A stretch of DNA of 56,121 nucleotides. Source: an uncultured Clostridia bacterium (GTDB lineage: Bacteria > Bacillota > Clostridia > UBA1381). The notes beneath the pieces are model-generated. The model saw only the letters and a list, made by a program, of their open reading frames with translations, did no database searches and had not been told where the DNA came from. Both the position numbers and the translations under genes were made by a program. The DNA is taken from contig CANQJC010000013.1 in the NCBI GenBank assembly GCA_947624165.1, positions 1 through 56,121 of the forward strand, in the 5' to 3' direction. Positions 1 through 56,121 of this stretch are shown piece after piece (within the stretch, counting starts at the first letter, position 1; each line of letters begins with the position of its first letter).

Positions 1-73
1 TGGGAGTTACAGGGCTCGAACCTGTGACCCTCTGCTTGTAAGGCAGATGCTCTCCCAGCTGAGCTAAACTCCC
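1..73 (-). tRNA. tRNA-Val (anticodon TAC)
   Basis: Read on the minus strand this folds as a complete cloverleaf: acceptor stem GGGAGTT pairs with AACTCCC, the D arm contains AGCTC..GAGC, the anticodon stem TCTGC/GCAGA encloses the loop CTTACAA with anticodon TAC, and the T arm has GGTTCGAGCC. The discriminator base is the first base of the window, so whether CCA is encoded cannot be seen. It probably shares a transcript with the tRNA-Pro just upstream. Confidence 0.96.
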
Positions 74-128
74 ATAAGATCCCTTACACATTGCGCCACC
101 CCTTCGGGCGCATAATATTTTATGCGTC

Positions 129-205
129 TGGTCGGGATGACAGGATTTGAACCTGCGGCCCTCTGGTCCCAAACCAGATGCGCTACCAAACTGCGCTACA
201 TCCCG
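129..205 (-). tRNA. tRNA-Pro (anticodon TGG), CCA encoded
   Basis: Minus-strand cloverleaf with acceptor stem CGGGATG/CATCCCG, anticodon stem TCTGG/CCAGA around loop TTTGGGA (anticodon TGG), and a T arm with GGTTCAAATCC. The discriminator A is followed directly by CCA at 131-129, so the 3' end is gene-encoded. A consensus promoter lies about 30 bases upstream and about 55 bases separate it from tRNA-Val, which suggests a two-tRNA transcript. Confidence 0.96.
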
Positions 206-233
206 TTGTTCTCATCCTTCAAGCGACTTGTAT

Positions 234-262
234 ATAATAGCAAAGTTTCATTCGTTTGTAAA
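234..262 (-). promoter_or_regulatory. Sigma-A-type promoter of the tRNA-Pro/tRNA-Val pair
   Basis: On the minus strand TTTACA (262-257) and TATTAT (239-234) are separated by 17 bases and lie directly upstream of tRNA-Pro. Confidence 0.7.
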
Positions 263-291
263 CCCTTATTATTAGTATTTATATTTAAATT

Positions 292-1368
292 TTACGTGTT
301 TTTCTCCATATTACTTTTGATATCGCCGATTTTCTCTGTTTTGCTCTTTTTGATTGCTGTAAACGACAAAGCTATAATAAGAAAAACGACCGCGATACCG
401 ATATATCCGCAGAATCTGTACGCCGTCCCGATAAGCTTCGAAAAGCCCGCGCCGCTCATGCAGAACGAAACGAAAAGCAGTCCCGCCGCCGCGCGGTAAC
501 GTCCCGTTCTTTCGCCCGCGATGCCTATCACGCCGAAGCCGTTCGAAACAGCCGTCGTAAGCACCGCAAGAAAAAGCATGACGGCATAAAATATACCCGC
601 GGCGTGTCCGACGCGCATAGCCATTGTGAGCATGGGGATCTCGCCGAGATTTATTTTGCCGTAATAAATGCCGAGCACGCCCCATATAAGCGTTATCATG
701 ACGAAAAGCACGAATCCCGACGCTGCGGACGAAAGCGCGGCTTCTCCTTTGCCTGAAATATTTCTGCTCATCGCCGCGAGCGGCGCGCCCGCGGTCAACA
801 GATTATATCCGGCGTACACCGCTCCCTGCGCGGACGCCGATACTATCATCGCCGCGCTTTGATGCTCTCTGAACCGTAGTATGTACAGGCAGATAAATAT
901 TATTCCGCATATGATGACGGAGCCGAGCGCGGAATTTATTTTCATTATCCTGCTCCCGCGCATGAAAAATACGGCGGCGCATACGGCTGTAAAAGCAGCC
1001 GCTCCCGCTATTTTCGGCACTCCCGCAATCACGGACGCCATTTCGCCCGCGCAGGCGGTCATAACGCATACCGAAGCGACGGCGAACAAAAGCGTCATGA
1101 ACTTAACGGCTTCGACGGCGCGCTTGTTTTTAAAAATCAAGCCGAGAAAATCTGTATAATTATACGTCCTGTGTTTCGCGCATACGCTCAGCACGGCAAA
1201 CGAAAAAAGAGAAAAAACGACGCAGGAAATTATCACGCCTATCATACTGCGTCTGCCGTAACGCACAAAAAACTCGACTATCTCCTGTCCCGAAGCGAAT
1301 CCCGCGCCTATGATCGCCGCCGCGTAGCCGCACGATACAGAAATTATATCCGTAACCCTTTTACGCAT
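292..1368 (-). CDS. YkvI-family integral membrane protein
   Basis: Predicted 358-residue polytopic inner-membrane protein with about ten hydrophobic segments. The N-terminal stretch with SCGYAAAIIGAGFASGQEI matches the first helix of the YkvI family, distant relatives of amino-acid/cation transporters of the APC/LeuT fold; the substrate of this family is not established. I start it at the ATG at 1368 because GGAGGTG lies 7-8 bases ahead of it; a TTG five codons upstream would sit before its own ribosome site. It lies behind the greA terminator, with no obvious promoter of its own, so some read-through from greA is likely. It ends just before the tRNA promoter. Family assignment is firm, function is not. 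Confidence 0.82.
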   Translation of the reverse strand: MRKRVTDIISVSCGYAAAIIGAGFASGQEIVEFFVRYGRRSMIGVIISCVVFSLFSFAVLSVCAKHRTYNYTDFLGLIFKNKRAVEAVKFMTLLFAVASVCVMTACAGEMASVIAGVPKIAGAAAFTAVCAAVFFMRGSRIMKINSALGSVIICGIIFICLYILRFREHQSAAMIVSASAQGAVYAGYNLLTAGAPLAAMSRNISGKGEAALSSAASGFVLFVMITLIWGVLGIYYGKINLGEIPMLTMAMRVGHAAGIFYAVMLFLAVLTTAVSNGFGVIGIAGERTGRYRAAAGLLFVSFCMSGAGFSKLIGTAYRFCGYIGIAVVFLIIALSFTAIKKSKTEKIGDIKSNMEKNT

Positions 1369-1397
1369 ACGATTCACCTCCAAAACAAGCCTATGCG

Positions 1398-1431
1398 AAA
1401 AAAAAGCGCGGTATTCCCGTGAATACCGCGC
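1398..1431 (-). terminator. Rho-independent terminator of greA
   Basis: An 11-bp perfect stem GCGCGGTATTC/GAATACCGCGC with a 4-base loop is followed on the minus strand by eight T residues. It separates greA from the YkvI-like gene. Confidence 0.92.
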
Positions 1432-1446
1432 CGAATGTAAATATGC

Positions 1447-1920
1447 TTATCTTGTTATGGACAGAATTTTAAACTCGACCGCCCCGCCCGGCGTTTCCGC
1501 CGTTACGGTCTCGCCCGCGCTTCTGTTAAGACACGCCGCGCCTATCGGCGATTCGTAGGACAGCTTGTTTTTATACGGATCCGCTTCTGTCGAGCCGACA
1601 ATGGTATATTGCTTTTCGGTTCCGAAGATATCCAGAACGACCTTTGAACCGGGCGTTACTATATCGGATTTGATCTCCTCGTCGTCGAGAACTCTCGCGT
1701 ATTTGAGCATATGCTCGATTTCGCCTATTCTCGCTTCCACTTCTGCCTGCTCGTTTTTGGCTTCGTCGTATTCGGCATTCTCCGAAAGGTCTCCGAACGA
1801 ACGCGCTTCCTTTATTTTCTGTGAAACCTCCTTACGCGTTACGTTCTTCAGCGTATCAAGCTCCGCTTCAAGCTCCGTTTTACCCTCTCTTGTCAAAATG
1901 TATTCCTTTGTTTCAGCCAT
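1447..1920 (-). CDS. greA: Transcription elongation factor GreA
   Basis: 157-residue GreA, the cytoplasmic factor that rescues backtracked RNA polymerase by stimulating cleavage of the nascent transcript. The N-terminal half (about residues 1-75) is the antiparallel coiled coil with the acidic tip motif SENAEYDEAK; the C-terminal half (about 80-157) is the FKBP-like domain with the ending typical of GreA. Length equals the usual 157-160. Two in-frame ATGs lie upstream, but AGAGGA is correctly spaced (9 bases) only from the ATG at 1920. It is monocistronic or nearly so: a consensus promoter upstream and a strong terminator downstream. Confidence 0.97.
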   Translation of the reverse strand: MAETKEYILTREGKTELEAELDTLKNVTRKEVSQKIKEARSFGDLSENAEYDEAKNEQAEVEARIGEIEHMLKYARVLDDEEIKSDIVTPGSKVVLDIFGTEKQYTIVGSTEADPYKNKLSYESPIGAACLNRSAGETVTAETPGGAVEFKILSITR

Positions 1921-1964
1921 CTCATTCATTCCTCTCATACATAATATTCATTTACAATTATGTT

Positions 1965-1993
1965 ATTATACACGCTTTGTGTTGAAATGTCAA
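1965..1993 (-). promoter_or_regulatory. Consensus sigma-A promoter of greA
   Basis: TTGACA (1993-1988), 17-base spacer, TATAAT (1970-1965) on the minus strand: a perfect match to both hexamers. Confidence 0.88.
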
Positions 1994-2033
1994 GGCGGAA
2001 ATTCAGCGTATTTCCAAGGCGTGAAAACAACGT

Positions 2034-3017
2034 TTAAAGCATAAGTTTTCTCAGCTCCCCGCCGCTCAGCGGCGAAAGATACGCGGGAGGTACGTCAAAC
2101 ACGGTCTTGCAGCCGAGCTGACCCTCGCCGTTCATTCTGTGAACGGCTCTCGCGTAGGCGACGAGTACCGACGACGTAAATTCGGGATTGGAATCGAGCT
2201 TTAAACTGTATTCGATAATATGCTTATTTTCGCCGTCAAATCCCGTTGAACCGCATCTTATGACAAGCCCGCCGTGCGGTATGCCGCTGTGGTTCGCCCT
2301 CAATTCCTCCTCGCTGATAAAATGCACCGTCGTATCGTAATCGGAAAAGTAATTCGGCATCGTTTTTATTTCGCGTTCTATACGCGCCTTATCGGCGTTT
2401 TCCTCGGCTACGACATAACATTCGCGCGTATGCTTTTCGCGCGTCGAAAGCTCGGGATTCGCGCCGCTTCTGACCGCTTTGAGCGCGTCGTCTATCGGTA
2501 CTGTGTATTGTCTTGCGTCTTTAACGCCGTCGATTCGTCTTATCGCGTCGCTGTGACCCTGGCTTACTCCTCTGCCCCAGAACGTGTAATCCTTGCCGTT
2601 GGGCAGTATCGCGTTCGCGTAGAGACGGTTAAGCGAAAACATGCCCGGATCCCAGCCTACGGAAATTACAGCGGTATTCCCGCCCTCCTTTGCAGCCGCG
2701 TCGACGGCGGCGAAATGTTCGGGAATTTTTGCATGCGTATCGAAGCTGTCTACCACATTAAAATATTTGGCGTATTCCGGCGTTTGCTTCGGCAGATCCG
2801 TCGCGCTGCCGCCGCAGAGTATGAGAACGTCTATTTCGTCCTTATGGCTTACGATTCCGTCCGCAGCGTACACGTTTACACCCTCCGTCTTGATTTTTAC
2901 ATCCGACGGGTCGCGGCGCGTAAATACCGCGGCAAGCCGCGTATCGGCGTTTTGCTTCACGGCGGTCTCTACGCCGCGTCCGAGATTTCCGTAGCCCAAA
3001 ATACCTATTCTTATCAT
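2034..3017 (-). CDS. ddh: meso-Diaminopimelate dehydrogenase
   Basis: 327-residue NADPH-dependent enzyme that reductively aminates L-2-amino-6-oxopimelate (the opened form of tetrahydrodipicolinate) to meso-diaminopimelate in one step, giving the lysine and peptidoglycan precursor. Seen: an N-terminal Rossmann motif GILGYGNLGRGVE, the VFTRRDP segment for NADPH 2'-phosphate binding, and the substrate-domain signatures SVGWDPGMFS and FWGRGVSQGHSDAIRR, all typical of the family; length matches. Start: ACGGAG is 8 bases before the ATG at 3017; the upstream GTG would overlap that site. It has its own promoter and is transcribed away from the Nim-type gene. Its presence implies the short dehydrogenase branch of lysine synthesis. 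Confidence 0.96.
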   Translation of the reverse strand: MIRIGILGYGNLGRGVETAVKQNADTRLAAVFTRRDPSDVKIKTEGVNVYAADGIVSHKDEIDVLILCGGSATDLPKQTPEYAKYFNVVDSFDTHAKIPEHFAAVDAAAKEGGNTAVISVGWDPGMFSLNRLYANAILPNGKDYTFWGRGVSQGHSDAIRRIDGVKDARQYTVPIDDALKAVRSGANPELSTREKHTRECYVVAEENADKARIEREIKTMPNYFSDYDTTVHFISEEELRANHSGIPHGGLVIRCGSTGFDGENKHIIEYSLKLDSNPEFTSSVLVAYARAVHRMNGEGQLGCKTVFDVPPAYLSPLSGGELRKLML

Positions 3018-3065
3018 TGTACTCACTCCGTTTTATTATTTATTGAAATATTTGCTTCGTCTAAC

Positions 3066-3094
3066 ATTTTAGCAGATTTCACGTTAAAATTCAA
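3066..3094 (-). promoter_or_regulatory. Sigma-A-type promoter of ddh
   Basis: Minus strand: TTGAAT (3094-3089), 17-base spacer, TAAAAT (3071-3066), with a 48-base leader to the ATG. Confidence 0.78.
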
Positions 3095-3101
3095 TACATT
3101 A

Positions 3102-3130
3102 TTGAAAATATACGGAAAACATGATAAAAT
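3102..3130 (+). promoter_or_regulatory. Sigma-A-type promoter of the Nim-type gene
   Basis: TTGAAA (3102-3107), 17-base spacer, TAAAAT (3125-3130). The -35 boxes of this and of the ddh promoter are only 7 bases apart, so the two divergent promoters lie back to back. Confidence 0.75.
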
Positions 3131-3198
3131 ATTCTTACGCGCACACGGCGCAAAAATGCGCGGCGCGCGGAGTTTACGTATTATCGGAGGATAAAAAA

Positions 3199-3699
3199 AT
3201 GTTTCGTGAAATGAGAAGAGGTCTTCAGAAGCTTTCCGACGCGGAATGTGAGGAAATACTTCTCGGCGCGTCGTCCGGCACGCTCGCGCTTTCGGGCGAC
3301 GACGGTTATCCCTACGCCGTTCCGTTGAGCTTCGTTTACAGCGACGGAAAAATATTTTTCCATTCAGCCGCATCAGGACATAAAATCGACGCGGTCAAAC
3401 GTTCGCCGAAAGCGTCGTTCTGCGTCATCGCGCGCGACGATGTGCTTCCCGAAAAATATACCACGCTTTTCAAAAGCGTAATAGTGTTCGGCAAAACGCG
3501 TATCCTTACAGACGAAAACGAAATATACGCGGCTATAACGCGTCTCGCGGAGAAGTATAATCCTTCGGACAGCGCGGAAAACCGCCGCGCCGCCATAGAA
3601 AAGGATAAGGCGGGACTTTGTATGATAGAGCTTGACATAGAGCATATGAGCGGAAAAGAAGGTATAGAGCTTACGCGTATGCGAAAGAAGCAGCAATAA
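3199..3699 (+). CDS. Pyridoxamine 5'-phosphate oxidase-like flavoprotein (Nim/5-nitroimidazole resistance family)
   Basis: 166-residue cytoplasmic protein of the split-barrel FMN-binding fold. The opening MFREMRRG..QKLSDAECEEIL, the strand pair GTLALSGDDGYPYAVPLSFVY, the segment FHSAASGHKIDAVKRSPKASFCV and the C-terminal Gly-Ile-Glu-Leu are hallmarks of the NimA-like subgroup. Some relatives reduce 5-nitroimidazoles; most are uncharacterised, so resistance should not be assumed. GGAGGATA sits 6 bases ahead of the ATG at 3199; the reading frame is open further upstream but that part overlaps the promoter. It is convergent with the HAD/GtrA gene across a shared terminator. Confidence 0.9.
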   Translation: MFREMRRGLQKLSDAECEEILLGASSGTLALSGDDGYPYAVPLSFVYSDGKIFFHSAASGHKIDAVKRSPKASFCVIARDDVLPEKYTTLFKSVIVFGKTRILTDENEIYAAITRLAEKYNPSDSAENRRAAIEKDKAGLCMIELDIEHMSGKEGIELTRMRKKQQ

Positions 3700-3700
3700 A

Positions 3701-3728
3701 AAAATCCCGAGTAAAATCGGGATTTTTT
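3701..3728. terminator. Bidirectional terminator between the Nim-type gene and the HAD/GtrA gene
   Basis: A stem of about 10 bp (AAAATCCCGA/TCGGGATTTT) with loop GTAAAA, flanked by A and T runs, lies between two convergent stop codons. Confidence 0.88.
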
Positions 3729-4688
3729 TTATTTGTTCTTTCTTCGGAACGCAAAGATTTTCATAAACACAAACGTGACCGGCACGCCGATGACGGCGGC
3801 TATCGCGTACGCCGCGACGCTCGGTCCGTGAATAAATCGATCGAACAGCCATACTATGACGGTCTGAATAATGAAATTCGGTATATACGATATAAAGAAT
3901 TTTATAAACCGCGTGAAGCTCAGCTTTTCCTTGAATGTGATATAACTGTTCAGTATATACGAAACCACATTCGACGTTATATATCCCGGGAAAAACGCGA
4001 GGGTCGTGTCGGGTATAAACAGCGAATAAATCGTTGAAAATACAACGTTGCTGAGCGTGTTTATTACGCCGACAATCAAAAACGCCAAAAATTCCCGCGA
4101 GAAAAATATTTTTAACTTCGACGGCTTGTATTCCTCCCACGGTATGACGCTGCCGCCGCGCACGATATACGCCTTGTCCGCGATTTCGGCAAGCGGCGAA
4201 TCGGACAGCGAATCCGAGTAGAAACATTCGCATTTCGCGTCGGGAAAAATCTCATAAAGACGTTTTACCTTTTCTTCGCCGTGACAGTTCACGCCCGTAT
4301 ACGCGCCGCTTCGCTTGTCCACCTTGGACGCTATAAGATTTTTTATTCCCGTCCTCTCGCATATCGGCGCGAGCAGAAATTCGGGCGACGCGGAAATTAT
4401 AACGTCGTCCTCTTGCTGCTTGCTCTTGTACCATGGCTTTATTTTATTTTCGTTTTTGTCCCAGAATTCCTCGATATCCGCGTCAACATCGGGAATGCAG
4501 CGCAGGAAGCGATACATTATTTCCTTTGCGCGCGTTTTCTCGATCGCGCCTATTATATAAAGAAAAAATCCCCACGCCATGTACGGAACGGTGAGCAGTA
4601 TCGACGGGTGTTTTTTAAGGCTGTAAAAATAAAAATCCCTTGTGCTGTCACCGTCGTATATCGTTTGGTCAAAATCGTATATGTTCAC
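3729..4688 (-). CDS. HAD-IB phosphatase fused to a GtrA-type membrane domain
   Basis: 319-residue two-domain protein. Residues about 1-190 form a HAD-superfamily hydrolase: DFDQTIYDGD supplies the nucleophile Asp5 and the acid/base Asp7, ISASPEFL is motif II, a Lys occurs in GEEKVKRL, and YSDSLSDSPL is motif III. Residues about 203-319 contain four hydrophobic helices with the GtrA signatures FLIVGVINT and SYILNSYITFKE. GtrA proteins are proposed to flip polyprenyl-phosphate-linked sugars, so the fused phosphatase may act on a lipid or sugar phosphate at the membrane; that link is inferred. The start is GTG at 4688, eight bases after AGGAGG. Twelve bases separate it from ispF, so it is the last gene of carD-ispD-ispF. 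Confidence 0.9.
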   Translation of the reverse strand: MNIYDFDQTIYDGDSTRDFYFYSLKKHPSILLTVPYMAWGFFLYIIGAIEKTRAKEIMYRFLRCIPDVDADIEEFWDKNENKIKPWYKSKQQEDDVIISASPEFLLAPICERTGIKNLIASKVDKRSGAYTGVNCHGEEKVKRLYEIFPDAKCECFYSDSLSDSPLAEIADKAYIVRGGSVIPWEEYKPSKLKIFFSREFLAFLIVGVINTLSNVVFSTIYSLFIPDTTLAFFPGYITSNVVSYILNSYITFKEKLSFTRFIKFFISYIPNFIIQTVIVWLFDRFIHGPSVAAYAIAAVIGVPVTFVFMKIFAFRRKNK

Positions 4689-4700
4689 CTGAATGTCCTC

Positions 4701-5168
4701 CTATTGAAGCAGCGCGACGGCAAGAGCGGAAATCCCCTCTCCCCTGCCCTCGAAGCCGAGCTTCTCGGTAGTGGTCGCCTTGACGCTTACCGCGTCAATA
4801 TCCGTTCCCAAATCGTCTGCAATATTTCGGCGCATCTCCTCTGTATAGGGCGATAATTTCGGCTTTTGCGCTATCACCGTCACGTCCACATTCACGACCC
4901 GATATCCTTTCCGCGCGATCATAGCGGCTACCTCGCGCAGAAGAACTCGGCTGTCCGCGCCGCGGTAACGCTCGTCGCTGTCGGGAAAATGTACGCCGAT
5001 ATCGCCCATAGCCGCCGCGCCGAGGATCGCGTCGCACAGCGCGTGCAGCGCGACGTCCGCGTCGCTGTGACCCAGAAGTCCTCGTTCATAAGGTATTTTC
5101 ACGCCGCATATAATGCAGTCGCGTCCTTCGACAAGTCTGTGTACGTCGTACCCCTGTCCTATTCTCAT
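4701..5168 (-). CDS. ispF: 2-C-methyl-D-erythritol 2,4-cyclodiphosphate synthase
   Basis: 155-residue IspF, the fifth step of the MEP isoprenoid pathway: it converts the CDP-methylerythritol 2-phosphate into the cyclodiphosphate with release of CMP. Metal ligands Asp8, His10 (YDVHRL) and His42 ([10 protein letters not shown]) are present, as are GDIGVHFPD and the C-terminal [16 protein letters not shown] signature. Length is standard. Its ATG overlaps the ispD stop by four bases (ATGA), indicating translational coupling between consecutive parts of the pathway. Confidence 0.98.
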
Positions 5169-5848
5169 ATTACACCGCGCCTTTCAAGTATTTTTTCCGC
5201 AACGATCATATCTATCGGAGTTGTGAGCTTAATGTTGTCATAGCTTCCCTCGCTTATTTTCACCTTAACGCCGTACCTCTCCGCTATCATGCAGTCGTCC
5301 GTCGCGTCAAGGTGTTCCGAAGCCGCGCGTTCATGCAGCTCAAGTATTTTACTGAGATAAAACGTCTGCGGCGTTTGTATCATATATGTTTTCTCACGGT
5401 CTATCGTATCGGCTATAAAACCGCCGCGCGCGCTTTTCAGCGTATCCTTGCACTTCACGCCCGCCGCCGCCGCGCCGAAGCGTATACAATCGTTTATTGA
5501 CGCGTCTATTTCGCCGTCCGTAACAAGGGCGCGCGCTCCGTCGTGTATAAGCACAATGTCGCCGCGAGCCGCGCGCAGACCGTTAAGCACCGAGCTTTGA
5601 CGGCTCGTCCCGCCGCGTACTATATGTTTTACCTTTCCAAATCCGTATTTCTCAACTATATCCCGAATATCGTCCTCGTCGCGCTCCGACGCGGCGATAA
5701 TGATATCGTCAATATTCTTATTATTTTCAAACGCCGCTATCGTAAACGAAATTATTTCCCTGCCGCGTATTTTCAGCAGCAGCTTATTCCTGTCGGCGCG
5801 CATACGCGTGCCGCTTCCTCCGGCGGCGATTACTGCCGTAATTTTCAT
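5165..5848 (-). CDS. ispD: 2-C-methyl-D-erythritol 4-phosphate cytidylyltransferase
   Basis: 227-residue IspD, which joins CTP and methylerythritol 4-phosphate to give CDP-methylerythritol. Nucleotide-binding loop [17 protein letters not shown], the IHDGARALV segment, and the QTPQTF motif are visible. The common PKQFL of the loop reads NKLLL here, a tolerated variation. The frame extends 20 codons upstream but GGGAGATG immediately before the ATG at 5848 fixes the start. It lies 56 bases after the CarD-family gene and overlaps ispF. Confidence 0.97.
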
Positions 5849-5904
5849 TATACATCTCCCAATCGAAAAATCAGCACATTCCAATTCCTGAAATGTGCTT
5901 TTTA

Positions 5905-6390
5905 TCAAACAAGTGCTTCAACGGTGTCGTTCATTATGCTTTCAATATCGCTTATGTCCGCAACCTCGGACAATACAAGCTCGCTCACCACGATCTGCTT
6001 CGCGCTGCCGAGCGTTTTCCTTTCGCTCGTGGAAAGTCCCTTAAGCTTCTCGCGGTACATGAGCTCCTTGACCACGCCGAGGACCTGATAAATATCCCCC
6101 GACTTTACCTTGACAAGATTATCGCGCTGACGCTTGTTCCAGTTGTTATCATCCGCAACCTTCGCATCACGAAAACACTGGAGGACCTTTCTCGCCTCCT
6201 GCTTGTCAATGATCGGACGAATACCTATACTGTCTACACTCTCAATGGGAATATTCGTAACCATACTCCCTATGGCAAATTTGACGACATAGTATTGACG
6301 CTTCTTTCCGACAACGACCATTTCTTTTATTTCCTCTATTGTACCCGCCCCGTGCATGGGATGTACAACCTTATCGCCGACGCAATACAT
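5905..6390 (-). CDS. CarD/CdnL-family RNA polymerase-binding regulator
   Basis: 161-residue cytoplasmic protein. Residues about 1-65 (VGDKVVHPMHGAGTIEEI...YYVVKF) form the CarD/TRCF-type RNA polymerase beta-subunit interaction domain; the helical C-terminal part (WNKRQRDNLVKVKSGDIYQVLGVVKEL, KGLSTSERKTLGSAKQIV) matches the DNA-binding module of CarD/CdnL. Such proteins stabilise open promoter complexes, often at rRNA promoters. AAGGCGG lies before the ATG. Placement in front of ispD-ispF is a recurrent arrangement in Clostridia and Bacilli relatives and suggests one transcript from the promoter at 6440-6468. Confidence 0.94.
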   Translation of the reverse strand: MYCVGDKVVHPMHGAGTIEEIKEMVVVGKKRQYYVVKFAIGSMVTNIPIESVDSIGIRPIIDKQEARKVLQCFRDAKVADDNNWNKRQRDNLVKVKSGDIYQVLGVVKELMYREKLKGLSTSERKTLGSAKQIVVSELVLSEVADISDIESIMNDTVEALV

Positions 6391-6439
6391 TTTTATTTAC
6401 CGCCTTTCCGCCAGAACCTTACGTCTTTTGAATATAATT

Positions 6440-6468
6440 ATTATATCATATTTTTATTTAAAAGTCAA
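6440..6468 (-). promoter_or_regulatory. Sigma-A-type promoter of the carD-ispD-ispF operon
   Basis: Minus strand TTGACT (6468-6463), 17-base spacer, TATAAT (6445-6440). Confidence 0.83.
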
Positions 6469-6582
6469 ATTTTTGGAAAGTCGAAAACGCTTTTTTTTAC
6501 GTATTTTCACACCTATTCGCATTGTTTTGCGGACGGCGGCGTTCAAGAAAAACCGGCGGTCCGCAATTTGAAAAAATAAAAC

Positions 6583-6625
6583 AAAAACGCGCTCGTGACC
6601 TTTAACGTTCACGGGCGCGTTTTTT
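6583..6625 (-). terminator. Terminator of sipL
   Basis: Downstream of the sipL stop, an imperfect inverted repeat (AACGCGCCCGTGAA / TTCACGAGCGCGTT type, one G-T pair) is followed by a T run on the minus strand; A and T runs flank both sides so it could act in both directions. Confidence 0.85.
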
Positions 6626-6630
6626 TTATT

Positions 6631-8172
6631 TTATATGCTCGGTATGAACAATCTTTCGCCGGTTTCGAGTGCGTCTTCGCCGGTCATGTCGTTGAATTTC
6701 AGTATCTCGTCCTGCGGTACGGCGTAACGCTTCGCAACCTCCCATAAATTATCTCCGTGCTGCACGAAATAAATTACTATTCCCTTTCTGTCGTTCTGCT
6801 CCATTTCCTCCGTCACAACGTCGTTTATAAGTTCTATTTTCCTCTTTCGAATTATGTTCGCGTTCAGCGCGAGAATACATCTGAGTTCGATCTCTCCCGC
6901 GACGTTAAGATTATACGCCGTATGCTTTACCTCGGCTTTTATTTCGGGTATAAGATTATCGCCGTCACATTCGCCGTCAAGCGCGTAGCTGAACGGGATC
7001 TCCCGCTTCATGCTGTACACCGGCGTTTCCGCGCTGTCGGTCAGATAAAGAATATATGCTTCGATCATACCTTCGGTCATAAGCTTGCCGTTCATAAGCT
7101 GCGCCTTCGTCACATACGGGCGCGTTATAACGTCGTATATACCCGATATACCCGGCGCGCCCTGAGATGTTTCGACCATTTCGCGTATCGTATTCTGCGT
7201 GAACGGACGCGACACGATCTCCTCAAGCTCCACTTCCTCCTTAAGAAGCTCCGTTTTCATAAACGGCTCGTAGCAGTCGCAAATCATGTCTATCGACACG
7301 TTTTCCGTCGCCTTTATCCTCACTCCCACGGTTATCTCCAAATCGAGAATACGCCTGTCTCCGTCGCCATCCTCGCTGACGGAATAACGTATTTCGGAAA
7401 TGCAGTAGTCGATGTCGCATATCGTCTCGTCGCCCGCGTCGTCGCACTCGAATACCTCGGTAAAAGGTATCTCCGATTCCATCGACTGAACGCCGCAGTC
7501 GTTGTCCGTATAGAGCGCGGAAACGTTTACCGCGCCTTTGGCTACGATTTTGCCCGGTATACTCTTGTATTCCGTATCTGTCACCTTTGCGTCGACCTTC
7601 AGAATTTCGTTTATGGACGCGTGTGTGCCGGACACCTCCGCGCTTTCCTTCAATACAAAATCGGTCTCGGACAAATCGACGCAGTTTTGAAGTCTGACGT
7701 TTTCTCTGAGCAACTCCGCGTTACCGCTGTCCGACGCTTCGACCGCTATTTCGAGATTTCTTTCGGCAATGACCTCGTAATCCACGCCGACAGCCACCTT
7801 GACGCGCATCTTGCGGCTGTTTATAAGCGTAAATTCGGCTTTTTCGACATTCGACGCGACGTCCGCGCTCATGCCCGTCTTTATCGTTTGACTGTCCACA
7901 TTTTGCGCAAAGTCAAACGACGTTATAATGCTTTTGATTTTTTCTCTCTCGCTGTCGGGTATATACAAAATTTTAAGGTCTACCCTGCCGCCGATCGCGC
8001 ATCTTCCGTCCGTGATCTCTTTACTTGTGACACAGGACGACGCGTCGAGCTGGAGTATCTTTAATATATCGGGATTCACGTCGGGAACGATTATGTCCTC
8101 GTCTACCATTACTTGTGTGCCGCCCTTGCAGCTTACTTGCTTTACCGTTACGTTTTCTTTTACCAATTCCAT
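6631..8172 (-). CDS. sipL: SipL-like spore morphogenesis protein (DUF3794/SPOCS + LysM)
   Basis: 513 residues. The body (about 30-450) contains repeated DUF3794 (SPOCS) modules, recognised by MVDEDIIVPDVNPDILKILQ and by KREIPFSYALDGE; the C-terminus (about 460-513) is a LysM domain, VQHGDNLWEVAKRYAVPQDEI. This is the architecture of SipL, which in Clostridioides difficile binds the coat ATPase SpoIVA through its LysM domain and is needed for coat localisation around the forespore. GGAGG precedes the ATG at 8172 by 8 bases. I find no convincing sigma-A promoter between the rhaB terminator and this start; a mother-cell sigma factor is expected but I could not define its site. It marks the organism as a sporeformer or of sporeforming descent. 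Confidence 0.92.
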   Translation of the reverse strand: MELVKENVTVKQVSCKGGTQVMVDEDIIVPDVNPDILKILQLDASSCVTSKEITDGRCAIGGRVDLKILYIPDSEREKIKSIITSFDFAQNVDSQTIKTGMSADVASNVEKAEFTLINSRKMRVKVAVGVDYEVIAERNLEIAVEASDSGNAELLRENVRLQNCVDLSETDFVLKESAEVSGTHASINEILKVDAKVTDTEYKSIPGKIVAKGAVNVSALYTDNDCGVQSMESEIPFTEVFECDDAGDETICDIDYCISEIRYSVSEDGDGDRRILDLEITVGVRIKATENVSIDMICDCYEPFMKTELLKEEVELEEIVSRPFTQNTIREMVETSQGAPGISGIYDVITRPYVTKAQLMNGKLMTEGMIEAYILYLTDSAETPVYSMKREIPFSYALDGECDGDNLIPEIKAEVKHTAYNLNVAGEIELRCILALNANIIRKRKIELINDVVTEEMEQNDRKGIVIYFVQHGDNLWEVAKRYAVPQDEILKFNDMTGEDALETGERLFIPSI

Positions 8173-8202
8173 AATTTTATCCTCCAAAAAATTTTCTGCA
8201 AT

Positions 8203-8237
8203 AAAAAATTCTCATAGTATAGACTATGAGAATTTTT
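8203..8237 (-). terminator. Terminator of rhaB
   Basis: Perfect stem AAAATTCTCATAGT/ACTATGAGAATTTT with a 4-base loop and T run on the minus strand, between rhaB and sipL. Confidence 0.9.
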
Positions 8238-8253
8238 ACCGAATATTACTCCG

Positions 8254-9741
8254 TCACGCCTTTTTTATAATTTCCTTCCACTTTTCATAAGCCGCGTCCC
8301 ACTCGTCGCTGTCCTGCGGCTCATATGTGGCGATATCGAACGAATTTCTTACCACGCGTCTGCCCTCGTTCAAATCCTTTATCGCGCCCATCGCCATCGC
8401 CTGCACGATAACGTTTCCGATGCTTGTCGCTTCGACGGGACCCGCGCTGACAACGCGCTTCGTCGCGTTAGCCGTGAAGCGGCATATCATCTTATCCTTA
8501 ATACCGCCGCCGACAATGTTGACAACGTTGTATTTATTACCCGTGGCCGCTTCCATGCCCTCTACCGTCTGACGGTACTTGAACGCGAGACTTTGAGCGA
8601 TACATCTTACGATCTCACCCTTTGTCTCGGGAACCTTCTGACCCGTTTTTTCGCAGTATTCTCTGATACGCTTGGGCATATTACCCGGGGTTTGGAAAGC
8701 GGGATAGTCGGGGTCGATAAGGCTCGCGAACGGTTCTGCGGCGTTTGCCTGTCTCTCAAGCTCGTCAAAGCTCAAAAGCTCGCCTTCTCTTTCCCACTGT
8801 CGTCTCGACTCCTGTATGAGCCACAGTCCCATTATATTTTTAAGGAAACGAATGGACTTGTTCACGCCGCCCTCGTTCGTGAAGTTGTATTCAAACGCGC
8901 CGTCCGACGTGTTCGGCTTGTCAAGCTCCACGCCCATCAGCGACCATGTGCCGGACGATATGTAAATAAAGTCCTTCTGGTCGACAACGGGAACGGACGC
9001 GACCGCGCTGCCCGTATCGTGCGACGCGACGGCTACCACGGGTATCTGCTCTATACCCAGCTCCTCGGCAAGCTCCGGCTTGATTTTTCCGACGATTTCA
9101 CCCGGGAAAATCACGTCGGTGAGGATATCGGTCGGAATACCCATTTTCTTAAGCATGTCATATGACCATTCATACTTCTCGCTGTTATAGAATTGAGTGG
9201 TGGACGCGTTCGTATACTCCGTTTTCTTAACTCCCGTGAGGAAGAAATTAAACAGATCCGGCATCATCAGCATTGTTTTCGCGTTTTTGAGCGCGCTGTC
9301 GCCCGAAAGCTTCGCCGCAAGAAGCTGGTAAAGCGTATTGAACCAGTTAAACGCTATACCCGTTTCCTTAAATATCTCTTTTTTGGGAACGAGCTTAAAC
9401 GCTTCGTCATACATTCCCTCGGTGCGCGTGTCGCGGTAATGGTACGGATTACCCAAAAGCTTATCGTTTTCGTCAAGCAATCCGTAATCGACAGCCCATG
9501 TGTCGATACCGATACAGTCTATGTCACGGTCGCCGGAGTTGGCGCACTTTAAAATGCCCTGCTTGATTTCGAAAAACAGACGAAGAACGTCCCAGTGCAG
9601 ATCACCGTTAATATTTACGGGATCGTTCGAGAAGCGATGCTTTTCCTCAAGCGTCAGCTTTTCTCCGTCAAACGTCGCAAGCATGGCGCGTCCCGACGAC
9701 GCTCCGAAGTCAAATGCCAAAAATTTATACGTTTTCCCCAT
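8254..9741 (-). CDS. rhaB: Rhamnulokinase (L-rhamnulose kinase)
   Basis: 495-residue FGGY-family sugar kinase that phosphorylates L-rhamnulose to L-rhamnulose 1-phosphate in the cytoplasm. Seen: N-terminal phosphate-1 motif FDFGASSGRAML, the substrate segment GIDTWAVDYGLLD, the RhaB-typical YHYRDTRTEGM, SSGTWSLMGVEL, and the adenosine motif VNIVGGGIKDKMIC. Length is standard. AGAGGAAA lies ahead of the ATG at 9741; the upstream extension is not supported by a ribosome site. It has its own consensus promoter and terminator, so it is transcribed alone; rhaA and rhaD are not in the window. It fits the rhamnogalacturonan lyases nearby. Confidence 0.96.
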   Translation of the reverse strand: MGKTYKFLAFDFGASSGRAMLATFDGEKLTLEEKHRFSNDPVNINGDLHWDVLRLFFEIKQGILKCANSGDRDIDCIGIDTWAVDYGLLDENDKLLGNPYHYRDTRTEGMYDEAFKLVPKKEIFKETGIAFNWFNTLYQLLAAKLSGDSALKNAKTMLMMPDLFNFFLTGVKKTEYTNASTTQFYNSEKYEWSYDMLKKMGIPTDILTDVIFPGEIVGKIKPELAEELGIEQIPVVAVASHDTGSAVASVPVVDQKDFIYISSGTWSLMGVELDKPNTSDGAFEYNFTNEGGVNKSIRFLKNIMGLWLIQESRRQWEREGELLSFDELERQANAAEPFASLIDPDYPAFQTPGNMPKRIREYCEKTGQKVPETKGEIVRCIAQSLAFKYRQTVEGMEAATGNKYNVVNIVGGGIKDKMICRFTANATKRVVSAGPVEATSIGNVIVQAMAMGAIKDLNEGRRVVRNSFDIATYEPQDSDEWDAAYEKWKEIIKKA

Positions 9742-9780
9742 TTGCGTTTCCTCTTTTCTTATATAATATTTAATATAATT

Positions 9781-9809
9781 ATTATACAATGCCGCGGATT
9801 ATTTGTCAA
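9781..9809 (-). promoter_or_regulatory. Consensus sigma-A promoter of rhaB
   Basis: Minus strand TTGACA (9809-9804), 17-base spacer, TATAAT (9786-9781). Confidence 0.88.
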
Positions 9810-9854
9810 TATTTCACAAGAAAAAACTGCCGCAATTAAGAGGACAGACACGCA

Positions 9855-9890
9855 AAAAGAACCGCCGAACACAGTCGGCGGTTCTTTATT
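9855..9890 (-). terminator. Terminator of the SLH surface protein gene
   Basis: GAACCGCCGA/TCGGCGGTTC stem with a short loop, then T residues on the minus strand, 11 bases past the stop codon. Confidence 0.9.
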
Positions 9891-9900
9891 TTGCTTTTAA

Positions 9901-11919
9901 TTACGCGATATGCTGTGAATCGTAGTGGTCAAGCGTGTTTCTGATGTTTGCAAGTCTTGTGTCGATATCAACATAGCCGTGGCCGTCATACGCGCTTGTA
10001 GCCTTAAGCATAGCGTTAACTACCCAGTCCTGCTTATCGCCAAGGTCTACTATATAATACGTTTCGGGGGTAACGATCGTACCGTCCGCAGCTTCGAGAC
10101 CCATATCGTTTCTGCCGATAATGTTATTGAACATCTGGCAGAACTCCGCTCTTGACATAACTCTGTCGGGAGCAAATTCCGTATCGCTGTCACCGTTCAT
10201 GTAACCGTAAGCGTTCATGATTTCGATATACGGCTTATAAGGATTGTCGGCGATATCCTCAAACGACGTCTCCGTCGTATTGGAAAGGTTCAAGCCGCAA
10301 ACAACGAGCTTTGCAACTTCACCTCTCGTTACGGAACCTGTTTCAACGGTGTCGATACCGTCGAACGTGCCCTTGGTTGCAAGATACGCGAGACCTCTCT
10401 CGTACCATGTGCCGGCATGCTTCGCGATATTATCCGTAACGGGATACTCATCGCTCTTTGTGTTGTAGCTCTGGTCGATCATTCTCATGATCATAGCCGC
10501 AACCTGCTCTCTCGTTACATCATCATCGGGAGCCATTCTTACGTCTATATCCCATTCGGTATGACCGCCCTCTTCGTCGTCTACCCATACAAGCTCGATT
10601 TTGTCAGGCTCATAACCGAAGATATAAGCATATCCGCCCGTAAGCTCCAGCTCGTCGCCCGTGGGGAGCGGAGGAAGCGTAACCTCCGGCGTAGGCTCAG
10701 GCGTAGGCTCTACCGTGGGTTCGGGAGTCGGCTCAACAGTCGGCTCAGGCGTAGCAACCTTTGTCGCGCCCTTGTCTTCCTTCCATATGATTCTGCCCGC
10801 GCCGTTTATTGTCAGCGTGTTTGTGTGAAGCTGACCGAACAACGTACCCGAGTTAACTACCTTAGCGTCTGCGTTCGGAACGCATACTATGCCTTCAACA
10901 AATGTTGCGCCGCCGGTTATCGTGAAATCCTTTGCACCCGACGTAACGTCGCCGAGATACTTACCGCCGCCGCTGATCGTCAGCTTATCGGCGTTTGAAT
11001 AGATATTAGCCGCGATTTTGGAGTTGTTGAGTTCAACCTCGTTGAAAGACGAGTTGATGAACAGGCTGATTTGATCGGGATCGTTTAAAAGATCAAAGTA
11101 CGCCTGCGCGCTGTTGTCGTCAGTCTGAGTTCCCAGCCAGTTCCAAACGTCTACACCGTCCGTCGTCAAAGCCAAAGCGACGTTCGGCTGTGAAGTGCCG
11201 TACATGGCGTAATCGTTTATATAGATGTTAGCGTGATTTGTGCCTCTTACAGCTATATAAGGATTGTTTGCCGTTGAATTCAGCTTGTCGATTACAACAG
11301 TAACGTCGCCCGCCGTCGTATCGATGATAAGACCCTTGCCGCCGATATCGAATGTGCCGTAGTGGGTGTCCTCCGAAACTACGGTCGCTCCGGGCCAGTA
11401 TTCGTTACCGCTTCCGTTTTCTACGTAATTAGCGATTTCGGGGATTACATACGGCGTGTACGAGCACTCGAACGATGTTTGGGTATCGAGGATCGCGCCC
11501 TCGTAATCGAGCGTCGTGCTGTAAGCGTTTGTCGTCATCTGATGATCGTCGTCAACGTGGATGTATCCGTAACGATACTGATCCTCCGTCGCGCCGTCGC
11601 CGGGCGTTTTGTAGTCCCACATTCCCTTTACGCCGGAAATGAACAGACCGTCAACCTTGTTGCCCGCGCCGTTTCCGACATAAATCGTGTCGTTTGAGTA
11701 AACGCTGCCCTTGATGTACATAGCGTCGCCCACTATGTCGACCTTGCCGTTGGCTATAACCGCGAGATTGATCTCGCCGTCGGGATCTTCCGACGTGTAG
11801 CCTACGCTCTCGTAGGACTTGCCGTCATAAACGGACGGAGCCGCGGCGAACGCCGATACGGCAGTAGTCGCAACCATTGCGCATGACAGCAGCAGCGAAA
11901 CTAATTTTTTTGTTTTCAT
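9901..11919 (-). CDS. Secreted surface protein with C-terminal SLH repeats
   Basis: 672 residues. Residues 1-25 are a Sec signal peptide ending AVSAFA. Residues about 30-385 are Gly/Asn/Thr-rich with short repeated beta-strands (IYVGNGAGNKVDGLFISG, LTISGGGKYLGDVTSGAKDFTITGG), resembling a right-handed beta-helix or adhesin-like fold; I do not recognise an enzyme. A linker of TPEPTVEP-type repeats spans about 386-420. Residues about 456-653 hold two to three S-layer homology modules (TREQVAAMIMRM, TRGEVAKLVVCGL, SRAEFCQMFNNIIG), which bind pyruvylated cell-wall polymer. A near-perfect promoter with TGG in front of the -10 suggests high expression, so this could be a major S-layer or S-layer-associated protein. 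It is downstream of the PL26 gene on the same strand but independently promoted. Confidence 0.88.
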   Translation of the reverse strand: MKTKKLVSLLLSCAMVATTAVSAFAAAPSVYDGKSYESVGYTSEDPDGEINLAVIANGKVDIVGDAMYIKGSVYSNDTIYVGNGAGNKVDGLFISGVKGMWDYKTPGDGATEDQYRYGYIHVDDDHQMTTNAYSTTLDYEGAILDTQTSFECSYTPYVIPEIANYVENGSGNEYWPGATVVSEDTHYGTFDIGGKGLIIDTTAGDVTVVIDKLNSTANNPYIAVRGTNHANIYINDYAMYGTSQPNVALALTTDGVDVWNWLGTQTDDNSAQAYFDLLNDPDQISLFINSSFNEVELNNSKIAANIYSNADKLTISGGGKYLGDVTSGAKDFTITGGATFVEGIVCVPNADAKVVNSGTLFGQLHTNTLTINGAGRIIWKEDKGATKVATPEPTVEPTPEPTVEPTPEPTPEVTLPPLPTGDELELTGGYAYIFGYEPDKIELVWVDDEEGGHTEWDIDVRMAPDDDVTREQVAAMIMRMIDQSYNTKSDEYPVTDNIAKHAGTWYERGLAYLATKGTFDGIDTVETGSVTRGEVAKLVVCGLNLSNTTETSFEDIADNPYKPYIEIMNAYGYMNGDSDTEFAPDRVMSRAEFCQMFNNIIGRNDMGLEAADGTIVTPETYYIVDLGDKQDWVVNAMLKATSAYDGHGYVDIDTRLANIRNTLDHYDSQHIA

Positions 11920-11971
11920 TTTTTTCCTCTCTTTCTTTTTGAATCGGATCGCATATAAGTTCTATAATATG

Positions 11972-12001
11972 ATTATACCATTTTATGAGATACTGTGTCA
12001 A
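11972..12001 (-). promoter_or_regulatory. Strong promoter of the SLH surface protein
   Basis: Minus strand TTGACA (12001-11996), 18-base spacer ending in TGG, TATAAT (11977-11972): both hexamers perfect and an extended -10. Confidence 0.88.
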
Positions 12002-12025
12002 GCATATTGGAAATTTTTTTCATAT

Positions 12026-14617
12026 TTATTTTACCCAATCTGCCCACTCGCAGTCCTCTGCTTTTTGTGGAATATTACCTTTCGTGTATTCGAGGGCGAA
12101 TATAGTGTTCAGACACCATTGAGCCGCGAAATTTGTGCTTATCCAGAACATCTCCTTGAGAGCGTCGTTGTTGAAGTACCCTTTGACCGTCGAGCAATCG
12201 AAATTATCCTTCTTATCCTTGCCTGCAAGGGAGTGTACCAGTACCTGCCATACCTTGTACGCAAGAGCGTCGTCACGGCGTTCGCGCGCGGCGTATGCCG
12301 CGAGAGCCGCCGCCATATACGGATATTCGAATCCCTCGGGATTGATTATGCCGTCGGACGCTTTGATCTTCTCCTCCGGCGACATATAATAAAATTCGCC
12401 GTACTGCGCGAGCATATCGTGCAAATCGGTATCGAGACATTCCGCAAGCTCCATCCATACCTGCGGGCCGCCCATGCAAACGGCAAGATGCGAACCGCCC
12501 GCCGCGCTCTCTCCTATATAACCCATATGCCCCGTTTCGGGATCGTATTCATAATTGGAACCCGAAATAAGCCGCATGGGCGATTTCTTTATATCGTCGA
12601 GACCCGTTTGGATCTTATCGCGCCAGCGCGCGTCTCCCGTGCGTTCCCAAGCCGCGTACCAGTTGGAGCAGTACGTCGACCAGTCGGGACCGCTGCGCGC
12701 GTGCGTCGGCAGCTTCGTTTCCTGCCCTCTGTAAAAATAACGCAGAGGGTCCATATTGAGCGTCGCAAAATCCGCGTCCTTCACGTCGTCCATAACGTCG
12801 CCCATTCTGAAATCGCCGCCGAGGATATAATACAGCGCGCGATGATGTCCCGCCATACCTATGCGCGGCTCCTTGCACGAGTCGCCCCAATGAATTACGT
12901 TATGGCGGCTTCCGAGACCCTTAAGCGGTCCGAAGTGATATATGTCCACATCGGCACAGTGACGGCTCATCGCCTCAGCCATGGTAAATATATCCTCTCT
13001 GCCGCTGCGCAGAAACGCGTACCACAGCCAAAGCGTCGGCACAAGCTCGGTGTTCTGCCACGCGTAGCCGCCGAGGTCGTATTTCCAACAGTGACGCTGA
13101 GCGTCGTACGTGTGCATAACGTCGCCGTAATCCCACAGACCGTACCAATGACGCTGCTCGACCTCGTTCTTGTAAAATTCGAACGCCTTATCCATTTCGT
13201 CCTCAAGCCACGCCTTGAGCGGCGTGTCGCGTTCGGGAAGGCTCCACTCGCCCAACGCCTTCGTCTCGCGGTAATACGCGGGATCACACACAAGCGTCGG
13301 AGGCTTTGCGACCGCGTCCGCCTGCTTCATGATATCCTCGTCGGACGGTACGCTGTCATACATGAACAGCGTCATTTCGTTCGTATTCGCTATACCGTAA
13401 GCGGACGAGCCTATTTCGGGGAAGCCCTCGTAATACGTCTGATCGTGCGCTATGTCGTCGTAATGACGCATATCCTGCGCGGGCGCGTCCGGCGGGACTA
13501 TCCACGCCGTCAAGGACGCCGTGTCGCCGCACAGTCCGTCGGCGTAGATCGAGGTCGGATATTTCTGCCAGAAATCGCGTATACATACCGATATCCCCGA
13601 TTTGTCGTCGCCTATATAAACAAGTCCCTTGGAGCGCGCGCCCCAATTTGCCTTGATAAACGAACAGTTTTCCTTACCCGTGCTTTTTTTCACCTCGAAG
13701 CTGTCCGGCGTAGTCTGGCAGAGACGGTAGCTGTCCCATTTGGTCACGTTTTCTATCTGTTCCTCCGTCACGGGAGTTCCGTTTCTGAGATCGGTCAGTC
13801 CGTCGAGTGTGATCGTCTCGCCCGCAAGCTGTCTCGAATGTACGGGCTGTATGCCGATCGAAGGACCCAGACGCGGTCTCCATAAATTCAATATCTGCAT
13901 CGCTTCATGCATCACTCCGTGATCGCCCGCGATCTTTATGCGGCGGTTATACGGTTTGCCGTGCGTGCGGCGCGTAAACACAACGCCCGCGCCCTTGATA
14001 AAGTCTGCGGCGTCGTCGCCGTCATAAAGGAACGTATGCGTTATTTTTACTGACGGCTCGTCATGGTAAAGCGCAAATCTGACGATAAAGCGCAGAAATT
14101 CATCGCAGCCGTTTTTGTGCGCGCCCGTGATTTTTATAACGGTACGCGCCGCGCCGTTTTTTTCGACCCGCACGTCCTCGATCTCACCTTTAAATTCCGT
14201 AACGCTCGTAATTTGCGCGCCGTCCTCTTTGCTTCGTCTTTCACGGAGCACCTTTAGCGACGCGTCGGCGTAGGGCGTATTCATAAGCACATTTCCCGAT
14301 TTCGGGAAAAAGGCGCGGAACAGCCCGTTGTCAACCGTTATCCCGCTGTCGGTTTCCGTTACTTTGTTTCCCATATAAACGGCGTAAGCCTGATTCGTAA
14401 GCGTAAGTCCGTTCTCCGCGACCTTCGCCGTGTGCGAAGTCCACTTTACGCTTCCGTCGTCCCAGTACGCGATAGGCTCCGTGTCCATAAAAACGCCTTC
14501 GTCGGGGCATATGCCCGTTTCAGGCGTGATCTCGCCCCTCTTCCACGGTACGCCCCACGTGACGTAACCGCCCTTTTCTCTGCCGTCGAGCCAATGCAGC
14601 TTCACTGAAAATCCCAT
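12026..14617 (-). CDS. Exo-rhamnogalacturonan lyase-like protein (PcRGLX/YetA, PL26-type)
   Basis: 863 residues with no signal peptide, so likely cytoplasmic. The N-terminal LHWLDGREKGGYVTWGVPWKRG and AYWDDGSVKWTSH motifs are those of the PcRGLX/YetA N-terminal barrel domain; central and C-terminal parts (WRPRLGPSIGIQPVHSRQ; alpha/alpha-barrel segments HWYGLWDYGDVMHTYD, HWGDSCKEPRIGMAGHHRALYY) follow the family. Length is close to Bacillus subtilis YetA. Known fungal members are exo-lyases cutting unsaturated units from rhamnogalacturonan I; the bacterial function is inferred. The ATG at 14617 is 9 bases after AGGAG, whereas the ATG at 14626 abuts it. It follows malic enzyme by 48 bases with no clear terminator or promoter between, and likely finishes oligosaccharides produced by the secreted PL11. 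Confidence 0.78.
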   Translation of the reverse strand: MGFSVKLHWLDGREKGGYVTWGVPWKRGEITPETGICPDEGVFMDTEPIAYWDDGSVKWTSHTAKVAENGLTLTNQAYAVYMGNKVTETDSGITVDNGLFRAFFPKSGNVLMNTPYADASLKVLRERRSKEDGAQITSVTEFKGEIEDVRVEKNGAARTVIKITGAHKNGCDEFLRFIVRFALYHDEPSVKITHTFLYDGDDAADFIKGAGVVFTRRTHGKPYNRRIKIAGDHGVMHEAMQILNLWRPRLGPSIGIQPVHSRQLAGETITLDGLTDLRNGTPVTEEQIENVTKWDSYRLCQTTPDSFEVKKSTGKENCSFIKANWGARSKGLVYIGDDKSGISVCIRDFWQKYPTSIYADGLCGDTASLTAWIVPPDAPAQDMRHYDDIAHDQTYYEGFPEIGSSAYGIANTNEMTLFMYDSVPSDEDIMKQADAVAKPPTLVCDPAYYRETKALGEWSLPERDTPLKAWLEDEMDKAFEFYKNEVEQRHWYGLWDYGDVMHTYDAQRHCWKYDLGGYAWQNTELVPTLWLWYAFLRSGREDIFTMAEAMSRHCADVDIYHFGPLKGLGSRHNVIHWGDSCKEPRIGMAGHHRALYYILGGDFRMGDVMDDVKDADFATLNMDPLRYFYRGQETKLPTHARSGPDWSTYCSNWYAAWERTGDARWRDKIQTGLDDIKKSPMRLISGSNYEYDPETGHMGYIGESAAGGSHLAVCMGGPQVWMELAECLDTDLHDMLAQYGEFYYMSPEEKIKASDGIINPEGFEYPYMAAALAAYAARERRDDALAYKVWQVLVHSLAGKDKKDNFDCSTVKGYFNNDALKEMFWISTNFAAQWCLNTIFALEYTKGNIPQKAEDCEWADWVK

Positions 14618-14665
14618 GTTTTTCATCTCCTATTATATTATATGACCGCGACGCGGTAACGTTTT

Positions 14666-15853
14666 TTATTCCGTCCTCATTTCCACACGCGCCGCACCCG
14701 TTTCGTGCGCCGCCTTCGCGACCGCCCTCGCAACGTTGCGCGCCACACGCTCGTCGAACGCGTCGGGTATTATGTACTCCTCGTTCAGTTCCGCGTCCGT
14801 TATTATCGCGGCTATCGCTTCGGCTGCGGCTATTTTCATTTCGTCGTTTATGTCTCTTGCACGCACGTCGAGCGCGCCGCGGAAAATACCCGGGAACGCC
14901 AGCACGTTGTTGATTTGGTTCGGGAAATCGCTCCTTCCCGTACCTATAACGCGTACGCCGGCTCTCTTTGCGTCGTCGGGCATGATCTCCGGCACGGGAT
15001 TCGCCATCGCAAACACTATCGGATCGCGCGCCATTCGTCCCGCCATTTCCTCCGTGAGTATCCCCGGCGCGCTTACGCCTATGAACAGATCCGCTCCGTC
15101 CAAAGCGTCCTTGAGCGAGACGTCGAGATTGTCGGGATTGGTGATTTCCGCGAGCTTCGCCTGCTCGGCGTTCATATTCGGATTACCCCTGTAAAGCGAG
15201 CCGTACTTGTCGCACATGATAACGTTTTTAAGTCCGCGCGACACAAGCAGCCGCGTTATCGCCATACCCGCCGAACCTGCTCCGTTTACAACGGCTTTGA
15301 TACGCGTTATATCCTTGCCGACTACCTTCAGCGCGTTCAAAACGGCGGCGAGCACAACGACCGCGGTACCGTGCTGGTCGTCGTGGAAAACGGGTATATC
15401 GCATTCCTCTTTCAAGCGTCTTTCGATTTCTATACAGCGCGGCGCGGAAATGTCCTCTAAATTTATTCCTCCGAACGAACCGGCGATAAGACGCACGGTG
15501 TTTACTATTTCGTCAACGTCCTTTGAACGCACGCAAAGCGGGAACGCGTCCACGTCCGCAAACGTCTTGAAAAGAGCGCATTTGCCCTCCATCACCGGCA
15601 TACCCGCCTCGGGTCCGATGTCGCCGAGACCCAAAACGGCGGTACCGTCCGTTATTACCGCCACGAGGTTGGAGCGGCGCGTATACTTGTAAGAAAGATC
15701 GGTATTCGCCGCAATTTCCAGACACGGCTCCGCAACGCCGGGCGTATACGCGACGGAAAGCTCGTCCCGATTCGTGACGCTCGCGCGGGATACGACTTCG
15801 ATTTTGCCGTGCCATTCCTCATGTTTCTTCAATGCAAATTCTTTTTTGTCCAT
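14666..15853 (-). CDS. NAD(P)-dependent malic enzyme
   Basis: 395-residue short bacterial malic enzyme, catalysing oxidative decarboxylation of malate to pyruvate. Seen: the malate-binding N-terminal domain with SVAYTPGVAEPC and the catalytic Lys within MPVMEGKCALFKTF, the metal-binding FHDDQHGTAVVVLA, and the Rossmann domain with VVNGAGSAGMAI and the following Asp (MCDKYG), which favours NAD. FAMANPVPEI is also typical. Length is standard. It has its own promoter and is followed closely by the PL26-like gene. It could supply pyruvate during growth on plant sugars, but no regulatory link is visible. Confidence 0.96.
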   Translation of the reverse strand: MDKKEFALKKHEEWHGKIEVVSRASVTNRDELSVAYTPGVAEPCLEIAANTDLSYKYTRRSNLVAVITDGTAVLGLGDIGPEAGMPVMEGKCALFKTFADVDAFPLCVRSKDVDEIVNTVRLIAGSFGGINLEDISAPRCIEIERRLKEECDIPVFHDDQHGTAVVVLAAVLNALKVVGKDITRIKAVVNGAGSAGMAITRLLVSRGLKNVIMCDKYGSLYRGNPNMNAEQAKLAEITNPDNLDVSLKDALDGADLFIGVSAPGILTEEMAGRMARDPIVFAMANPVPEIMPDDAKRAGVRVIGTGRSDFPNQINNVLAFPGIFRGALDVRARDINDEMKIAAAEAIAAIITDAELNEEYIIPDAFDERVARNVARAVAKAAHETGAARVEMRTE

Positions 15854-15890
15854 AAAATTTCCTCTCCTGCTTTATGTTACGCTTATACTT

Positions 15891-15919
15891 ATTTTAACAC
15901 AGCTTTTTTCCATATTCAA
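15891..15919 (-). promoter_or_regulatory. Sigma-A-type promoter of the malic enzyme gene
   Basis: Minus strand TTGAAT (15919-15914), 17-base spacer, TAAAAT (15896-15891), about 40 bases ahead of the start codon. Confidence 0.78.
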
Positions 15920-15998
15920 CATATTTTATCAAAATATCCTTTAGACAAAATATACAAATTTTACTGTAAAAAATGTACAATAAGTTAATAGAAATTTC

Positions 15999-16027
15999 TT
16001 TTCTTTTTGTAAAAAATATTGTATAAT
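15999..16027 (+). promoter_or_regulatory. Probable promoter of ptsI
   Basis: A perfect -10 TATAAT at 16022-16027 in an AT-rich region; the hexamer 17 bases upstream, TTTTCT, is a poor -35. About 65 bases of leader follow. Confidence 0.45.
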
Positions 16028-16094
16028 ATATATATAGGGTTATGAGAATATTAACATTACACAAATCCTGATTCCGAAGGGAGGTTTTTTCACT

Positions 16095-17759
16095 ATGATT
16101 ACCGTTACCGGAAAACCTGTGTGCGCCGGAGTGGCGTTCGGTCCTGTGTTTGTGTTCAGCCGTGAGGAAAGCGCGGTCAAACGCCGTCACGTCGAAAGCA
16201 GCGAGGATGAGATCGCGCGGTTCGAGGACGCACGCAAAAAAGCGGTTTCGGAGCTTGACATTCTCTACAACAAGGCAATCGCGGAGGTCGGAGAAGCGAA
16301 TGCGATGATTTTCAGGATACACCAAATGATGCTCGAGGATTTGGATTATACCGAATCTGTCAAAAATATAATTACGGATCAGCTTTTGAACGCGGAAACG
16401 GCTGTCGCGCAGACCTGCGACAACTTTGTGCAGATGTTCAGATCCATGGACGATTCGTATATGCGCGAACGCAGCGCGGACGTGAAAGACGTGTCGGAAC
16501 GGATTATTAAAATACTTTCGGGAAAAGATAAAAACGGGATCATTTCGGACGAACCGATAATAATAATCGCCGACGACCTCGCGCCGAGCGAAACGGTACA
16601 GTTCGACAAGGAAAAAATACTTGCGTTTGTAACGGAGGGCGGCTCCACTCATTCGCATACGGCAATACTCGCGAGAATGATGAATATTCCCGCAATGATA
16701 GGCGCGCAGGGAGCGCTTTCTGCGGAATTTAACGGAAAAAACGCTATTGTGGACGGGTTTACCGGCACGATCTACATCGAGCCGGACGAAGAGACCGTCA
16801 AAAAAATGACGGCTAAAAAACGAGAGATCGAAAGACAAGCCGCGCTTCTCGAGAAGCTGCGCGGCAAGGCAAGCGTAACAAAAGACGGTCAGCGCATCGA
16901 GCTGTGCGCCAACATAGGAAGTCTCCTCGATATTGCGGGCGTACTGAAAAACGACGCGGAAGGGATAGGGCTTTTCCGCAGCGAATTTCTGTATCTCGAA
17001 AGCAGGGATTATCCTTCGGAGGACGTACAGTTCGGCGTATACAAAGAGGTTCTTTCGAGAATGAACAATAAACGCGTCATCATACGCACGCTCGATATAG
17101 GCGGCGACAAGCAGGCAAATTATTTTCATATCCCGCGGGAGGAAAATCCCGCGCTCGGAATACGCGCAATAAGATTCTGCCTGCAGCGGCCCGATATATT
17201 TAAAACCCAGCTGCGTGCGCTTTACCGCGCGTCCGTATTCGGCAATCTTTCTGTCATGTTCCCCATGATCGTGTCCGAATGGGAGGTTTTAAAGGTACTT
17301 GAAATAATAGACGAGGTCAAAAGGGAGCTTAACGAGGAGGGTATAATGTACGCGAAAAATATCGAGCTTGGGTGCATGATAGAAACTCCGGCGGCAGCCG
17401 TCATAAGCGATATTCTTTCAAAACATCTCGATTTCTTCTCGATAGGAACAAACGATTTGACACAGTACACTCTCGCTGCGGACAGACAAAATCCGGATAT
17501 GTCGTTTTTCTGCAACGAGCATCATACCGCTATACTGCGGCTTATAAACACCGTCACCGAAAACGCTCACAAAAACGGAGCGTGGGTCGGTATATGCGGC
17601 GAGCTTGCCGCCGATACGGAGCTTACGGAGCTGTTTCTCGCCATGGGTATCGACGAGCTTTCCGTGATACCTTCGTATATTCTGCCGCTACGCAAAAAAA
17701 TCACCGAAACGGACGTTTCGGCGATAAAGGATATGGTACTGAGTAAATATCTGATATAA
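16095..17759 (+). CDS. ptsI: Phosphoenolpyruvate-protein phosphotransferase (PTS enzyme I)
   Basis: 554-residue cytoplasmic enzyme I, which takes phosphate from PEP and passes it to HPr for sugar uptake. N-terminal domain carries the active-site histidine in GGSTHSHTAILAR (His188); the C-terminal PEP-binding barrel shows GIGLFRSEFLYLE, RTLDIGGDKQ, ENPALGIRAIRFCL, EIGCM-like ELGCMIETPAA, SIGTNDLTQYTLAADR and the catalytic Cys in WVGICGELAAD. GGGAGG precedes the ATG. Length is slightly below the usual 570-575. No ptsH or EII gene is nearby, unlike the common ptsH-ptsI pair; the gene is alone between a promoter and a terminator. Confidence 0.97.
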   Translation: MITVTGKPVCAGVAFGPVFVFSREESAVKRRHVESSEDEIARFEDARKKAVSELDILYNKAIAEVGEANAMIFRIHQMMLEDLDYTESVKNIITDQLLNAETAVAQTCDNFVQMFRSMDDSYMRERSADVKDVSERIIKILSGKDKNGIISDEPIIIIADDLAPSETVQFDKEKILAFVTEGGSTHSHTAILARMMNIPAMIGAQGALSAEFNGKNAIVDGFTGTIYIEPDEETVKKMTAKKREIERQAALLEKLRGKASVTKDGQRIELCANIGSLLDIAGVLKNDAEGIGLFRSEFLYLESRDYPSEDVQFGVYKEVLSRMNNKRVIIRTLDIGGDKQANYFHIPREENPALGIRAIRFCLQRPDIFKTQLRALYRASVFGNLSVMFPMIVSEWEVLKVLEIIDEVKRELNEEGIMYAKNIELGCMIETPAAAVISDILSKHLDFFSIGTNDLTQYTLAADRQNPDMSFFCNEHHTAILRLINTVTENAHKNGAWVGICGELAADTELTELFLAMGIDELSVIPSYILPLRKKITETDVSAIKDMVLSKYLI

Positions 17760-17796
17760 GCTGCACGCGCGCAGCAGAAGCAAAACGATAACGAGT

Positions 17797-17830
17797 AAAA
17801 AGCACAGTCCATTAAGGCTGTGCTTTTTTT
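17797..17830. terminator. Bidirectional terminator between ptsI and the TtcA-like gene
   Basis: AAAAGCACAG/CTGTGCTTTT stem with A run before and T run after, between convergent genes. Confidence 0.88.
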
Positions 17831-17873
17831 GACGTATACGCGCCCGCGTTATTCCAAAACCGCGCCGCATGAT

Positions 17874-18731
17874 TTATTGAGGTGTTCGCCGCGTCGTTCC
17901 GCGTTCGTCGTAATCGTCAAGGAAGTTATAAGTCGTTTCGTTGTCGTGATATCCGATGATCGTCGTCAGGTTTACGTTCTGAACGCTGTTAAAAATATTC
18001 ATATCTATATACGGACTTATACGGCGAAATTCGCTTATGAGCTTCTTCATTTCCATACGTTTGGACGAGCTTTCCTCGGTTTCGGCACCGTAATTTTCCT
18101 CCGTGAAGCGGCAGGCGCACCTGAGAAACTCCAGTCCGTGACGGTTCGCCCAGGCGATAATGTCGCGCTCGCGTACCATATACATCGGACGGATAAGCTC
18201 CATTCCGGGATGATTCGTACTGTGCAGCTTCGGCATCATCGTCTGTATCTGCGCGCCATAAAGCATACCCATGAGTATCGTTTCGATCACGTCGTCGAAA
18301 TGGTGACCGAGCGCGATTTTGTTACAGCCGAGCTTCGCGGCTTCCTTGTACAAATATCCGCGCCGCATACGCGCACACAGGTAGCACGGGCTTTGCGTGA
18401 CGTTCGCAACGGAATTGAATATATCCGTTTCGAAGATATGCACGGGAATGTTGAGAAGCTCCGCGTTTTCCTCGATTTTGCGTCTGTTCGCGCTGTTGTA
18501 TCCCGGGTCCATCACGATGTATTCCGCGTCAAAATCGACCGTCCCGTGACGGCGTACCTCCTGGATACATTTCGCCATAAGCATGGAATCCTTGCCGCCC
18601 GATATACACACGCCGATTTTGTCGCCGTCCTTGATCATCTCGTACTTGTTGATTCCTGCAATAAAACGCTTCCATATTGATTTTCTGTAAGTTTTTATTA
18701 TGCTTCTTTCGATTTCCTTATACTTTTCCAA
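17874..18731 (-). CDS. TtcA-family ATP-dependent tRNA sulfurtransferase-like protein
   Basis: 285 residues of the adenine-nucleotide alpha-hydrolase fold. The PP-loop CISGGKDSMLMAKC binds ATP; PCYLCARMRRG supplies a CxxC pair, and a further Cys lies in FLRCACRF, matching the cysteine set that TtcA-type enzymes use to hold an iron-sulfur cluster; GHHFDDVIETILM is the second conserved motif. TtcA makes 2-thiocytidine in tRNA; for Gram-positive homologues the target base is not certain. GGAGGAG is six bases before a TTG at 18731; the ATG ten codons upstream sits inside apt without a ribosome site, so I chose TTG. It follows apt by 16 bases in one transcript. Confidence 0.88.
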   Translation of the reverse strand: MEKYKEIERSIIKTYRKSIWKRFIAGINKYEMIKDGDKIGVCISGGKDSMLMAKCIQEVRRHGTVDFDAEYIVMDPGYNSANRRKIEENAELLNIPVHIFETDIFNSVANVTQSPCYLCARMRRGYLYKEAAKLGCNKIALGHHFDDVIETILMGMLYGAQIQTMMPKLHSTNHPGMELIRPMYMVRERDIIAWANRHGLEFLRCACRFTEENYGAETEESSSKRMEMKKLISEFRRISPYIDMNIFNSVQNVNLTTIIGYHDNETTYNFLDDYDERGTTRRTPQ

Positions 18732-18747
18732 TGATGCTCCTCCGATG

Positions 18748-19272
18748 TCATTCGCCGTCATAGCTGAGCGCGGAACGAACGTCGTAGCCGTCCAGTGCGG
18801 CGCGTCCTTTGAGCGTGGGAAGCTCTATAAGGAATACCATTCCCGTCACTTCCCCGCCCAAACGCTCGACGAGCTTTGCGGCGGCGCGCATCGTGCCGCC
18901 CGTCGCAATCAAATCATCCACGAGCAAAACTCTGTCTCCCTTTTTCAGCGCGTCCGAATGTATTTCTATCTCAGCCGTGCCGTATTCGAGGGAATATTCT
19001 TCGGAAACGGTCTTCCTGGGCAGCTTGCCTTTTTTCCGTATAGGCACGAACGCCTTACCCAACGCGTAAGCCATCGGCATACCGAACAGAAATCCGCGCG
19101 ATTCCGTTCCCGCGATAATGTCAAATTCGATATCGTCCGCAAGACGTATCATCGTATCCACGGCAAGCTTTAATCCGTTTTTGTCCTGAAGCACGGACGT
19201 TATGTCGCGGAACATGATCCCCTCCTTCGGGAAGTCGGGGATAGTAGTAACGTAATCGGAAAGTTGTTTCAT
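18748..19272 (-). CDS. apt: Adenine phosphoribosyltransferase
   Basis: 174-residue cytoplasmic salvage enzyme making AMP from adenine and PRPP. Seen: YVTTIPDFPKEGIMFRDIT at the N-terminus, IAGTESRGFLFG, RKKGKLPRKT, and the PRPP-binding signature VLLVDDLIATGGT. Length is standard. It begins 19 bases after the PL11 stop codon with AAGGGA as ribosome site, and no terminator or promoter is visible in between, so it may be co-transcribed with the lyase as well as with the TtcA-like gene that follows. Confidence 0.97.
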   Translation of the reverse strand: MKQLSDYVTTIPDFPKEGIMFRDITSVLQDKNGLKLAVDTMIRLADDIEFDIIAGTESRGFLFGMPMAYALGKAFVPIRKKGKLPRKTVSEEYSLEYGTAEIEIHSDALKKGDRVLLVDDLIATGGTMRAAAKLVERLGGEVTGMVFLIELPTLKGRAALDGYDVRSALSYDGE

Positions 19273-19291
19273 GATATCATTCCCTTCATAA

Positions 19292-22200
19292 TTAAACGCT
19301 GAGCTGTCCTATACGAAGATTATCGAGCTGCGTGGACCACGTAAAGTTCTTCTCCTGTCTTACGGCGAGGACTTCTATCATACCGAAGTTCTCCGAATTG
19401 TAGAATTCGATTTCTCCAATCTCCTTACCGTCTACGGACAGTCTGCACGTCTTTGTTTCGAAATCCGCTTCCACGCTTACTCTGCGCTTCGCGTCAAGCT
19501 TCGTCATTCCCGTCGATTTCCAGCTCTCCGTTTCAAGACCGCCGTTCGAGACCGAACCGCCCGTTGAGTATTCCAGACCTACGCCGCTTACCGTGCGTAT
19601 ACCGAGAAATACCTTACCGCTCGAATCCGCAAGACGTATCTCGCCGTATGACGTACCTCCCGTACATTCGCCGGGCGTCCAGTCAAATTCTATGAGAGCC
19701 TTGCCGCCTATCGCGTAAGGCGCGGTATAGATCGCGTTTCTGTTGCCCTTGGACGAACCCGATATATCCATTACTTTACCCGAGCCGTTCGGCATAACTC
19801 CGATACTGTCGAGAGGAGCCGGCTTTGTTCCCGCCCAGCCGGCGGCGTCACCCGAAGAATAGCTTTCGTAATCTTCGTCGACATAGATCCTCCAGGTCTT
19901 GCCCTCGGTATCGGTATAATCCGTATATTGAGCGTTTAAAAGCGGGTCGGGCGTAGGCTCGGGAGTTGCTTCCGGCTCAGGCTCGGGCATCGTTCCCGTT
20001 TTTAAGCCTTCGGCATATCTGTCGGAATCCGCTTTGTCATAGAACGCATGCTTACCTAAGTATATAAGCTGTCTTTCGCCGTCCCACTCTACCTGCATAC
20101 CGACCGCTTCAGCCATTGCGCGCAGCGGTATCATCGTCCTGTCGTTTATCGAGACGGCGGGTACGTCGAGCGTGTACGATTTATCGTTTACCGTATATTC
20201 CGTCTTATCGAGCGTCATCTTCACGCTGTAACCGTTCCCCACAAAACCGACCTCGCGCGTATCACCGTTCCACGTCACGTTCATACCAAAATTCTCGGCT
20301 ATAAAGCGAACGGGTACGAGCGTTCTGTCGTCGACTATCATCGGCGTAACGTTCGCGTCGTCGCCGTCTATCCTTACCATATCGCTGCCGACAAGCGCGT
20401 TCGGACTGTTTATAAGCAGCTTCATACTGAACGCGGGCGGCTTTGTGTTACCTATATCGTAGGTCATATGCGCGCCCGTGAGATCGGGATTCGTAAGCTT
20501 TTTGCCGTCCTTCATCACATAACCCTCGAATACGGGTACCTCAGTCGTTTCCGCGCCGAGATAATAGCTTACGTTCGCGGGCTGGTTGTAGTGGTTGTTC
20601 TGCATCGCGATCGATGCTCTGTAATAGGAATCATGCATAAGCGTCGGGATTTTGTACGACGTAGGAATAGCCGTCGAATAAATTCTTATTTCCTTTTCGT
20701 CCTTCGTCTTAAATATTATCTCGTCGCGCCAGTCGCCGAAAATATCCGCAGCCGCGCACGGTACGGCTTTCGTGCCGCTGTTCGACGCGCAGCCGTCCGC
20801 CGTCATGAGAATATCTACCGTCTCGTCCTCCCAGTTCCACTTTGAAACGGAAACGTCGTCGAGGAACTCGCTCAGCAGATCGCCGTCCCAGTAAATCTTG
20901 AAATTGACGGGCAGGCAATTTACCGTCGCTTCCGAACCGTCGGGATTTCTGAACGAAATTTCGTTCCACACTTTGTCGGTTATTCTCTCATCATTGAACG
21001 TGGACGGGTTCTGCGCCGTTGACGCCCACACCTCGTAACCTCTGTGCGTCGGATCTATGTCGCCAGCGCGGCTTCTGCCGGTGTCCTTGTTCTTGCCGTA
21101 GCCCCACGCTACCTGACCGGTACGCGCGTCGTGAAGATCTGTGTTCGCCATAAGCGGGTGATTCTCGTGGCATGCCCACGCGAGGTAGCCGTTAAAATCG
21201 GGATCCATTTTAGCCACGTCGAACGCGTCGCCGTGAAGGAGCTTCTGCGCCTTTCCGTCATTGTCGTAAGCCTTTGTCGCGTACATCTGCGTGCCGTCGT
21301 TATCAATAGCGGCAGGTCCCGACAATATCTCGTCCTTACCGTCAAAATCCACGTCCGCTACCGTCATATTGTGGTTCCACGCGCCCCAAATACTGTCGTT
21401 GTCAGGCTCGTTGGGCGTGAGACATTGCCAATCGACGACAAACTTACCGTTCTCGTCAAGGTGCCACGCCGCCGCGCGGACGTTGTCCCACGCGCCGCGC
21501 ACCATAACGACGCTCGGCGTAACGCCGTCGAGATAAGCGAGACCGAACAGATAATGACTTGCGCGCTTCGTAAGTCTGCCTGTGTCGGTATAGTTGTACG
21601 ACCACTCCGAAAGCGGTTCCTTTACGGGGAGCAAGTCGGTTCTGTCAAGCTCCGCGCCCGTTTCGCCGTCGTAAATCGACAAAAATTCGGGCGTTGAAAC
21701 AACGTACTGTCTGTCCTGGAAAATGGCGAGATTGGCGGGATCCTTCGTATAATCCGTTCTTCTGTCTCCGTTCGTGTCGCCTATTTCATTTCCCGCGCCG
21801 TCGACGGTACCTTCGAACGAACGCATGACGACCTCGGATTTACCATCCCCGTTAAAATCGTAAGCCATTACGTTTATGTCATGCTCGTTGATTTCATTGG
21901 GACCTATGTCGATCGTCCACATATGCGTGCCGTCCTGCTTGTACGCTTCTATAAGCGGATAATCGTCGCGCTCCTTCGTCGTGTCCATGCTCGGAATACG
22001 GCGCAGTATTATTTCAAACTCACCGTCGCCGTCGAGGTCGGCTACCGAGCCGTCGTCGATGTTGTAACCCTCGCGCTCCTCGACTTTAAAGGATATGTAA
22101 TTTTTATCCCATGCGGTCGTTTCGGCAGTAACGCCGTTTTCCGCTCCGTCGGCGATTTCGCGAAGCTCATACCTTGCGCCCGACGGCGCGCCGACGTCGA

Positions 22201-22555
22201 AGAAGCTCGACGCGTTCAACGGCTCAGCGTTAAGCTTTTCACCGTTCCTGTAAAGGTCGTAGCAAAGACTGTCGGAGTCCGTGCCCAAGAAACGCCAGCT
22301 TACGAGCGTACCCCAGTCGCCCGGGACAGCCGTAAGTCCGCGCGTGAGATACTCGAAGCGTCTCTCGTTCTTCGGACGGCTCTCGTAAAGCTTTTCCGTC
22401 TCTTCCCTGTCCTCCGCTTTAAATTCGTCGGTATAGTGACCGAGCGTCATACCGTCCGCCTCCGCGCCGCTGTACTGCTCGTACTGCGCTAACGTCGGAA
22501 CGGACGGCAGCAGCAGCGCGAGCGCGGCAAGCGCGGCTGTAAATCGTTTGTTCAT
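19292..22555 (-). CDS. Secreted rhamnogalacturonan lyase, PL11 type, with copper-amine-oxidase-like stalk and C-terminal binding-type domain
   Basis: 1,087 residues. Residues 1-23 form a signal peptide. About 65-690 match the PL11 rhamnogalacturonan lyase propeller (YesW/YesX type): RGLTAVPGDWGTLVSWRFLGTD, the FG-GAP-like calcium loops VADLDGDGEFEI, YDFNGDGKSEVV and VADVDFDGKDEI, GRSRAGDIDPTHRGYEVWAS and IFGDWRDEIIFK. Such enzymes cleave the rhamnose-galacturonate backbone of RG-I by beta-elimination. About 708-837 are two copper-amine-oxidase N-terminal-like repeats (VDDRTLVPVRFIAENFGM, INDRTMIPLRAMAEAVGM). A PEPEATPEPTP linker (about 855-872) leads to a beta-rich jellyroll-like domain (about 885-1087) with GEIRLADSSGKVFLGIR, possibly carbohydrate-binding. 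No SLH or sortase signal is present, so retention at the surface would depend on these C-terminal modules. Confidence 0.93.
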   Translation of the reverse strand: MNKRFTAALAALALLLPSVPTLAQYEQYSGAEADGMTLGHYTDEFKAEDREETEKLYESRPKNERRFEYLTRGLTAVPGDWGTLVSWRFLGTDSDSLCYDLYRNGEKLNAEPLNASSFFDVGAPSGARYELREIADGAENGVTAETTAWDKNYISFKVEEREGYNIDDGSVADLDGDGEFEIILRRIPSMDTTKERDDYPLIEAYKQDGTHMWTIDIGPNEINEHDINVMAYDFNGDGKSEVVMRSFEGTVDGAGNEIGDTNGDRRTDYTKDPANLAIFQDRQYVVSTPEFLSIYDGETGAELDRTDLLPVKEPLSEWSYNYTDTGRLTKRASHYLFGLAYLDGVTPSVVMVRGAWDNVRAAAWHLDENGKFVVDWQCLTPNEPDNDSIWGAWNHNMTVADVDFDGKDEILSGPAAIDNDGTQMYATKAYDNDGKAQKLLHGDAFDVAKMDPDFNGYLAWACHENHPLMANTDLHDARTGQVAWGYGKNKDTGRSRAGDIDPTHRGYEVWASTAQNPSTFNDERITDKVWNEISFRNPDGSEATVNCLPVNFKIYWDGDLLSEFLDDVSVSKWNWEDETVDILMTADGCASNSGTKAVPCAAADIFGDWRDEIIFKTKDEKEIRIYSTAIPTSYKIPTLMHDSYYRASIAMQNNHYNQPANVSYYLGAETTEVPVFEGYVMKDGKKLTNPDLTGAHMTYDIGNTKPPAFSMKLLINSPNALVGSDMVRIDGDDANVTPMIVDDRTLVPVRFIAENFGMNVTWNGDTREVGFVGNGYSVKMTLDKTEYTVNDKSYTLDVPAVSINDRTMIPLRAMAEAVGMQVEWDGERQLIYLGKHAFYDKADSDRYAEGLKTGTMPEPEPEATPEPTPDPLLNAQYTDYTDTEGKTWRIYVDEDYESYSSGDAAGWAGTKPAPLDSIGVMPNGSGKVMDISGSSKGNRNAIYTAPYAIGGKALIEFDWTPGECTGGTSYGEIRLADSSGKVFLGIRTVSGVGLEYSTGGSVSNGGLETESWKSTGMTKLDAKRRVSVEADFETKTCRLSVDGKEIGEIEFYNSENFGMIEVLAVRQEKNFTWSTQLDNLRIGQLSV

Positions 22556-22593
22556 TGTAAATCACCCTTTCCAAAATCATATTTTATAAGAAT

Positions 22594-22623
22594 ATTTTAC
22601 TATCAACGAGCCGTACTTGTCAA
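22594..22623 (-). promoter_or_regulatory. Promoter of the PL11 lyase gene
   Basis: Minus strand TTGACA (22623-22618), 18-base spacer, TAAAAT (22599-22594). Confidence 0.8.
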
Positions 22624-22701
22624 GTATGTTTGACCGACTGCGCGTCGCGCCGACGCGAATCGAGCATTGACGTAAAATAATTTTTAAAACATATCTCAAA
22701 G

Positions 22702-22730
22702 TTGACATTTTGTCCGTTTTATGGTATAAT
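22702..22730 (+). promoter_or_regulatory. Consensus promoter of pepD
   Basis: TTGACA (22702-22707), 17-base spacer ending TGG, TATAAT (22725-22730). It also shows that the longer open frame beginning at 22710 cannot be the real start. Confidence 0.9.
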
Positions 22731-22766
22731 GTGCAAGAAGTATTTTACGAAACGGAGGGATTTTTT

Positions 22767-24212
22767 ATGCAAATTAACGAACTTGAACCGAAGATAGTTT
22801 TTTACTATTTTTCGGAGCTTGCAAAAATACCGCGCGGCTCGGGTAATACAAAACGCGTCGAAGAGTATTGTCTCAAATTTGCCGAAGAGCGCGATCTTAA
22901 GACGTATCATGACGATTACGGGAACGTCATGATTTTCAAGGATGGTACGTCAGGTTATAAACATAGCGCGCCGGTAATTCTGCAAGGACATCTTGATATG
23001 GTTTGCGAAAAACTCCCGAGCTGCAAAAAGGATATGGAAAAAGAAGGGATCGACGTTATCGTTGACGGAGACGTTATCCGTGCGGACGGCACGACGCTCG
23101 GCGGCGACGACGGTATCGCGGTGGCGTACATTCTCGCCATACTTGACAGCGACGGCATTCCTCACCCGCCTATCGAAGCACTTCTGACGACGGACGAGGA
23201 AACGGGGCTTCGCGGAGCAAGCTCGCTCGACGCGTCAAAGCTGCGCGGCAAACGGCTTATAAACATAGATTCCGAGGAGGAAGGGATCATAACTGTAAGC
23301 TGTGCGGGCGCGGTGCGCGTAAGCTGTAAAATCCCCGTAACGCGGCGCAAAGCGGACGCTCTGGCGGCGAAAAAAATCACGATAGGCGGACTGCGCGGCG
23401 GTCATTCGGGAATCGACATAGCCAAGAACCGCAAGAACGCCGCAAAGCTTCTCGGCGATTTGTTTTTCGCCCTCACGAAAAACCGCAGCGCGTATATAGC
23501 GTCCGTATCCTCGGGCGGCAGGCTGAACGTCATAACGCCGACCGCCGAAGCCGTGATATGTTTTGAGGAGAAAAACAGGGACGAAGTCGATAAAATAATT
23601 TCCGACTTTGAAAAGCACCTAAAGACCGATTACGCCGCGTTCGAGCCGGATGCATTCGTATCGTCGGACGACACGGACGCGGTCGCGGACTGCGCCGACG
23701 CGGACGGAACGGCAAAAATCACCGTCGCCATGACGCAGGCTCCGTACGGGATACGCGCCATGAATTCCGACATACCCGATTTGGTCCAAACCTCCTCAAA
23801 TCCCGGAGAGGTCACATTCGCGGGTGATTCGCTTGAGCTTCATTTTATGATCCGCTCCAATTCCGACGCCGACAAAATCGACCTCGTTAACTCTCTTGAA
23901 TCCTTCGTACGCTATCTGGGGGGAACGTTTGAGATCGGAGACGATTATCCGGCTTGGGAATACCGTCCCGAATCCGCCATGCGTTACATAATGGCGGCGG
24001 TCTACGAGGAGCTTTACGGGGAGAAGCCCGTGATAAACTCTATCCACGCCGGGCTGGAATGCGGCATACTTACCGAAAAGCTGCCCGGCGCGGATATGGT
24101 CTCGATAGGTCCCACCATGCACGGCGTACACACCCCCGAGGAACGTCTCGACGTCGGATCCGTCGGACGCGTATGGAAATATCTTTTGCAGGTTCTTAAA
24201 ATGCTGAAATAA
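22767..24212 (+). CDS. pepD: Aminoacyl-histidine dipeptidase (beta-Ala-His/Xaa-His dipeptidase, M20 family)
   Basis: 481-residue cytoplasmic zinc dipeptidase. Metal ligands lie in ILQGHLDMVCE, TTLGGDDGIAVAY, TTDEETGLRGA and near the end in IHAGLECG and MVSIGPTMHGVHTPEERLDVGS; GLRGGHSGIDI belongs to the dimerisation/lid part. Length and motifs match PepD, which hydrolyses Xaa-His and a broad range of dipeptides. GGAGGGA is seven bases before the ATG at 22767. It is followed by a membrane protein gene after 17 bases, suggesting that the pair is co-transcribed and that the transporter may handle a peptide or amino acid. Confidence 0.96.
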   Translation: MQINELEPKIVFYYFSELAKIPRGSGNTKRVEEYCLKFAEERDLKTYHDDYGNVMIFKDGTSGYKHSAPVILQGHLDMVCEKLPSCKKDMEKEGIDVIVDGDVIRADGTTLGGDDGIAVAYILAILDSDGIPHPPIEALLTTDEETGLRGASSLDASKLRGKRLINIDSEEEGIITVSCAGAVRVSCKIPVTRRKADALAAKKITIGGLRGGHSGIDIAKNRKNAAKLLGDLFFALTKNRSAYIASVSSGGRLNVITPTAEAVICFEEKNRDEVDKIISDFEKHLKTDYAAFEPDAFVSSDDTDAVADCADADGTAKITVAMTQAPYGIRAMNSDIPDLVQTSSNPGEVTFAGDSLELHFMIRSNSDADKIDLVNSLESFVRYLGGTFEIGDDYPAWEYRPESAMRYIMAAVYEELYGEKPVINSIHAGLECGILTEKLPGADMVSIGPTMHGVHTPEERLDVGSVGRVWKYLLQVLKMLK

Positions 24213-24229
24213 AAATAAGGAGTGAAAAA

Positions 24230-25405
24230 ATGATTAAAGACGGATTTCTTTATATTGCGGCTCTGATTTTCATCGCCGCGATACTGGTTTGTCTCCCCAA
24301 AATCTTCAAAGGGAAAGCAGCGCAGAACATTTTCAAATTCGCGCCGCCGATAGTGCTTATCTATCTCGGTCTTATGCTTCTGTGTACTGTAAAGCTCTGG
24401 GATTTGGAAGCGACAAACGAAGCGTACACCGCGCTCAAAAATCCGATTTTGTACGCGATGCTGTTTATAATGCTTCTGCGGTGCGACCTTAAGAAGATTA
24501 TAAAGCTCGGTCCGAAAATGCTTATCGGATTTTTCGCGGCGACGGTCTCGATAGGTCTCGGCTTCGTCGTTTCCTACGCGATAATGCACGGATTCCTCGG
24601 CAAAGACTCTTGGCAGGCTTTGGGCGCGCTGTGCGGCAGCTGGATGGGCGGCGGCGGAAATATGCTCGCGATACAAGCCGCGCTCGATGTTCCCGAATCC
24701 ACAATGGCTTACGCGCTCGTTATGGACTCGATCTGCGCCACGCTCTACGTCATGTTCCTTCTCTGGGCGATACAGATGTCGGATAAGTTCAATAAGTGGA
24801 CGAAAGCCGATACGCATCTGATAGACGAAGTCGGCGAATCGCTGGCGAAGGAAGCGGCGGCGAACACAAAACCGCTCGTATGGCAGAATATAATCCTGCT
24901 CGTCGGCGCGGGTCTCCTCGTTTCAGCCGTTTGTCAGGAGGTCGGAACGCTCATCAACAGCGTGCTCCCCTTCTTCGACAAGGCTACATGGACCGTTCTT
25001 CTCGTAACCGTTCTGGGCGTCGGTCTCGCGATGACTCCGTTCGGAAAAATCAAGGGTACGGAAGAAATCTCAAATGTGATGCTTTACATAGTAATCGCGC
25101 TTATCGCGTCGAGAGCCGACCTTTCGGCAATGGGTAACGCTCCCGCATGGCTGCTGTCAGGATTTATAATCCTGGCTATCCACGTGATTATTATGATAAT
25201 CCTCGCAAAGCTGCTGAAACTCGATATTTTCACGAGCGCGGTCGCGTCTCTGGCTAATATCGGCGGCACGGCAACGGCTCCCGTACTTGCCGGCACGTAC
25301 AGCAGCGCGCTCGTTCCCGTGGGCATTATCATGGCTCTTCTCGGCTATGTTGTCGGCACGGGCGGCGGATTGGTCGTGGCGCATTTGATGAGCCTGATCG
25401 GATAA
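24230..25405 (+). CDS. DUF819 (YjcL-like) integral membrane protein
   Basis: 391 residues with about ten to eleven hydrophobic helices. Glycine-rich reentrant-like segments GSWMGGGGNMLAIQAAL and SLANIGGTATAPVLAGTYSSALVPVGIIMALLGYVVGTGGG are characteristic of the DUF819/YjcL family, whose fold resembles the bile-acid/sodium symporter group. The substrate is unknown. AAGGAG precedes the ATG. It forms an operon with pepD, which hints at a role in uptake or release of amino acids or small peptides; this is only a context argument. Confidence 0.88.
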   Translation: MIKDGFLYIAALIFIAAILVCLPKIFKGKAAQNIFKFAPPIVLIYLGLMLLCTVKLWDLEATNEAYTALKNPILYAMLFIMLLRCDLKKIIKLGPKMLIGFFAATVSIGLGFVVSYAIMHGFLGKDSWQALGALCGSWMGGGGNMLAIQAALDVPESTMAYALVMDSICATLYVMFLLWAIQMSDKFNKWTKADTHLIDEVGESLAKEAAANTKPLVWQNIILLVGAGLLVSAVCQEVGTLINSVLPFFDKATWTVLLVTVLGVGLAMTPFGKIKGTEEISNVMLYIVIALIASRADLSAMGNAPAWLLSGFIILAIHVIIMIILAKLLKLDIFTSAVASLANIGGTATAPVLAGTYSSALVPVGIIMALLGYVVGTGGGLVVAHLMSLIG

Positions 25406-25416
25406 ACGTGTTGCAT

Positions 25417-25452
25417 TAAAAAAATCCGAGGGACGATCCCTCGGATTTTTTG
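25417..25452. terminator. Bidirectional terminator between the DUF819 and AEC genes
   Basis: AAAATCCGAGGGA/TCCCTCGGATTTT stem with loop CGA, flanked by A and T runs, between convergent stop codons. Confidence 0.92.
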
Positions 25453-25456
25453 CGTC

Positions 25457-26398
25457 TTACGCAATATATCCCATAGCTCTCATAATGAATATCCAAAACG
25501 TGAGCGTCACAGCCGAAACGAGCGTCGTCACAACTATCGCGCTTGACGACAAAACTCCGTCGTGACCCATATTCTTCGCCATAATGTAGCTTGACGGCGT
25601 AGTCGGCGAGCCGAGCATTATTATAAGAGCGACAAGCTCCTGACCCCGAAATCCGAGCAATACGGCGGGCGGCAGAAAAAGCGCGGGGAGAGCTATAAGC
25701 TTTATTGCCGCAGCGGCGGCGGTGGGCTTGATTTTCGCCACCGCTTTCGTACCCTCAAATCCCGCGCCTATCGCGATCAAGGCGAGCGGAGACGCCATTT
25801 TTGCGAACGACGCAAGCGTTTTGTCAATGATTTGCGGAAAATGTATCCTCAGAAGCGACGCAGCCGCGCCGAGCAATATACTGATGATTATCGGATTTTT
25901 CGCGATATTTATGACGGATCTTTTAATATCCCCGCCGTCGTTCGCGCCGCCTTCGAGCGTGAGGATAAGCACGGCGAATATGTTGAAAAGCGGCACGCAG
26001 CCGACGATCATCATCGGCGCGGCACCGCTTGTGCCGTAGATATTCTGGATAAACGCCGTACCCAAAAGTGCCGCGCTCGAACGGTAAGCGGCCTGTACAA
26101 ACTCGGCGATCATGCTCTTGTCCTTTATGACGAAACGAGCCGATATCCACAGCCCGAAGAAAGCGACGACCGTCGCGCCCGCGCAGAGCAGAACGTATTT
26201 TATATCAAATCCCTGCGCTATATCCGTCGCCGCGAGATCGGTAAACAGCAGCGCGGGAAGCGTTATTTTAAAATTAAATTTATTCGCCGCGGCAACAAAC
26301 GGTTCTCCGAGCATGCCGACACGCTTTAATATGTACCCTATCGCCATCACCAAGAACACGGGAATTGTGGCGTTGAGACTGTATACGAGACTGTCCAT
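25457..26398 (-). CDS. AEC-family transporter (auxin efflux carrier superfamily)
   Basis: 313-residue membrane protein with about ten helices: an N-terminal block (PVFLVMAIGYILKRVGML, KFNFKITLPALLFTDLA) and a C-terminal block (ASPLALIAIGAGFE, GSPTTPSSYIMAKNMG) typical of the AEC family (Mem_trans). Bacterial members include malate and malonate permeases; no substrate can be assigned here, though malic enzyme is encoded elsewhere in the window. AAGGAG lies before the ATG at 26398. The gene is behind the leuS terminator on the same strand and has no convincing promoter, so it may depend on read-through. Confidence 0.9.
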   Translation of the reverse strand: MDSLVYSLNATIPVFLVMAIGYILKRVGMLGEPFVAAANKFNFKITLPALLFTDLAATDIAQGFDIKYVLLCAGATVVAFFGLWISARFVIKDKSMIAEFVQAAYRSSAALLGTAFIQNIYGTSGAAPMMIVGCVPLFNIFAVLILTLEGGANDGGDIKRSVINIAKNPIIISILLGAAASLLRIHFPQIIDKTLASFAKMASPLALIAIGAGFEGTKAVAKIKPTAAAAAIKLIALPALFLPPAVLLGFRGQELVALIIMLGSPTTPSSYIMAKNMGHDGVLSSSAIVVTTLVSAVTLTFWIFIMRAMGYIA

Positions 26399-26443
26399 AT
26401 ATTTTCTCCTTCACAGATTTTTCGATAATTATGTATTCTGATT

Positions 26444-26471
26444 AAAACGGACTGCTTGCACAGTCCGTTTT
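26444..26471 (-). terminator. Terminator of the nadD-yqeK-rsfS-leuS operon
   Basis: AAAACGGACTG/CAGTCCGTTTT stem with a 6-base loop, five bases past the leuS stop; the T run on the minus strand is short. Confidence 0.8.
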
Positions 26472-26475
26472 ATCT

Positions 26476-28887
26476 TTACTTTACAACGATATTCACAAGC
26501 TTTCCCGGTACGGCGATGACCTTTATTATGGTCTTGCCCTCGGTAAGCTCCTTGATTTTATCCGTATTCATGGCGGCGTCCTGCGTGCCTTCGCGGTCAA
26601 GTCCGGCGGGGATCATCAGCTTGTCGCGGATCTTTCCGTTTATCTGAACGACTATTTCTATCTCGTCGTCAACGGTCTTGTCCTCGTCGTACGTAAGCCA
26701 CGGACGGAGCGACAGAAGCCCTTCGCCGCCGTACTTCTCCCACAATTCCTCCGTAATGTGCGGAGCGACGGGGTTGAGCAGCGTTATAAGCGTCATATAC
26801 TCGCTCTTCGTGACAGAGCCTTTTTTCATAAATTCGTTTACAAGGCTCATCATCGCGGCTATGGCGGTGTTGAACTTCATTCTCTCGAAATCCTCGCCCA
26901 CCTTTTTTATCGTCTTGTGGACCGCCTTTTCAAGATCCTTGCTGTAACCCTCCTCGTCGGTAACGATAGACTGCAAATTCCACACTCTTTCGAGGAACTT
27001 GTAGCAGCCCTTGAGACCCTGCTGCGACCATGGCGTCGACTGATCGAACGCGCCGATGAACATCTCATACGTTCTGAACGCGTCCGCGCCGAATTCGTTT
27101 ACCACATCGTCGGGATTTACGACGTTTCCGCGCGACTTCGACATCTTCTCGTTGTTCTCTCCGAGAATCATACCGTGCGACGTGCGCTTCATGTACGGCT
27201 CCTTCGTCGGCACAACGCCGATGTCGTAGAGGAACTTGTGCCAGAAGCGCGAATAGAGCAGGTGGAGCGTCGTATGCTCCATGCCGCCGTTGTACCAGTC
27301 CACGGGCGTCCAATATTCAAGTGCCTCCTTCGAAGCAAGCGCGCCGTTGTTGTGAGGATCGGTGTAACGCAGGAAATACCAGCTTGAACCCGCCCATTGG
27401 GGCATTGTGTCGGTTTCTCTTTGCGCCGGACCGCCGCAGCACGGACAAGTCGTATTTATCCAGTCCGTCGCTTTTGCAAGCGGACTTTCGCCGTTTTCGC
27501 CCGGCTCGAACGTGTCTATCTCGGGAAGTACGAGCGGCAGCTCGCTTTCGGGTATCGCGACCCAGCCGCACTTGTCACAGTGTACGAGCGGAATAGGCTC
27601 GCCCCAGTAACGCTGACGCGAAAATACCCAGTCGCGGAGCTTAAAGTTGACTTTACGCTTACCTAAGCCTTCCTTTTCGAGCCAATCTATCATGGCGGGG
27701 ATCGCTTCCTTAACGGTCATACCCGTTAAGAATCCCGAATTTACCATTTTACCCTTGTAAACGTCGGTGTACGCTTCCTTCTGAACGTCCTCGCCGCCCG
27801 CTACGACCTCGATTATAGGCAGGTTAAACTTCTTCGCGAAATCCCAGTCGCGGCTGTCGTGAGCCGGAACCGCCATTATCGCGCCCGTGCCGTACGTTAC
27901 GAGCACGTAATCGGAAATAAACACCGGCAGCTTCTCGCCGTTCGCGGGGTTGACCGCGTATATTCCTTCAAGCTTTACGCCCGTCTTGTCCTTCGCCAAT
28001 TCCGTTCTTTCGAATTCACTCTTTTTCGCCGCCGCACTCTTGTACGCTTCGACCTCGTCGTAATTCGTGATTGAATCCTTCATTTTCTCAACAAGCGGGT
28101 GCTCCGGCGACATAACGGTGTACGTCGCGCCGAAGAGCGTGTCCGCGCGCGTTGTATAGACTATCATCTCGTCGCCCGTCGAGAGCTTGAATTTTACCTC
28201 CGCACCCTCGCTCCTGCCTATCCAGTTTTTCTGCTGTATCTTGATTTTTTCAAGATAATCCACTTCGTCCAAATCGTCTATGAGACGCTGCGCGTACTCG
28301 GTAATTTTCAGCATCCACTGGCTCTTTCTCTTTTGAACGACCTCGCTTCCGCAGCGTTCGCAGACGCCGTTGACTACCTCCTCGTTCGAAAGACCCACCT
28401 TGCAGCCCGTACACCAGTTTATCGGCATTTCCTGCTTGTACGCAAGACCATGCTTGAATAACTGAAGGAATATCCACTGAGTCCACTTGTAATATTCGGG
28501 ATCGGTAGTGTTTATCTCGCGCGACCAGTCGAACGAGAAACCGAGCATTTTAAGCTGACGCGTAAAATTTTCTATATTTTTTGCCGTAATGATTTTCGGG
28601 TGGACCTTGTTTTTTATCGCGAAATTTTCAGTCGGAAGTCCGAACGCGTCCCAGCCTATCGGGTAAAGCACGTTATAGCCCTCCATGCGCCGTTTTCTCG
28701 CGATTATGTCGAGAGCGGTATAGCTTCTCGGGTGTCCGACGTGAAGTCCCGCGCCCGACGGATACGGGAACTCTATCATTGTGAAATACTTGGGCTTTTT
28801 GCTGTTCGTTTCGGCATGAAACGCACCCGCTTCCTCCCATTTGTCCTGCCATTTCTTCTCAATGACTTTAAAATTGTAATCTTCCAT
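26476..28887 (-). CDS. leuS: Leucyl-tRNA synthetase
   Basis: 803-residue class I aminoacyl-tRNA synthetase charging tRNA-Leu. The HIGH motif appears as HVGHP (about 48-52) after [12 protein letters not shown], the editing domain has [12 protein letters not shown] and [14 protein letters not shown], zinc-type cysteines occur in [18 protein letters not shown] and CPCCGG, and [10 protein letters not shown] carries KMSKS at about 581-585. Length agrees with Bacillus-type LeuRS. It is the last gene of a four-gene operon, 28 bases after rsfS. I see no T-box leader. Confidence 0.98.
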
Positions 28888-28915
28888 TTGTATATAAACT
28901 CCTTTTTATGTTTTC

Positions 28916-29263
28916 TTATTCGTCCTCGGCGTTGCCTTTAACGGTACCCGCGTCGTCCCACAGTCTCTCTATCGAATAAAATTCGCGCGTTTCCTGCTGC
29001 ATGACGTGTACGATAACGTCGCCGTAATCCATAAGTATCCACGAACCGCCGCGATAGCCTTCCTTGTGATTCACCACAAAGCCCGCTTCCTCCATTTTTT
29101 CCTCGACCTCGTCCACGCACGCTCTGACCTGTACCGTGGACTGGCACGACGCGACTATAAAATAGTCTCCCAGCGAGGTTTGCTCGGATACGTCGAGTAT
29201 TTCTATATTCGTCGCTTTCTTGTCCTCAAGAGCCTTCTTTATGATATCGGTTTTTTTGTTCAT
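28916..29263 (-). CDS. rsfS: Ribosomal silencing factor RsfS (YbeB/Iojap)
   Basis: 115-residue cytoplasmic factor that binds L14 on the 50S subunit and blocks subunit joining in poor nutrition. Signature DVSEQTSLGDYFIVASCQSTVQVRACVDEVEEKM and SWILMDYGDVIVHVMQQETREFYSIERLWDDA are present over nearly the whole length. AAAGGGG serves as ribosome site; that segment resembles a unit of the repeat array lying directly upstream. Confidence 0.96.
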   Translation of the reverse strand: MNKKTDIIKKALEDKKATNIEILDVSEQTSLGDYFIVASCQSTVQVRACVDEVEEKMEEAGFVVNHKEGYRGGSWILMDYGDVIVHVMQQETREFYSIERLWDDAGTVKGNAEDE

Positions 29264-29268
29264 ATTAC

Positions 29269-29402
29269 AGCGTCCCCTTTCAGTTGGCTTTATATCGGCG
29301 CGTCAACGCCGTTTTAGTGTCCCTGTTTTGTTTCGGGATTTTAGTGTCCCCTTTATTTAGTGTCCCCGTTCGGTTTAGTGTCCCCTTTTATTTAGTGTCC
29401 CC
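29269..29402 (-). repeat. Array of TTTAGTGTCCCC / GGGGACACTAAA units between yqeK and rsfS
   Basis: Five direct copies of TTTAGTGTCCC(C) on the plus strand begin at 29313, 29340, 29356, 29374 and 29391; the last four are 16-18 bases apart, as if built from a roughly 17-base unit GGGGACACTAAATAAAA read on the minus strand. A sixth, weaker version (GCGTCCCCTTT, 29270-29280) overlaps the rsfS ribosome site. The copy at 29391-29402 encodes the last residues (GDTK) of YqeK, so the array begins inside that gene. It fills almost the whole gap between the two genes. Confidence 0.85.
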
Positions 29403-29954
29403 AATCATTATATCGTTCCAAAGACATATTATATCGGGGTGGATCACGCTTCTTCTTGACATGCATAATTTTATCTGCTGCCTTATGCTCAGTTCGACCG
29501 CGCCGTCAAGGTCGGTGCCGACAATTTTACGAAGCTCCGAAACGCCGTCAAAATCTCGGTTTTTTTCGGTCAAATCCGCGATATACACTATTTTTTCCAG
29601 AAGCGTCATTCCCTTTCCTCCCACGGTATGACGTCTTATCGCGCCGAGGACTTCCGCGTCCGTAACGCCGTATTCGCTTTTTGCCATTTCTTCGCCGAGA
29701 AATCCGTGTATCACCGGAGGGCATTTGACCGCCCACTCGTCGAGAAGCACGTTGCGCGCGGTACATTCCTCAAGCTGTTTGTCCGTCGGAATACGTTTGG
29801 CGCAGTCATGCAGAAGTCCCGCCAAATACGCCTTGTCCGCGTCCGCGCCGTAAATCTCTGCGAGACGCTTCGCCTCCTCCGCAACGCCGAGACTGTGAGC
29901 GTAACGTTTTTCGCTGAGAGTATCGGCAAGTCTTTTTTTTATTTCATTCAGCAT
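29388..29954 (-). CDS. yqeK: HD-domain symmetrical Ap4A hydrolase YqeK
   Basis: 188-residue HD-superfamily metallohydrolase. HSLGVAEEAKRLAEIYG gives the first His, GLLHDCAKRIP the HD pair, PPVIHGFLG and IRRHTVGGKGMTLLEKIVYIADLTEKNR the remaining ligands; the family splits diadenosine tetraphosphate to two ADP. Its ATG overlaps the nadD stop by 11 bases, the standard nadD-yqeK-rsfS arrangement of Firmicutes. The last four residues come from a unit of the GGGGACACTAAA array. Confidence 0.95.
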   Translation of the reverse strand: MLNEIKKRLADTLSEKRYAHSLGVAEEAKRLAEIYGADADKAYLAGLLHDCAKRIPTDKQLEECTARNVLLDEWAVKCPPVIHGFLGEEMAKSEYGVTDAEVLGAIRRHTVGGKGMTLLEKIVYIADLTEKNRDFDGVSELRKIVGTDLDGAVELSIRQQIKLCMSRRSVIHPDIICLWNDIMIGDTK

Positions 29955-30591
29955 ACAGATCGTTTTCCTTTATATATTTGATTACGCTGTCCGGCAGCAT
30001 GTACCTTACCGATTTCCCCTGCGCTATCCTTTCGCGTATCCGCGTCGACGATATTTCGACGATCGGTGCGTTTATCGGCAGGATCTGACCGCCGTAACGC
30101 CCGCGTACCTCGTCTATCCGAAGCGCGAGGCTTTCATGCGAGAAGCGCGCATACACGAGCAGCGTGCAAAGCTTTAATATCTCCTCCGGCTTGTACCATT
30201 TCGGAAAATCCTCAAGCGAGTCCTCTCCTATTATAAAAAACATCTCGTCCGACGGATATTTTTCCTTAAGATATTTAAGCGTATTCACCGTATACGATTT
30301 TTCGGATTTTTTTATTTCGTAATCGTCGTCGCAAAAATACGCGTTGTCCGCGATCGCCTTGCGCGTCATTTCAAAACGCGCCGCACACGGAGTAAAAGCG
30401 GGTTTATGCGGAGGGTTCCCGTCCGTGATGAAAATTACGCGGTCAAGTCCGTATTCCTCGCGCGCCGTTTCGGCAATCAGCAGGTGCGCGTTATGGATAG
30501 GATTGAAGGTGCCTCCCATAATTCCCGTTTTCGATCCCTCGGTTCCGCGGCTTTTATGCGTTTTTTCCAAATACGCTTTTGCGGTGATCAT
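29944..30591 (-). CDS. nadD: Nicotinate-nucleotide adenylyltransferase
   Basis: 215-residue NadD, adenylating nicotinate mononucleotide to deamido-NAD in the cytoplasm. The nucleotidyltransferase motif GGTFNPIHNAHLLIAE and the second motif ISSTRIRERI are intact, with FITDGNPPHKP and FIIGEDSLEDFPKWYKPEEIL between them. A leader of about 30 residues before GIMGGTF makes it slightly longer at the N-terminus than usual; AGGAGAAG is correctly placed for the ATG at 30591, which I therefore keep. First gene of the nadD-yqeK-rsfS-leuS operon. Confidence 0.95.
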   Translation of the reverse strand: MITAKAYLEKTHKSRGTEGSKTGIMGGTFNPIHNAHLLIAETAREEYGLDRVIFITDGNPPHKPAFTPCAARFEMTRKAIADNAYFCDDDYEIKKSEKSYTVNTLKYLKEKYPSDEMFFIIGEDSLEDFPKWYKPEEILKLCTLLVYARFSHESLALRIDEVRGRYGGQILPINAPIVEISSTRIRERIAQGKSVRYMLPDSVIKYIKENDLYAE

Positions 30592-30630
30592 CTGCTTCTC
30601 CTGTCTATACAACATAATTATACATTATAA

Positions 30631-30659
30631 ATTATAGCATTTTATCTTATTTGTGTCAA
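30631..30659 (-). promoter_or_regulatory. Consensus promoter of the nadD operon
   Basis: Minus strand TTGACA (30659-30654), 17-base spacer ending TGC, TATAAT (30636-30631). Confidence 0.88.
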
Positions 30660-30731
30660 TAATTCTTTGGATATTATATACATTTCACGGGCAAAATAAA
30701 ATACTATCTCTTTAAAAAGGAAGTGACTATA

Positions 30732-31793
30732 TTGAAGATGTCCGAGCTTAAGGAGGATTTTTACAAACGCTACGAAACGTCGTGTAATTACCTTCATTTC
30801 AGCGCGAACGGGATTTTGTGTCCCCTTCTCGGCTACACGGAATTTGAAACGGCGCAGTCTCTCTCCTGTTCTCTTTCCATGCGCGTCCAAATGCTCGCGC
30901 GGTCTCTCGACGGCGGGATATTAAAGGTCGGGTCTGTCGCGTCCGACAAATGCTTCTCATATGATTTTACCGATCCCGCGTCGCTTTTTTCGGGTGTGGA
31001 CGCGGAGACGGTCAGGATAGCGACGGCGATCGGGCGCGGCCGAAAAATAGGCGCGCAGATTTTATACGAATGCTCGATACCCGAGTGTCTTCCGCGTATG
31101 CCCTCTTTCTCTCTCTCGCTTACACAGTCTATTATAAAGCTTTTGGGCGCGGAAGCGGATATTAACAAAACTGCGGAATGGGCGGCGGGGAAAAAGCCCA
31201 TATACGAATATCTTGCATTGGCGGCGGCGCGCGCGGGCTATATCACGCGCCTTAGGGACGGCGTTACGAAAAATCTGCCGCTGCCGCTTTCGGGCTACAA
31301 AATCGTGTCCGCGCACTGTCGGGAGAGGGACGCGGATCGCTCAAAGAGCATTGCGCGTTCTCTCGCCGAAGTACACCGCGTATTCCCAAGCGTAACGTCG
31401 CTGTCGCAGCTCTCGCCCGAAATGCTCGAATCGTGTCCGCATCTTATAAAAAACGGCGCGGCAAAATTGTATATGCGTCATATAGCCGAAGAAAACGAGC
31501 GTATCGAAAGAGCGGCGAGAGCACTCGAACAATGCCGCGTAAACGTCCTGTTTGACGAAATGAATAAATCGCTTTTGTCAGCCGAGCGTTGTATGAATAT
31601 CGGACCGCAGCATTTATTTCTTGCGCGCGCCGCGGCGCGAACGGACGGCGTTACAGCGGTGCGTCTCTGGCAAAACGGCATAGCGGCGATAGTCGAGGAC
31701 GATAAAGTCGACTACGCGATTCGGGAGATTTCTTCATCGTTCGAAAACAACATCGGATACCGCCCCGTCTTCTGTGTGTCAAGCACAATGTAG
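30732..31793 (+). CDS. Galactokinase-like (GHMP) protein lacking catalytic motifs
   Basis: 353 residues. The overall order of galactokinase features is kept but active-site residues are gone. FSANGILCPLLGYTEFETAQSLSC aligns without gaps to the sugar-binding motif of GalK (FSAPGRVNLIGEHTDYN..LPC): Arg is Ile28, Glu is Gly34, His is Tyr35, Asp is Glu37. The Ser-rich ATP loop is reduced to PRMPSFSLSLTQS, the segment with the catalytic Asp (MDQ) is missing between AARAGYITRL and LPLPLSGYKIV, and the C-terminal GGGFGGC is replaced by VRLWQNGIAAIV. The helical part with EENERIERAARALEQ matches GalK. So it is probably a non-enzymatic regulator or binding protein. TTG at 30732 lies 8 bases after AAGGAAG; ATG at 30738 is the alternative. 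The frame is intact, so it is not an obvious pseudogene. Confidence 0.75.
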   Translation: MKMSELKEDFYKRYETSCNYLHFSANGILCPLLGYTEFETAQSLSCSLSMRVQMLARSLDGGILKVGSVASDKCFSYDFTDPASLFSGVDAETVRIATAIGRGRKIGAQILYECSIPECLPRMPSFSLSLTQSIIKLLGAEADINKTAEWAAGKKPIYEYLALAAARAGYITRLRDGVTKNLPLPLSGYKIVSAHCRERDADRSKSIARSLAEVHRVFPSVTSLSQLSPEMLESCPHLIKNGAAKLYMRHIAEENERIERAARALEQCRVNVLFDEMNKSLLSAERCMNIGPQHLFLARAAARTDGVTAVRLWQNGIAAIVEDDKVDYAIREISSSFENNIGYRPVFCVSSTM

Positions 31794-31862
31794 CTATGGA
31801 TTTTTACTGAAAAACGATTCGTAAAAATCATTTGCCGCTTCGCGAAAGGCGAAAGCCCTATG

Positions 31863-31891
31863 TTGAAAATATCACATTTTTATGCTATAAT
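31863..31891 (+). promoter_or_regulatory. Promoter of the giant GLUG/cohesin-like protein
   Basis: TTGAAA (31863-31868), 17-base spacer ending TGC (extended -10), TATAAT (31886-31891), about 70 bases before the start codon. Confidence 0.87.
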
Positions 31892-31961
31892 GTTGCTATA
31901 TGTATTTTGCGTATCTTCGCAATACATTTTATTTTCGCAAATGTTTATGGAGGAATTGACA

Positions 31962-34900
31962 ATGAGAAAACGAATTGTAAGTTTGACTGTTATTCTGTCG
32001 ATGGCATTTATGTTCATGCCGGTCTTTACGCCCGCCGTCTCGGCGGCGTATGTCGGTTCTGGCGGCACGGGCGGAGCGGGCGATCCGTTCCTTATCTCAA
32101 ACCGTGCGGATCTCGAAGAGCTTCGCGATTATATCAACGAAAACACCACGTATACCGGACAATACTTCCAATTGACTACGGATATTGATCTCGGCGGCGA
32201 AGAAAATCCGTGGACGCCGATCGGAGGACTTTTTAATTATCCCTTTAAAGGTACGTTCGACGGTAACGGTCACACGATAAACGGACTTTATATACACGAC
32301 GGTACGACGTATATCGGTCTGTTCGGATATGTTTCGGGCGGCACCGTTAAAAACCTTAATCTGAACGGTTCGATAGACGCAGCCTTTTCTTCCGCGCTAT
32401 ACGTCGGCGGCATCGCCGCAGCGAACGAAGGTACGATAGAAAACTGCCGCAACGCCGCCGATATTTCGGGAAACACATCTGTCGGCGGTATCGCCGGAAT
32501 GAATTCCACAGGTACGATAAAGAATTGCTCAAACTCCGGCAGCATTACATCCACAGGCTCCGCAAGCGAAGACAGCGGAGCGGGCGGTATCGTCGGTTAT
32601 AACAGCTATATTGCGGAAAACTGTTACAATACGGGAAAAATCAACGCGACGGACGGCAAGTCCCCTGCGGGCGGTGTTGCGGGAATAAACACGTCCGATG
32701 AAGGAAGCGCGGTAATAAAAAATTGTTACAACACTGGCAGCGTTACGAGCGCGGTCAGCGACAGAACGATAGGTGCGGGCGGCGTTGCCGGCAATAACGC
32801 GTCCAAGGTTCAAAACTGCTACAGCACTGGTAAAGTCACCGTAACGGAGGGCAGTCTGTCCCCTGCGGGAGGTATAGTAGGAAGAAACAACACGTCGGCA
32901 GGAACGGGAGCGGTCGAAGTAACGAATTGCTATTATCTGAGCGGTATGGCTAAAAAAGGCATCGGCAACGACGTTGTTTCCGCCCCTCCCTCAGCCGACA
33001 GCGCGGCAAAAGAAGCGGACGCATTCGAAACGCTTGCCGAAACTCTTAACGGTGGCGGCAGCGCGTGGGAGAATAACGAATTTCTTAAACGTCCGACGCT
33101 CACGGAAAATTCCGAATTTTCGGGAAAGGGCACAAAGGACGCTCCTTATCTTATCACAAACGCCGTCATTTTCGAAATTATACGCGATCACATCAACAAC
33201 GGCAACGGCGGTGAAGACGAATATTTTAAGCTGACGACAAATATAGACCTCGGCGGCAGCGATGAAAAAACATGGACGCCGATAAAGGATTTCAAGGGCA
33301 ATTTTAACGGCGGCGGCTATAAAATAAGCGGACTTTACATAAACAGCGGCGAGGAGCAGACGGGTCTGTTCGCCGTTATTGACCAAAAAGGATCTGTGGA
33401 AAATCTCGGCGTGGAAGGAACCGTATCCGGCTCCGAATATGTCGGCGGTATAGCCGGCACGTGCAGCGGCACGATAAAAAACTGCTATAACGCCGCAAAC
33501 GTAAGCGGCGGCGTTAACTGCGGCGGTATCGCGGGAGGTTTCTCCGACGGCTCGATAGAAAATTGCTACAACACGGGTATCATAAACTCGTCGGAGCCGA
33601 ACGCCAAAATCGGCGGTATCGTCGGAAGCAACTCCTCTCTCACAAGCGGCACGATAAAAAATTGCTATAACGCCGGCAATATCGGCGCGGACGGTTCTCC
33701 GTCCGGCGCAGGCGGTATCGCGGGCGAGAGTCCGTCGAGCGCGATAGAAAACTGCTATTACCTCAAAGATACTGCGGAAAACGGCATAGGCGGCGGCGAC
33801 GACGCGTCCGCCGCGGTAAAAACAAACGAGGAATTTTTATCAGGCTCGGTCGCATGGCTTTTGCAGAACAGTCAGGACACACAATACTGGGGTCAAAAGC
33901 TCGGCACGGACAATTACCCTCTCCTGACGAATGTAGATGAAAAGAAAGTATGCAAGGTCACGTTCACGACCGTCGATGATGAAAATTACGATACGCGGTA
34001 CGCGAATTACGGAAAGAATGTAAAGCTGCCCGAAACCCCGCCCGAAAAGGAAGGGTACACGTTCGAGAAATGGTCGCAGTCGGACGATGCGTCGGACGAC
34101 GAATTGGACGAGAAAACACCTATCACCGGCGACATAACAGCGCACGCGGTCGGACGCGAGCTTTTCGGCAGCAAGAACGACGCGGCGGATATTACGGCGA
34201 CCTACGGTTATAAAGAGGATCTGACTTTTAACCTCGACGAGCTCATGGCATATCAGACAGGCACGGACGGTAAGGGTAAATTCACATACAGTATAGCGAC
34301 CGACGAAAAAGGCACGAACGCAAGGATATCAGACTCCGAGTTAAAAGTCCCGAGCCTTGACGCGGGCGATTACACCATAACGGTAAAAGCCACCGAAACA
34401 ACGCCGCAGTATTCTCTGATGAGTATCGGCGATTACGGCACGGACGACGTAACGCTCACGGTAAACGTAAAAATCGCAAAAGCGGATCCGACGGTGAATG
34501 TCGAAGCGGAGGATCTGACGTATAACGGCGGTATGCAAAATCTTCTGAGCGGCACAACGAGCGGCGGTACACTGAAATATTCGTCGTCCGAGGACGGCGA
34601 ATATACGGATACCGTTCCGCAGGGCAAAGAAGCCGGAGATTACGAGGTTTGGTATAAGGTCGAGGGTGACAAAAACTTTAACGGTACCGAAGCGCGCAAA
34701 GCGGAAAACGTCAATATAAAAAAGGCGACGCCGGAGGTGACCGCGCCCAAGCCCAATACGCTTGTTTATGACGACACGGAACAGCCGCTCGTCCAAAAGG
34801 GAGAAACGAGCGGCGGCGAGATGCAATACAGTCTTGACGACAACGTATATTCAACGGACATTCCCAAGGGCAAAGACGCGATGGATTACACGGTATATTA

Positions 34901-37900
34901 CAAGGTGGTCGGCGACAGCAATTATAACGACGTGGAAGCCGATTCCATAACCGTTACGATAGCAAAGTCCAATCCTATCCTTACCGCCGCGCCCGCGGCA
35001 AAAACGGATCTGGTATATACCGGCGGCGCGCTCGAGCTTGTTACGGCGGGTACCGCTTCCGGCGGCAAGGTGATGTACAGTAAGGATAATATCGAATATT
35101 CGTATGATATCCCGACCGCCACGGACGCGGACACGTATACCGTTTGGTATAAGGTCGAGGGCGACAAGAACCATAACGACCTCGCGCCTGTTTCGATAAC
35201 CGATATAACTGTTGAAAAAGCCGATCCCGAAGCGATAGTGACTGCGAACGACATGACGTACAACGGAGAGGAACAGGATCTCGTTACCGCAACCGTGACC
35301 GGCGGCAAGCTCCTATACAGCTCTACGAGGGAAGGGGCTTATACGGAAACGCTCCCCCACGCAAAGGAAGCGAACGAATACGAAATCTGGTACAAGGTCG
35401 AGGGTGACAAAAACCATAACGACACGGAGCCGCAGTCTTTGACGGCGACGATAAAAAAAGCGTATTCAACCGTCGCGTCGGACGGCGGCGAGACGTGCTA
35501 CGGCGACACCGTAACACTGACGGCGGAGGTTTCAAAAGCTCCGTCTGCGCTTTTCAGTATTTCCGCAGCCAAGGATAAAGTCGATTTTTATCTCGGCATG
35601 ACGCCTCTCGGCTCGGCGACTGTCGAATACGACGGTCCGCTTGACGAAAGCGGTACGGCAACGCTCGACGTTACCGCCGACAAGAAATTTATGATCGGCG
35701 AAAATACGATTCGAGCCGAATACGGCGGCAGCGTGAATCTAAACGGCAGCGAAAACAACGAGATAACGTTTACGATGAACCAACGACCGCTTTTGTATAC
35801 GGTATCGGCGAGCGGTAAGGTTTATGACGGAAACGCGTCGGTCGACGTGACGCTTGATCCGATAAACAAAGTCGGAGACGACGACGTGACGCTCGACGCG
35901 GTCGGAACGGTATCATCAGCCGACGCGGGCGAGTACGCCGACGTCGATCTTACCGACGTTACCGTGAGCGGCAATCACGGAAAATATTATACCGTGGACA
36001 AGAGCGCGGACAACGTAACGCTTGACGAACAAATCACCATTACTCAAGCGGAGGGCGAAGCGTCCGTGACAATGAATGATTACGTGTGCGGCGACGACAG
36101 CGTAAACCCCGTCCCCGCGTCCGATACGAACGATATAAATAACGTGACTTATACGTACAGCGTTAAGGACGCGGACGATTATGATACAACAAAGCCGCTC
36201 CTCGCGGGCGATGCGGCGGCGGGAACGGAATACACCGTAAAAGCCGTATTCGCGGAGACAAAGAATTATAAAGCGGTCACGGTAACGGACGATTTTAAAG
36301 TAACGCACAACTGGGACGAATGGACGATTACCGAGGACCCGAGCAGGGAAACGGAGGGAAGCGCGCAGCGTGACTGTCTGAGCCGCGACAATACCGAGAG
36401 CGACGTTACCGCCGTTCCGAAGCTTGCCAATGAGACTGTATGGACGAAGGGCAAATACGTAAAACCCACGCCCGAAAAGGAAGGCTTGCAGGTATACGTC
36501 TCGGAATACGGAACGGTGACGGAGATAATACCGAAGCTGATAGTCCAAAGCATACGCATCGTATCGGAACCGACAAACACAACGGTGACGGAAGGCATGA
36601 CGCTCGATATATCGGGTCTGAGCGTCGAAGCCGTATATTCGGACGATTCGACAGCGGACATAACGTCCGACTGTAAGCTCACCTACGATACGTCGAACGT
36701 CGGCGAACAGTCCGTAACGGTCGAATACGGCGACAAGAATGAGCAGTTCAAAATAAACGTCGTGCAAAAAACAATTATCGGCATTTCAATCACGAAAAAG
36801 CCCGACAAGCGCGTTTACAATACGGGCGACAGTCTCGATACGACGGGTATGGTCGTGACCGCGCTCTTTAATAACGGCACGGAATCGGAAATCACGGTCG
36901 GTTACGAGGTCAGCGGGTATTCTCCGCAATCTGTCGGCACGCAGACGATCACGGTATCCTACGGCGGCTTCACAGGCGAATTTACCGTAACCGTCACGGA
37001 ACCGACAACGCCCGAGGGAACCGTCGAAACGCCGGTAATCGAAACATCGGGATTTTACGGCGGCAAAACCGTAACGTTATCCGACGCAACGGACGGCGCG
37101 CTCATTTACTATACTCTCGACGGCTCCGCTCCGACAATTTCGTCGACGCTTTATACCGCTCCGTTTAACGTAACGGAGACAACCGTAGTCAAGGCGGCGG
37201 CCGTCAAGGACGGCATGGAGCAAAGCCGCGCCGCGAGCGGAAAAATATCGGTGACAAAAGCCGAAAAACCCGCCGCGAGCATACCGTCGGGCGAGGTCGA
37301 AGCAGGTACGCTCATAACGCTTCAAAGCGAAACGACGGGCGCGGATATTTACTATACCACGAACGGCGAAACGCCGACGATCGAAAACGGCACGCTTTAC
37401 GACGGCTTTGCGGCGATAAACGAAAACGTAACCGTTAAGGCGATAGCCGTCAAAAACGGCTATGCGGCAAGCGACGTTACGGAAATAAGCTACACCGTCA
37501 AGGCGCAGGAGGAAAATATAATAAATCTTTCCGTGGGAACGGCGTTCGGAAAAATCGGCGATACGGTTTACATACCCGTTTATGTACGCTCGTCGAGCGA
37601 TATATCCGCTTATCGGTTTACGCTTACGTTCGATAAAACGAAATTCGCTTACGCGTCCGTCGCCGCGGCTGACGAAGAAACGCGATCGAGCATATTCACG
37701 TCGATCAGGGACGGCAGCGTGACCGTGCTTCGCAACGGCGGAACAATACAAAACGGAGAAATATGCCGTATAGGATTCAAAGTCCTTGACGGCGCGTCGG
37801 ACGGCGAATATGACATAACGGTCTCGGACGATCACATAACGGCTGAAAACGTATACAGCGAGGTACGCGCCGCGAACGGCAAAATAATACTCTCGTCCCC

Positions 37901-38246
37901 CGATGACGTTAAGGTCACCGCCGACGCGGTGATTACCGACGCAGACGGAAACACGGTAGATAAAGACAGCGCGCGGGGCAGCATAGACGCAAGCGTCGCT
38001 ATCGATGAAGCGGAGGGCGTGAGCGGCGAGCCTGTGATCGCGAATATAATCCTCGCGGTTTACGACAGAAACAACGAGCTTGTATCAATAGACACGTCGC
38101 AAGCCGATTTGTCGGACACGAGCTTCATATTCCGAAGAACGCTGAACATACCCGAAGGAGTATCGGTAGGCTCCTTAAAGCTTATGATATGGAACGGTCT
38201 CGGCGACGGTATGTCGCCGCTTGCTCCGGCAAGTAAAATGCTTTGA
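31962..38246 (+). CDS. Giant secreted multidomain surface protein (GLUG, MBG-like, Ig-like, chitobiase-C, cohesin-like)
   Basis: 2,094 residues. Signal peptide 1-28 (ends AVSA). Two blocks of GLUG repeats (GGIAG..GTIKNCYNTG type) at about 146-333 and 480-609; an InlB B-repeat-like unit (KVTFTTVDDENYDTRY..GYTFEKWS) at about 661-726; four MBG-like repeats at about 840-1166; an Ig-like domain to about 1276; a YDG-type domain (KVYDGNASVDVTLD) to about 1360; two Big_3-like domains at about 1526-1683 (ISGLSVEAVYSDDST, TTGMVVTALFNNGTE); two chitobiase C-terminal-like domains at about 1689-1848 (IYYTLDGSAPTISSTLY, IYYTTNGETPTIENGTLY); a cohesin-like domain at about 1853-1979 (GKIGDTVYIPVYV, FTLTFDKTKFAY, GFKVLDGASDGEYDI); and an extra beta domain to the end. 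No SLH, sortase or dockerin signal is seen. GGAGG is eight bases before the ATG at 31962. Adhesion or glycan binding is the likely role. Confidence 0.88.
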   Translation: MRKRIVSLTVILSMAFMFMPVFTPAVSAAYVGSGGTGGAGDPFLISNRADLEELRDYINENTTYTGQYFQLTTDIDLGGEENPWTPIGGLFNYPFKGTFDGNGHTINGLYIHDGTTYIGLFGYVSGGTVKNLNLNGSIDAAFSSALYVGGIAAANEGTIENCRNAADISGNTSVGGIAGMNSTGTIKNCSNSGSITSTGSASEDSGAGGIVGYNSYIAENCYNTGKINATDGKSPAGGVAGINTSDEGSAVIKNCYNTGSVTSAVSDRTIGAGGVAGNNASKVQNCYSTGKVTVTEGSLSPAGGIVGRNNTSAGTGAVEVTNCYYLSGMAKKGIGNDVVSAPPSADSAAKEADAFETLAETLNGGGSAWENNEFLKRPTLTENSEFSGKGTKDAPYLITNAVIFEIIRDHINNGNGGEDEYFKLTTNIDLGGSDEKTWTPIKDFKGNFNGGGYKISGLYINSGEEQTGLFAVIDQKGSVENLGVEGTVSGSEYVGGIAGTCSGTIKNCYNAANVSGGVNCGGIAGGFSDGSIENCYNTGIINSSEPNAKIGGIVGSNSSLTSGTIKNCYNAGNIGADGSPSGAGGIAGESPSSAIENCYYLKDTAENGIGGGDDASAAVKTNEEFLSGSVAWLLQNSQDTQYWGQKLGTDNYPLLTNVDEKKVCKVTFTTVDDENYDTRYANYGKNVKLPETPPEKEGYTFEKWSQSDDASDDELDEKTPITGDITAHAVGRELFGSKNDAADITATYGYKEDLTFNLDELMAYQTGTDGKGKFTYSIATDEKGTNARISDSELKVPSLDAGDYTITVKATETTPQYSLMSIGDYGTDDVTLTVNVKIAKADPTVNVEAEDLTYNGGMQNLLSGTTSGGTLKYSSSEDGEYTDTVPQGKEAGDYEVWYKVEGDKNFNGTEARKAENVNIKKATPEVTAPKPNTLVYDDTEQPLVQKGETSGGEMQYSLDDNVYSTDIPKGKDAMDYTVYYKVVGDSNYNDVEADSITVTIAKSNPILTAAPAAKTDLVYTGGALELVTAGTASGGKVMYSKDNIEYSYDIPTATDADTYTVWYKVEGDKNHNDLAPVSITDITVEKADPEAIVTANDMTYNGEEQDLVTATVTGGKLLYSSTREGAYTETLPHAKEANEYEIWYKVEGDKNHNDTEPQSLTATIKKAYSTVASDGGETCYGDTVTLTAEVSKAPSALFSISAAKDKVDFYLGMTPLGSATVEYDGPLDESGTATLDVTADKKFMIGENTIRAEYGGSVNLNGSENNEITFTMNQRPLLYTVSASGKVYDGNASVDVTLDPINKVGDDDVTLDAVGTVSSADAGEYADVDLTDVTVSGNHGKYYTVDKSADNVTLDEQITITQAEGEASVTMNDYVCGDDSVNPVPASDTNDINNVTYTYSVKDADDYDTTKPLLAGDAAAGTEYTVKAVFAETKNYKAVTVTDDFKVTHNWDEWTITEDPSRETEGSAQRDCLSRDNTESDVTAVPKLANETVWTKGKYVKPTPEKEGLQVYVSEYGTVTEIIPKLIVQSIRIVSEPTNTTVTEGMTLDISGLSVEAVYSDDSTADITSDCKLTYDTSNVGEQSVTVEYGDKNEQFKINVVQKTIIGISITKKPDKRVYNTGDSLDTTGMVVTALFNNGTESEITVGYEVSGYSPQSVGTQTITVSYGGFTGEFTVTVTEPTTPEGTVETPVIETSGFYGGKTVTLSDATDGALIYYTLDGSAPTISSTLYTAPFNVTETTVVKAAAVKDGMEQSRAASGKISVTKAEKPAASIPSGEVEAGTLITLQSETTGADIYYTTNGETPTIENGTLYDGFAAINENVTVKAIAVKNGYAASDVTEISYTVKAQEENIINLSVGTAFGKIGDTVYIPVYVRSSSDISAYRFTLTFDKTKFAYASVAAADEETRSSIFTSIRDGSVTVLRNGGTIQNGEICRIGFKVLDGASDGEYDITVSDDHITAENVYSEVRAANGKIILSSPDDVKVTADAVITDADGNTVDKDSARGSIDASVAIDEAEGVSGEPVIANIILAVYDRNNELVSIDTSQADLSDTSFIFRRTLNIPEGVSVGSLKLMIWNGLGDGMSPLAPASKML
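34480..35460 (+). repeat. Four tandem MBG-like coding repeats
   Basis: About 245 bases each, at roughly 34480, 34726, 34969 and 35221. Each encodes a variant of TYNG..QLV..GTTSGG..YS....Y....P..K.A..Y.VWYKVEGDKN.ND. Copies 1, 3 and 4 share long near-identical DNA around TGGTATAAGGTCGAGGG, pointing to recent duplication or gene conversion. Confidence 0.8.
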
Positions 38247-38255
38247 TTTATAATA

Positions 38256-38296
38256 TAAAAAGGACGATTGCATTTGCAATCGTCCTTCTTATTTTT
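38256..38296. terminator. Bidirectional terminator between the two giant surface loci
   Basis: Perfect 12-bp stem AGGACGATTGCA/TGCAATCGTCCT with a 2-base loop, A run on one side and T-rich sequence on the other. It ends the plus-strand giant gene and the minus-strand leader-peptide gene. Confidence 0.88.
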
Positions 38297-38308
38297 CTCG
38301 AATCCTTG

Positions 38309-38449
38309 TCAGATCTTGCTTCTTAAAGAATCGTCGATAGGCTTTTCGGGAACGTGGGGAACTTCGTCAAACAATCCCCCGCCCGTCACCTGCTCCAATT
38401 CATCCACATCGATCTCAAGAATTTTCTTTTCTTCTTCTTTTTTACACAT
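38309..38449 (-). CDS. Small double-glycine leader peptide, candidate substrate of the C39/NHLM exporter
   Basis: 46-codon gene with an excellent ribosome site (AAGGAGG, 9 bases before ATG), starting 17 bases after the stop of the giant SLH gene and ending at the terminator. The peptide opens with a Lys/Glu-rich segment, MCKKEEEKKILEIDV, then DELEQVTGGG: the hydrophobic/acidic spacing ahead of the Gly-Gly pair (residues 23-24) is that of leaders cut by C39 peptidases. Cleavage there would release a 21-22-residue product, GLFDEVPHVPEKPIDDSLR plus SKI, rich in Pro and Asp, with no Cys. No lanthionine, radical-SAM, cyclodehydratase or other modifying enzyme is nearby. Two ABC exporters and an adaptor on the same strand supply the matching secretion machinery. 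I do not recognise the mature part; bacteriocin, pheromone or surface ligand are all possible. Confidence 0.82.
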   Translation of the reverse strand: MCKKEEEKKILEIDVDELEQVTGGGLFDEVPHVPEKPIDDSLRSKI

Positions 38450-38466
38450 TTTATATATCCTCCTTC

Positions 38467-41400
38467 TTATTTTACCGAATCATCGTAACGCTGCGTCAAT
38501 GCCGCGGCTTCCGCGCGCGTGGCGTTATTCGCGGGCCGAAGCGTAGCGTCCTCCGTAGCGTCCTCGTAACCGCTCATTATTCCCGAGCCGCACGCCCACC
38601 GTATCGCAGGTATCGCGTATTCGCTTATCTGCGGCGCGTCCTTGTAGCTCATTAAATCTGTATTCTCTCCCGCAGACACGTCAACGCCGGAATACTTGGC
38701 GTATCTCCAAAGCATCGCCGCAAGCTGCTCGCGCGTTATCAAATCGTCGGGACCGAACGTACCGTCCTCATAACCCGACACGATCCCGTTCTCCGTACCC
38801 CATGCGATGTACGGGGCGTAATACATATCGGCGTTCACATCGCCGTACTGCGTTTCGCCGCTCGGAGTTTCGGCGTTTGCCATACGTCCCAGAACAGTTA
38901 TAAACATACCTCTCGTAATATTCGAGTCAGGCTCGAACATATCCTCGCTTACGCCTGAGAAGTATCCCTTCTCCGAAGCGTAGCTTACCGCGTTGAAGAA
39001 CCAGTCGGTTGAATTTACATCCTTGAACCATATTTCAGGCTCGGTTCCCTGAGACGGCGCGTTTGTCGCTGTCGGAGTTGAGGTAGGCTCGGGAGCGGCG
39101 GTAGGCTCCGGCGTCGCCGTAGGTTCGGGCGTCGCCGTAGGCGTGGGAGCGGCGTTTCCTCTCGATGAATGTTTCTTCGGGGTTTCCTCATCTTCTTCCT
39201 TCGCTTTGACCGTCACAGTTATATCGGGTATGGCGTAGCCGGACGGCGTAACGTTACCGTGTATGACCGTCGTACCCTCGGACAAGGCTTTAAGCGTCGT
39301 CTTGTCAAACGCCGCGACGGACGCGTCGTCCGTTCCGAGTGCCGCGCCCATGGATTCGTTGAGATTGCTCGGCTCGCACGTTATGTTGAATTCCATTGTA
39401 TCGCCCTCGACAAGCTCTATTGTCTCGGGGAATTCCTCGCCGTTAAGAAGCAGCTTGACAGGCGCGGACGCAATCAGACGCAGGCTTTCGCCGTCAGTGT
39501 TATACGTGCCGTCTTTATCCGCTCCCACCAGCAGACAATCCACAAATCCGAATTTGTTGAATGTCTCGGGGATCACGTCCAAATCGAGCGAGAAGGTCTT
39601 GCTTTCACCGGCGTTTATTTCGCCGATCTCCGTATTCGCCCAGTCGCGCTCGTCGGACGAATAATCGATTGCCATATCGTAGGGACCCGTGAATACGACG
39701 TTCAGCGTGTCGTCCGCTTTTGAGGGAGCGTTGCCCTTATTCGTAAGCGTACAGTCGACGTGATATCCTTTCGAATCCTGATAAGCGTCGACGCCGTCTA
39801 TCATATACACCGGCTTTTCCTCAAGCTTTTCGCTCTCGTAGCTCGACGTGTTGCTCATGCCGCCCTCCTGAGCGATCGCGATAAAGCTCATGCCCTTTAC
39901 TCCGCTTTCGGGAGCCGTCCATTTTAATCTGTGTTTGTTTGTACAGCCCGGAAGCAGCTTATCATCAAATTGTATCGTATCGATCAAATCGCCCTGAACG
40001 CCGTTCTTCGCTTCGTAAACATTTACCGTGTATCCGTCGGCATATGTAAGACCCGCGTTTTTCACGTCCACCGTCATTTCCGTCTCTTCGCCCGCGACCG
40101 GCGTTTCGTTCGCGAGCGAAATATCCGTAACGTCAACGGCTCCGCAGGGCTTCAGAGACGACGCCTTAAGATCAAAGTCGGTTATTTTGACGGGAGCGTT
40201 TTCGTCGTCCGTAAACTCCTGGTTATAGCTGTTATATAATACAATGAGGTTTCCGCTGCCGTCTATCACGGCGTTCGGCTCGTCTGTAAACGCTTCGGTA
40301 TGCGTCAGTCTGTACGGCGGAGCCCACGAGCAGCCCAATTGGTCGGATATACTCTGTTCGGGCGTGATCGCGGCGGCGTCCTCGTTTTGTATCAGCGCGG
40401 TCGCGTATACCTCGCGGCACTGTATCGGATTGCCGTCCTCATCGATTCCCTTTGAAGTAGGCTGCGTCCATACGACATATATATCGTCGCCGTCCGTTAC
40501 CGCCTTGAAATCAGCCATGTAGCGCGACGCGCTCGGATTATCGGCGGGAACGGAAACATACGAATACAGCGATGATTCAATATCCTTTGTATAGCTGCCC
40601 TTCGCGTCCTTCAGATATTCCTCTTTTATTGTACCGTCGTCGTTTACGCCTTCCTTGACGAGCGAGGATATATCAATGTATGCGATACTGTTTTCGTCTC
40701 TGTACCAGAAAAGCTTCGTGTCGACGCACATCGACTCGAGATCATCGCCCTGCGCGCCCTCGGGTATCTTATCCTTTGTTCTGACAAACTGCGGCAAGGT
40801 GTCGCTCTTGTTGTCGTTTGTTATCCTTACGGGTACGTATGTCGAATGATCCGCAAAATCATAGCACTGTATGAACATTTCCCTGTCCGACGTGGTGTCG
40901 TTCGACGAATCCATATCTATCGTGTACGCGTATACCGCGATACCGTTGTATGTTATCGCCGTAAAGTCCGCTATGTTCGGAGCTTCGTTTATTTCGGGAA
41001 TAGACGACGACAGGAATCTCTGACCGTGCACCATATCTATAAGCTTTTGCTTTTCATCCTCCTTGCTGCCGTCGTTGTTGCTGTCGGCGACCTCGTTGTC
41101 ATAGTAATAGTCGTCCAGCCATCTGCCCTCCTCCTTTGAGTAGAGCATGTATACTATACCGCACTTGTTCGTGTAGGAATTTGCGATGTCCTCCGCTGTG
41201 CCGGACGCATCCGTCTTTACATAATATACTATTCTGTCGCCCGTTTTATCGTCATAGACGGAAGTCGGAGTATAGTCGTAATACTCGTCGTTCGTCAGAC
41301 GCTTTTCATCGCTGACGGTATATGCGGCGGGATCTATCACGGCGGTATAAACCTCAAGATTCTTGAGGTAATTTGCCGAATTCTCCGTGGTCTGCTTGTC

Positions 41401-44400
41401 GGGATCGCTCGACAGCCACGAAATCATTACCTTGCCGTCGTCGATCTCACAGATACTCGGCTGGAAGTCCGCTTTACTGTCCTGCTGAACGACTTTCGGC
41501 TCGCTCCACGTTCCGTTCTTGTAAACGGTGTATTTGAGCACGGTCCTTTCCGTGTCGGCGCGCGTGTTGTCGGAATCTATAAACGCCATAAACACGCTGC
41601 CGTCGCTGAGCTTTATGAGCTGAGTATCGGGGTGCTCGTAAGCGTCCTCGACAAACGTCCATGTTTTGTCCACATCAAACGCCGACATAAGCTCCGCGTC
41701 TCCTCCCGGCATCCACTTGCTGTCTTTATTTGAGTACGGTTTCCTTACCGTGAACGTCGGCTTTTCCTCTTCCGCGCTCATAAGCGAGACTGTGTTCGCG
41801 TTTGCGTTCGCCGTATTTTTCTTCAATGCGGGATTTGTCGGTTCCATCTCGGAATACTCCTTGAACGAACCGAATTTGATGTCAGGGAATTTATATGACA
41901 ACGGTACTGTGAATAGGAAGAGATCGATCCATATGTTCGCCGTAAACAGGAGATCCGCGCCAAAGTCGGAAACAAACGGCGAAGGCTCATACATAGCCAT
42001 AGCCGTAAACGTACCGCCGCCGCGTATGCCTATCGTTCCGGCGAGACCTATTCCGACGTATATCGCGACCTGGACAGTCGCCTGAACGCCGCCGTGAAAT
42101 TCTCCGAGATAGTTTTCAAATTCTACCGTGGCTTTCTTGGCTATGTCGTATGAGACGGTCGAGTTTGTGAGATCGCTCTGCGCGCCCAGAAAACCGAGGA
42201 AGTTTCCGTTCAGTTCAAGACCGAAATATGCCGGTATAAATACTACGGGAAGGATCGTGTACCACGTCAGCTTTACGCCAAGGCTCGCGCCCAGGTAAGC
42301 ACCCGCTCCCGTCAGCACCGCGTCGGTATTGTGTGCGCCGTTGTTGGGATTTACGATATTCGCGTATGTAAAGTCAATATAGAAGCCTATCTGCACGTCT
42401 ACCTTCCATGTCGGAGCACCGAGTGCCATTCCGCCGTTCATGGAATTTGCGGGAACATTCTTGAAGGCTTCTTTGTACGATGTCGCAAGTCCCTCCGAGA
42501 ATGATTTTATCGGATGCGCCAGCTGGAATATATCCTGGAAGTACGCGCCCGTACCGCCGGCAAATTTGGTCATGTGCATACCGCCTATCGTATCGGCAAG
42601 CTGCAAGGGACTGAAGCCGACATACATTCTGTATCCCGTAGCCGTCTTTATCGAGCCGACGGACACAAACGGCAAATCGAAACGCATCGCCGTGTCTCCG
42701 AGGAACGGAAGACTGTCGAACGACATATTTACGGGAGATTCGAGATGCTGGATCACGGGAACGTCGTTAAGCGGATTGGATATGAACGTCAGGCCGGTGA
42801 ACACGTCGCTGTACGTCATGGTGTTCATCGCCTTTTCTCTTTCCTTTATCGCTTCTTCATCGTCCTCCGTCTTGCTCTTGTCGACAGCCGACTCCTGCTG
42901 AAGCTCCGACGATTTCGCGCTTATTCCGTGAGAACGGTCGGTCGTCACGCGCATAAACAGCTCGTAGTCCTCCGCGACTTTGTCCAGCTCGACGTCCGCG
43001 CTGAATGTGCCGTCCTCGTTCTTTTTCGCGTCAAATGACGCGACCTCCAGATTTGTCTTGGGATTGTACACGATGAATTTGACGTCGGTCAAATTCTCCG
43101 GCGTGTTGGGCGTTTCGACAAGCTTTAATTCATCGCCGCTCTCGTCCTTTTCCACTTTTGTGTACGTGACCGTTCCGACCTGTTTTGCCGTCACGGTAAC
43201 CACGTCGCCCTTCATTATGACAATGCTGCCTTGGCTCAGTCCCTCGGTGCCGTCGGACGATTGAACGGAAACCTCAATATTGTTTATTATACTTCCGTTC
43301 TCCGTATTTATAAACTTCTGTCCGAGATTCTGCGTGCATACGGGTACATTTCTTCTCGACGTACCCTTATTGTCGTTGTTGACAAACAGGACCTCTTTTG
43401 TCTCGGGAGACGCGGGCATAAGCTCCATTTCCTCGAGCAGATCCTGATCGTTCATGGATATCATGTATTTCACGTAATGATGCGTGCTCGAACCGGCGGT
43501 ATTATTCATTGCACGGAAGGGCGGTACGGTGAAGTTTCCGTTCTCATCGACGATTGCAAACTGACCCCCGAAATTCACCAGCGCGCCCTTTGCGGGGTTT
43601 GAATTTGTATAGTCGACGCCATGCGTACTCATATTAAACGTCGGGCTGTAAACGCTGCCCGTAACGGACTGATACATATCGCCCGCCGATTCGGTAGCGT
43701 ATGACAGCGTTATGATATTTCCGTTCTTGCCGCCCTGCGCTTCATGGAAGAACACGTCTCCGTAGTATATCTTTCCGGCATTCTGCGGCTCGCGCCACGT
43801 CGGATATACCTTGTCGCCCGCGTTTTTCGCCATACGCACGGATAACGGGTATATCTTTGAGTATACGGGATCCGGCTCTATAACGTAATCGTAATACTCA
43901 ACGCCGTCCACAACTGTTTCGGCGCGGTTCGTCGAAGCAAGAAGTCCGTATGAAGTATCGAATTTCGACAGCTCCGATTTTTTGACGCGCAGCGTCAAAA
44001 CGTCGTCCTTTGCCTGGAACACGGGCGTAAGCTCGTAGTACGAATACTGAAGCCTGTGGTTTAAGTCCTCGTCGAGGTACGCTTCGCCGTTCGCGTCGTA
44101 CAGAATGATCTTATCAGTGTATTTTGTGTCGGATTCGTTTATTTTATATCTTACTTTTACTCCGACGGGTTTGAACGCCGACTTATATTTGTCGCGCATG
44201 ACCGTGGAGAGCTTTATAACGTCGCCTCGGTAGTAAGTATAGTCCGTGGTCGACGAAATATCTTTCGCGGACTTGCTCAGTACGAGATAGCCGTAATTTT
44301 CATCGGATACGTTTATACGTATCTTTGACGGACGTTTCGCGAATTCGGGCTTCAATTCTATTCTGCCCCTTATACCCGAATTGCCTGTCTGATTAATCCA

Positions 44401-46554
44401 ATTATCGTTTACGTTGTTCTTCTCAAAATAGATATAATCCCCGTTATTGTATACCCATTCGGGGCTTATACTGAACGAATGCACATCCTTGCCGTCGTCC
44501 TTGGATTGCGAGAAAACCTCCTTCGTTTTGCCGTCCTTCACGATGCTTACGCTCTTTAAGTACGTGTAAGGAGTTTTTGTGTTTCCTCCTATCCTCTGTG
44601 TCATGCCGATGCTGTTTTTGCCGTCCTTCGTATAGCGGATTATCTGCTTGTTATTTGTATTTACCGCTCCCTCCAGCGCGAGATATGTCGCGTCCGAGAA
44701 GGAATTGTTCTTGCTTCTGTTACCGTTCTCGTCAAGGAAATCAAGTGAGTCCGCGTCGTTGAGATTTACGACGAACGGTCTCAATATCTGTTTCATGCTT
44801 GTTATCCACAGATTATTGCAGTCCGGGCAGCCCGCCTGATTGAAAAACGATATTCTGTACGGATCCCAGAACGGGCAAAGAATATTTCTTTTTACGTATC
44901 CGCTGCTGCCAAAGGTTTCCTTGCTGTCATACGCGTCTTCATCGTTCGTGCTCCAAACGTCGATATTCGAAGAATACGAACCGACAAACGCGACGACTAT
45001 ATTGGCGCAGTCTCCGGTTCTTTTCCAATCTACCTGAACGCCAGCGACATGCGCGTTTCTGTACTTTGTGTCCTTGGTTATCTCCCATGACGCGGCGACC
45101 GTTCCGATATATCTGTCGCCAAAAATATTCCGCGCGAACCATCCGGCGTTGTCCTTCCACATCAGGTTCCAGTTTTCGCCGTTACTGCCGCTCGCGCTGT
45201 ATTTGTTATCGCTGTTGCTATGTTCGGAGGTTCCCGTCAATTTCGGTGAAGATATATCTATGCTGTCGCCGAGAACAATATCGCCAACGCTGTCGCTCTC
45301 CTGTACTCCGCCGGAAAAAAGCGACGCGCCGCCGTCGGCTGTCCCCGCGGTACCGTCTATCGTAACGGTTGCGTCGCCGCCGTCGATCGCGCACATCTGG
45401 GAGGAGGTGAGCTTTAAATTGAAATCCGCGCTCCCCGTGATATATTCGGTGCGTATAGGTATTTCGATTCTGCGCGTGTCGATACCTATCGGGAACACAA
45501 CGTCCATGTCTACGGGCGAGAAATCGCGTCCCACCTGCGCGGTACCGTTCTCTGTCGTAAGATGAGCGGCGGCGATAGTGTTAAGCGCGCCGTCTCTCTT
45601 GATTTCGACCGTTACGCTTTCTCCCGACGCTTCGTAAGCGTCCTCCGTAAAGCCTATTTTCGAAGGCTCCTGCTTTTCATCGTCTATTATCGTCATCGAG
45701 CAGCTTGAAGACGCGCTGTTCGTCGTCGTACCCTGCGGCGCGCCGAGCATAAGGAAGAAATAACGGTTGCCGTCGCCGTCGTTGTTATCCTCAACGTCTA
45801 TGGCTATGTACTTTTCATTTTCTCCCTCGGCAAAATCGACCGTGAGCGTCGCGCCGAGCACAACGTTTGTCATAACGTTCGCCATTTGCTGTATCTGCTG
45901 CATTGTATCGGTCGTCGAGGTAACTACCTGTGTGTCGGCTGACATGCCGGTATATATCTCTTTCGCCGCTTGGAGCGTACTCGACGCGCTCTCGCCCTCG
46001 GCGGGAAGTGCTTCGTTATCCTTCTCTTCCTCGCTCGAGAGCACTCCGCTCTGCTCCTCCAGATAATTTATCGCTTCCTGCATACCCTGCTGAGTTGCCT
46101 TACGCATTTCCTCGTCGCCGTCGAGCATTTCGGCGTATTCTTCTTCCGTTTTCAGCTCGGATTCCGTATACTCCTCGCCCTCCATACGTTCGAGAAGCGA
46201 CTCGTTGCCTTCGGGATTCACGACCTCCGCGTCGCTTGACAATACCGAAATTTTGTAATCCTTGCCGTACTTTGCGGTCAAATCGGAAATTTTTATCGTC
46301 GCCGACGACGCCGAAGCGCAGTCGCCGCCGCGTCCGAGACGCAGTATGTAGCGTTCGTTCGCGCCTTCTTTCAGCTGCGCGTTGACGGCGGTGAGATAAA
46401 ACACATCGCTTGACAATATTTCCTCGTCAATTTCGATTTCCGGGATATATACATCCTCGGCTTCCGCTTTTGCCGGAATTGTAATTACGGGAGCGATGAG
46501 CGATGCGGTCAGAATTATGCTCAGGCTCCTCTTTAACTTTGATATTAACTTCAT
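38467..46554 (-). CDS. Giant SLH-anchored surface protein with Calx-beta, propeller-like and CARDB-like domains
   Basis: 2,695 residues. Signal peptide 1-30 (ends IPAKAEA). About 45-290 is a Calx-beta-like domain split by a Glu-rich, probably coiled-coil insert (about 110-215); a second Calx-beta is at about 297-405 (VEIKRDGALNTIAAAHLTT). Long beta-rich regions follow, with a carboxypeptidase-regulatory-like stretch near 955-1040 and an unusual hydrophobic Gly-rich segment at about 1368-1568 (GAGAYLGASLGVKLTWY). About 1618-2118 looks like a beta-propeller (KLSDGSVFMAFIDSD, VMISWLSSD). Two CARDB-like domains (about 2128-2368), a Big2-like domain (about 2371-2455), a TPEPTATPEPTA linker and three SLH modules (about 2508-2695) complete it. 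AAGGAGG precedes the ATG. It has its own extended -10 promoter and is directly followed by the double-glycine peptide gene. It is expected to be anchored to the cell wall; the ligand is unknown. Confidence 0.88.
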   Translation of the reverse strand: MKLISKLKRSLSIILTASLIAPVITIPAKAEAEDVYIPEIEIDEEILSSDVFYLTAVNAQLKEGANERYILRLGRGGDCASASSATIKISDLTAKYGKDYKISVLSSDAEVVNPEGNESLLERMEGEEYTESELKTEEEYAEMLDGDEEMRKATQQGMQEAINYLEEQSGVLSSEEEKDNEALPAEGESASSTLQAAKEIYTGMSADTQVVTSTTDTMQQIQQMANVMTNVVLGATLTVDFAEGENEKYIAIDVEDNNDGDGNRYFFLMLGAPQGTTTNSASSSCSMTIIDDEKQEPSKIGFTEDAYEASGESVTVEIKRDGALNTIAAAHLTTENGTAQVGRDFSPVDMDVVFPIGIDTRRIEIPIRTEYITGSADFNLKLTSSQMCAIDGGDATVTIDGTAGTADGGASLFSGGVQESDSVGDIVLGDSIDISSPKLTGTSEHSNSDNKYSASGSNGENWNLMWKDNAGWFARNIFGDRYIGTVAASWEITKDTKYRNAHVAGVQVDWKRTGDCANIVVAFVGSYSSNIDVWSTNDEDAYDSKETFGSSGYVKRNILCPFWDPYRISFFNQAGCPDCNNLWITSMKQILRPFVVNLNDADSLDFLDENGNRSKNNSFSDATYLALEGAVNTNNKQIIRYTKDGKNSIGMTQRIGGNTKTPYTYLKSVSIVKDGKTKEVFSQSKDDGKDVHSFSISPEWVYNNGDYIYFEKNNVNDNWINQTGNSGIRGRIELKPEFAKRPSKIRINVSDENYGYLVLSKSAKDISSTTDYTYYRGDVIKLSTVMRDKYKSAFKPVGVKVRYKINESDTKYTDKIILYDANGEAYLDEDLNHRLQYSYYELTPVFQAKDDVLTLRVKKSELSKFDTSYGLLASTNRAETVVDGVEYYDYVIEPDPVYSKIYPLSVRMAKNAGDKVYPTWREPQNAGKIYYGDVFFHEAQGGKNGNIITLSYATESAGDMYQSVTGSVYSPTFNMSTHGVDYTNSNPAKGALVNFGGQFAIVDENGNFTVPPFRAMNNTAGSSTHHYVKYMISMNDQDLLEEMELMPASPETKEVLFVNNDNKGTSRRNVPVCTQNLGQKFINTENGSIINNIEVSVQSSDGTEGLSQGSIVIMKGDVVTVTAKQVGTVTYTKVEKDESGDELKLVETPNTPENLTDVKFIVYNPKTNLEVASFDAKKNEDGTFSADVELDKVAEDYELFMRVTTDRSHGISAKSSELQQESAVDKSKTEDDEEAIKEREKAMNTMTYSDVFTGLTFISNPLNDVPVIQHLESPVNMSFDSLPFLGDTAMRFDLPFVSVGSIKTATGYRMYVGFSPLQLADTIGGMHMTKFAGGTGAYFQDIFQLAHPIKSFSEGLATSYKEAFKNVPANSMNGGMALGAPTWKVDVQIGFYIDFTYANIVNPNNGAHNTDAVLTGAGAYLGASLGVKLTWYTILPVVFIPAYFGLELNGNFLGFLGAQSDLTNSTVSYDIAKKATVEFENYLGEFHGGVQATVQVAIYVGIGLAGTIGIRGGGTFTAMAMYEPSPFVSDFGADLLFTANIWIDLFLFTVPLSYKFPDIKFGSFKEYSEMEPTNPALKKNTANANANTVSLMSAEEEKPTFTVRKPYSNKDSKWMPGGDAELMSAFDVDKTWTFVEDAYEHPDTQLIKLSDGSVFMAFIDSDNTRADTERTVLKYTVYKNGTWSEPKVVQQDSKADFQPSICEIDDGKVMISWLSSDPDKQTTENSANYLKNLEVYTAVIDPAAYTVSDEKRLTNDEYYDYTPTSVYDDKTGDRIVYYVKTDASGTAEDIANSYTNKCGIVYMLYSKEEGRWLDDYYYDNEVADSNNDGSKEDEKQKLIDMVHGQRFLSSSIPEINEAPNIADFTAITYNGIAVYAYTIDMDSSNDTTSDREMFIQCYDFADHSTYVPVRITNDNKSDTLPQFVRTKDKIPEGAQGDDLESMCVDTKLFWYRDENSIAYIDISSLVKEGVNDDGTIKEEYLKDAKGSYTKDIESSLYSYVSVPADNPSASRYMADFKAVTDGDDIYVVWTQPTSKGIDEDGNPIQCREVYATALIQNEDAAAITPEQSISDQLGCSWAPPYRLTHTEAFTDEPNAVIDGSGNLIVLYNSYNQEFTDDENAPVKITDFDLKASSLKPCGAVDVTDISLANETPVAGEETEMTVDVKNAGLTYADGYTVNVYEAKNGVQGDLIDTIQFDDKLLPGCTNKHRLKWTAPESGVKGMSFIAIAQEGGMSNTSSYESEKLEEKPVYMIDGVDAYQDSKGYHVDCTLTNKGNAPSKADDTLNVVFTGPYDMAIDYSSDERDWANTEIGEINAGESKTFSLDLDVIPETFNKFGFVDCLLVGADKDGTYNTDGESLRLIASAPVKLLLNGEEFPETIELVEGDTMEFNITCEPSNLNESMGAALGTDDASVAAFDKTTLKALSEGTTVIHGNVTPSGYAIPDITVTVKAKEEDEETPKKHSSRGNAAPTPTATPEPTATPEPTAAPEPTSTPTATNAPSQGTEPEIWFKDVNSTDWFFNAVSYASEKGYFSGVSEDMFEPDSNITRGMFITVLGRMANAETPSGETQYGDVNADMYYAPYIAWGTENGIVSGYEDGTFGPDDLITREQLAAMLWRYAKYSGVDVSAGENTDLMSYKDAPQISEYAIPAIRWACGSGIMSGYEDATEDATLRPANNATRAEAAALTQRYDDSVK

Positions 46555-46585
46555 AATTACCTCCTTGTGCGTTTTATTTGTCTTA

Positions 46586-46594
46586 ATTATACCA
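46586..46594 (-). promoter_or_regulatory. Extended -10 promoter of the giant SLH gene and leader peptide
   Basis: Minus strand TGGTATAAT (46594-46586), about 35 bases upstream of the ATG; the -35 region is weak. The exporter operon upstream has no strong terminator, so read-through into this gene is also possible. Confidence 0.65.
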
Positions 46595-46664
46595 TATATT
46601 GTGTTTTGTGAGTTGACCGTTCACGCCAAATAAAATGCTTTTTACGTCGAAAAATTTACCGACA

Positions 46665-48779
46665 TTAAATCTGTCCTTTCGTAAGCTTTCCGAACAGTTC
46701 GCTGTTCTTTATGAGGTCGTCGTAAGGGCCCTCCGCGGCGACGCGTCCCTTGTCTATCAAAAGAATTTTGTCGCAATTTTTAATTGTGGAAAGTCTGTGA
46801 GCGACTATTATCCTTGTACATTCAAGCTTACGGACGCTTTCCATGACCTTTTCCTGAGCGGTCTCGTCGAGAGCGGACGTGGCTTCGTCAAAAATCAGTA
46901 CGGCGGGTTTTGAAATCAGCGCGCGCGCTATAAGTATACGCTGACACTGACCGCCCGAAAACGAATGATTTTCGGGATTTACCGAAGTGTACAAGCCCAT
47001 CGGCATCGCTTTTATATCGTCTTCGAGACCCGCCGCGCGCACAGCGTCCCAAACCTCTTCCATCGAAGCGTCGGGCTTCGTTATCACAATATTGGAGAAA
47101 ATGTCACCCGACATAAGTCCCGAATTTTGAAGGACCGTACCGATCCGTCTGCGGTAGTTTCTCAAATTAAGCTCGCGTATATCGAAACCGTCCATATAAA
47201 CGCTGCCGTCCTCCGGCGTTTCAAAGCCGAGCAAAAGTCTTATCAGCGTGGACTTTCCGCAGCCCGAAACACCCGCGATACCCACGCTTTCCCCGCTTTT
47301 TATATGCGCGGAAATTCCGTTCAGCACGTAAGGCATATCCTTGGAATAACGAAAATAGACGTTCGATATGTCGATCTCGCCATTTAAGCTGTCCGGCGTT
47401 ATCTTATCGGCATATTCCTCACATTCCGCTGTCAGGACGCGCTTCATGACCGAATAAGACGAATGGAACGCTCCGATCGCTTCGATAACAGCCGACGCGC
47501 TCGACACGGACGCGATATACGCGCCGTAGGCTGCGGAAAAGGCTATGTAATCCGAAGCGGACGCGCCGCGTCCGAGCAGGAATATCAACGCGGTCGACAA
47601 TACAGAAAGAAGCTTGTAAAACGCCGGCGCGTATTTGAGGTAAAACGGTTTGTCCGCGCATATGGCCGCGTCGCGGTATTTTTCGCTCCACCGTCCGAGT
47701 ACGCGCGCTTCCGCGCCGTTGAGCTTTATCTGCTCCATGCCGGAAAAGACCTCGTAGCCGAAGCCCGACATCTTTGAAAGAGAATTGCTGTAATTCTTGT
47801 TCCAGCGGGAATTGAGCGTGCCCTCCGCGCATATCATTACGGCAAGAACTATCGTGACCAATATCACCCAGCCGAACAACGCGGGCGCGTATATTTTTAT
47901 TTGTATCAGGTAAAGCATCGAAAGTACAATTCCGATAAACGCGCTTATGCTCCTTACGGAGATGATTTCCGATATATTTGAAAATTCCGTTATCATGCGC
48001 GACAATTCGCCGGATCTTGAGTCTCTGAAAAAGTCGGTCTTTATGCCAAGCACCCGTGAAAATATGCCGCTCTGCACGTGCGCGCCGACGCGAACCATTG
48101 AATTTGTCAGAGCGAGCGACTGCAAAAGACGCATGACCGCCGCGACCGACACCGCAGAAAGTATGAGAGCAGCCGAAGAAAGCGTTCCCGAAGCGTTTCC
48201 CGTCGGTATGACGCGCGCGAATATAAAGCTGTTCGCCCACGGCAGCAGCATACCGGCAAGTATCGTGAACACGCTTGCGGCAAGAACGGTGATTTTATCC
48301 CTTACGGACGTCGACTTGAATATAAACTTGAACAAATCCGATTCAGACACGCGCTCCGTACCCATGGTCTTGTAAAAGCATATCGCCTCGCCCGTGAACA
48401 TACCGGCGTTTTTTGACGTTATTTTTACCGGTGTTTTCTCGTCGATGTACTTGCAGCCGCCGTTCACCGCCGGTATTACCGCAAGCCATTTTCCGTCGTT
48501 CGTATACGCGAGCAACGGAAGCGCGCACACTCTGTACCAGTCCGGCTCAAGCTCCGTTCTTCTGATTTTTATAAACAGCTTTTCCTCTATGTACCTCAGC
48601 TGCTCCTCAAACGGAAGCGACGCGTCCGCGCGTCCTTTTACGTTCAAAAATTTTAAGATCGCGTTAATGCCGTCTGCTTTCTCGTTTTTATGTATGGCTG
48701 AGTAAAGATTGTCGTACATTTTCTGTTCCGCGTCTCGGTTCCTCCGTTTCAGACGCTCTTTTTCCGACTGTGCGTTCAT
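46665..48779 (-). CDS. NHLM/NHLP-type bacteriocin export ABC transporter, permease/ATPase without C39 peptidase
   Basis: 704 residues. The N-terminal ~150 residues replace the peptidase with an accessory domain (DWYRVCALPLLAYTNDG, GMFTGEAICFYK), as in the second ABC subunit of NHLM systems. About 165-430 is the six-helix membrane domain (FRDSRSGELSRMITEFSNISEI, SGMEQIKLNGAEARVL). The ATPase domain has Walker A GVSGCGKST (about 503-511), signature FSGGQCQR, Walker B VLIFDEATSALDE and the H-loop IVAHRLST, all intact. It overlaps the C39 transporter by four bases (ATGA), so the two half-transporters are translationally coupled and could form a heterodimer. Confidence 0.92.
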   Translation of the reverse strand: MNAQSEKERLKRRNRDAEQKMYDNLYSAIHKNEKADGINAILKFLNVKGRADASLPFEEQLRYIEEKLFIKIRRTELEPDWYRVCALPLLAYTNDGKWLAVIPAVNGGCKYIDEKTPVKITSKNAGMFTGEAICFYKTMGTERVSESDLFKFIFKSTSVRDKITVLAASVFTILAGMLLPWANSFIFARVIPTGNASGTLSSAALILSAVSVAAVMRLLQSLALTNSMVRVGAHVQSGIFSRVLGIKTDFFRDSRSGELSRMITEFSNISEIISVRSISAFIGIVLSMLYLIQIKIYAPALFGWVILVTIVLAVMICAEGTLNSRWNKNYSNSLSKMSGFGYEVFSGMEQIKLNGAEARVLGRWSEKYRDAAICADKPFYLKYAPAFYKLLSVLSTALIFLLGRGASASDYIAFSAAYGAYIASVSSASAVIEAIGAFHSSYSVMKRVLTAECEEYADKITPDSLNGEIDISNVYFRYSKDMPYVLNGISAHIKSGESVGIAGVSGCGKSTLIRLLLGFETPEDGSVYMDGFDIRELNLRNYRRRIGTVLQNSGLMSGDIFSNIVITKPDASMEEVWDAVRAAGLEDDIKAMPMGLYTSVNPENHSFSGGQCQRILIARALISKPAVLIFDEATSALDETAQEKVMESVRKLECTRIIVAHRLSTIKNCDKILLIDKGRVAAEGPYDDLIKNSELFGKLTKGQI

Positions 48780-50878
48780 GTCCGCTCACACTCCTTGCCC
48801 GTTTGCTCGATTATCCGTCCGCGGCTCATCCTGATAACCTCGTCGCAGCATACGATCGCGGAGGTGCGGTGCGCTATCATGATCACGGTGATCCCGAGTG
48901 CCTTGATATTATTCATGACCTTCTCCTCCGTATCGGCGTCGAGCGCGCTCGTCGCTTCGTCCATGATGATTACGGACGGTTTCTTGACGAGAGCGCGGGC
49001 AAGCTCTATTCTCTGACGCTGGCCGCCGGAGAAGTTCGCGCCGCCCTCCTTGACGTGTTCACGGTAACCGTTTTTACGGCTTATAATGTCATCGTGTACG
49101 CATGCTGTCTTTGCGGCGGCAACGACGTCGTTGTAATGTATGCTGTCGTCCCACATGGTTATATTGTCGATAACGGAGCCTTCGAAAAGGCGTATGTTCT
49201 GGCATACGACCGATACCCTCGAATAAAAAGCGTCGCGGGTTATGTCCTTTCTTTCCGTTCCGTTAAACAAGACGCTCCCGCTCGTTTCACGGTAAAGTCC
49301 CGCGATTATGTTTGCGAGCGTGGATTTTCCGCTGCCGCTTTCTCCCGTTATCGCAACGCACGTTCCCTTCTTTATCGTCAGATTTAAATCCTTTATGATA
49401 GGTTCGTCGACCGCGCTGTAACCGAAGGTTATGTTTTTCAGTTCTATGTCGCCGTCCATATCGGCGTATTGTTCGTCCTGCTCGGAAAGAAATTTATCGT
49501 CGGGTCCATAACGCATAACGTCGTCGGTACGCGCTCTTTCGCCCTGAAGTCCGTACGCTTCTATGCCCGCCGTTACCATTGTTCCGACCGGCTCGAGCAT
49601 CGCCGACGCGATCGCCTGGAGCGAGATCAATAATCCCGCCGTCATTTGACCGTCAAGTATTTTTTTTACGCCGAAAAGCAGTATCGCCGCCGATGAGAGC
49701 GCGTTCAGGAAAGAAAAGATACTTCCCGAATATATGCCGATCTTGTCTATTTCCGTTTTTGTGTTGAGCGTCTGAGAACCGGCGGACAAAAGCTGCTCGA
49801 ACGCGCTGTCCTCCGCGCCGTTTGACTTTATCGTTTCTATTACGGAAAGCGTTCCCGATACCCGTGATTGCAGCGCGCCCGTGTTGCGGCTGTGCGAGGT
49901 CGATATTGCTTTATATTTTTTTACGCTTAAAAGTATCGACGCGATATTTATCACAGCCGAAATTATACCTACCGCGGCTATTTGCGCGTCGAACACAGTC
50001 ATGATGACGGAATACGCGGCAATTTGCAGTACGCAGCCCGCTATCGGCGCGAGAAGCTTCGTGACGCGCTCTCCCATTAGCATCGAGGCGTTAAACCTGC
50101 TTGTGAGGTCGCCCTCTCCACGCTGTGAGAAAAAATCTATCGGCAGCTTTAAAATATGACCGATGAATCCCGAATTTATATATACGTTTAATCTTTGGCT
50201 TATACGGTGACGCACGCTTTCCGACAGCGCGGCGGCTCCCGCCGTTATAAGCCCCGAACACAGAAGCACGCCGAGAAGGGCTTTTAGCCCCTGTGTGTTT
50301 TTTCCGATAAGTATTCGGTCTATAAACACCGAATTTAAAAACAACGCGGCGGCTCCCGCCACAAGCGCGCACATTTCTATAAGGGCAAAATACGATACGC
50401 ACGGCAAAAACGGCTTCACGCAGGAAGCCACGTATCCCCTCTGTTTCCTAAGCGTCATATTCGGTTGGAAATTCTCGTCCGGCGAAAACTCTATCGCAAT
50501 ACCCGTAAACGACAACGAAAATTCGTCCATCGGCACGGTGCGTATTCCGTCCGCGGGATCGGCTATCGTCGCGCCTTTTTTCCCGAAGCCGCACAGAACG
50601 AGAAAATGATCCATGTTCCAGTGTATAATTGCCGGAGTTTTGATCTCTCCGATCGAATCTATATTAACGCGCAGCGGACGCGTTTTTAATCCGTGAAAAC
50701 GCGCCGCCTTCACTATATTTTTAGCGTTTACGCCGTTACGTGACACGCCGCACTCCCGCCGAAGCTCCTCGAGCGTGACCGTTTTTCCGTAGTAATCCAA
50801 TATCATCGCCAGCGACGCCGCTCCGCACTCTGTTCTTTCCATTTGCAGAACGGGACGAATCTTTTTTACTCTGCTCAT
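48776..50878 (-). CDS. Peptidase-containing ABC transporter (C39, NHLM/NHLP type)
   Basis: 700 residues with three modules. The C39 cysteine peptidase (about 1-135) keeps Gln12, Cys18 (MERTECGAASLAMI), His91 (MDHFLVL) and Asp107 (IADPADG), so it should cut leaders after Gly-Gly. The membrane domain (about 165-440) contains LPIDFFSQRGEGDLTSRF and TIKSNGAEDSAFEQL. The ATPase has Walker A ITGESGSGKST, signature FSGGQRQR, Walker B VIIMDEATSALD and IAHRTSA. The start at 50878 follows AGGAGG that overlaps the stop of the HlyD gene. Together with the adaptor and the second ABC protein it forms a complete cleavage-and-export unit; the double-glycine peptide gene at 38309-38449 is the obvious candidate cargo. 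Confidence 0.95.
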   Translation of the reverse strand: MSRVKKIRPVLQMERTECGAASLAMILDYYGKTVTLEELRRECGVSRNGVNAKNIVKAARFHGLKTRPLRVNIDSIGEIKTPAIIHWNMDHFLVLCGFGKKGATIADPADGIRTVPMDEFSLSFTGIAIEFSPDENFQPNMTLRKQRGYVASCVKPFLPCVSYFALIEMCALVAGAAALFLNSVFIDRILIGKNTQGLKALLGVLLCSGLITAGAAALSESVRHRISQRLNVYINSGFIGHILKLPIDFFSQRGEGDLTSRFNASMLMGERVTKLLAPIAGCVLQIAAYSVIMTVFDAQIAAVGIISAVINIASILLSVKKYKAISTSHSRNTGALQSRVSGTLSVIETIKSNGAEDSAFEQLLSAGSQTLNTKTEIDKIGIYSGSIFSFLNALSSAAILLFGVKKILDGQMTAGLLISLQAIASAMLEPVGTMVTAGIEAYGLQGERARTDDVMRYGPDDKFLSEQDEQYADMDGDIELKNITFGYSAVDEPIIKDLNLTIKKGTCVAITGESGSGKSTLANIIAGLYRETSGSVLFNGTERKDITRDAFYSRVSVVCQNIRLFEGSVIDNITMWDDSIHYNDVVAAAKTACVHDDIISRKNGYREHVKEGGANFSGGQRQRIELARALVKKPSVIIMDEATSALDADTEEKVMNNIKALGITVIMIAHRTSAIVCCDEVIRMSRGRIIEQTGKECERT

Positions 50879-50887
50879 GTCTACCTC

Positions 50888-51754
50888 CTAAAACGGCCAG
50901 CGAAACGGAGGACGCTTGTCGATCACTATATCCGCTTTGCAAACCGTACCCATGGGCGCGTCGATCGACGCGCCGACGCTGTTCGACCATTTCAGGCGGC
51001 TCGCCGTCGAAGCGTCCGCAAGAAGCGTTATTTCAAGCTGAAGGTAATTATTACCTTCCTCCAGAGACGGCATATACAGATTGCTCATGTTGTTCTTTAT
51101 GTATTCGCCCTTTATGGGGTACTGCGAAATGCCCGACACGTACGCGTTGATATATCCGTATTTTTCTCTCGGCGTAAACTCCGGCATTACCTGCGCTTCC
51201 ATTCCGAGCGAAACAAGCTCGCCCTTGCCCGACGGAATAAACGCCGTCAGCTTCATGTTGTTGCCGCTTTCGCTGTACGGAGTGATCACCGCGATTTTTT
51301 CGCCCGTACCGACGTAAGCGTTCTCGTCCGCTATATAGGTCACTATTCCGTCGACGTCGGAACGGATAAACGAATACTTGTCATATTCCTCCCGCAGGGC
51401 GGCAAGCTCCGCGTCGGACGAGCGTTTTCTTATTTTTTCCAGTATACTCTCCTGCGGTATCACGGCGAGAATATCGCCCGCTTTAACGCTGCTTCCGCGC
51501 GACACCGTCGTTTTGGAAACGGTTCCGCTGCGCTCGGAATACACCGTGTCATCGCTTCCGTTGGGCCAGATGATCCCGTCTACCGACACCGTCTCGTAAA
51601 TCTCGCCAAACAGGAGCCAGACCGTAAATATCGCGGCGCATAAGGCAAGCGCGGCCGCGAACAGAGTGTATTTAACGCCGACGGCGCGCGCCGCCGACGC
51701 TTTATCCGTGCGTACCGAAGCGTTTTCAACAGCTTCTTTTCTGAATAATTCCAT
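50888..51754 (-). CDS. HlyD-family secretion adaptor (NHLM system type)
   Basis: 288 residues. A single membrane helix near residues 28-50 (YTLFAAALALCAAIFTVWLLFG) is followed by an extracellular part with biotinyl-lipoyl-like halves: VYSERSGTVSKTTVSRGSSVKAGDILAVI and FIRSDVDGIVTYIADENAYVGTGEKIAVI. The short helical hairpin between them (KIRKRSSDAELAALREEY) and the beta-barrel after it match NHLM bacteriocin secretion proteins. GGAGG lies 11 bases before the ATG. It sits between the lipoprotein gene (22 bases) and the C39 transporter (9 bases), all in one transcript. Confidence 0.92.
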   Translation of the reverse strand: MELFRKEAVENASVRTDKASAARAVGVKYTLFAAALALCAAIFTVWLLFGEIYETVSVDGIIWPNGSDDTVYSERSGTVSKTTVSRGSSVKAGDILAVIPQESILEKIRKRSSDAELAALREEYDKYSFIRSDVDGIVTYIADENAYVGTGEKIAVITPYSESGNNMKLTAFIPSGKGELVSLGMEAQVMPEFTPREKYGYINAYVSGISQYPIKGEYIKNNMSNLYMPSLEEGNNYLQLEITLLADASTASRLKWSNSVGASIDAPMGTVCKADIVIDKRPPFRWPF

Positions 51755-51776
51755 TTTATATCCCGCCTCCGATCAT

Positions 51777-52913
51777 CTATCTTATGTCGGCTACCGTTCC
51801 GTTTTTGTCATACACGCCGTACTGAAATTTCTTCATGATTTGTATACCGTCCTCATCAAATTCAAATTCCTGACATAGTCCGTTATAGCCGTCGTTATGC
51901 AGCGTTTTCGCTATTGCCGCGCTGTCCGTCGTGTTTGCCGAGACAGCGGATTCGGCAATCATTCCGACGGCGTTGTAGCCCTGCAAAAACCATGTATCAA
52001 AGCTCTTTCCCGTTTCCTTGCTGTAATCTTCAACGAATTTATCCAGGTTGTCTCCGTCCTCCGAAACCACGTCGTATGCGAACGCGTCGATCATTATAAA
52101 TCCGTTCATCATGCCCATAAGCTCCGAATCGTTTTCCAGAGTCTCGGAATCGTCAAACGCGGTATCGCCGCCGCAGACAAGATTGGGGTTGCTCTTTTTC
52201 AGTTTTTTTAACATATTGAAGCCGTCCGCGTCACCCGGAAAAAGAGCCGCGCCGTCCACTCCGAGGGTCTCCCATCGGCTGTATATCTCATCGAAGCTGT
52301 TTTCAAGCGCGTCCGCGTTCACGCAGTCCATTATCTGTATTCCCGCCTTGGAAGCGTAACGGATAAAGCCGTTCATTTCCGCCGTCGAAAACTCATCCGA
52401 CGCGGCGCATACCGCCCAGTGCTTTGCGTTCGTATTCTTTGTCGCATTACACAATTTTTCACCGATAATGCGGGCGGAAGCGCACATCGAAAAAATAGTG
52501 CCGTAGTCATTTTCTTCATACACGCTGTCGTAAAGGAAAAACGGCACGATGAACGGTTTGCCCGCTTCGTCGTAAACATGCGCGGCGGTTTTGTTTATTT
52601 CCATGTCGGACGAGCCTATCACAGCCGTTATATTTTTATCCGCGGCGAGAGAGTCCGCGACCGCAACGCCGGTCTCGTAGCTTCCGTCGTCCACGTAAAA
52701 TTCACATTCGACCTTGTAACCGCTTTGGGCGTATTTTTCGTTCAGATCGTCCTGCGCCCTCCTTATGCCGTCCTCGTAGCCCACGGGGAAGCTTTCGGGA
52801 TCACCCGCGACCGCTATTTTGATCGTTTTATCGCTATCGCGCGTGTCCGCCGCGCAGGCGCATAACGATGCGCACAGTATCGTCGTAAGCAGAACAAAAC
52901 ATATTTTTTTCAT
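51777..52913 (-). CDS. Solute-binding lipoprotein, type 1 periplasmic-binding fold (Leu/Ile/Val-binding-like)
   Basis: 378 residues. The N-terminal signal ends in the lipobox Leu17-Cys18-Ala19-Cys20, so Cys20 is probably lipidated and the protein tethered outside the membrane. The rest has the two-lobe type 1 binding fold: KIAVAGDPESFPVGYEDGIRRAQDDLNEKY, ITAVIGSSDMEINKTAAHVYDEAGKPFIVPF, the linker AAVCAASDEFSTAEMNGFIRYA, and TWFLQGYNAVGMIAE. No permease or ATPase for uptake is encoded nearby; instead it heads the bacteriocin-type export operon. It could sense an amino acid or peptide, or act as a receptor or immunity component; this is inference. GGAGG precedes the ATG at 52913. Confidence 0.9.
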   Translation of the reverse strand: MKKICFVLLTTILCASLCACAADTRDSDKTIKIAVAGDPESFPVGYEDGIRRAQDDLNEKYAQSGYKVECEFYVDDGSYETGVAVADSLAADKNITAVIGSSDMEINKTAAHVYDEAGKPFIVPFFLYDSVYEENDYGTIFSMCASARIIGEKLCNATKNTNAKHWAVCAASDEFSTAEMNGFIRYASKAGIQIMDCVNADALENSFDEIYSRWETLGVDGAALFPGDADGFNMLKKLKKSNPNLVCGGDTAFDDSETLENDSELMGMMNGFIMIDAFAYDVVSEDGDNLDKFVEDYSKETGKSFDTWFLQGYNAVGMIAESAVSANTTDSAAIAKTLHNDGYNGLCQEFEFDEDGIQIMKKFQYGVYDKNGTVADIR

Positions 52914-52951
52914 GACAATCCTCCGTTTCCGAGATGAACATATATATAATA

Positions 52952-52980
52952 ATTTTATCACACGGTTCGACATAATTCAA
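52952..52980 (-). promoter_or_regulatory. Promoter of the lipoprotein-HlyD-ABC-ABC operon
   Basis: Minus strand TTGAAT (52980-52975), 17-base spacer, TAAAAT (52957-52952), about 40 bases ahead of the lipoprotein start. Confidence 0.8.
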
Positions 52981-53040
52981 CCCTAAATTTACGCCGCCCG
53001 ACGGCGGCTTCGGACCGTATCTTTCTTTTTTAAGCCGCAA

Positions 53041-53072
53041 ACAAAAAGAGCGTATCGTTAAATAATACGCTC
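53041..53072 (-). terminator. Terminator of the ychF-GT2-mannosyltransferase group
   Basis: GAGCGTAT/ATACGCTC stem with a 9-base loop followed by TTTTT on the minus strand, 32 bases past the mannosyltransferase stop. Confidence 0.82.
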
Positions 53073-53104
53073 CCAAAACCGTTTTTTACCTGTCTGTTTT
53101 TATA

Positions 53105-54400
53105 TCACATTATATTGTGCGACGTGAGATATCCCGCGAGATATATGCCGAACAGGACCGCGCTCGCCGCCGTCATTATCTGCTGCGCGTGCTTGTGCTT
53201 TTCCGTCATCGAAGCGATCAGCCAGTACGCAGGAAACATGCAAGCCATATAGCGCGGCAGACTTAGCGGCCAGGACGCGCCGACGTTGAATATAAAATAC
53301 GCTATCATGAACGACGTATCGGAAAGTCTCAGACGGCGCGCGCCGATAAGCACGGCAGCCGAAGCGAACGCCGCGCTCAGAAGTCCGGGAATAAACATGC
53401 TCACGCGGAACATCCATTCCTCATTACCCGAAAAGGCGCGGCTCGAAAGCATATTCAGCGTTTTCGGGAAGAACTGTAAATTCTGAGACCAATGCTCGCT
53501 TTGATATTTCATGAATGCGAAGGGATCGCCCTCCACCTTATAATTTATATAAAGATATATAAGCGTTCCGATCGGCATCAGCGCGGCGGGCAAAAGCTTT
53601 AACGCTCTTTTTGCCGTCTCCCGCGCGCCTTTTTCCTTAAACAGCGTCACAGGTCGTTCCGACTGTATCCATTCGATCGCCGCGGTTATGACCATAAACA
53701 CTCCGAACGAACGCGTGAGCGACGCGAATATGCCGAGTATTCCGGCGGCGAGCCAGTTATGTTTCCTTATCTCGAGAAAAACCGCCGTTACGAACAGGAA
53801 AAACGCGCCCTCCGTCATGACCGCGCCGAAGAAAAACGCAAACGGTGAAACGGATAAAAGGATTATGCTTGTACGCGCCGCCGATTTACCGTAATCCATA
53901 GACACGAGCTTATACATCAAAACACAGCCGCCGCTGTAACACAGCATCGACGTGAGTATGCCGGATACCGCATAATTGCGCACAAATATTCCCATCAGAC
54001 GCATGAGCATCGGGTAGAGCGGGAAAAACACAAGGAAGAGATGCTGTCCGTCCTCCACGTGCGCGTAGCCGTCGGCGGCTATCTCCACGTAATGCGGTCC
54101 GTCCCACAGGTTCCACCTTCCGCAGTATTCGAGGAACGTACACGCCGGTCCGTCGCTGAAAATGCCGTATGCCGCCCAGCCTGATACAAATATCAGTACG
54201 CGGAAAAGAAACGCCGCCGCGAAAATATACGCGCACTCCTTCGCCGTCGTCGATTCGGGCGAAGATAAGGTTTTTGCCCGTATTACGGTATCGACGCGCG
54301 CCGGCAGCCTGAATCCCGCTTCACCTGCCAGTCTCAGCAGGAAAACCGCCGCGCCCGCAAAGAATACGGCTGAAATAAGAATAGTAAAAATCACGGTCAA
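53105..54400 (-). CDS. PIG-V-like polytopic mannosyltransferase
   Basis: 431 residues with roughly ten membrane helices. RWNLWDGPHYVEIAADGYAHVEDG matches the conserved luminal/extracellular loop of PIG-V (GPI mannosyltransferase 2-like) proteins, followed by FFPLYPMLMR, SPFAFFFGAVMTEGAFFL and ASLTRSFGVFM, also family hallmarks. Bacterial members are presumed to transfer mannose from a polyprenyl carrier to an unknown surface acceptor. The start is TTG at 54400, overlapping the preceding stop as TTGA after GGAGG; GTG at 54394 is an alternative with better spacing. Coupled to a DPM1-like enzyme that would make the lipid-linked donor. Confidence 0.85.
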   Translation of the reverse strand: MTVIFTILISAVFFAGAAVFLLRLAGEAGFRLPARVDTVIRAKTLSSPESTTAKECAYIFAAAFLFRVLIFVSGWAAYGIFSDGPACTFLEYCGRWNLWDGPHYVEIAADGYAHVEDGQHLFLVFFPLYPMLMRLMGIFVRNYAVSGILTSMLCYSGGCVLMYKLVSMDYGKSAARTSIILLSVSPFAFFFGAVMTEGAFFLFVTAVFLEIRKHNWLAAGILGIFASLTRSFGVFMVITAAIEWIQSERPVTLFKEKGARETAKRALKLLPAALMPIGTLIYLYINYKVEGDPFAFMKYQSEHWSQNLQFFPKTLNMLSSRAFSGNEEWMFRVSMFIPGLLSAAFASAAVLIGARRLRLSDTSFMIAYFIFNVGASWPLSLPRYMACMFPAYWLIASMTEKHKHAQQIMTAASAVLFGIYLAGYLTSHNIM

Positions 54401-55347
54401 TTATCCTCCAGATTATTTTCTTTAATGATATAAACGGGTCTTTTCTTTGTTTCGATATACGTTTTCGCCAGATACTGCCCGAGTATTCCGAGACAGAAAA
54501 GCTGTATGCCGGAAACAAGAAAAATTATACACACAAGCGACGGATAGCCCGCCACGGGGTCGCCCCATATAATCGTTTTCGCGATTATGACAAGTATCAT
54601 AACGAACGCGATAACGCACATAAGCATACCTACGACCGACGACACGGCAAGCGGCATTGTCGAGAAGGACGTTATACCGTCCGCAGAGTAGAGAAGAAGC
54701 TTCCACATCGACCACTTCGTTTCGCCCGCGACGCGCTTTGCGTTTTCAAATTCTATCCATTTTGTTTTAAAGCCGACCCAGCCGAAAATGCCTTTTGAAA
54801 ATCTGTTGTACTCACGCATGGAAATTATCGCGTCAACGACCTTGCGCGTCATGAGGCGGTAATCACGCGCGCCGTCTGCTATATCGGCTTTCGCTATTTT
54901 ACGGATAAGCGCGTAAAAAAGGCGCGATAAAAGCGAGCGCAGCTTCGGCTCGCCCCTGCGCGTGACGCGTCTCGCGGCGGCGCAGTCGTAACCCTCGTTC
55001 ACTATCGTCTCATACATCTCGCCAAGAAGCTCAGGCGGGTCCTGCAGATCCGCGTCCATGACCGAGACGTAATCGCCGCGCGCGGCTTCAAGTCCCGCAA
55101 GTATAGCCGCTTCCTTGCCGAAATTACGCGAAAAAGACACGTATCTGACGCGTCCGTCCTTCGCGGCGTACTCCTTGACAACCGAAAGAGTGTCGTCCGT
55201 TGAGCCGTCGTCAACGAATATATATTCAAAATCGACCGCGTATTTTTCGCGCATAACGTCGGACTGCTTCGTGACAGCGTCGTAAAAATAAGGCAAAGCT
55301 TCCTCCTCGTTGAAGCACGGAATTACTACGCTTATAAGATTTTTCAT
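54397..55347 (-). CDS. DPM1/GtrB-like family 2 glycosyltransferase
   Basis: 316 residues. The cytoplasmic GT-A domain (about 1-225) has VVIPCFNEEEALPYFYDAV, FVDDGSTDDTLSVV, SFSRNFGKEAAILAGLEAA and the metal-binding DADLQDPPE; RDYRLMTRKVV and FGWVGFKT are typical of polyprenyl-phosphate glycosyltransferases. Two C-terminal membrane helices (about 225-300) complete the GtrB architecture. It is predicted to transfer a sugar from a nucleotide donor to undecaprenyl phosphate. GAGGGG precedes the ATG at 55347. It follows ychF by about 19 bases and overlaps the mannosyltransferase. Confidence 0.93.
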   Translation of the reverse strand: MKNLISVVIPCFNEEEALPYFYDAVTKQSDVMREKYAVDFEYIFVDDGSTDDTLSVVKEYAAKDGRVRYVSFSRNFGKEAAILAGLEAARGDYVSVMDADLQDPPELLGEMYETIVNEGYDCAAARRVTRRGEPKLRSLLSRLFYALIRKIAKADIADGARDYRLMTRKVVDAIISMREYNRFSKGIFGWVGFKTKWIEFENAKRVAGETKWSMWKLLLYSADGITSFSTMPLAVSSVVGMLMCVIAFVMILVIIAKTIIWGDPVAGYPSLVCIIFLVSGIQLFCLGILGQYLAKTYIETKKRPVYIIKENNLEDN

Positions 55348-55366
55348 CTTTACCCCTCTTTGCGTT

Positions 55367-56121
55367 TTATACGTTAAAGCGGAACAATACAACGTCCCCG
55401 TCCTGCATTACGTATTCCTTACCCTCGCTGCGTACAAGTCCCTTGTCCTTCGCGGCAGCCATAGAGCCGCAAGCCATGAGGTCGTTGTAATGCACGACCT
55501 CGGCGCGTATAAAGCCGCGCTCGAAATCGGTGTGGATTTTACCCGCAGCCTGCGGTGCTTTCGTGCCTTTTGTGATAGTCCACGCGCGCACCTCCGGCTC
55601 GCCCGCTGTAAGGTAGCTTATAAGTCCCAGAAGCGTGTAGCTCGCCTTTATGAGACGGTCGAGACCCGATTCGCTCATACCGAGTTCTTCGAGGAACATA
55701 GCCTTTTCGTCGCCGTCAAGCTGGGCGATCTCCTCTTCAATTCTCGCGCTCACCGGCATGACCTGCGCCCCTTCGCTCTCGGCAAGCTTCTTTACCTTAT
55801 TCACGTATTCGTTATTCTCTATGCCCTTTGAGAAATCGTCCTCGGCGACGTTCGCCGCGTAGATTACCGGCTTCATGGAAATAAGCGAAATTTCCTTCAT
55901 GATCGCCGCTTCGTCCTCGTCGTATTCGAGACTTCTCGCGGGCTTGCCGTCCTCCAACGCTGCCTTTACGCGCTCCAAAAGCGCGAGCTCCTTAGCAAGC
56001 GACTTGTCGCCCTTCATCATCTTTTTTGTACGGTCTATGCGTCGGTCGATTATCTCCGCGTCGGAAAATACAAGCTCTAAATTTATCGTCTCGATGTCGC
56101 GCAGCGGATCTATCGAGCCGT
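55367..56121 (-). CDS. ychF: Ribosome-associated ATPase YchF/OLA1, 3' part
   Basis: Partial gene: the 5' end lies outside the window and 251 codons are visible. The beginning, GSIDPLRDIETINLELVFSD, is the helical part following the G domain; MKPVIYAANVAEDDF contains the NVAE-type base-recognition motif of the YchF subfamily, which prefers ATP; MPVSARIEEEIAQL follows. The C-terminal TGS-like domain is complete: SYLTAGEPEVRAWTITKGTKAPQAAGKIHTDFERGFIRAEV. The protein binds ribosomes and is redox-sensitive in known cases. Downstream glycosyltransferase genes follow closely on the same strand. Confidence 0.96.
   Translation of the reverse strand, partial: GSIDPLRDIETINLELVFSDAEIIDRRIDRTKKMMKGDKSLAKELALLERVKAALEDGKPARSLEYDEDEAAIMKEISLISMKPVIYAANVAEDDFSKGIENNEYVNKVKKLAESEGAQVMPVSARIEEEIAQLDGDEKAMFLEELGMSESGLDRLIKASYTLLGLISYLTAGEPEVRAWTITKGTKAPQAAGKIHTDFERGFIRAEVVHYNDLMACGSMAAAKDKGLVRSEGKEYVMQDGDVVLFRFNV

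Follow-up and report, generated by a model that had tools for sequence, protein, structure and literature searches.

Does the short reading frame just behind a giant surface-protein gene in an uncultured Clostridia bacterium encode an exported peptide and, if so, what might that peptide do? We have analysed it within the window (i.e. the whole stretch of 56,121 nucleotides) and in the genomes of relatives.

A small gene with a double-glycine leader

The elements of the gene are as follows.

38309-38449, (-) strand: 46-codon double-glycine peptide precursor gene, an open reading frame conserved in relatives
38458-38465, (-) strand: Shine-Dalgarno sequence AAGGAGGA, 8 nt ahead of the peptide ATG
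38378-38449, (-) strand: leader, residues 1-24, with V-4, L-7, E-8 and I-12 before Gly-Gly
38312-38377, (-) strand: predicted mature peptide GLFDEVPHVPEKPIDDSLRSKI, 22 aa, placed by the leader register and the alignment of relatives

The reading frame starts with ATG and is intact, and its product is MCKKEEEKKILEIDVDELEQVTGGGLFDEVPHVPEKPIDDSLRSKI. The first-pass annotation had claimed an overlooked small gene with a strong ribosome site, and both are borne out. At E ≤ 0.01, 17 of the 70 family genomes contain relatives with this leader (16 of them do so at E ≤ 1.1e-7); the relatives are under purifying selection, so that the gene is beyond chance. We looked in the relatives for loss of the Gly-Gly motif or of the frame, and found neither.

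The residues V-4, L-7, E-8 and I-12 before Gly23-Gly24 match the rules for leader recognition by C39 domains, as given in excerpts of PMC6363468 and PMC6959990; the match was also checked in an alignment of 21 members. From this register the cut is predicted to fall after Gly24, making the third Gly the +1 residue of a 22-residue mature peptide, and those relatives that have Gly-Gly only agree with this placement. The double-glycine leader proposed earlier is thus confirmed, while the mature part, previously given as 21-22 residues, is now fixed at 22 by the predicted cut.

The mature peptide of the window has three Pro, no Cys and a charge of -2. In all 32 loci the mature part lacks Cys, with a length of 20-25 residues and a charge between -5 and +3. 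There is no match to the window peptide above cut-off in Pfam or NCBIfam, in keeping with the earlier remark that it resembles no familiar class of bacteriocin or pheromone. It scores 13.7 bits with the bacteriocin signal model TIGR01847 (cut-off 15.7), and 14.8 and 14 with the pheromone families ComC and BlpC (cut-offs 20.4 and 70 respectively). With a leader of 24 residues and no match to such families it also falls outside the NHLP and Nif11 precursors.

The operon and its exporter

Further features lie upstream of the peptide gene on the same strand, and a hairpin lies beyond it.

38467-46554, (-) strand: giant surface protein, 2695 aa, with Sec-type signal (by eye), Calx-beta, propeller, CARDB and three SLH domains (Pfam; alignment of 21 giants)
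46665-48779, (-) strand: peptidase-less ABC exporter subunit (ABC2), NHLM_micro_ABC2-like (TIGR03797, 581 bits, below the cut-off of 709)
48776-50878, (-) strand: C39 peptidase/permease/ATPase (ABC1), NHLM_micro_ABC1-like (PF03412, 120 bits; TIGR03796, 699 bits, below the cut-off of 853)
50888-51754, (-) strand: HlyD-type adaptor, NHLM_micro_HlyD-like (TIGR03794, 132 bits, below the cut-off of 156)
51777-52973, (-) strand: periplasmic-binding-protein-like gene (Peripla_BP_6; PF13458, 94 bits), first of the operon, with a lipoprotein signal by eye
52952-52980, (-) strand: promoter-like site at the operon head, no evidence by itself (7 found in the region, 7.0 expected)
53046-53074, (-) strand: terminator-like hairpin of the gene upstream of the operon, weak alone (13 found, 9.5 expected)
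38260-38287, strand unassigned (reported on the + strand only): terminator-like 12-pair hairpin that separates the peptide gene from the convergent gene 31860-38246 (1 found, 0.5 expected)

The order of transcription would be Peripla_BP_6, HlyD, ABC1 (with the C39 domain), ABC2, giant and peptide. The peptide gene lies 17 bp behind the stop codon of the giant and ABC2 ends 110 bp before the giant, while the genes from ABC2 to Peripla_BP_6 lie within 25 bp of one another. From this spacing and the flanking hairpins we infer that the genes from Peripla_BP_6 to the peptide probably form one transcript.

The NHLM families are the best match of all three exporter proteins, each below its curated cut-off, i.e. 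the proteins are related but diverged. The C39 domain has Cys18, His91 and Asp107, which we take to be the catalytic residues of the family. The C39 exporter that had been placed 10 kb upstream on the same strand is the gene 48776-50878 (-), about 10.3 kb away, and the host genome (G000, 82% complete) contains one C39 match, the one in this operon. Together, the leader rules, these residues and the presence of just one C39 gene suggest that the precursor is cleaved and exported by this protein. Pfam recognized no RiPP modification enzyme among the 30 window reading frames scanned (the peptide included; the others were judged by eye), which agrees with the earlier statement that none is encoded nearby.

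The whole order from lipoprotein to peptide, on one strand, is found in eight genomes (the window, G001, G015, G020, G068, G075, G083 and G090). The exporter operon is convergent to the giant-peptide pair in G007 (contig C2) and G011, and on a different contig in G005 and G018. G007 has a second pair (L031) apart from its exporter operon, and the pairs L031, L032 and L042 have no adjoining exporter gene with their upstream DNA in view; the contigs of the second copies L035, L036 and L038 end at their giants. A Peripla_BP_6 homologue precedes HlyD in all 17 loci where that DNA is present, that of L087 being cut by a contig end and that of L037 split in two frames.

Downstream, the convergent gene 31860-38246 (+) encodes 2128 aa with Glug, Big_3, CHB_HEX_C and Cohesin domains, and its homologues are convergent to the peptide gene in L031-L034. 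Its C-terminus has a W-N/D-S/G-L-x-x-M-x-P-L tail, and similar tails were seen by eye in L074 (4768-8400), L128 (2472-10022) and L096 (564-8234); the tail may be a C-terminal domain for sorting or folding that these proteins have in common. Positions 8254-22555 of the window hold a pectin-use neighbourhood, with a rhamnogalacturonan lyase of family 11, a PcRGLX-like protein, an FGGY sugar kinase and another SLH protein.

The giant surface protein

Pfam finds three SLH stretches, one Calx-beta and one CARDB match in the giant of the window. Two regions need their coordinates here.

38479-39027, (-) strand: three SLH domains, approximate (Pfam SLH, 113 bits, 3 stretches)
40588-41640, (-) strand: conserved core, residues about 1639-1989, with a predicted sialidase-type beta-propeller fold (AlphaFold2 model; Foldseek)

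In the alignment of 21 giants the most conserved parts include residues ~50-400 (containing Calx-beta) and about 1640-1900. An AlphaFold2 model of residues 1100-2120 has a mean pLDDT of 66.5 and a pTM of 0.51. The propeller is its most confident part, the pLDDT of the core blocks being mostly 72-91 with dips to 54; residues 161-530 of the model, before the propeller, have block pLDDT values of 26-74 and were left uninterpreted as poorly modelled. A Foldseek search of the PDB for the core gave sialidases as the best matches (2w38 at E 1e-7; 9dku_A with a TMt of 0.53), and the modelled core thus fits a sialidase-type propeller, a fold with six blades. A sequence search found no solved relative of the core (best E 0.85). 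Asp-box motifs are lacking in ten of the 21 giants, the one in the window included, and the other 11 have one or two that are scattered; for this reason we do not claim enzyme activity for the core.

The giant of the window carries SLH domains, as S-layer proteins do (113 bits, three stretches). SLH domains also anchor proteins that form no lattice, and having them does not make an S-layer. Three of the 21 giants (L127, L128 and L130) lack SLH both by repeat pattern and by Pfam at E ≤ 0.001, and all three keep Calx-beta. We therefore regard a giant Calx-beta/propeller protein, and not an S-layer gene, as what the peptide is tied to: the tie to the giant that the first-pass annotation had drawn is conserved, but the S-layer as its essential link is rejected.

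Distribution of the gene pair

A search of 61 genomes with the window peptide gave 13 places at E ≤ 1e-3, plus many weak matches that were taken for another protein. An alignment of 14 peptides, searched against the 70 family genomes, matched at 22 places (E ≤ 0.01) that are spread over 17 genomes. Twenty of these are intact peptide genes right behind a giant (or behind the 3′ part of a giant at a contig end), one is a remnant (L040) and one is L070 of G029, where a 956-codon gene comes between the giant and the peptide. The remnant (G005:C27, 4741-4842) is half a peptide joined to the debris of a gene like 31860-38246, and was left out of the counts. Twenty-five genomes of the order outside the family gave no peptide match at E ≤ 0.001.

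Of 391 genomes sampled evenly across the class, nine match at E ≤ 1e-4, including six outside the family that are spread over five other families. A contig scan gave 20 loci, comprising ten already known, five new true ones (L107, L108, L110, L111 and L118) and five false ones in Lentisphaeria (L113-L117). The latter were dropped; L115-L117 match inside reading frames of 296-350 aa, and L113 and L114 have no small Gly-Gly reading frame covering the match. The Lentisphaeria protein, like the weak matches with frames of ~350 codons, presumably resembles PurM. Among the named records with peptide loci are uncultured Clostridia and Oscillospiraceae MAGs as well as Candidatus Ornithomonoglobus merdipullorum, from whose name we tentatively place the family as Monoglobaceae. 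The hosts belong to several clostridial families, most of which are known through metagenomes.

In 31 of 32 intact loci the peptide gene starts between -38 and 100 bp from the 3′ end of a giant on the same strand, some of these giants being cut by a contig end and the gap of -38 becoming about +10 with a later ATG; the exception is L070. The host genome itself has a second peptide gene (G000:C30:10197-10337, L038), behind an SLH giant at 10355-14266 within which the contig ends, and this arrangement recurs with conserved flanks in G001:C61 and G015:C54. Two giants appear to be split over two frames, by frameshift or assembly error, with an intact peptide gene behind them (L126:10158-17895 of G205:C26, and L037:10154-17285 of G011:C16). 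A diverged version in G004 (L131:1231-8438, G004:C527) was excluded from the locus counts. It has a short HlyD-like gene, ABC1 at 38% and ABC2 at 36%; next come a small gene that by eye is sigma-factor-like and one of 460 aa, and then a peptide with a Gly-Ala leader, which lies upstream of an SLH giant.

Peptide, exporter and giant occur together in the same genomes. The adaptor model TIGR03794 matches 21 of the 70 family genomes at E ≤ 1e-8, none above cut-off, and these include 16 of the 16 with a strong peptide match against 5 of the 54 others (Fisher P 8e-12). The middle part of the giant matches 19 of the 70 at E ≤ 1e-20, i.e. 15 of the 16 against 4 of the 54 (P 8e-11); as the species are related, both P values are a guide only. 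The giant of G084 was missed by this search because it is split over contigs.

The exceptions are as follows. The adaptor occurs without a strong peptide match in G029, G033, G062, G064 and G092. G029 does carry a divergent peptide, and in G033 the contig ends just past ABC2, with giant and peptide not found in the genome. The G064 exporter (L083:3789-4109, G064:C2) is NHLM-like and near a 106-aa Gly-Gly precursor that is Nif11-like by eye, probably an ordinary RiPP-type cluster. Giants outside the strong-peptide genomes are those of G004, G025, G029 and G093; G025 gave no match to C39, adaptor or peptide. G205 has the peptide, with no C39 found in a genome 84% complete. Two giants in peptide genomes, L095 (G029) and L096 (G001), have no peptide of the Gly-Gly pattern behind them.

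Selection and coinheritance

Thirteen peptides of the same type as that of the window give dN/dS values of 0.22 in the leader, 0.09 in the mature part and 0.15 overall, with pairs pooled and not independent, and the second Gly aligned on the mature side in three rows. Purifying selection is thus strongest in the mature part. G068 and G084, which are of different genera, encode an identical peptide through genes with 14 synonymous differences.

The end of the giant gene appears to move with the peptide gene. In G015 a segment of 886 bp comprising the end of the giant and the peptide gene is 97.4% identical between two loci, the identity of their giants being 29-34% over the rest. In G001 532 bp are 90% identical between giants that otherwise share 32%; giant tail and peptide are thus homogenized or exchanged together. 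The two G015 peptides differ at only 3 of 46 residues, so that the peptide tolerates a much changed giant.

The mature peptides were assigned by eye to types A (FDNVPRVPxxxIDDxL), B (SIKNVQYTxTxxISDDTxSKI), C and D. Three changes of type, the minimum, suffice on a tree of 16 giants to which each genome contributed one pair (G012 and G084 partial, G072 left out, D a single row); A, B and C each form one clade, A with support 89/97. A quicker tree of 28 giants (25 of them labelled, and L127, L129 and L130 unlabelled) that adds second copies and other families again needs three changes, with D nested in A. The exporter tree needs six, and 38 of 200 shuffles are as low, while type A by itself is clustered there too (3 changes; 11 of 500 shuffles as low). 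Long branches between classes are flagged in both trees.

Distances in 14 genomes agree with this. Those of the mature peptide correlate with those of the giant at r 0.84 (0.79 given the exporter), and with those of the exporter at 0.58 (0.38 given the giant, P 0.015). Leaving out the three most distant genomes gives 0.91 (partial 0.88) for the giant and 0.50 (partial 0.09) for the exporter. For the last 16 residues of the leader the correlations are 0.36 with the giant and 0.28 with the exporter. Mature-peptide type therefore tracks the phylogeny of the giant better than that of the exporter.

A possible partner for the giant

The reading that we favour, at a little under an even chance, is that the locus encodes a two-part surface system, in which an unmodified peptide is exported to bind the cognate giant, either as its dedicated ligand or as a dedicated factor in its assembly. 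One transcript would encode a binding-protein-like lipoprotein, a HlyD-type adaptor, a C39 ABC exporter, a second ABC subunit, the giant and finally the peptide. The leader would dock on the C39 domain and be cut after Gly24, and the 22-residue peptide would be exported unmodified. The giant would leave by the Sec route and be anchored at the wall by its SLH domains, although some relatives would have a different anchor. The peptide would bind the giant outside the cell, as adjacency, coinheritance and matched types suggest.

We count for this partnership the adjacency in 31 of 32 loci, the co-occurrence, the matched types, the purifying selection, the pairs free of an exporter and the single C39 gene of the host. 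Against it we count linkage, the clustering of type A on the exporter tree, the mismatch in G015 and the two-component genes near some loci. The main weakness is the first of these; since the genes of peptide and giant adjoin, the match of types could come from linkage without contact.

A more specific proposal, which we consider distinctly unlikely, is that the C39-exported peptide would be an extracellular assembly factor of the giant, perhaps imitating and exchanging with its N-terminal segment. When the mature peptide was placed on its giant in 25,570 ways, the best position for 13 loci of classes A and D (out of an alignment of 21 giants) was the post-signal segment at residue 37, IPEIEIDEEILS, but 20 of 300 shuffled peptides score as high. 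For the types taken singly 85 (A) and 82 (D) of 300 shuffles do so. Type B peptides have no N-terminal match on the giant (113 of 300 as high), and in an earlier check of four genomes the best match was at the N-terminus of the giant for the window and elsewhere for the other three. The similarity is suggestive only.

Other possible roles

The main rival, unlikely in our view, is that the peptide is a pheromone sensed by a histidine kinase of the AgrC/ComD type, with a LytTR regulator controlling the operon and the giant as its output in the manner of ComABCDE. LytTR-type regulators and GHKL kinases adjoin the locus in G075 and in G083 (where one kinase directly follows the peptide gene). In G007 and G005 they neighbour the giant, in G001 the convergent gene, and a lone regulator is present at a contig end in G068. 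The DNA fetched around the loci contains 8 GHKL kinases where 1.3 are expected, a count that includes one weak match and neighbouring species that are not independent. Yet kinases are near the locus in just five of the 16 peptide genomes, none is on the contig of the window, and the mature part is almost uniform between genera, unlike pherotypes. A kinase sensor of the genus is found in ten of the 70 genomes, among them seven of the 16 with the peptide; it is unlinked in G000, G011, G015 and G018, and present in G010 and G063, neither of which gave a peptide match, and in G033, which has the exporter alone. The G075 sensor is in three of the 70, including G076, which lacks the peptide. The distribution of the genus kinase weakens the case for a dedicated sensor like ComDE.

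It is improbable that the peptide acts as a surface-matrix or self-assembling component, in which case the giant would simply be its neighbour in the operon and have a related function at the surface. Small Gly-Gly proteins of Synechococcus that are exported by a C39 protein are needed for biofilm, and some form fibrils, according to excerpts of PMC4997328 and PMC9981879; the strong ribosome site at the end of the window operon would also suit such a role. The mature part is just 20-25 residues long in the 32 loci, however, and action as matrix would not alone explain why peptide type tracks giant type.

An unmodified bacteriocin, or a toxin delivered or neutralized by the giant, is very improbable. 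Double-glycine leaders with NHLM-like exporters are typical of bacteriocins, and some of the 21 members have weak matches to bacteriocin families. But unmodified bacteriocins are usually strongly cationic, and the mature parts here, with charges ranging from -5 to +3 over the 32 loci and of -2 for the window peptide, are not; moreover the mature part is conserved rather than diversifying, the window peptide has no match above cut-off, and no small immunity gene was noticed at a fixed place, genes under about 76 codons being mostly unlisted. Least probable of all is an ordinary RiPP precursor with its modification enzyme elsewhere in the genome, for although NHLM-like exporters often serve RiPPs (excerpts of PMC2887384) and a related one in G064 lies near a Nif11-like precursor, the mature part is free of Cys in 32 of 32 loci and sparse in Ser/Thr in type A, and no such enzyme is among the 30 window reading frames scanned.

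Relation to known systems

The register of V-4, L-7, E-8, I-12 and Gly-Gly, and the C39 ABC exporter with Cys, His and Asp, are common to this locus and to ComA-ComC, LahT and PCAT1-CtA. Here, by contrast, the peptide gene comes last in the operon of a giant, its mature part has no family match above cut-off, and there is no fixed sensor gene. The trio of adaptor, peptidase-ABC and peptidase-less ABC is that of the NHLM export system (TIGR03794/03796/03797; excerpts of PMC2887384), but all three window proteins score under the curated cut-offs and no modification enzyme is among the window reading frames scanned. The same source gives average leader lengths of 83 or 70 residues for NHLP or Nif11 precursors, compared with 24 here, and of 24 residues for the TIGR01847 microcins, as in the window.

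Closest in action are the EbfG proteins of Synechococcus elongatus (EbfG1-4, with PteB; excerpts of PMC4997328 and PMC9981879), small proteins with a Gly-Gly motif that are exported by a C39 protein; one of them is located both at the cell surface and within the matrix, and fibrils are formed by others. These excerpts name no giant partner gene, the organism is a cyanobacterium, and the comparison is by description, not sequence. The pneumococcal peptides BriC, VP1 and Rtg (excerpts of PMC7595303) also have Gly-Gly leaders, and some are without a known receptor and some linked to biofilm; there several alleles exist between strains, and the excerpts do not describe them behind surface-protein genes. 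Searches among open-access papers turned up no title or abstract with a description of a Gly-Gly peptide paired with a giant surface protein, and the gene pair is real, conserved and apparently undescribed.

Implications

Other small genes that have been missed may be found by looking just behind giant Calx-beta/propeller genes. The locus further suggests that the substrate of an NHLM-like exporter need not be a RiPP. If the peptide were indeed an assembly factor, this would be a secretion-coupled, peptide-assisted pathway of surface assembly in Gram-positive bacteria. Short Gly-Gly peptides are usually filed as bacteriocins or pheromones. One Gly-Gly family tied to a giant, in several families of Clostridia and with matched types, provides a testable third role, that of a peptide whose synthesis and export serve a single surface protein.
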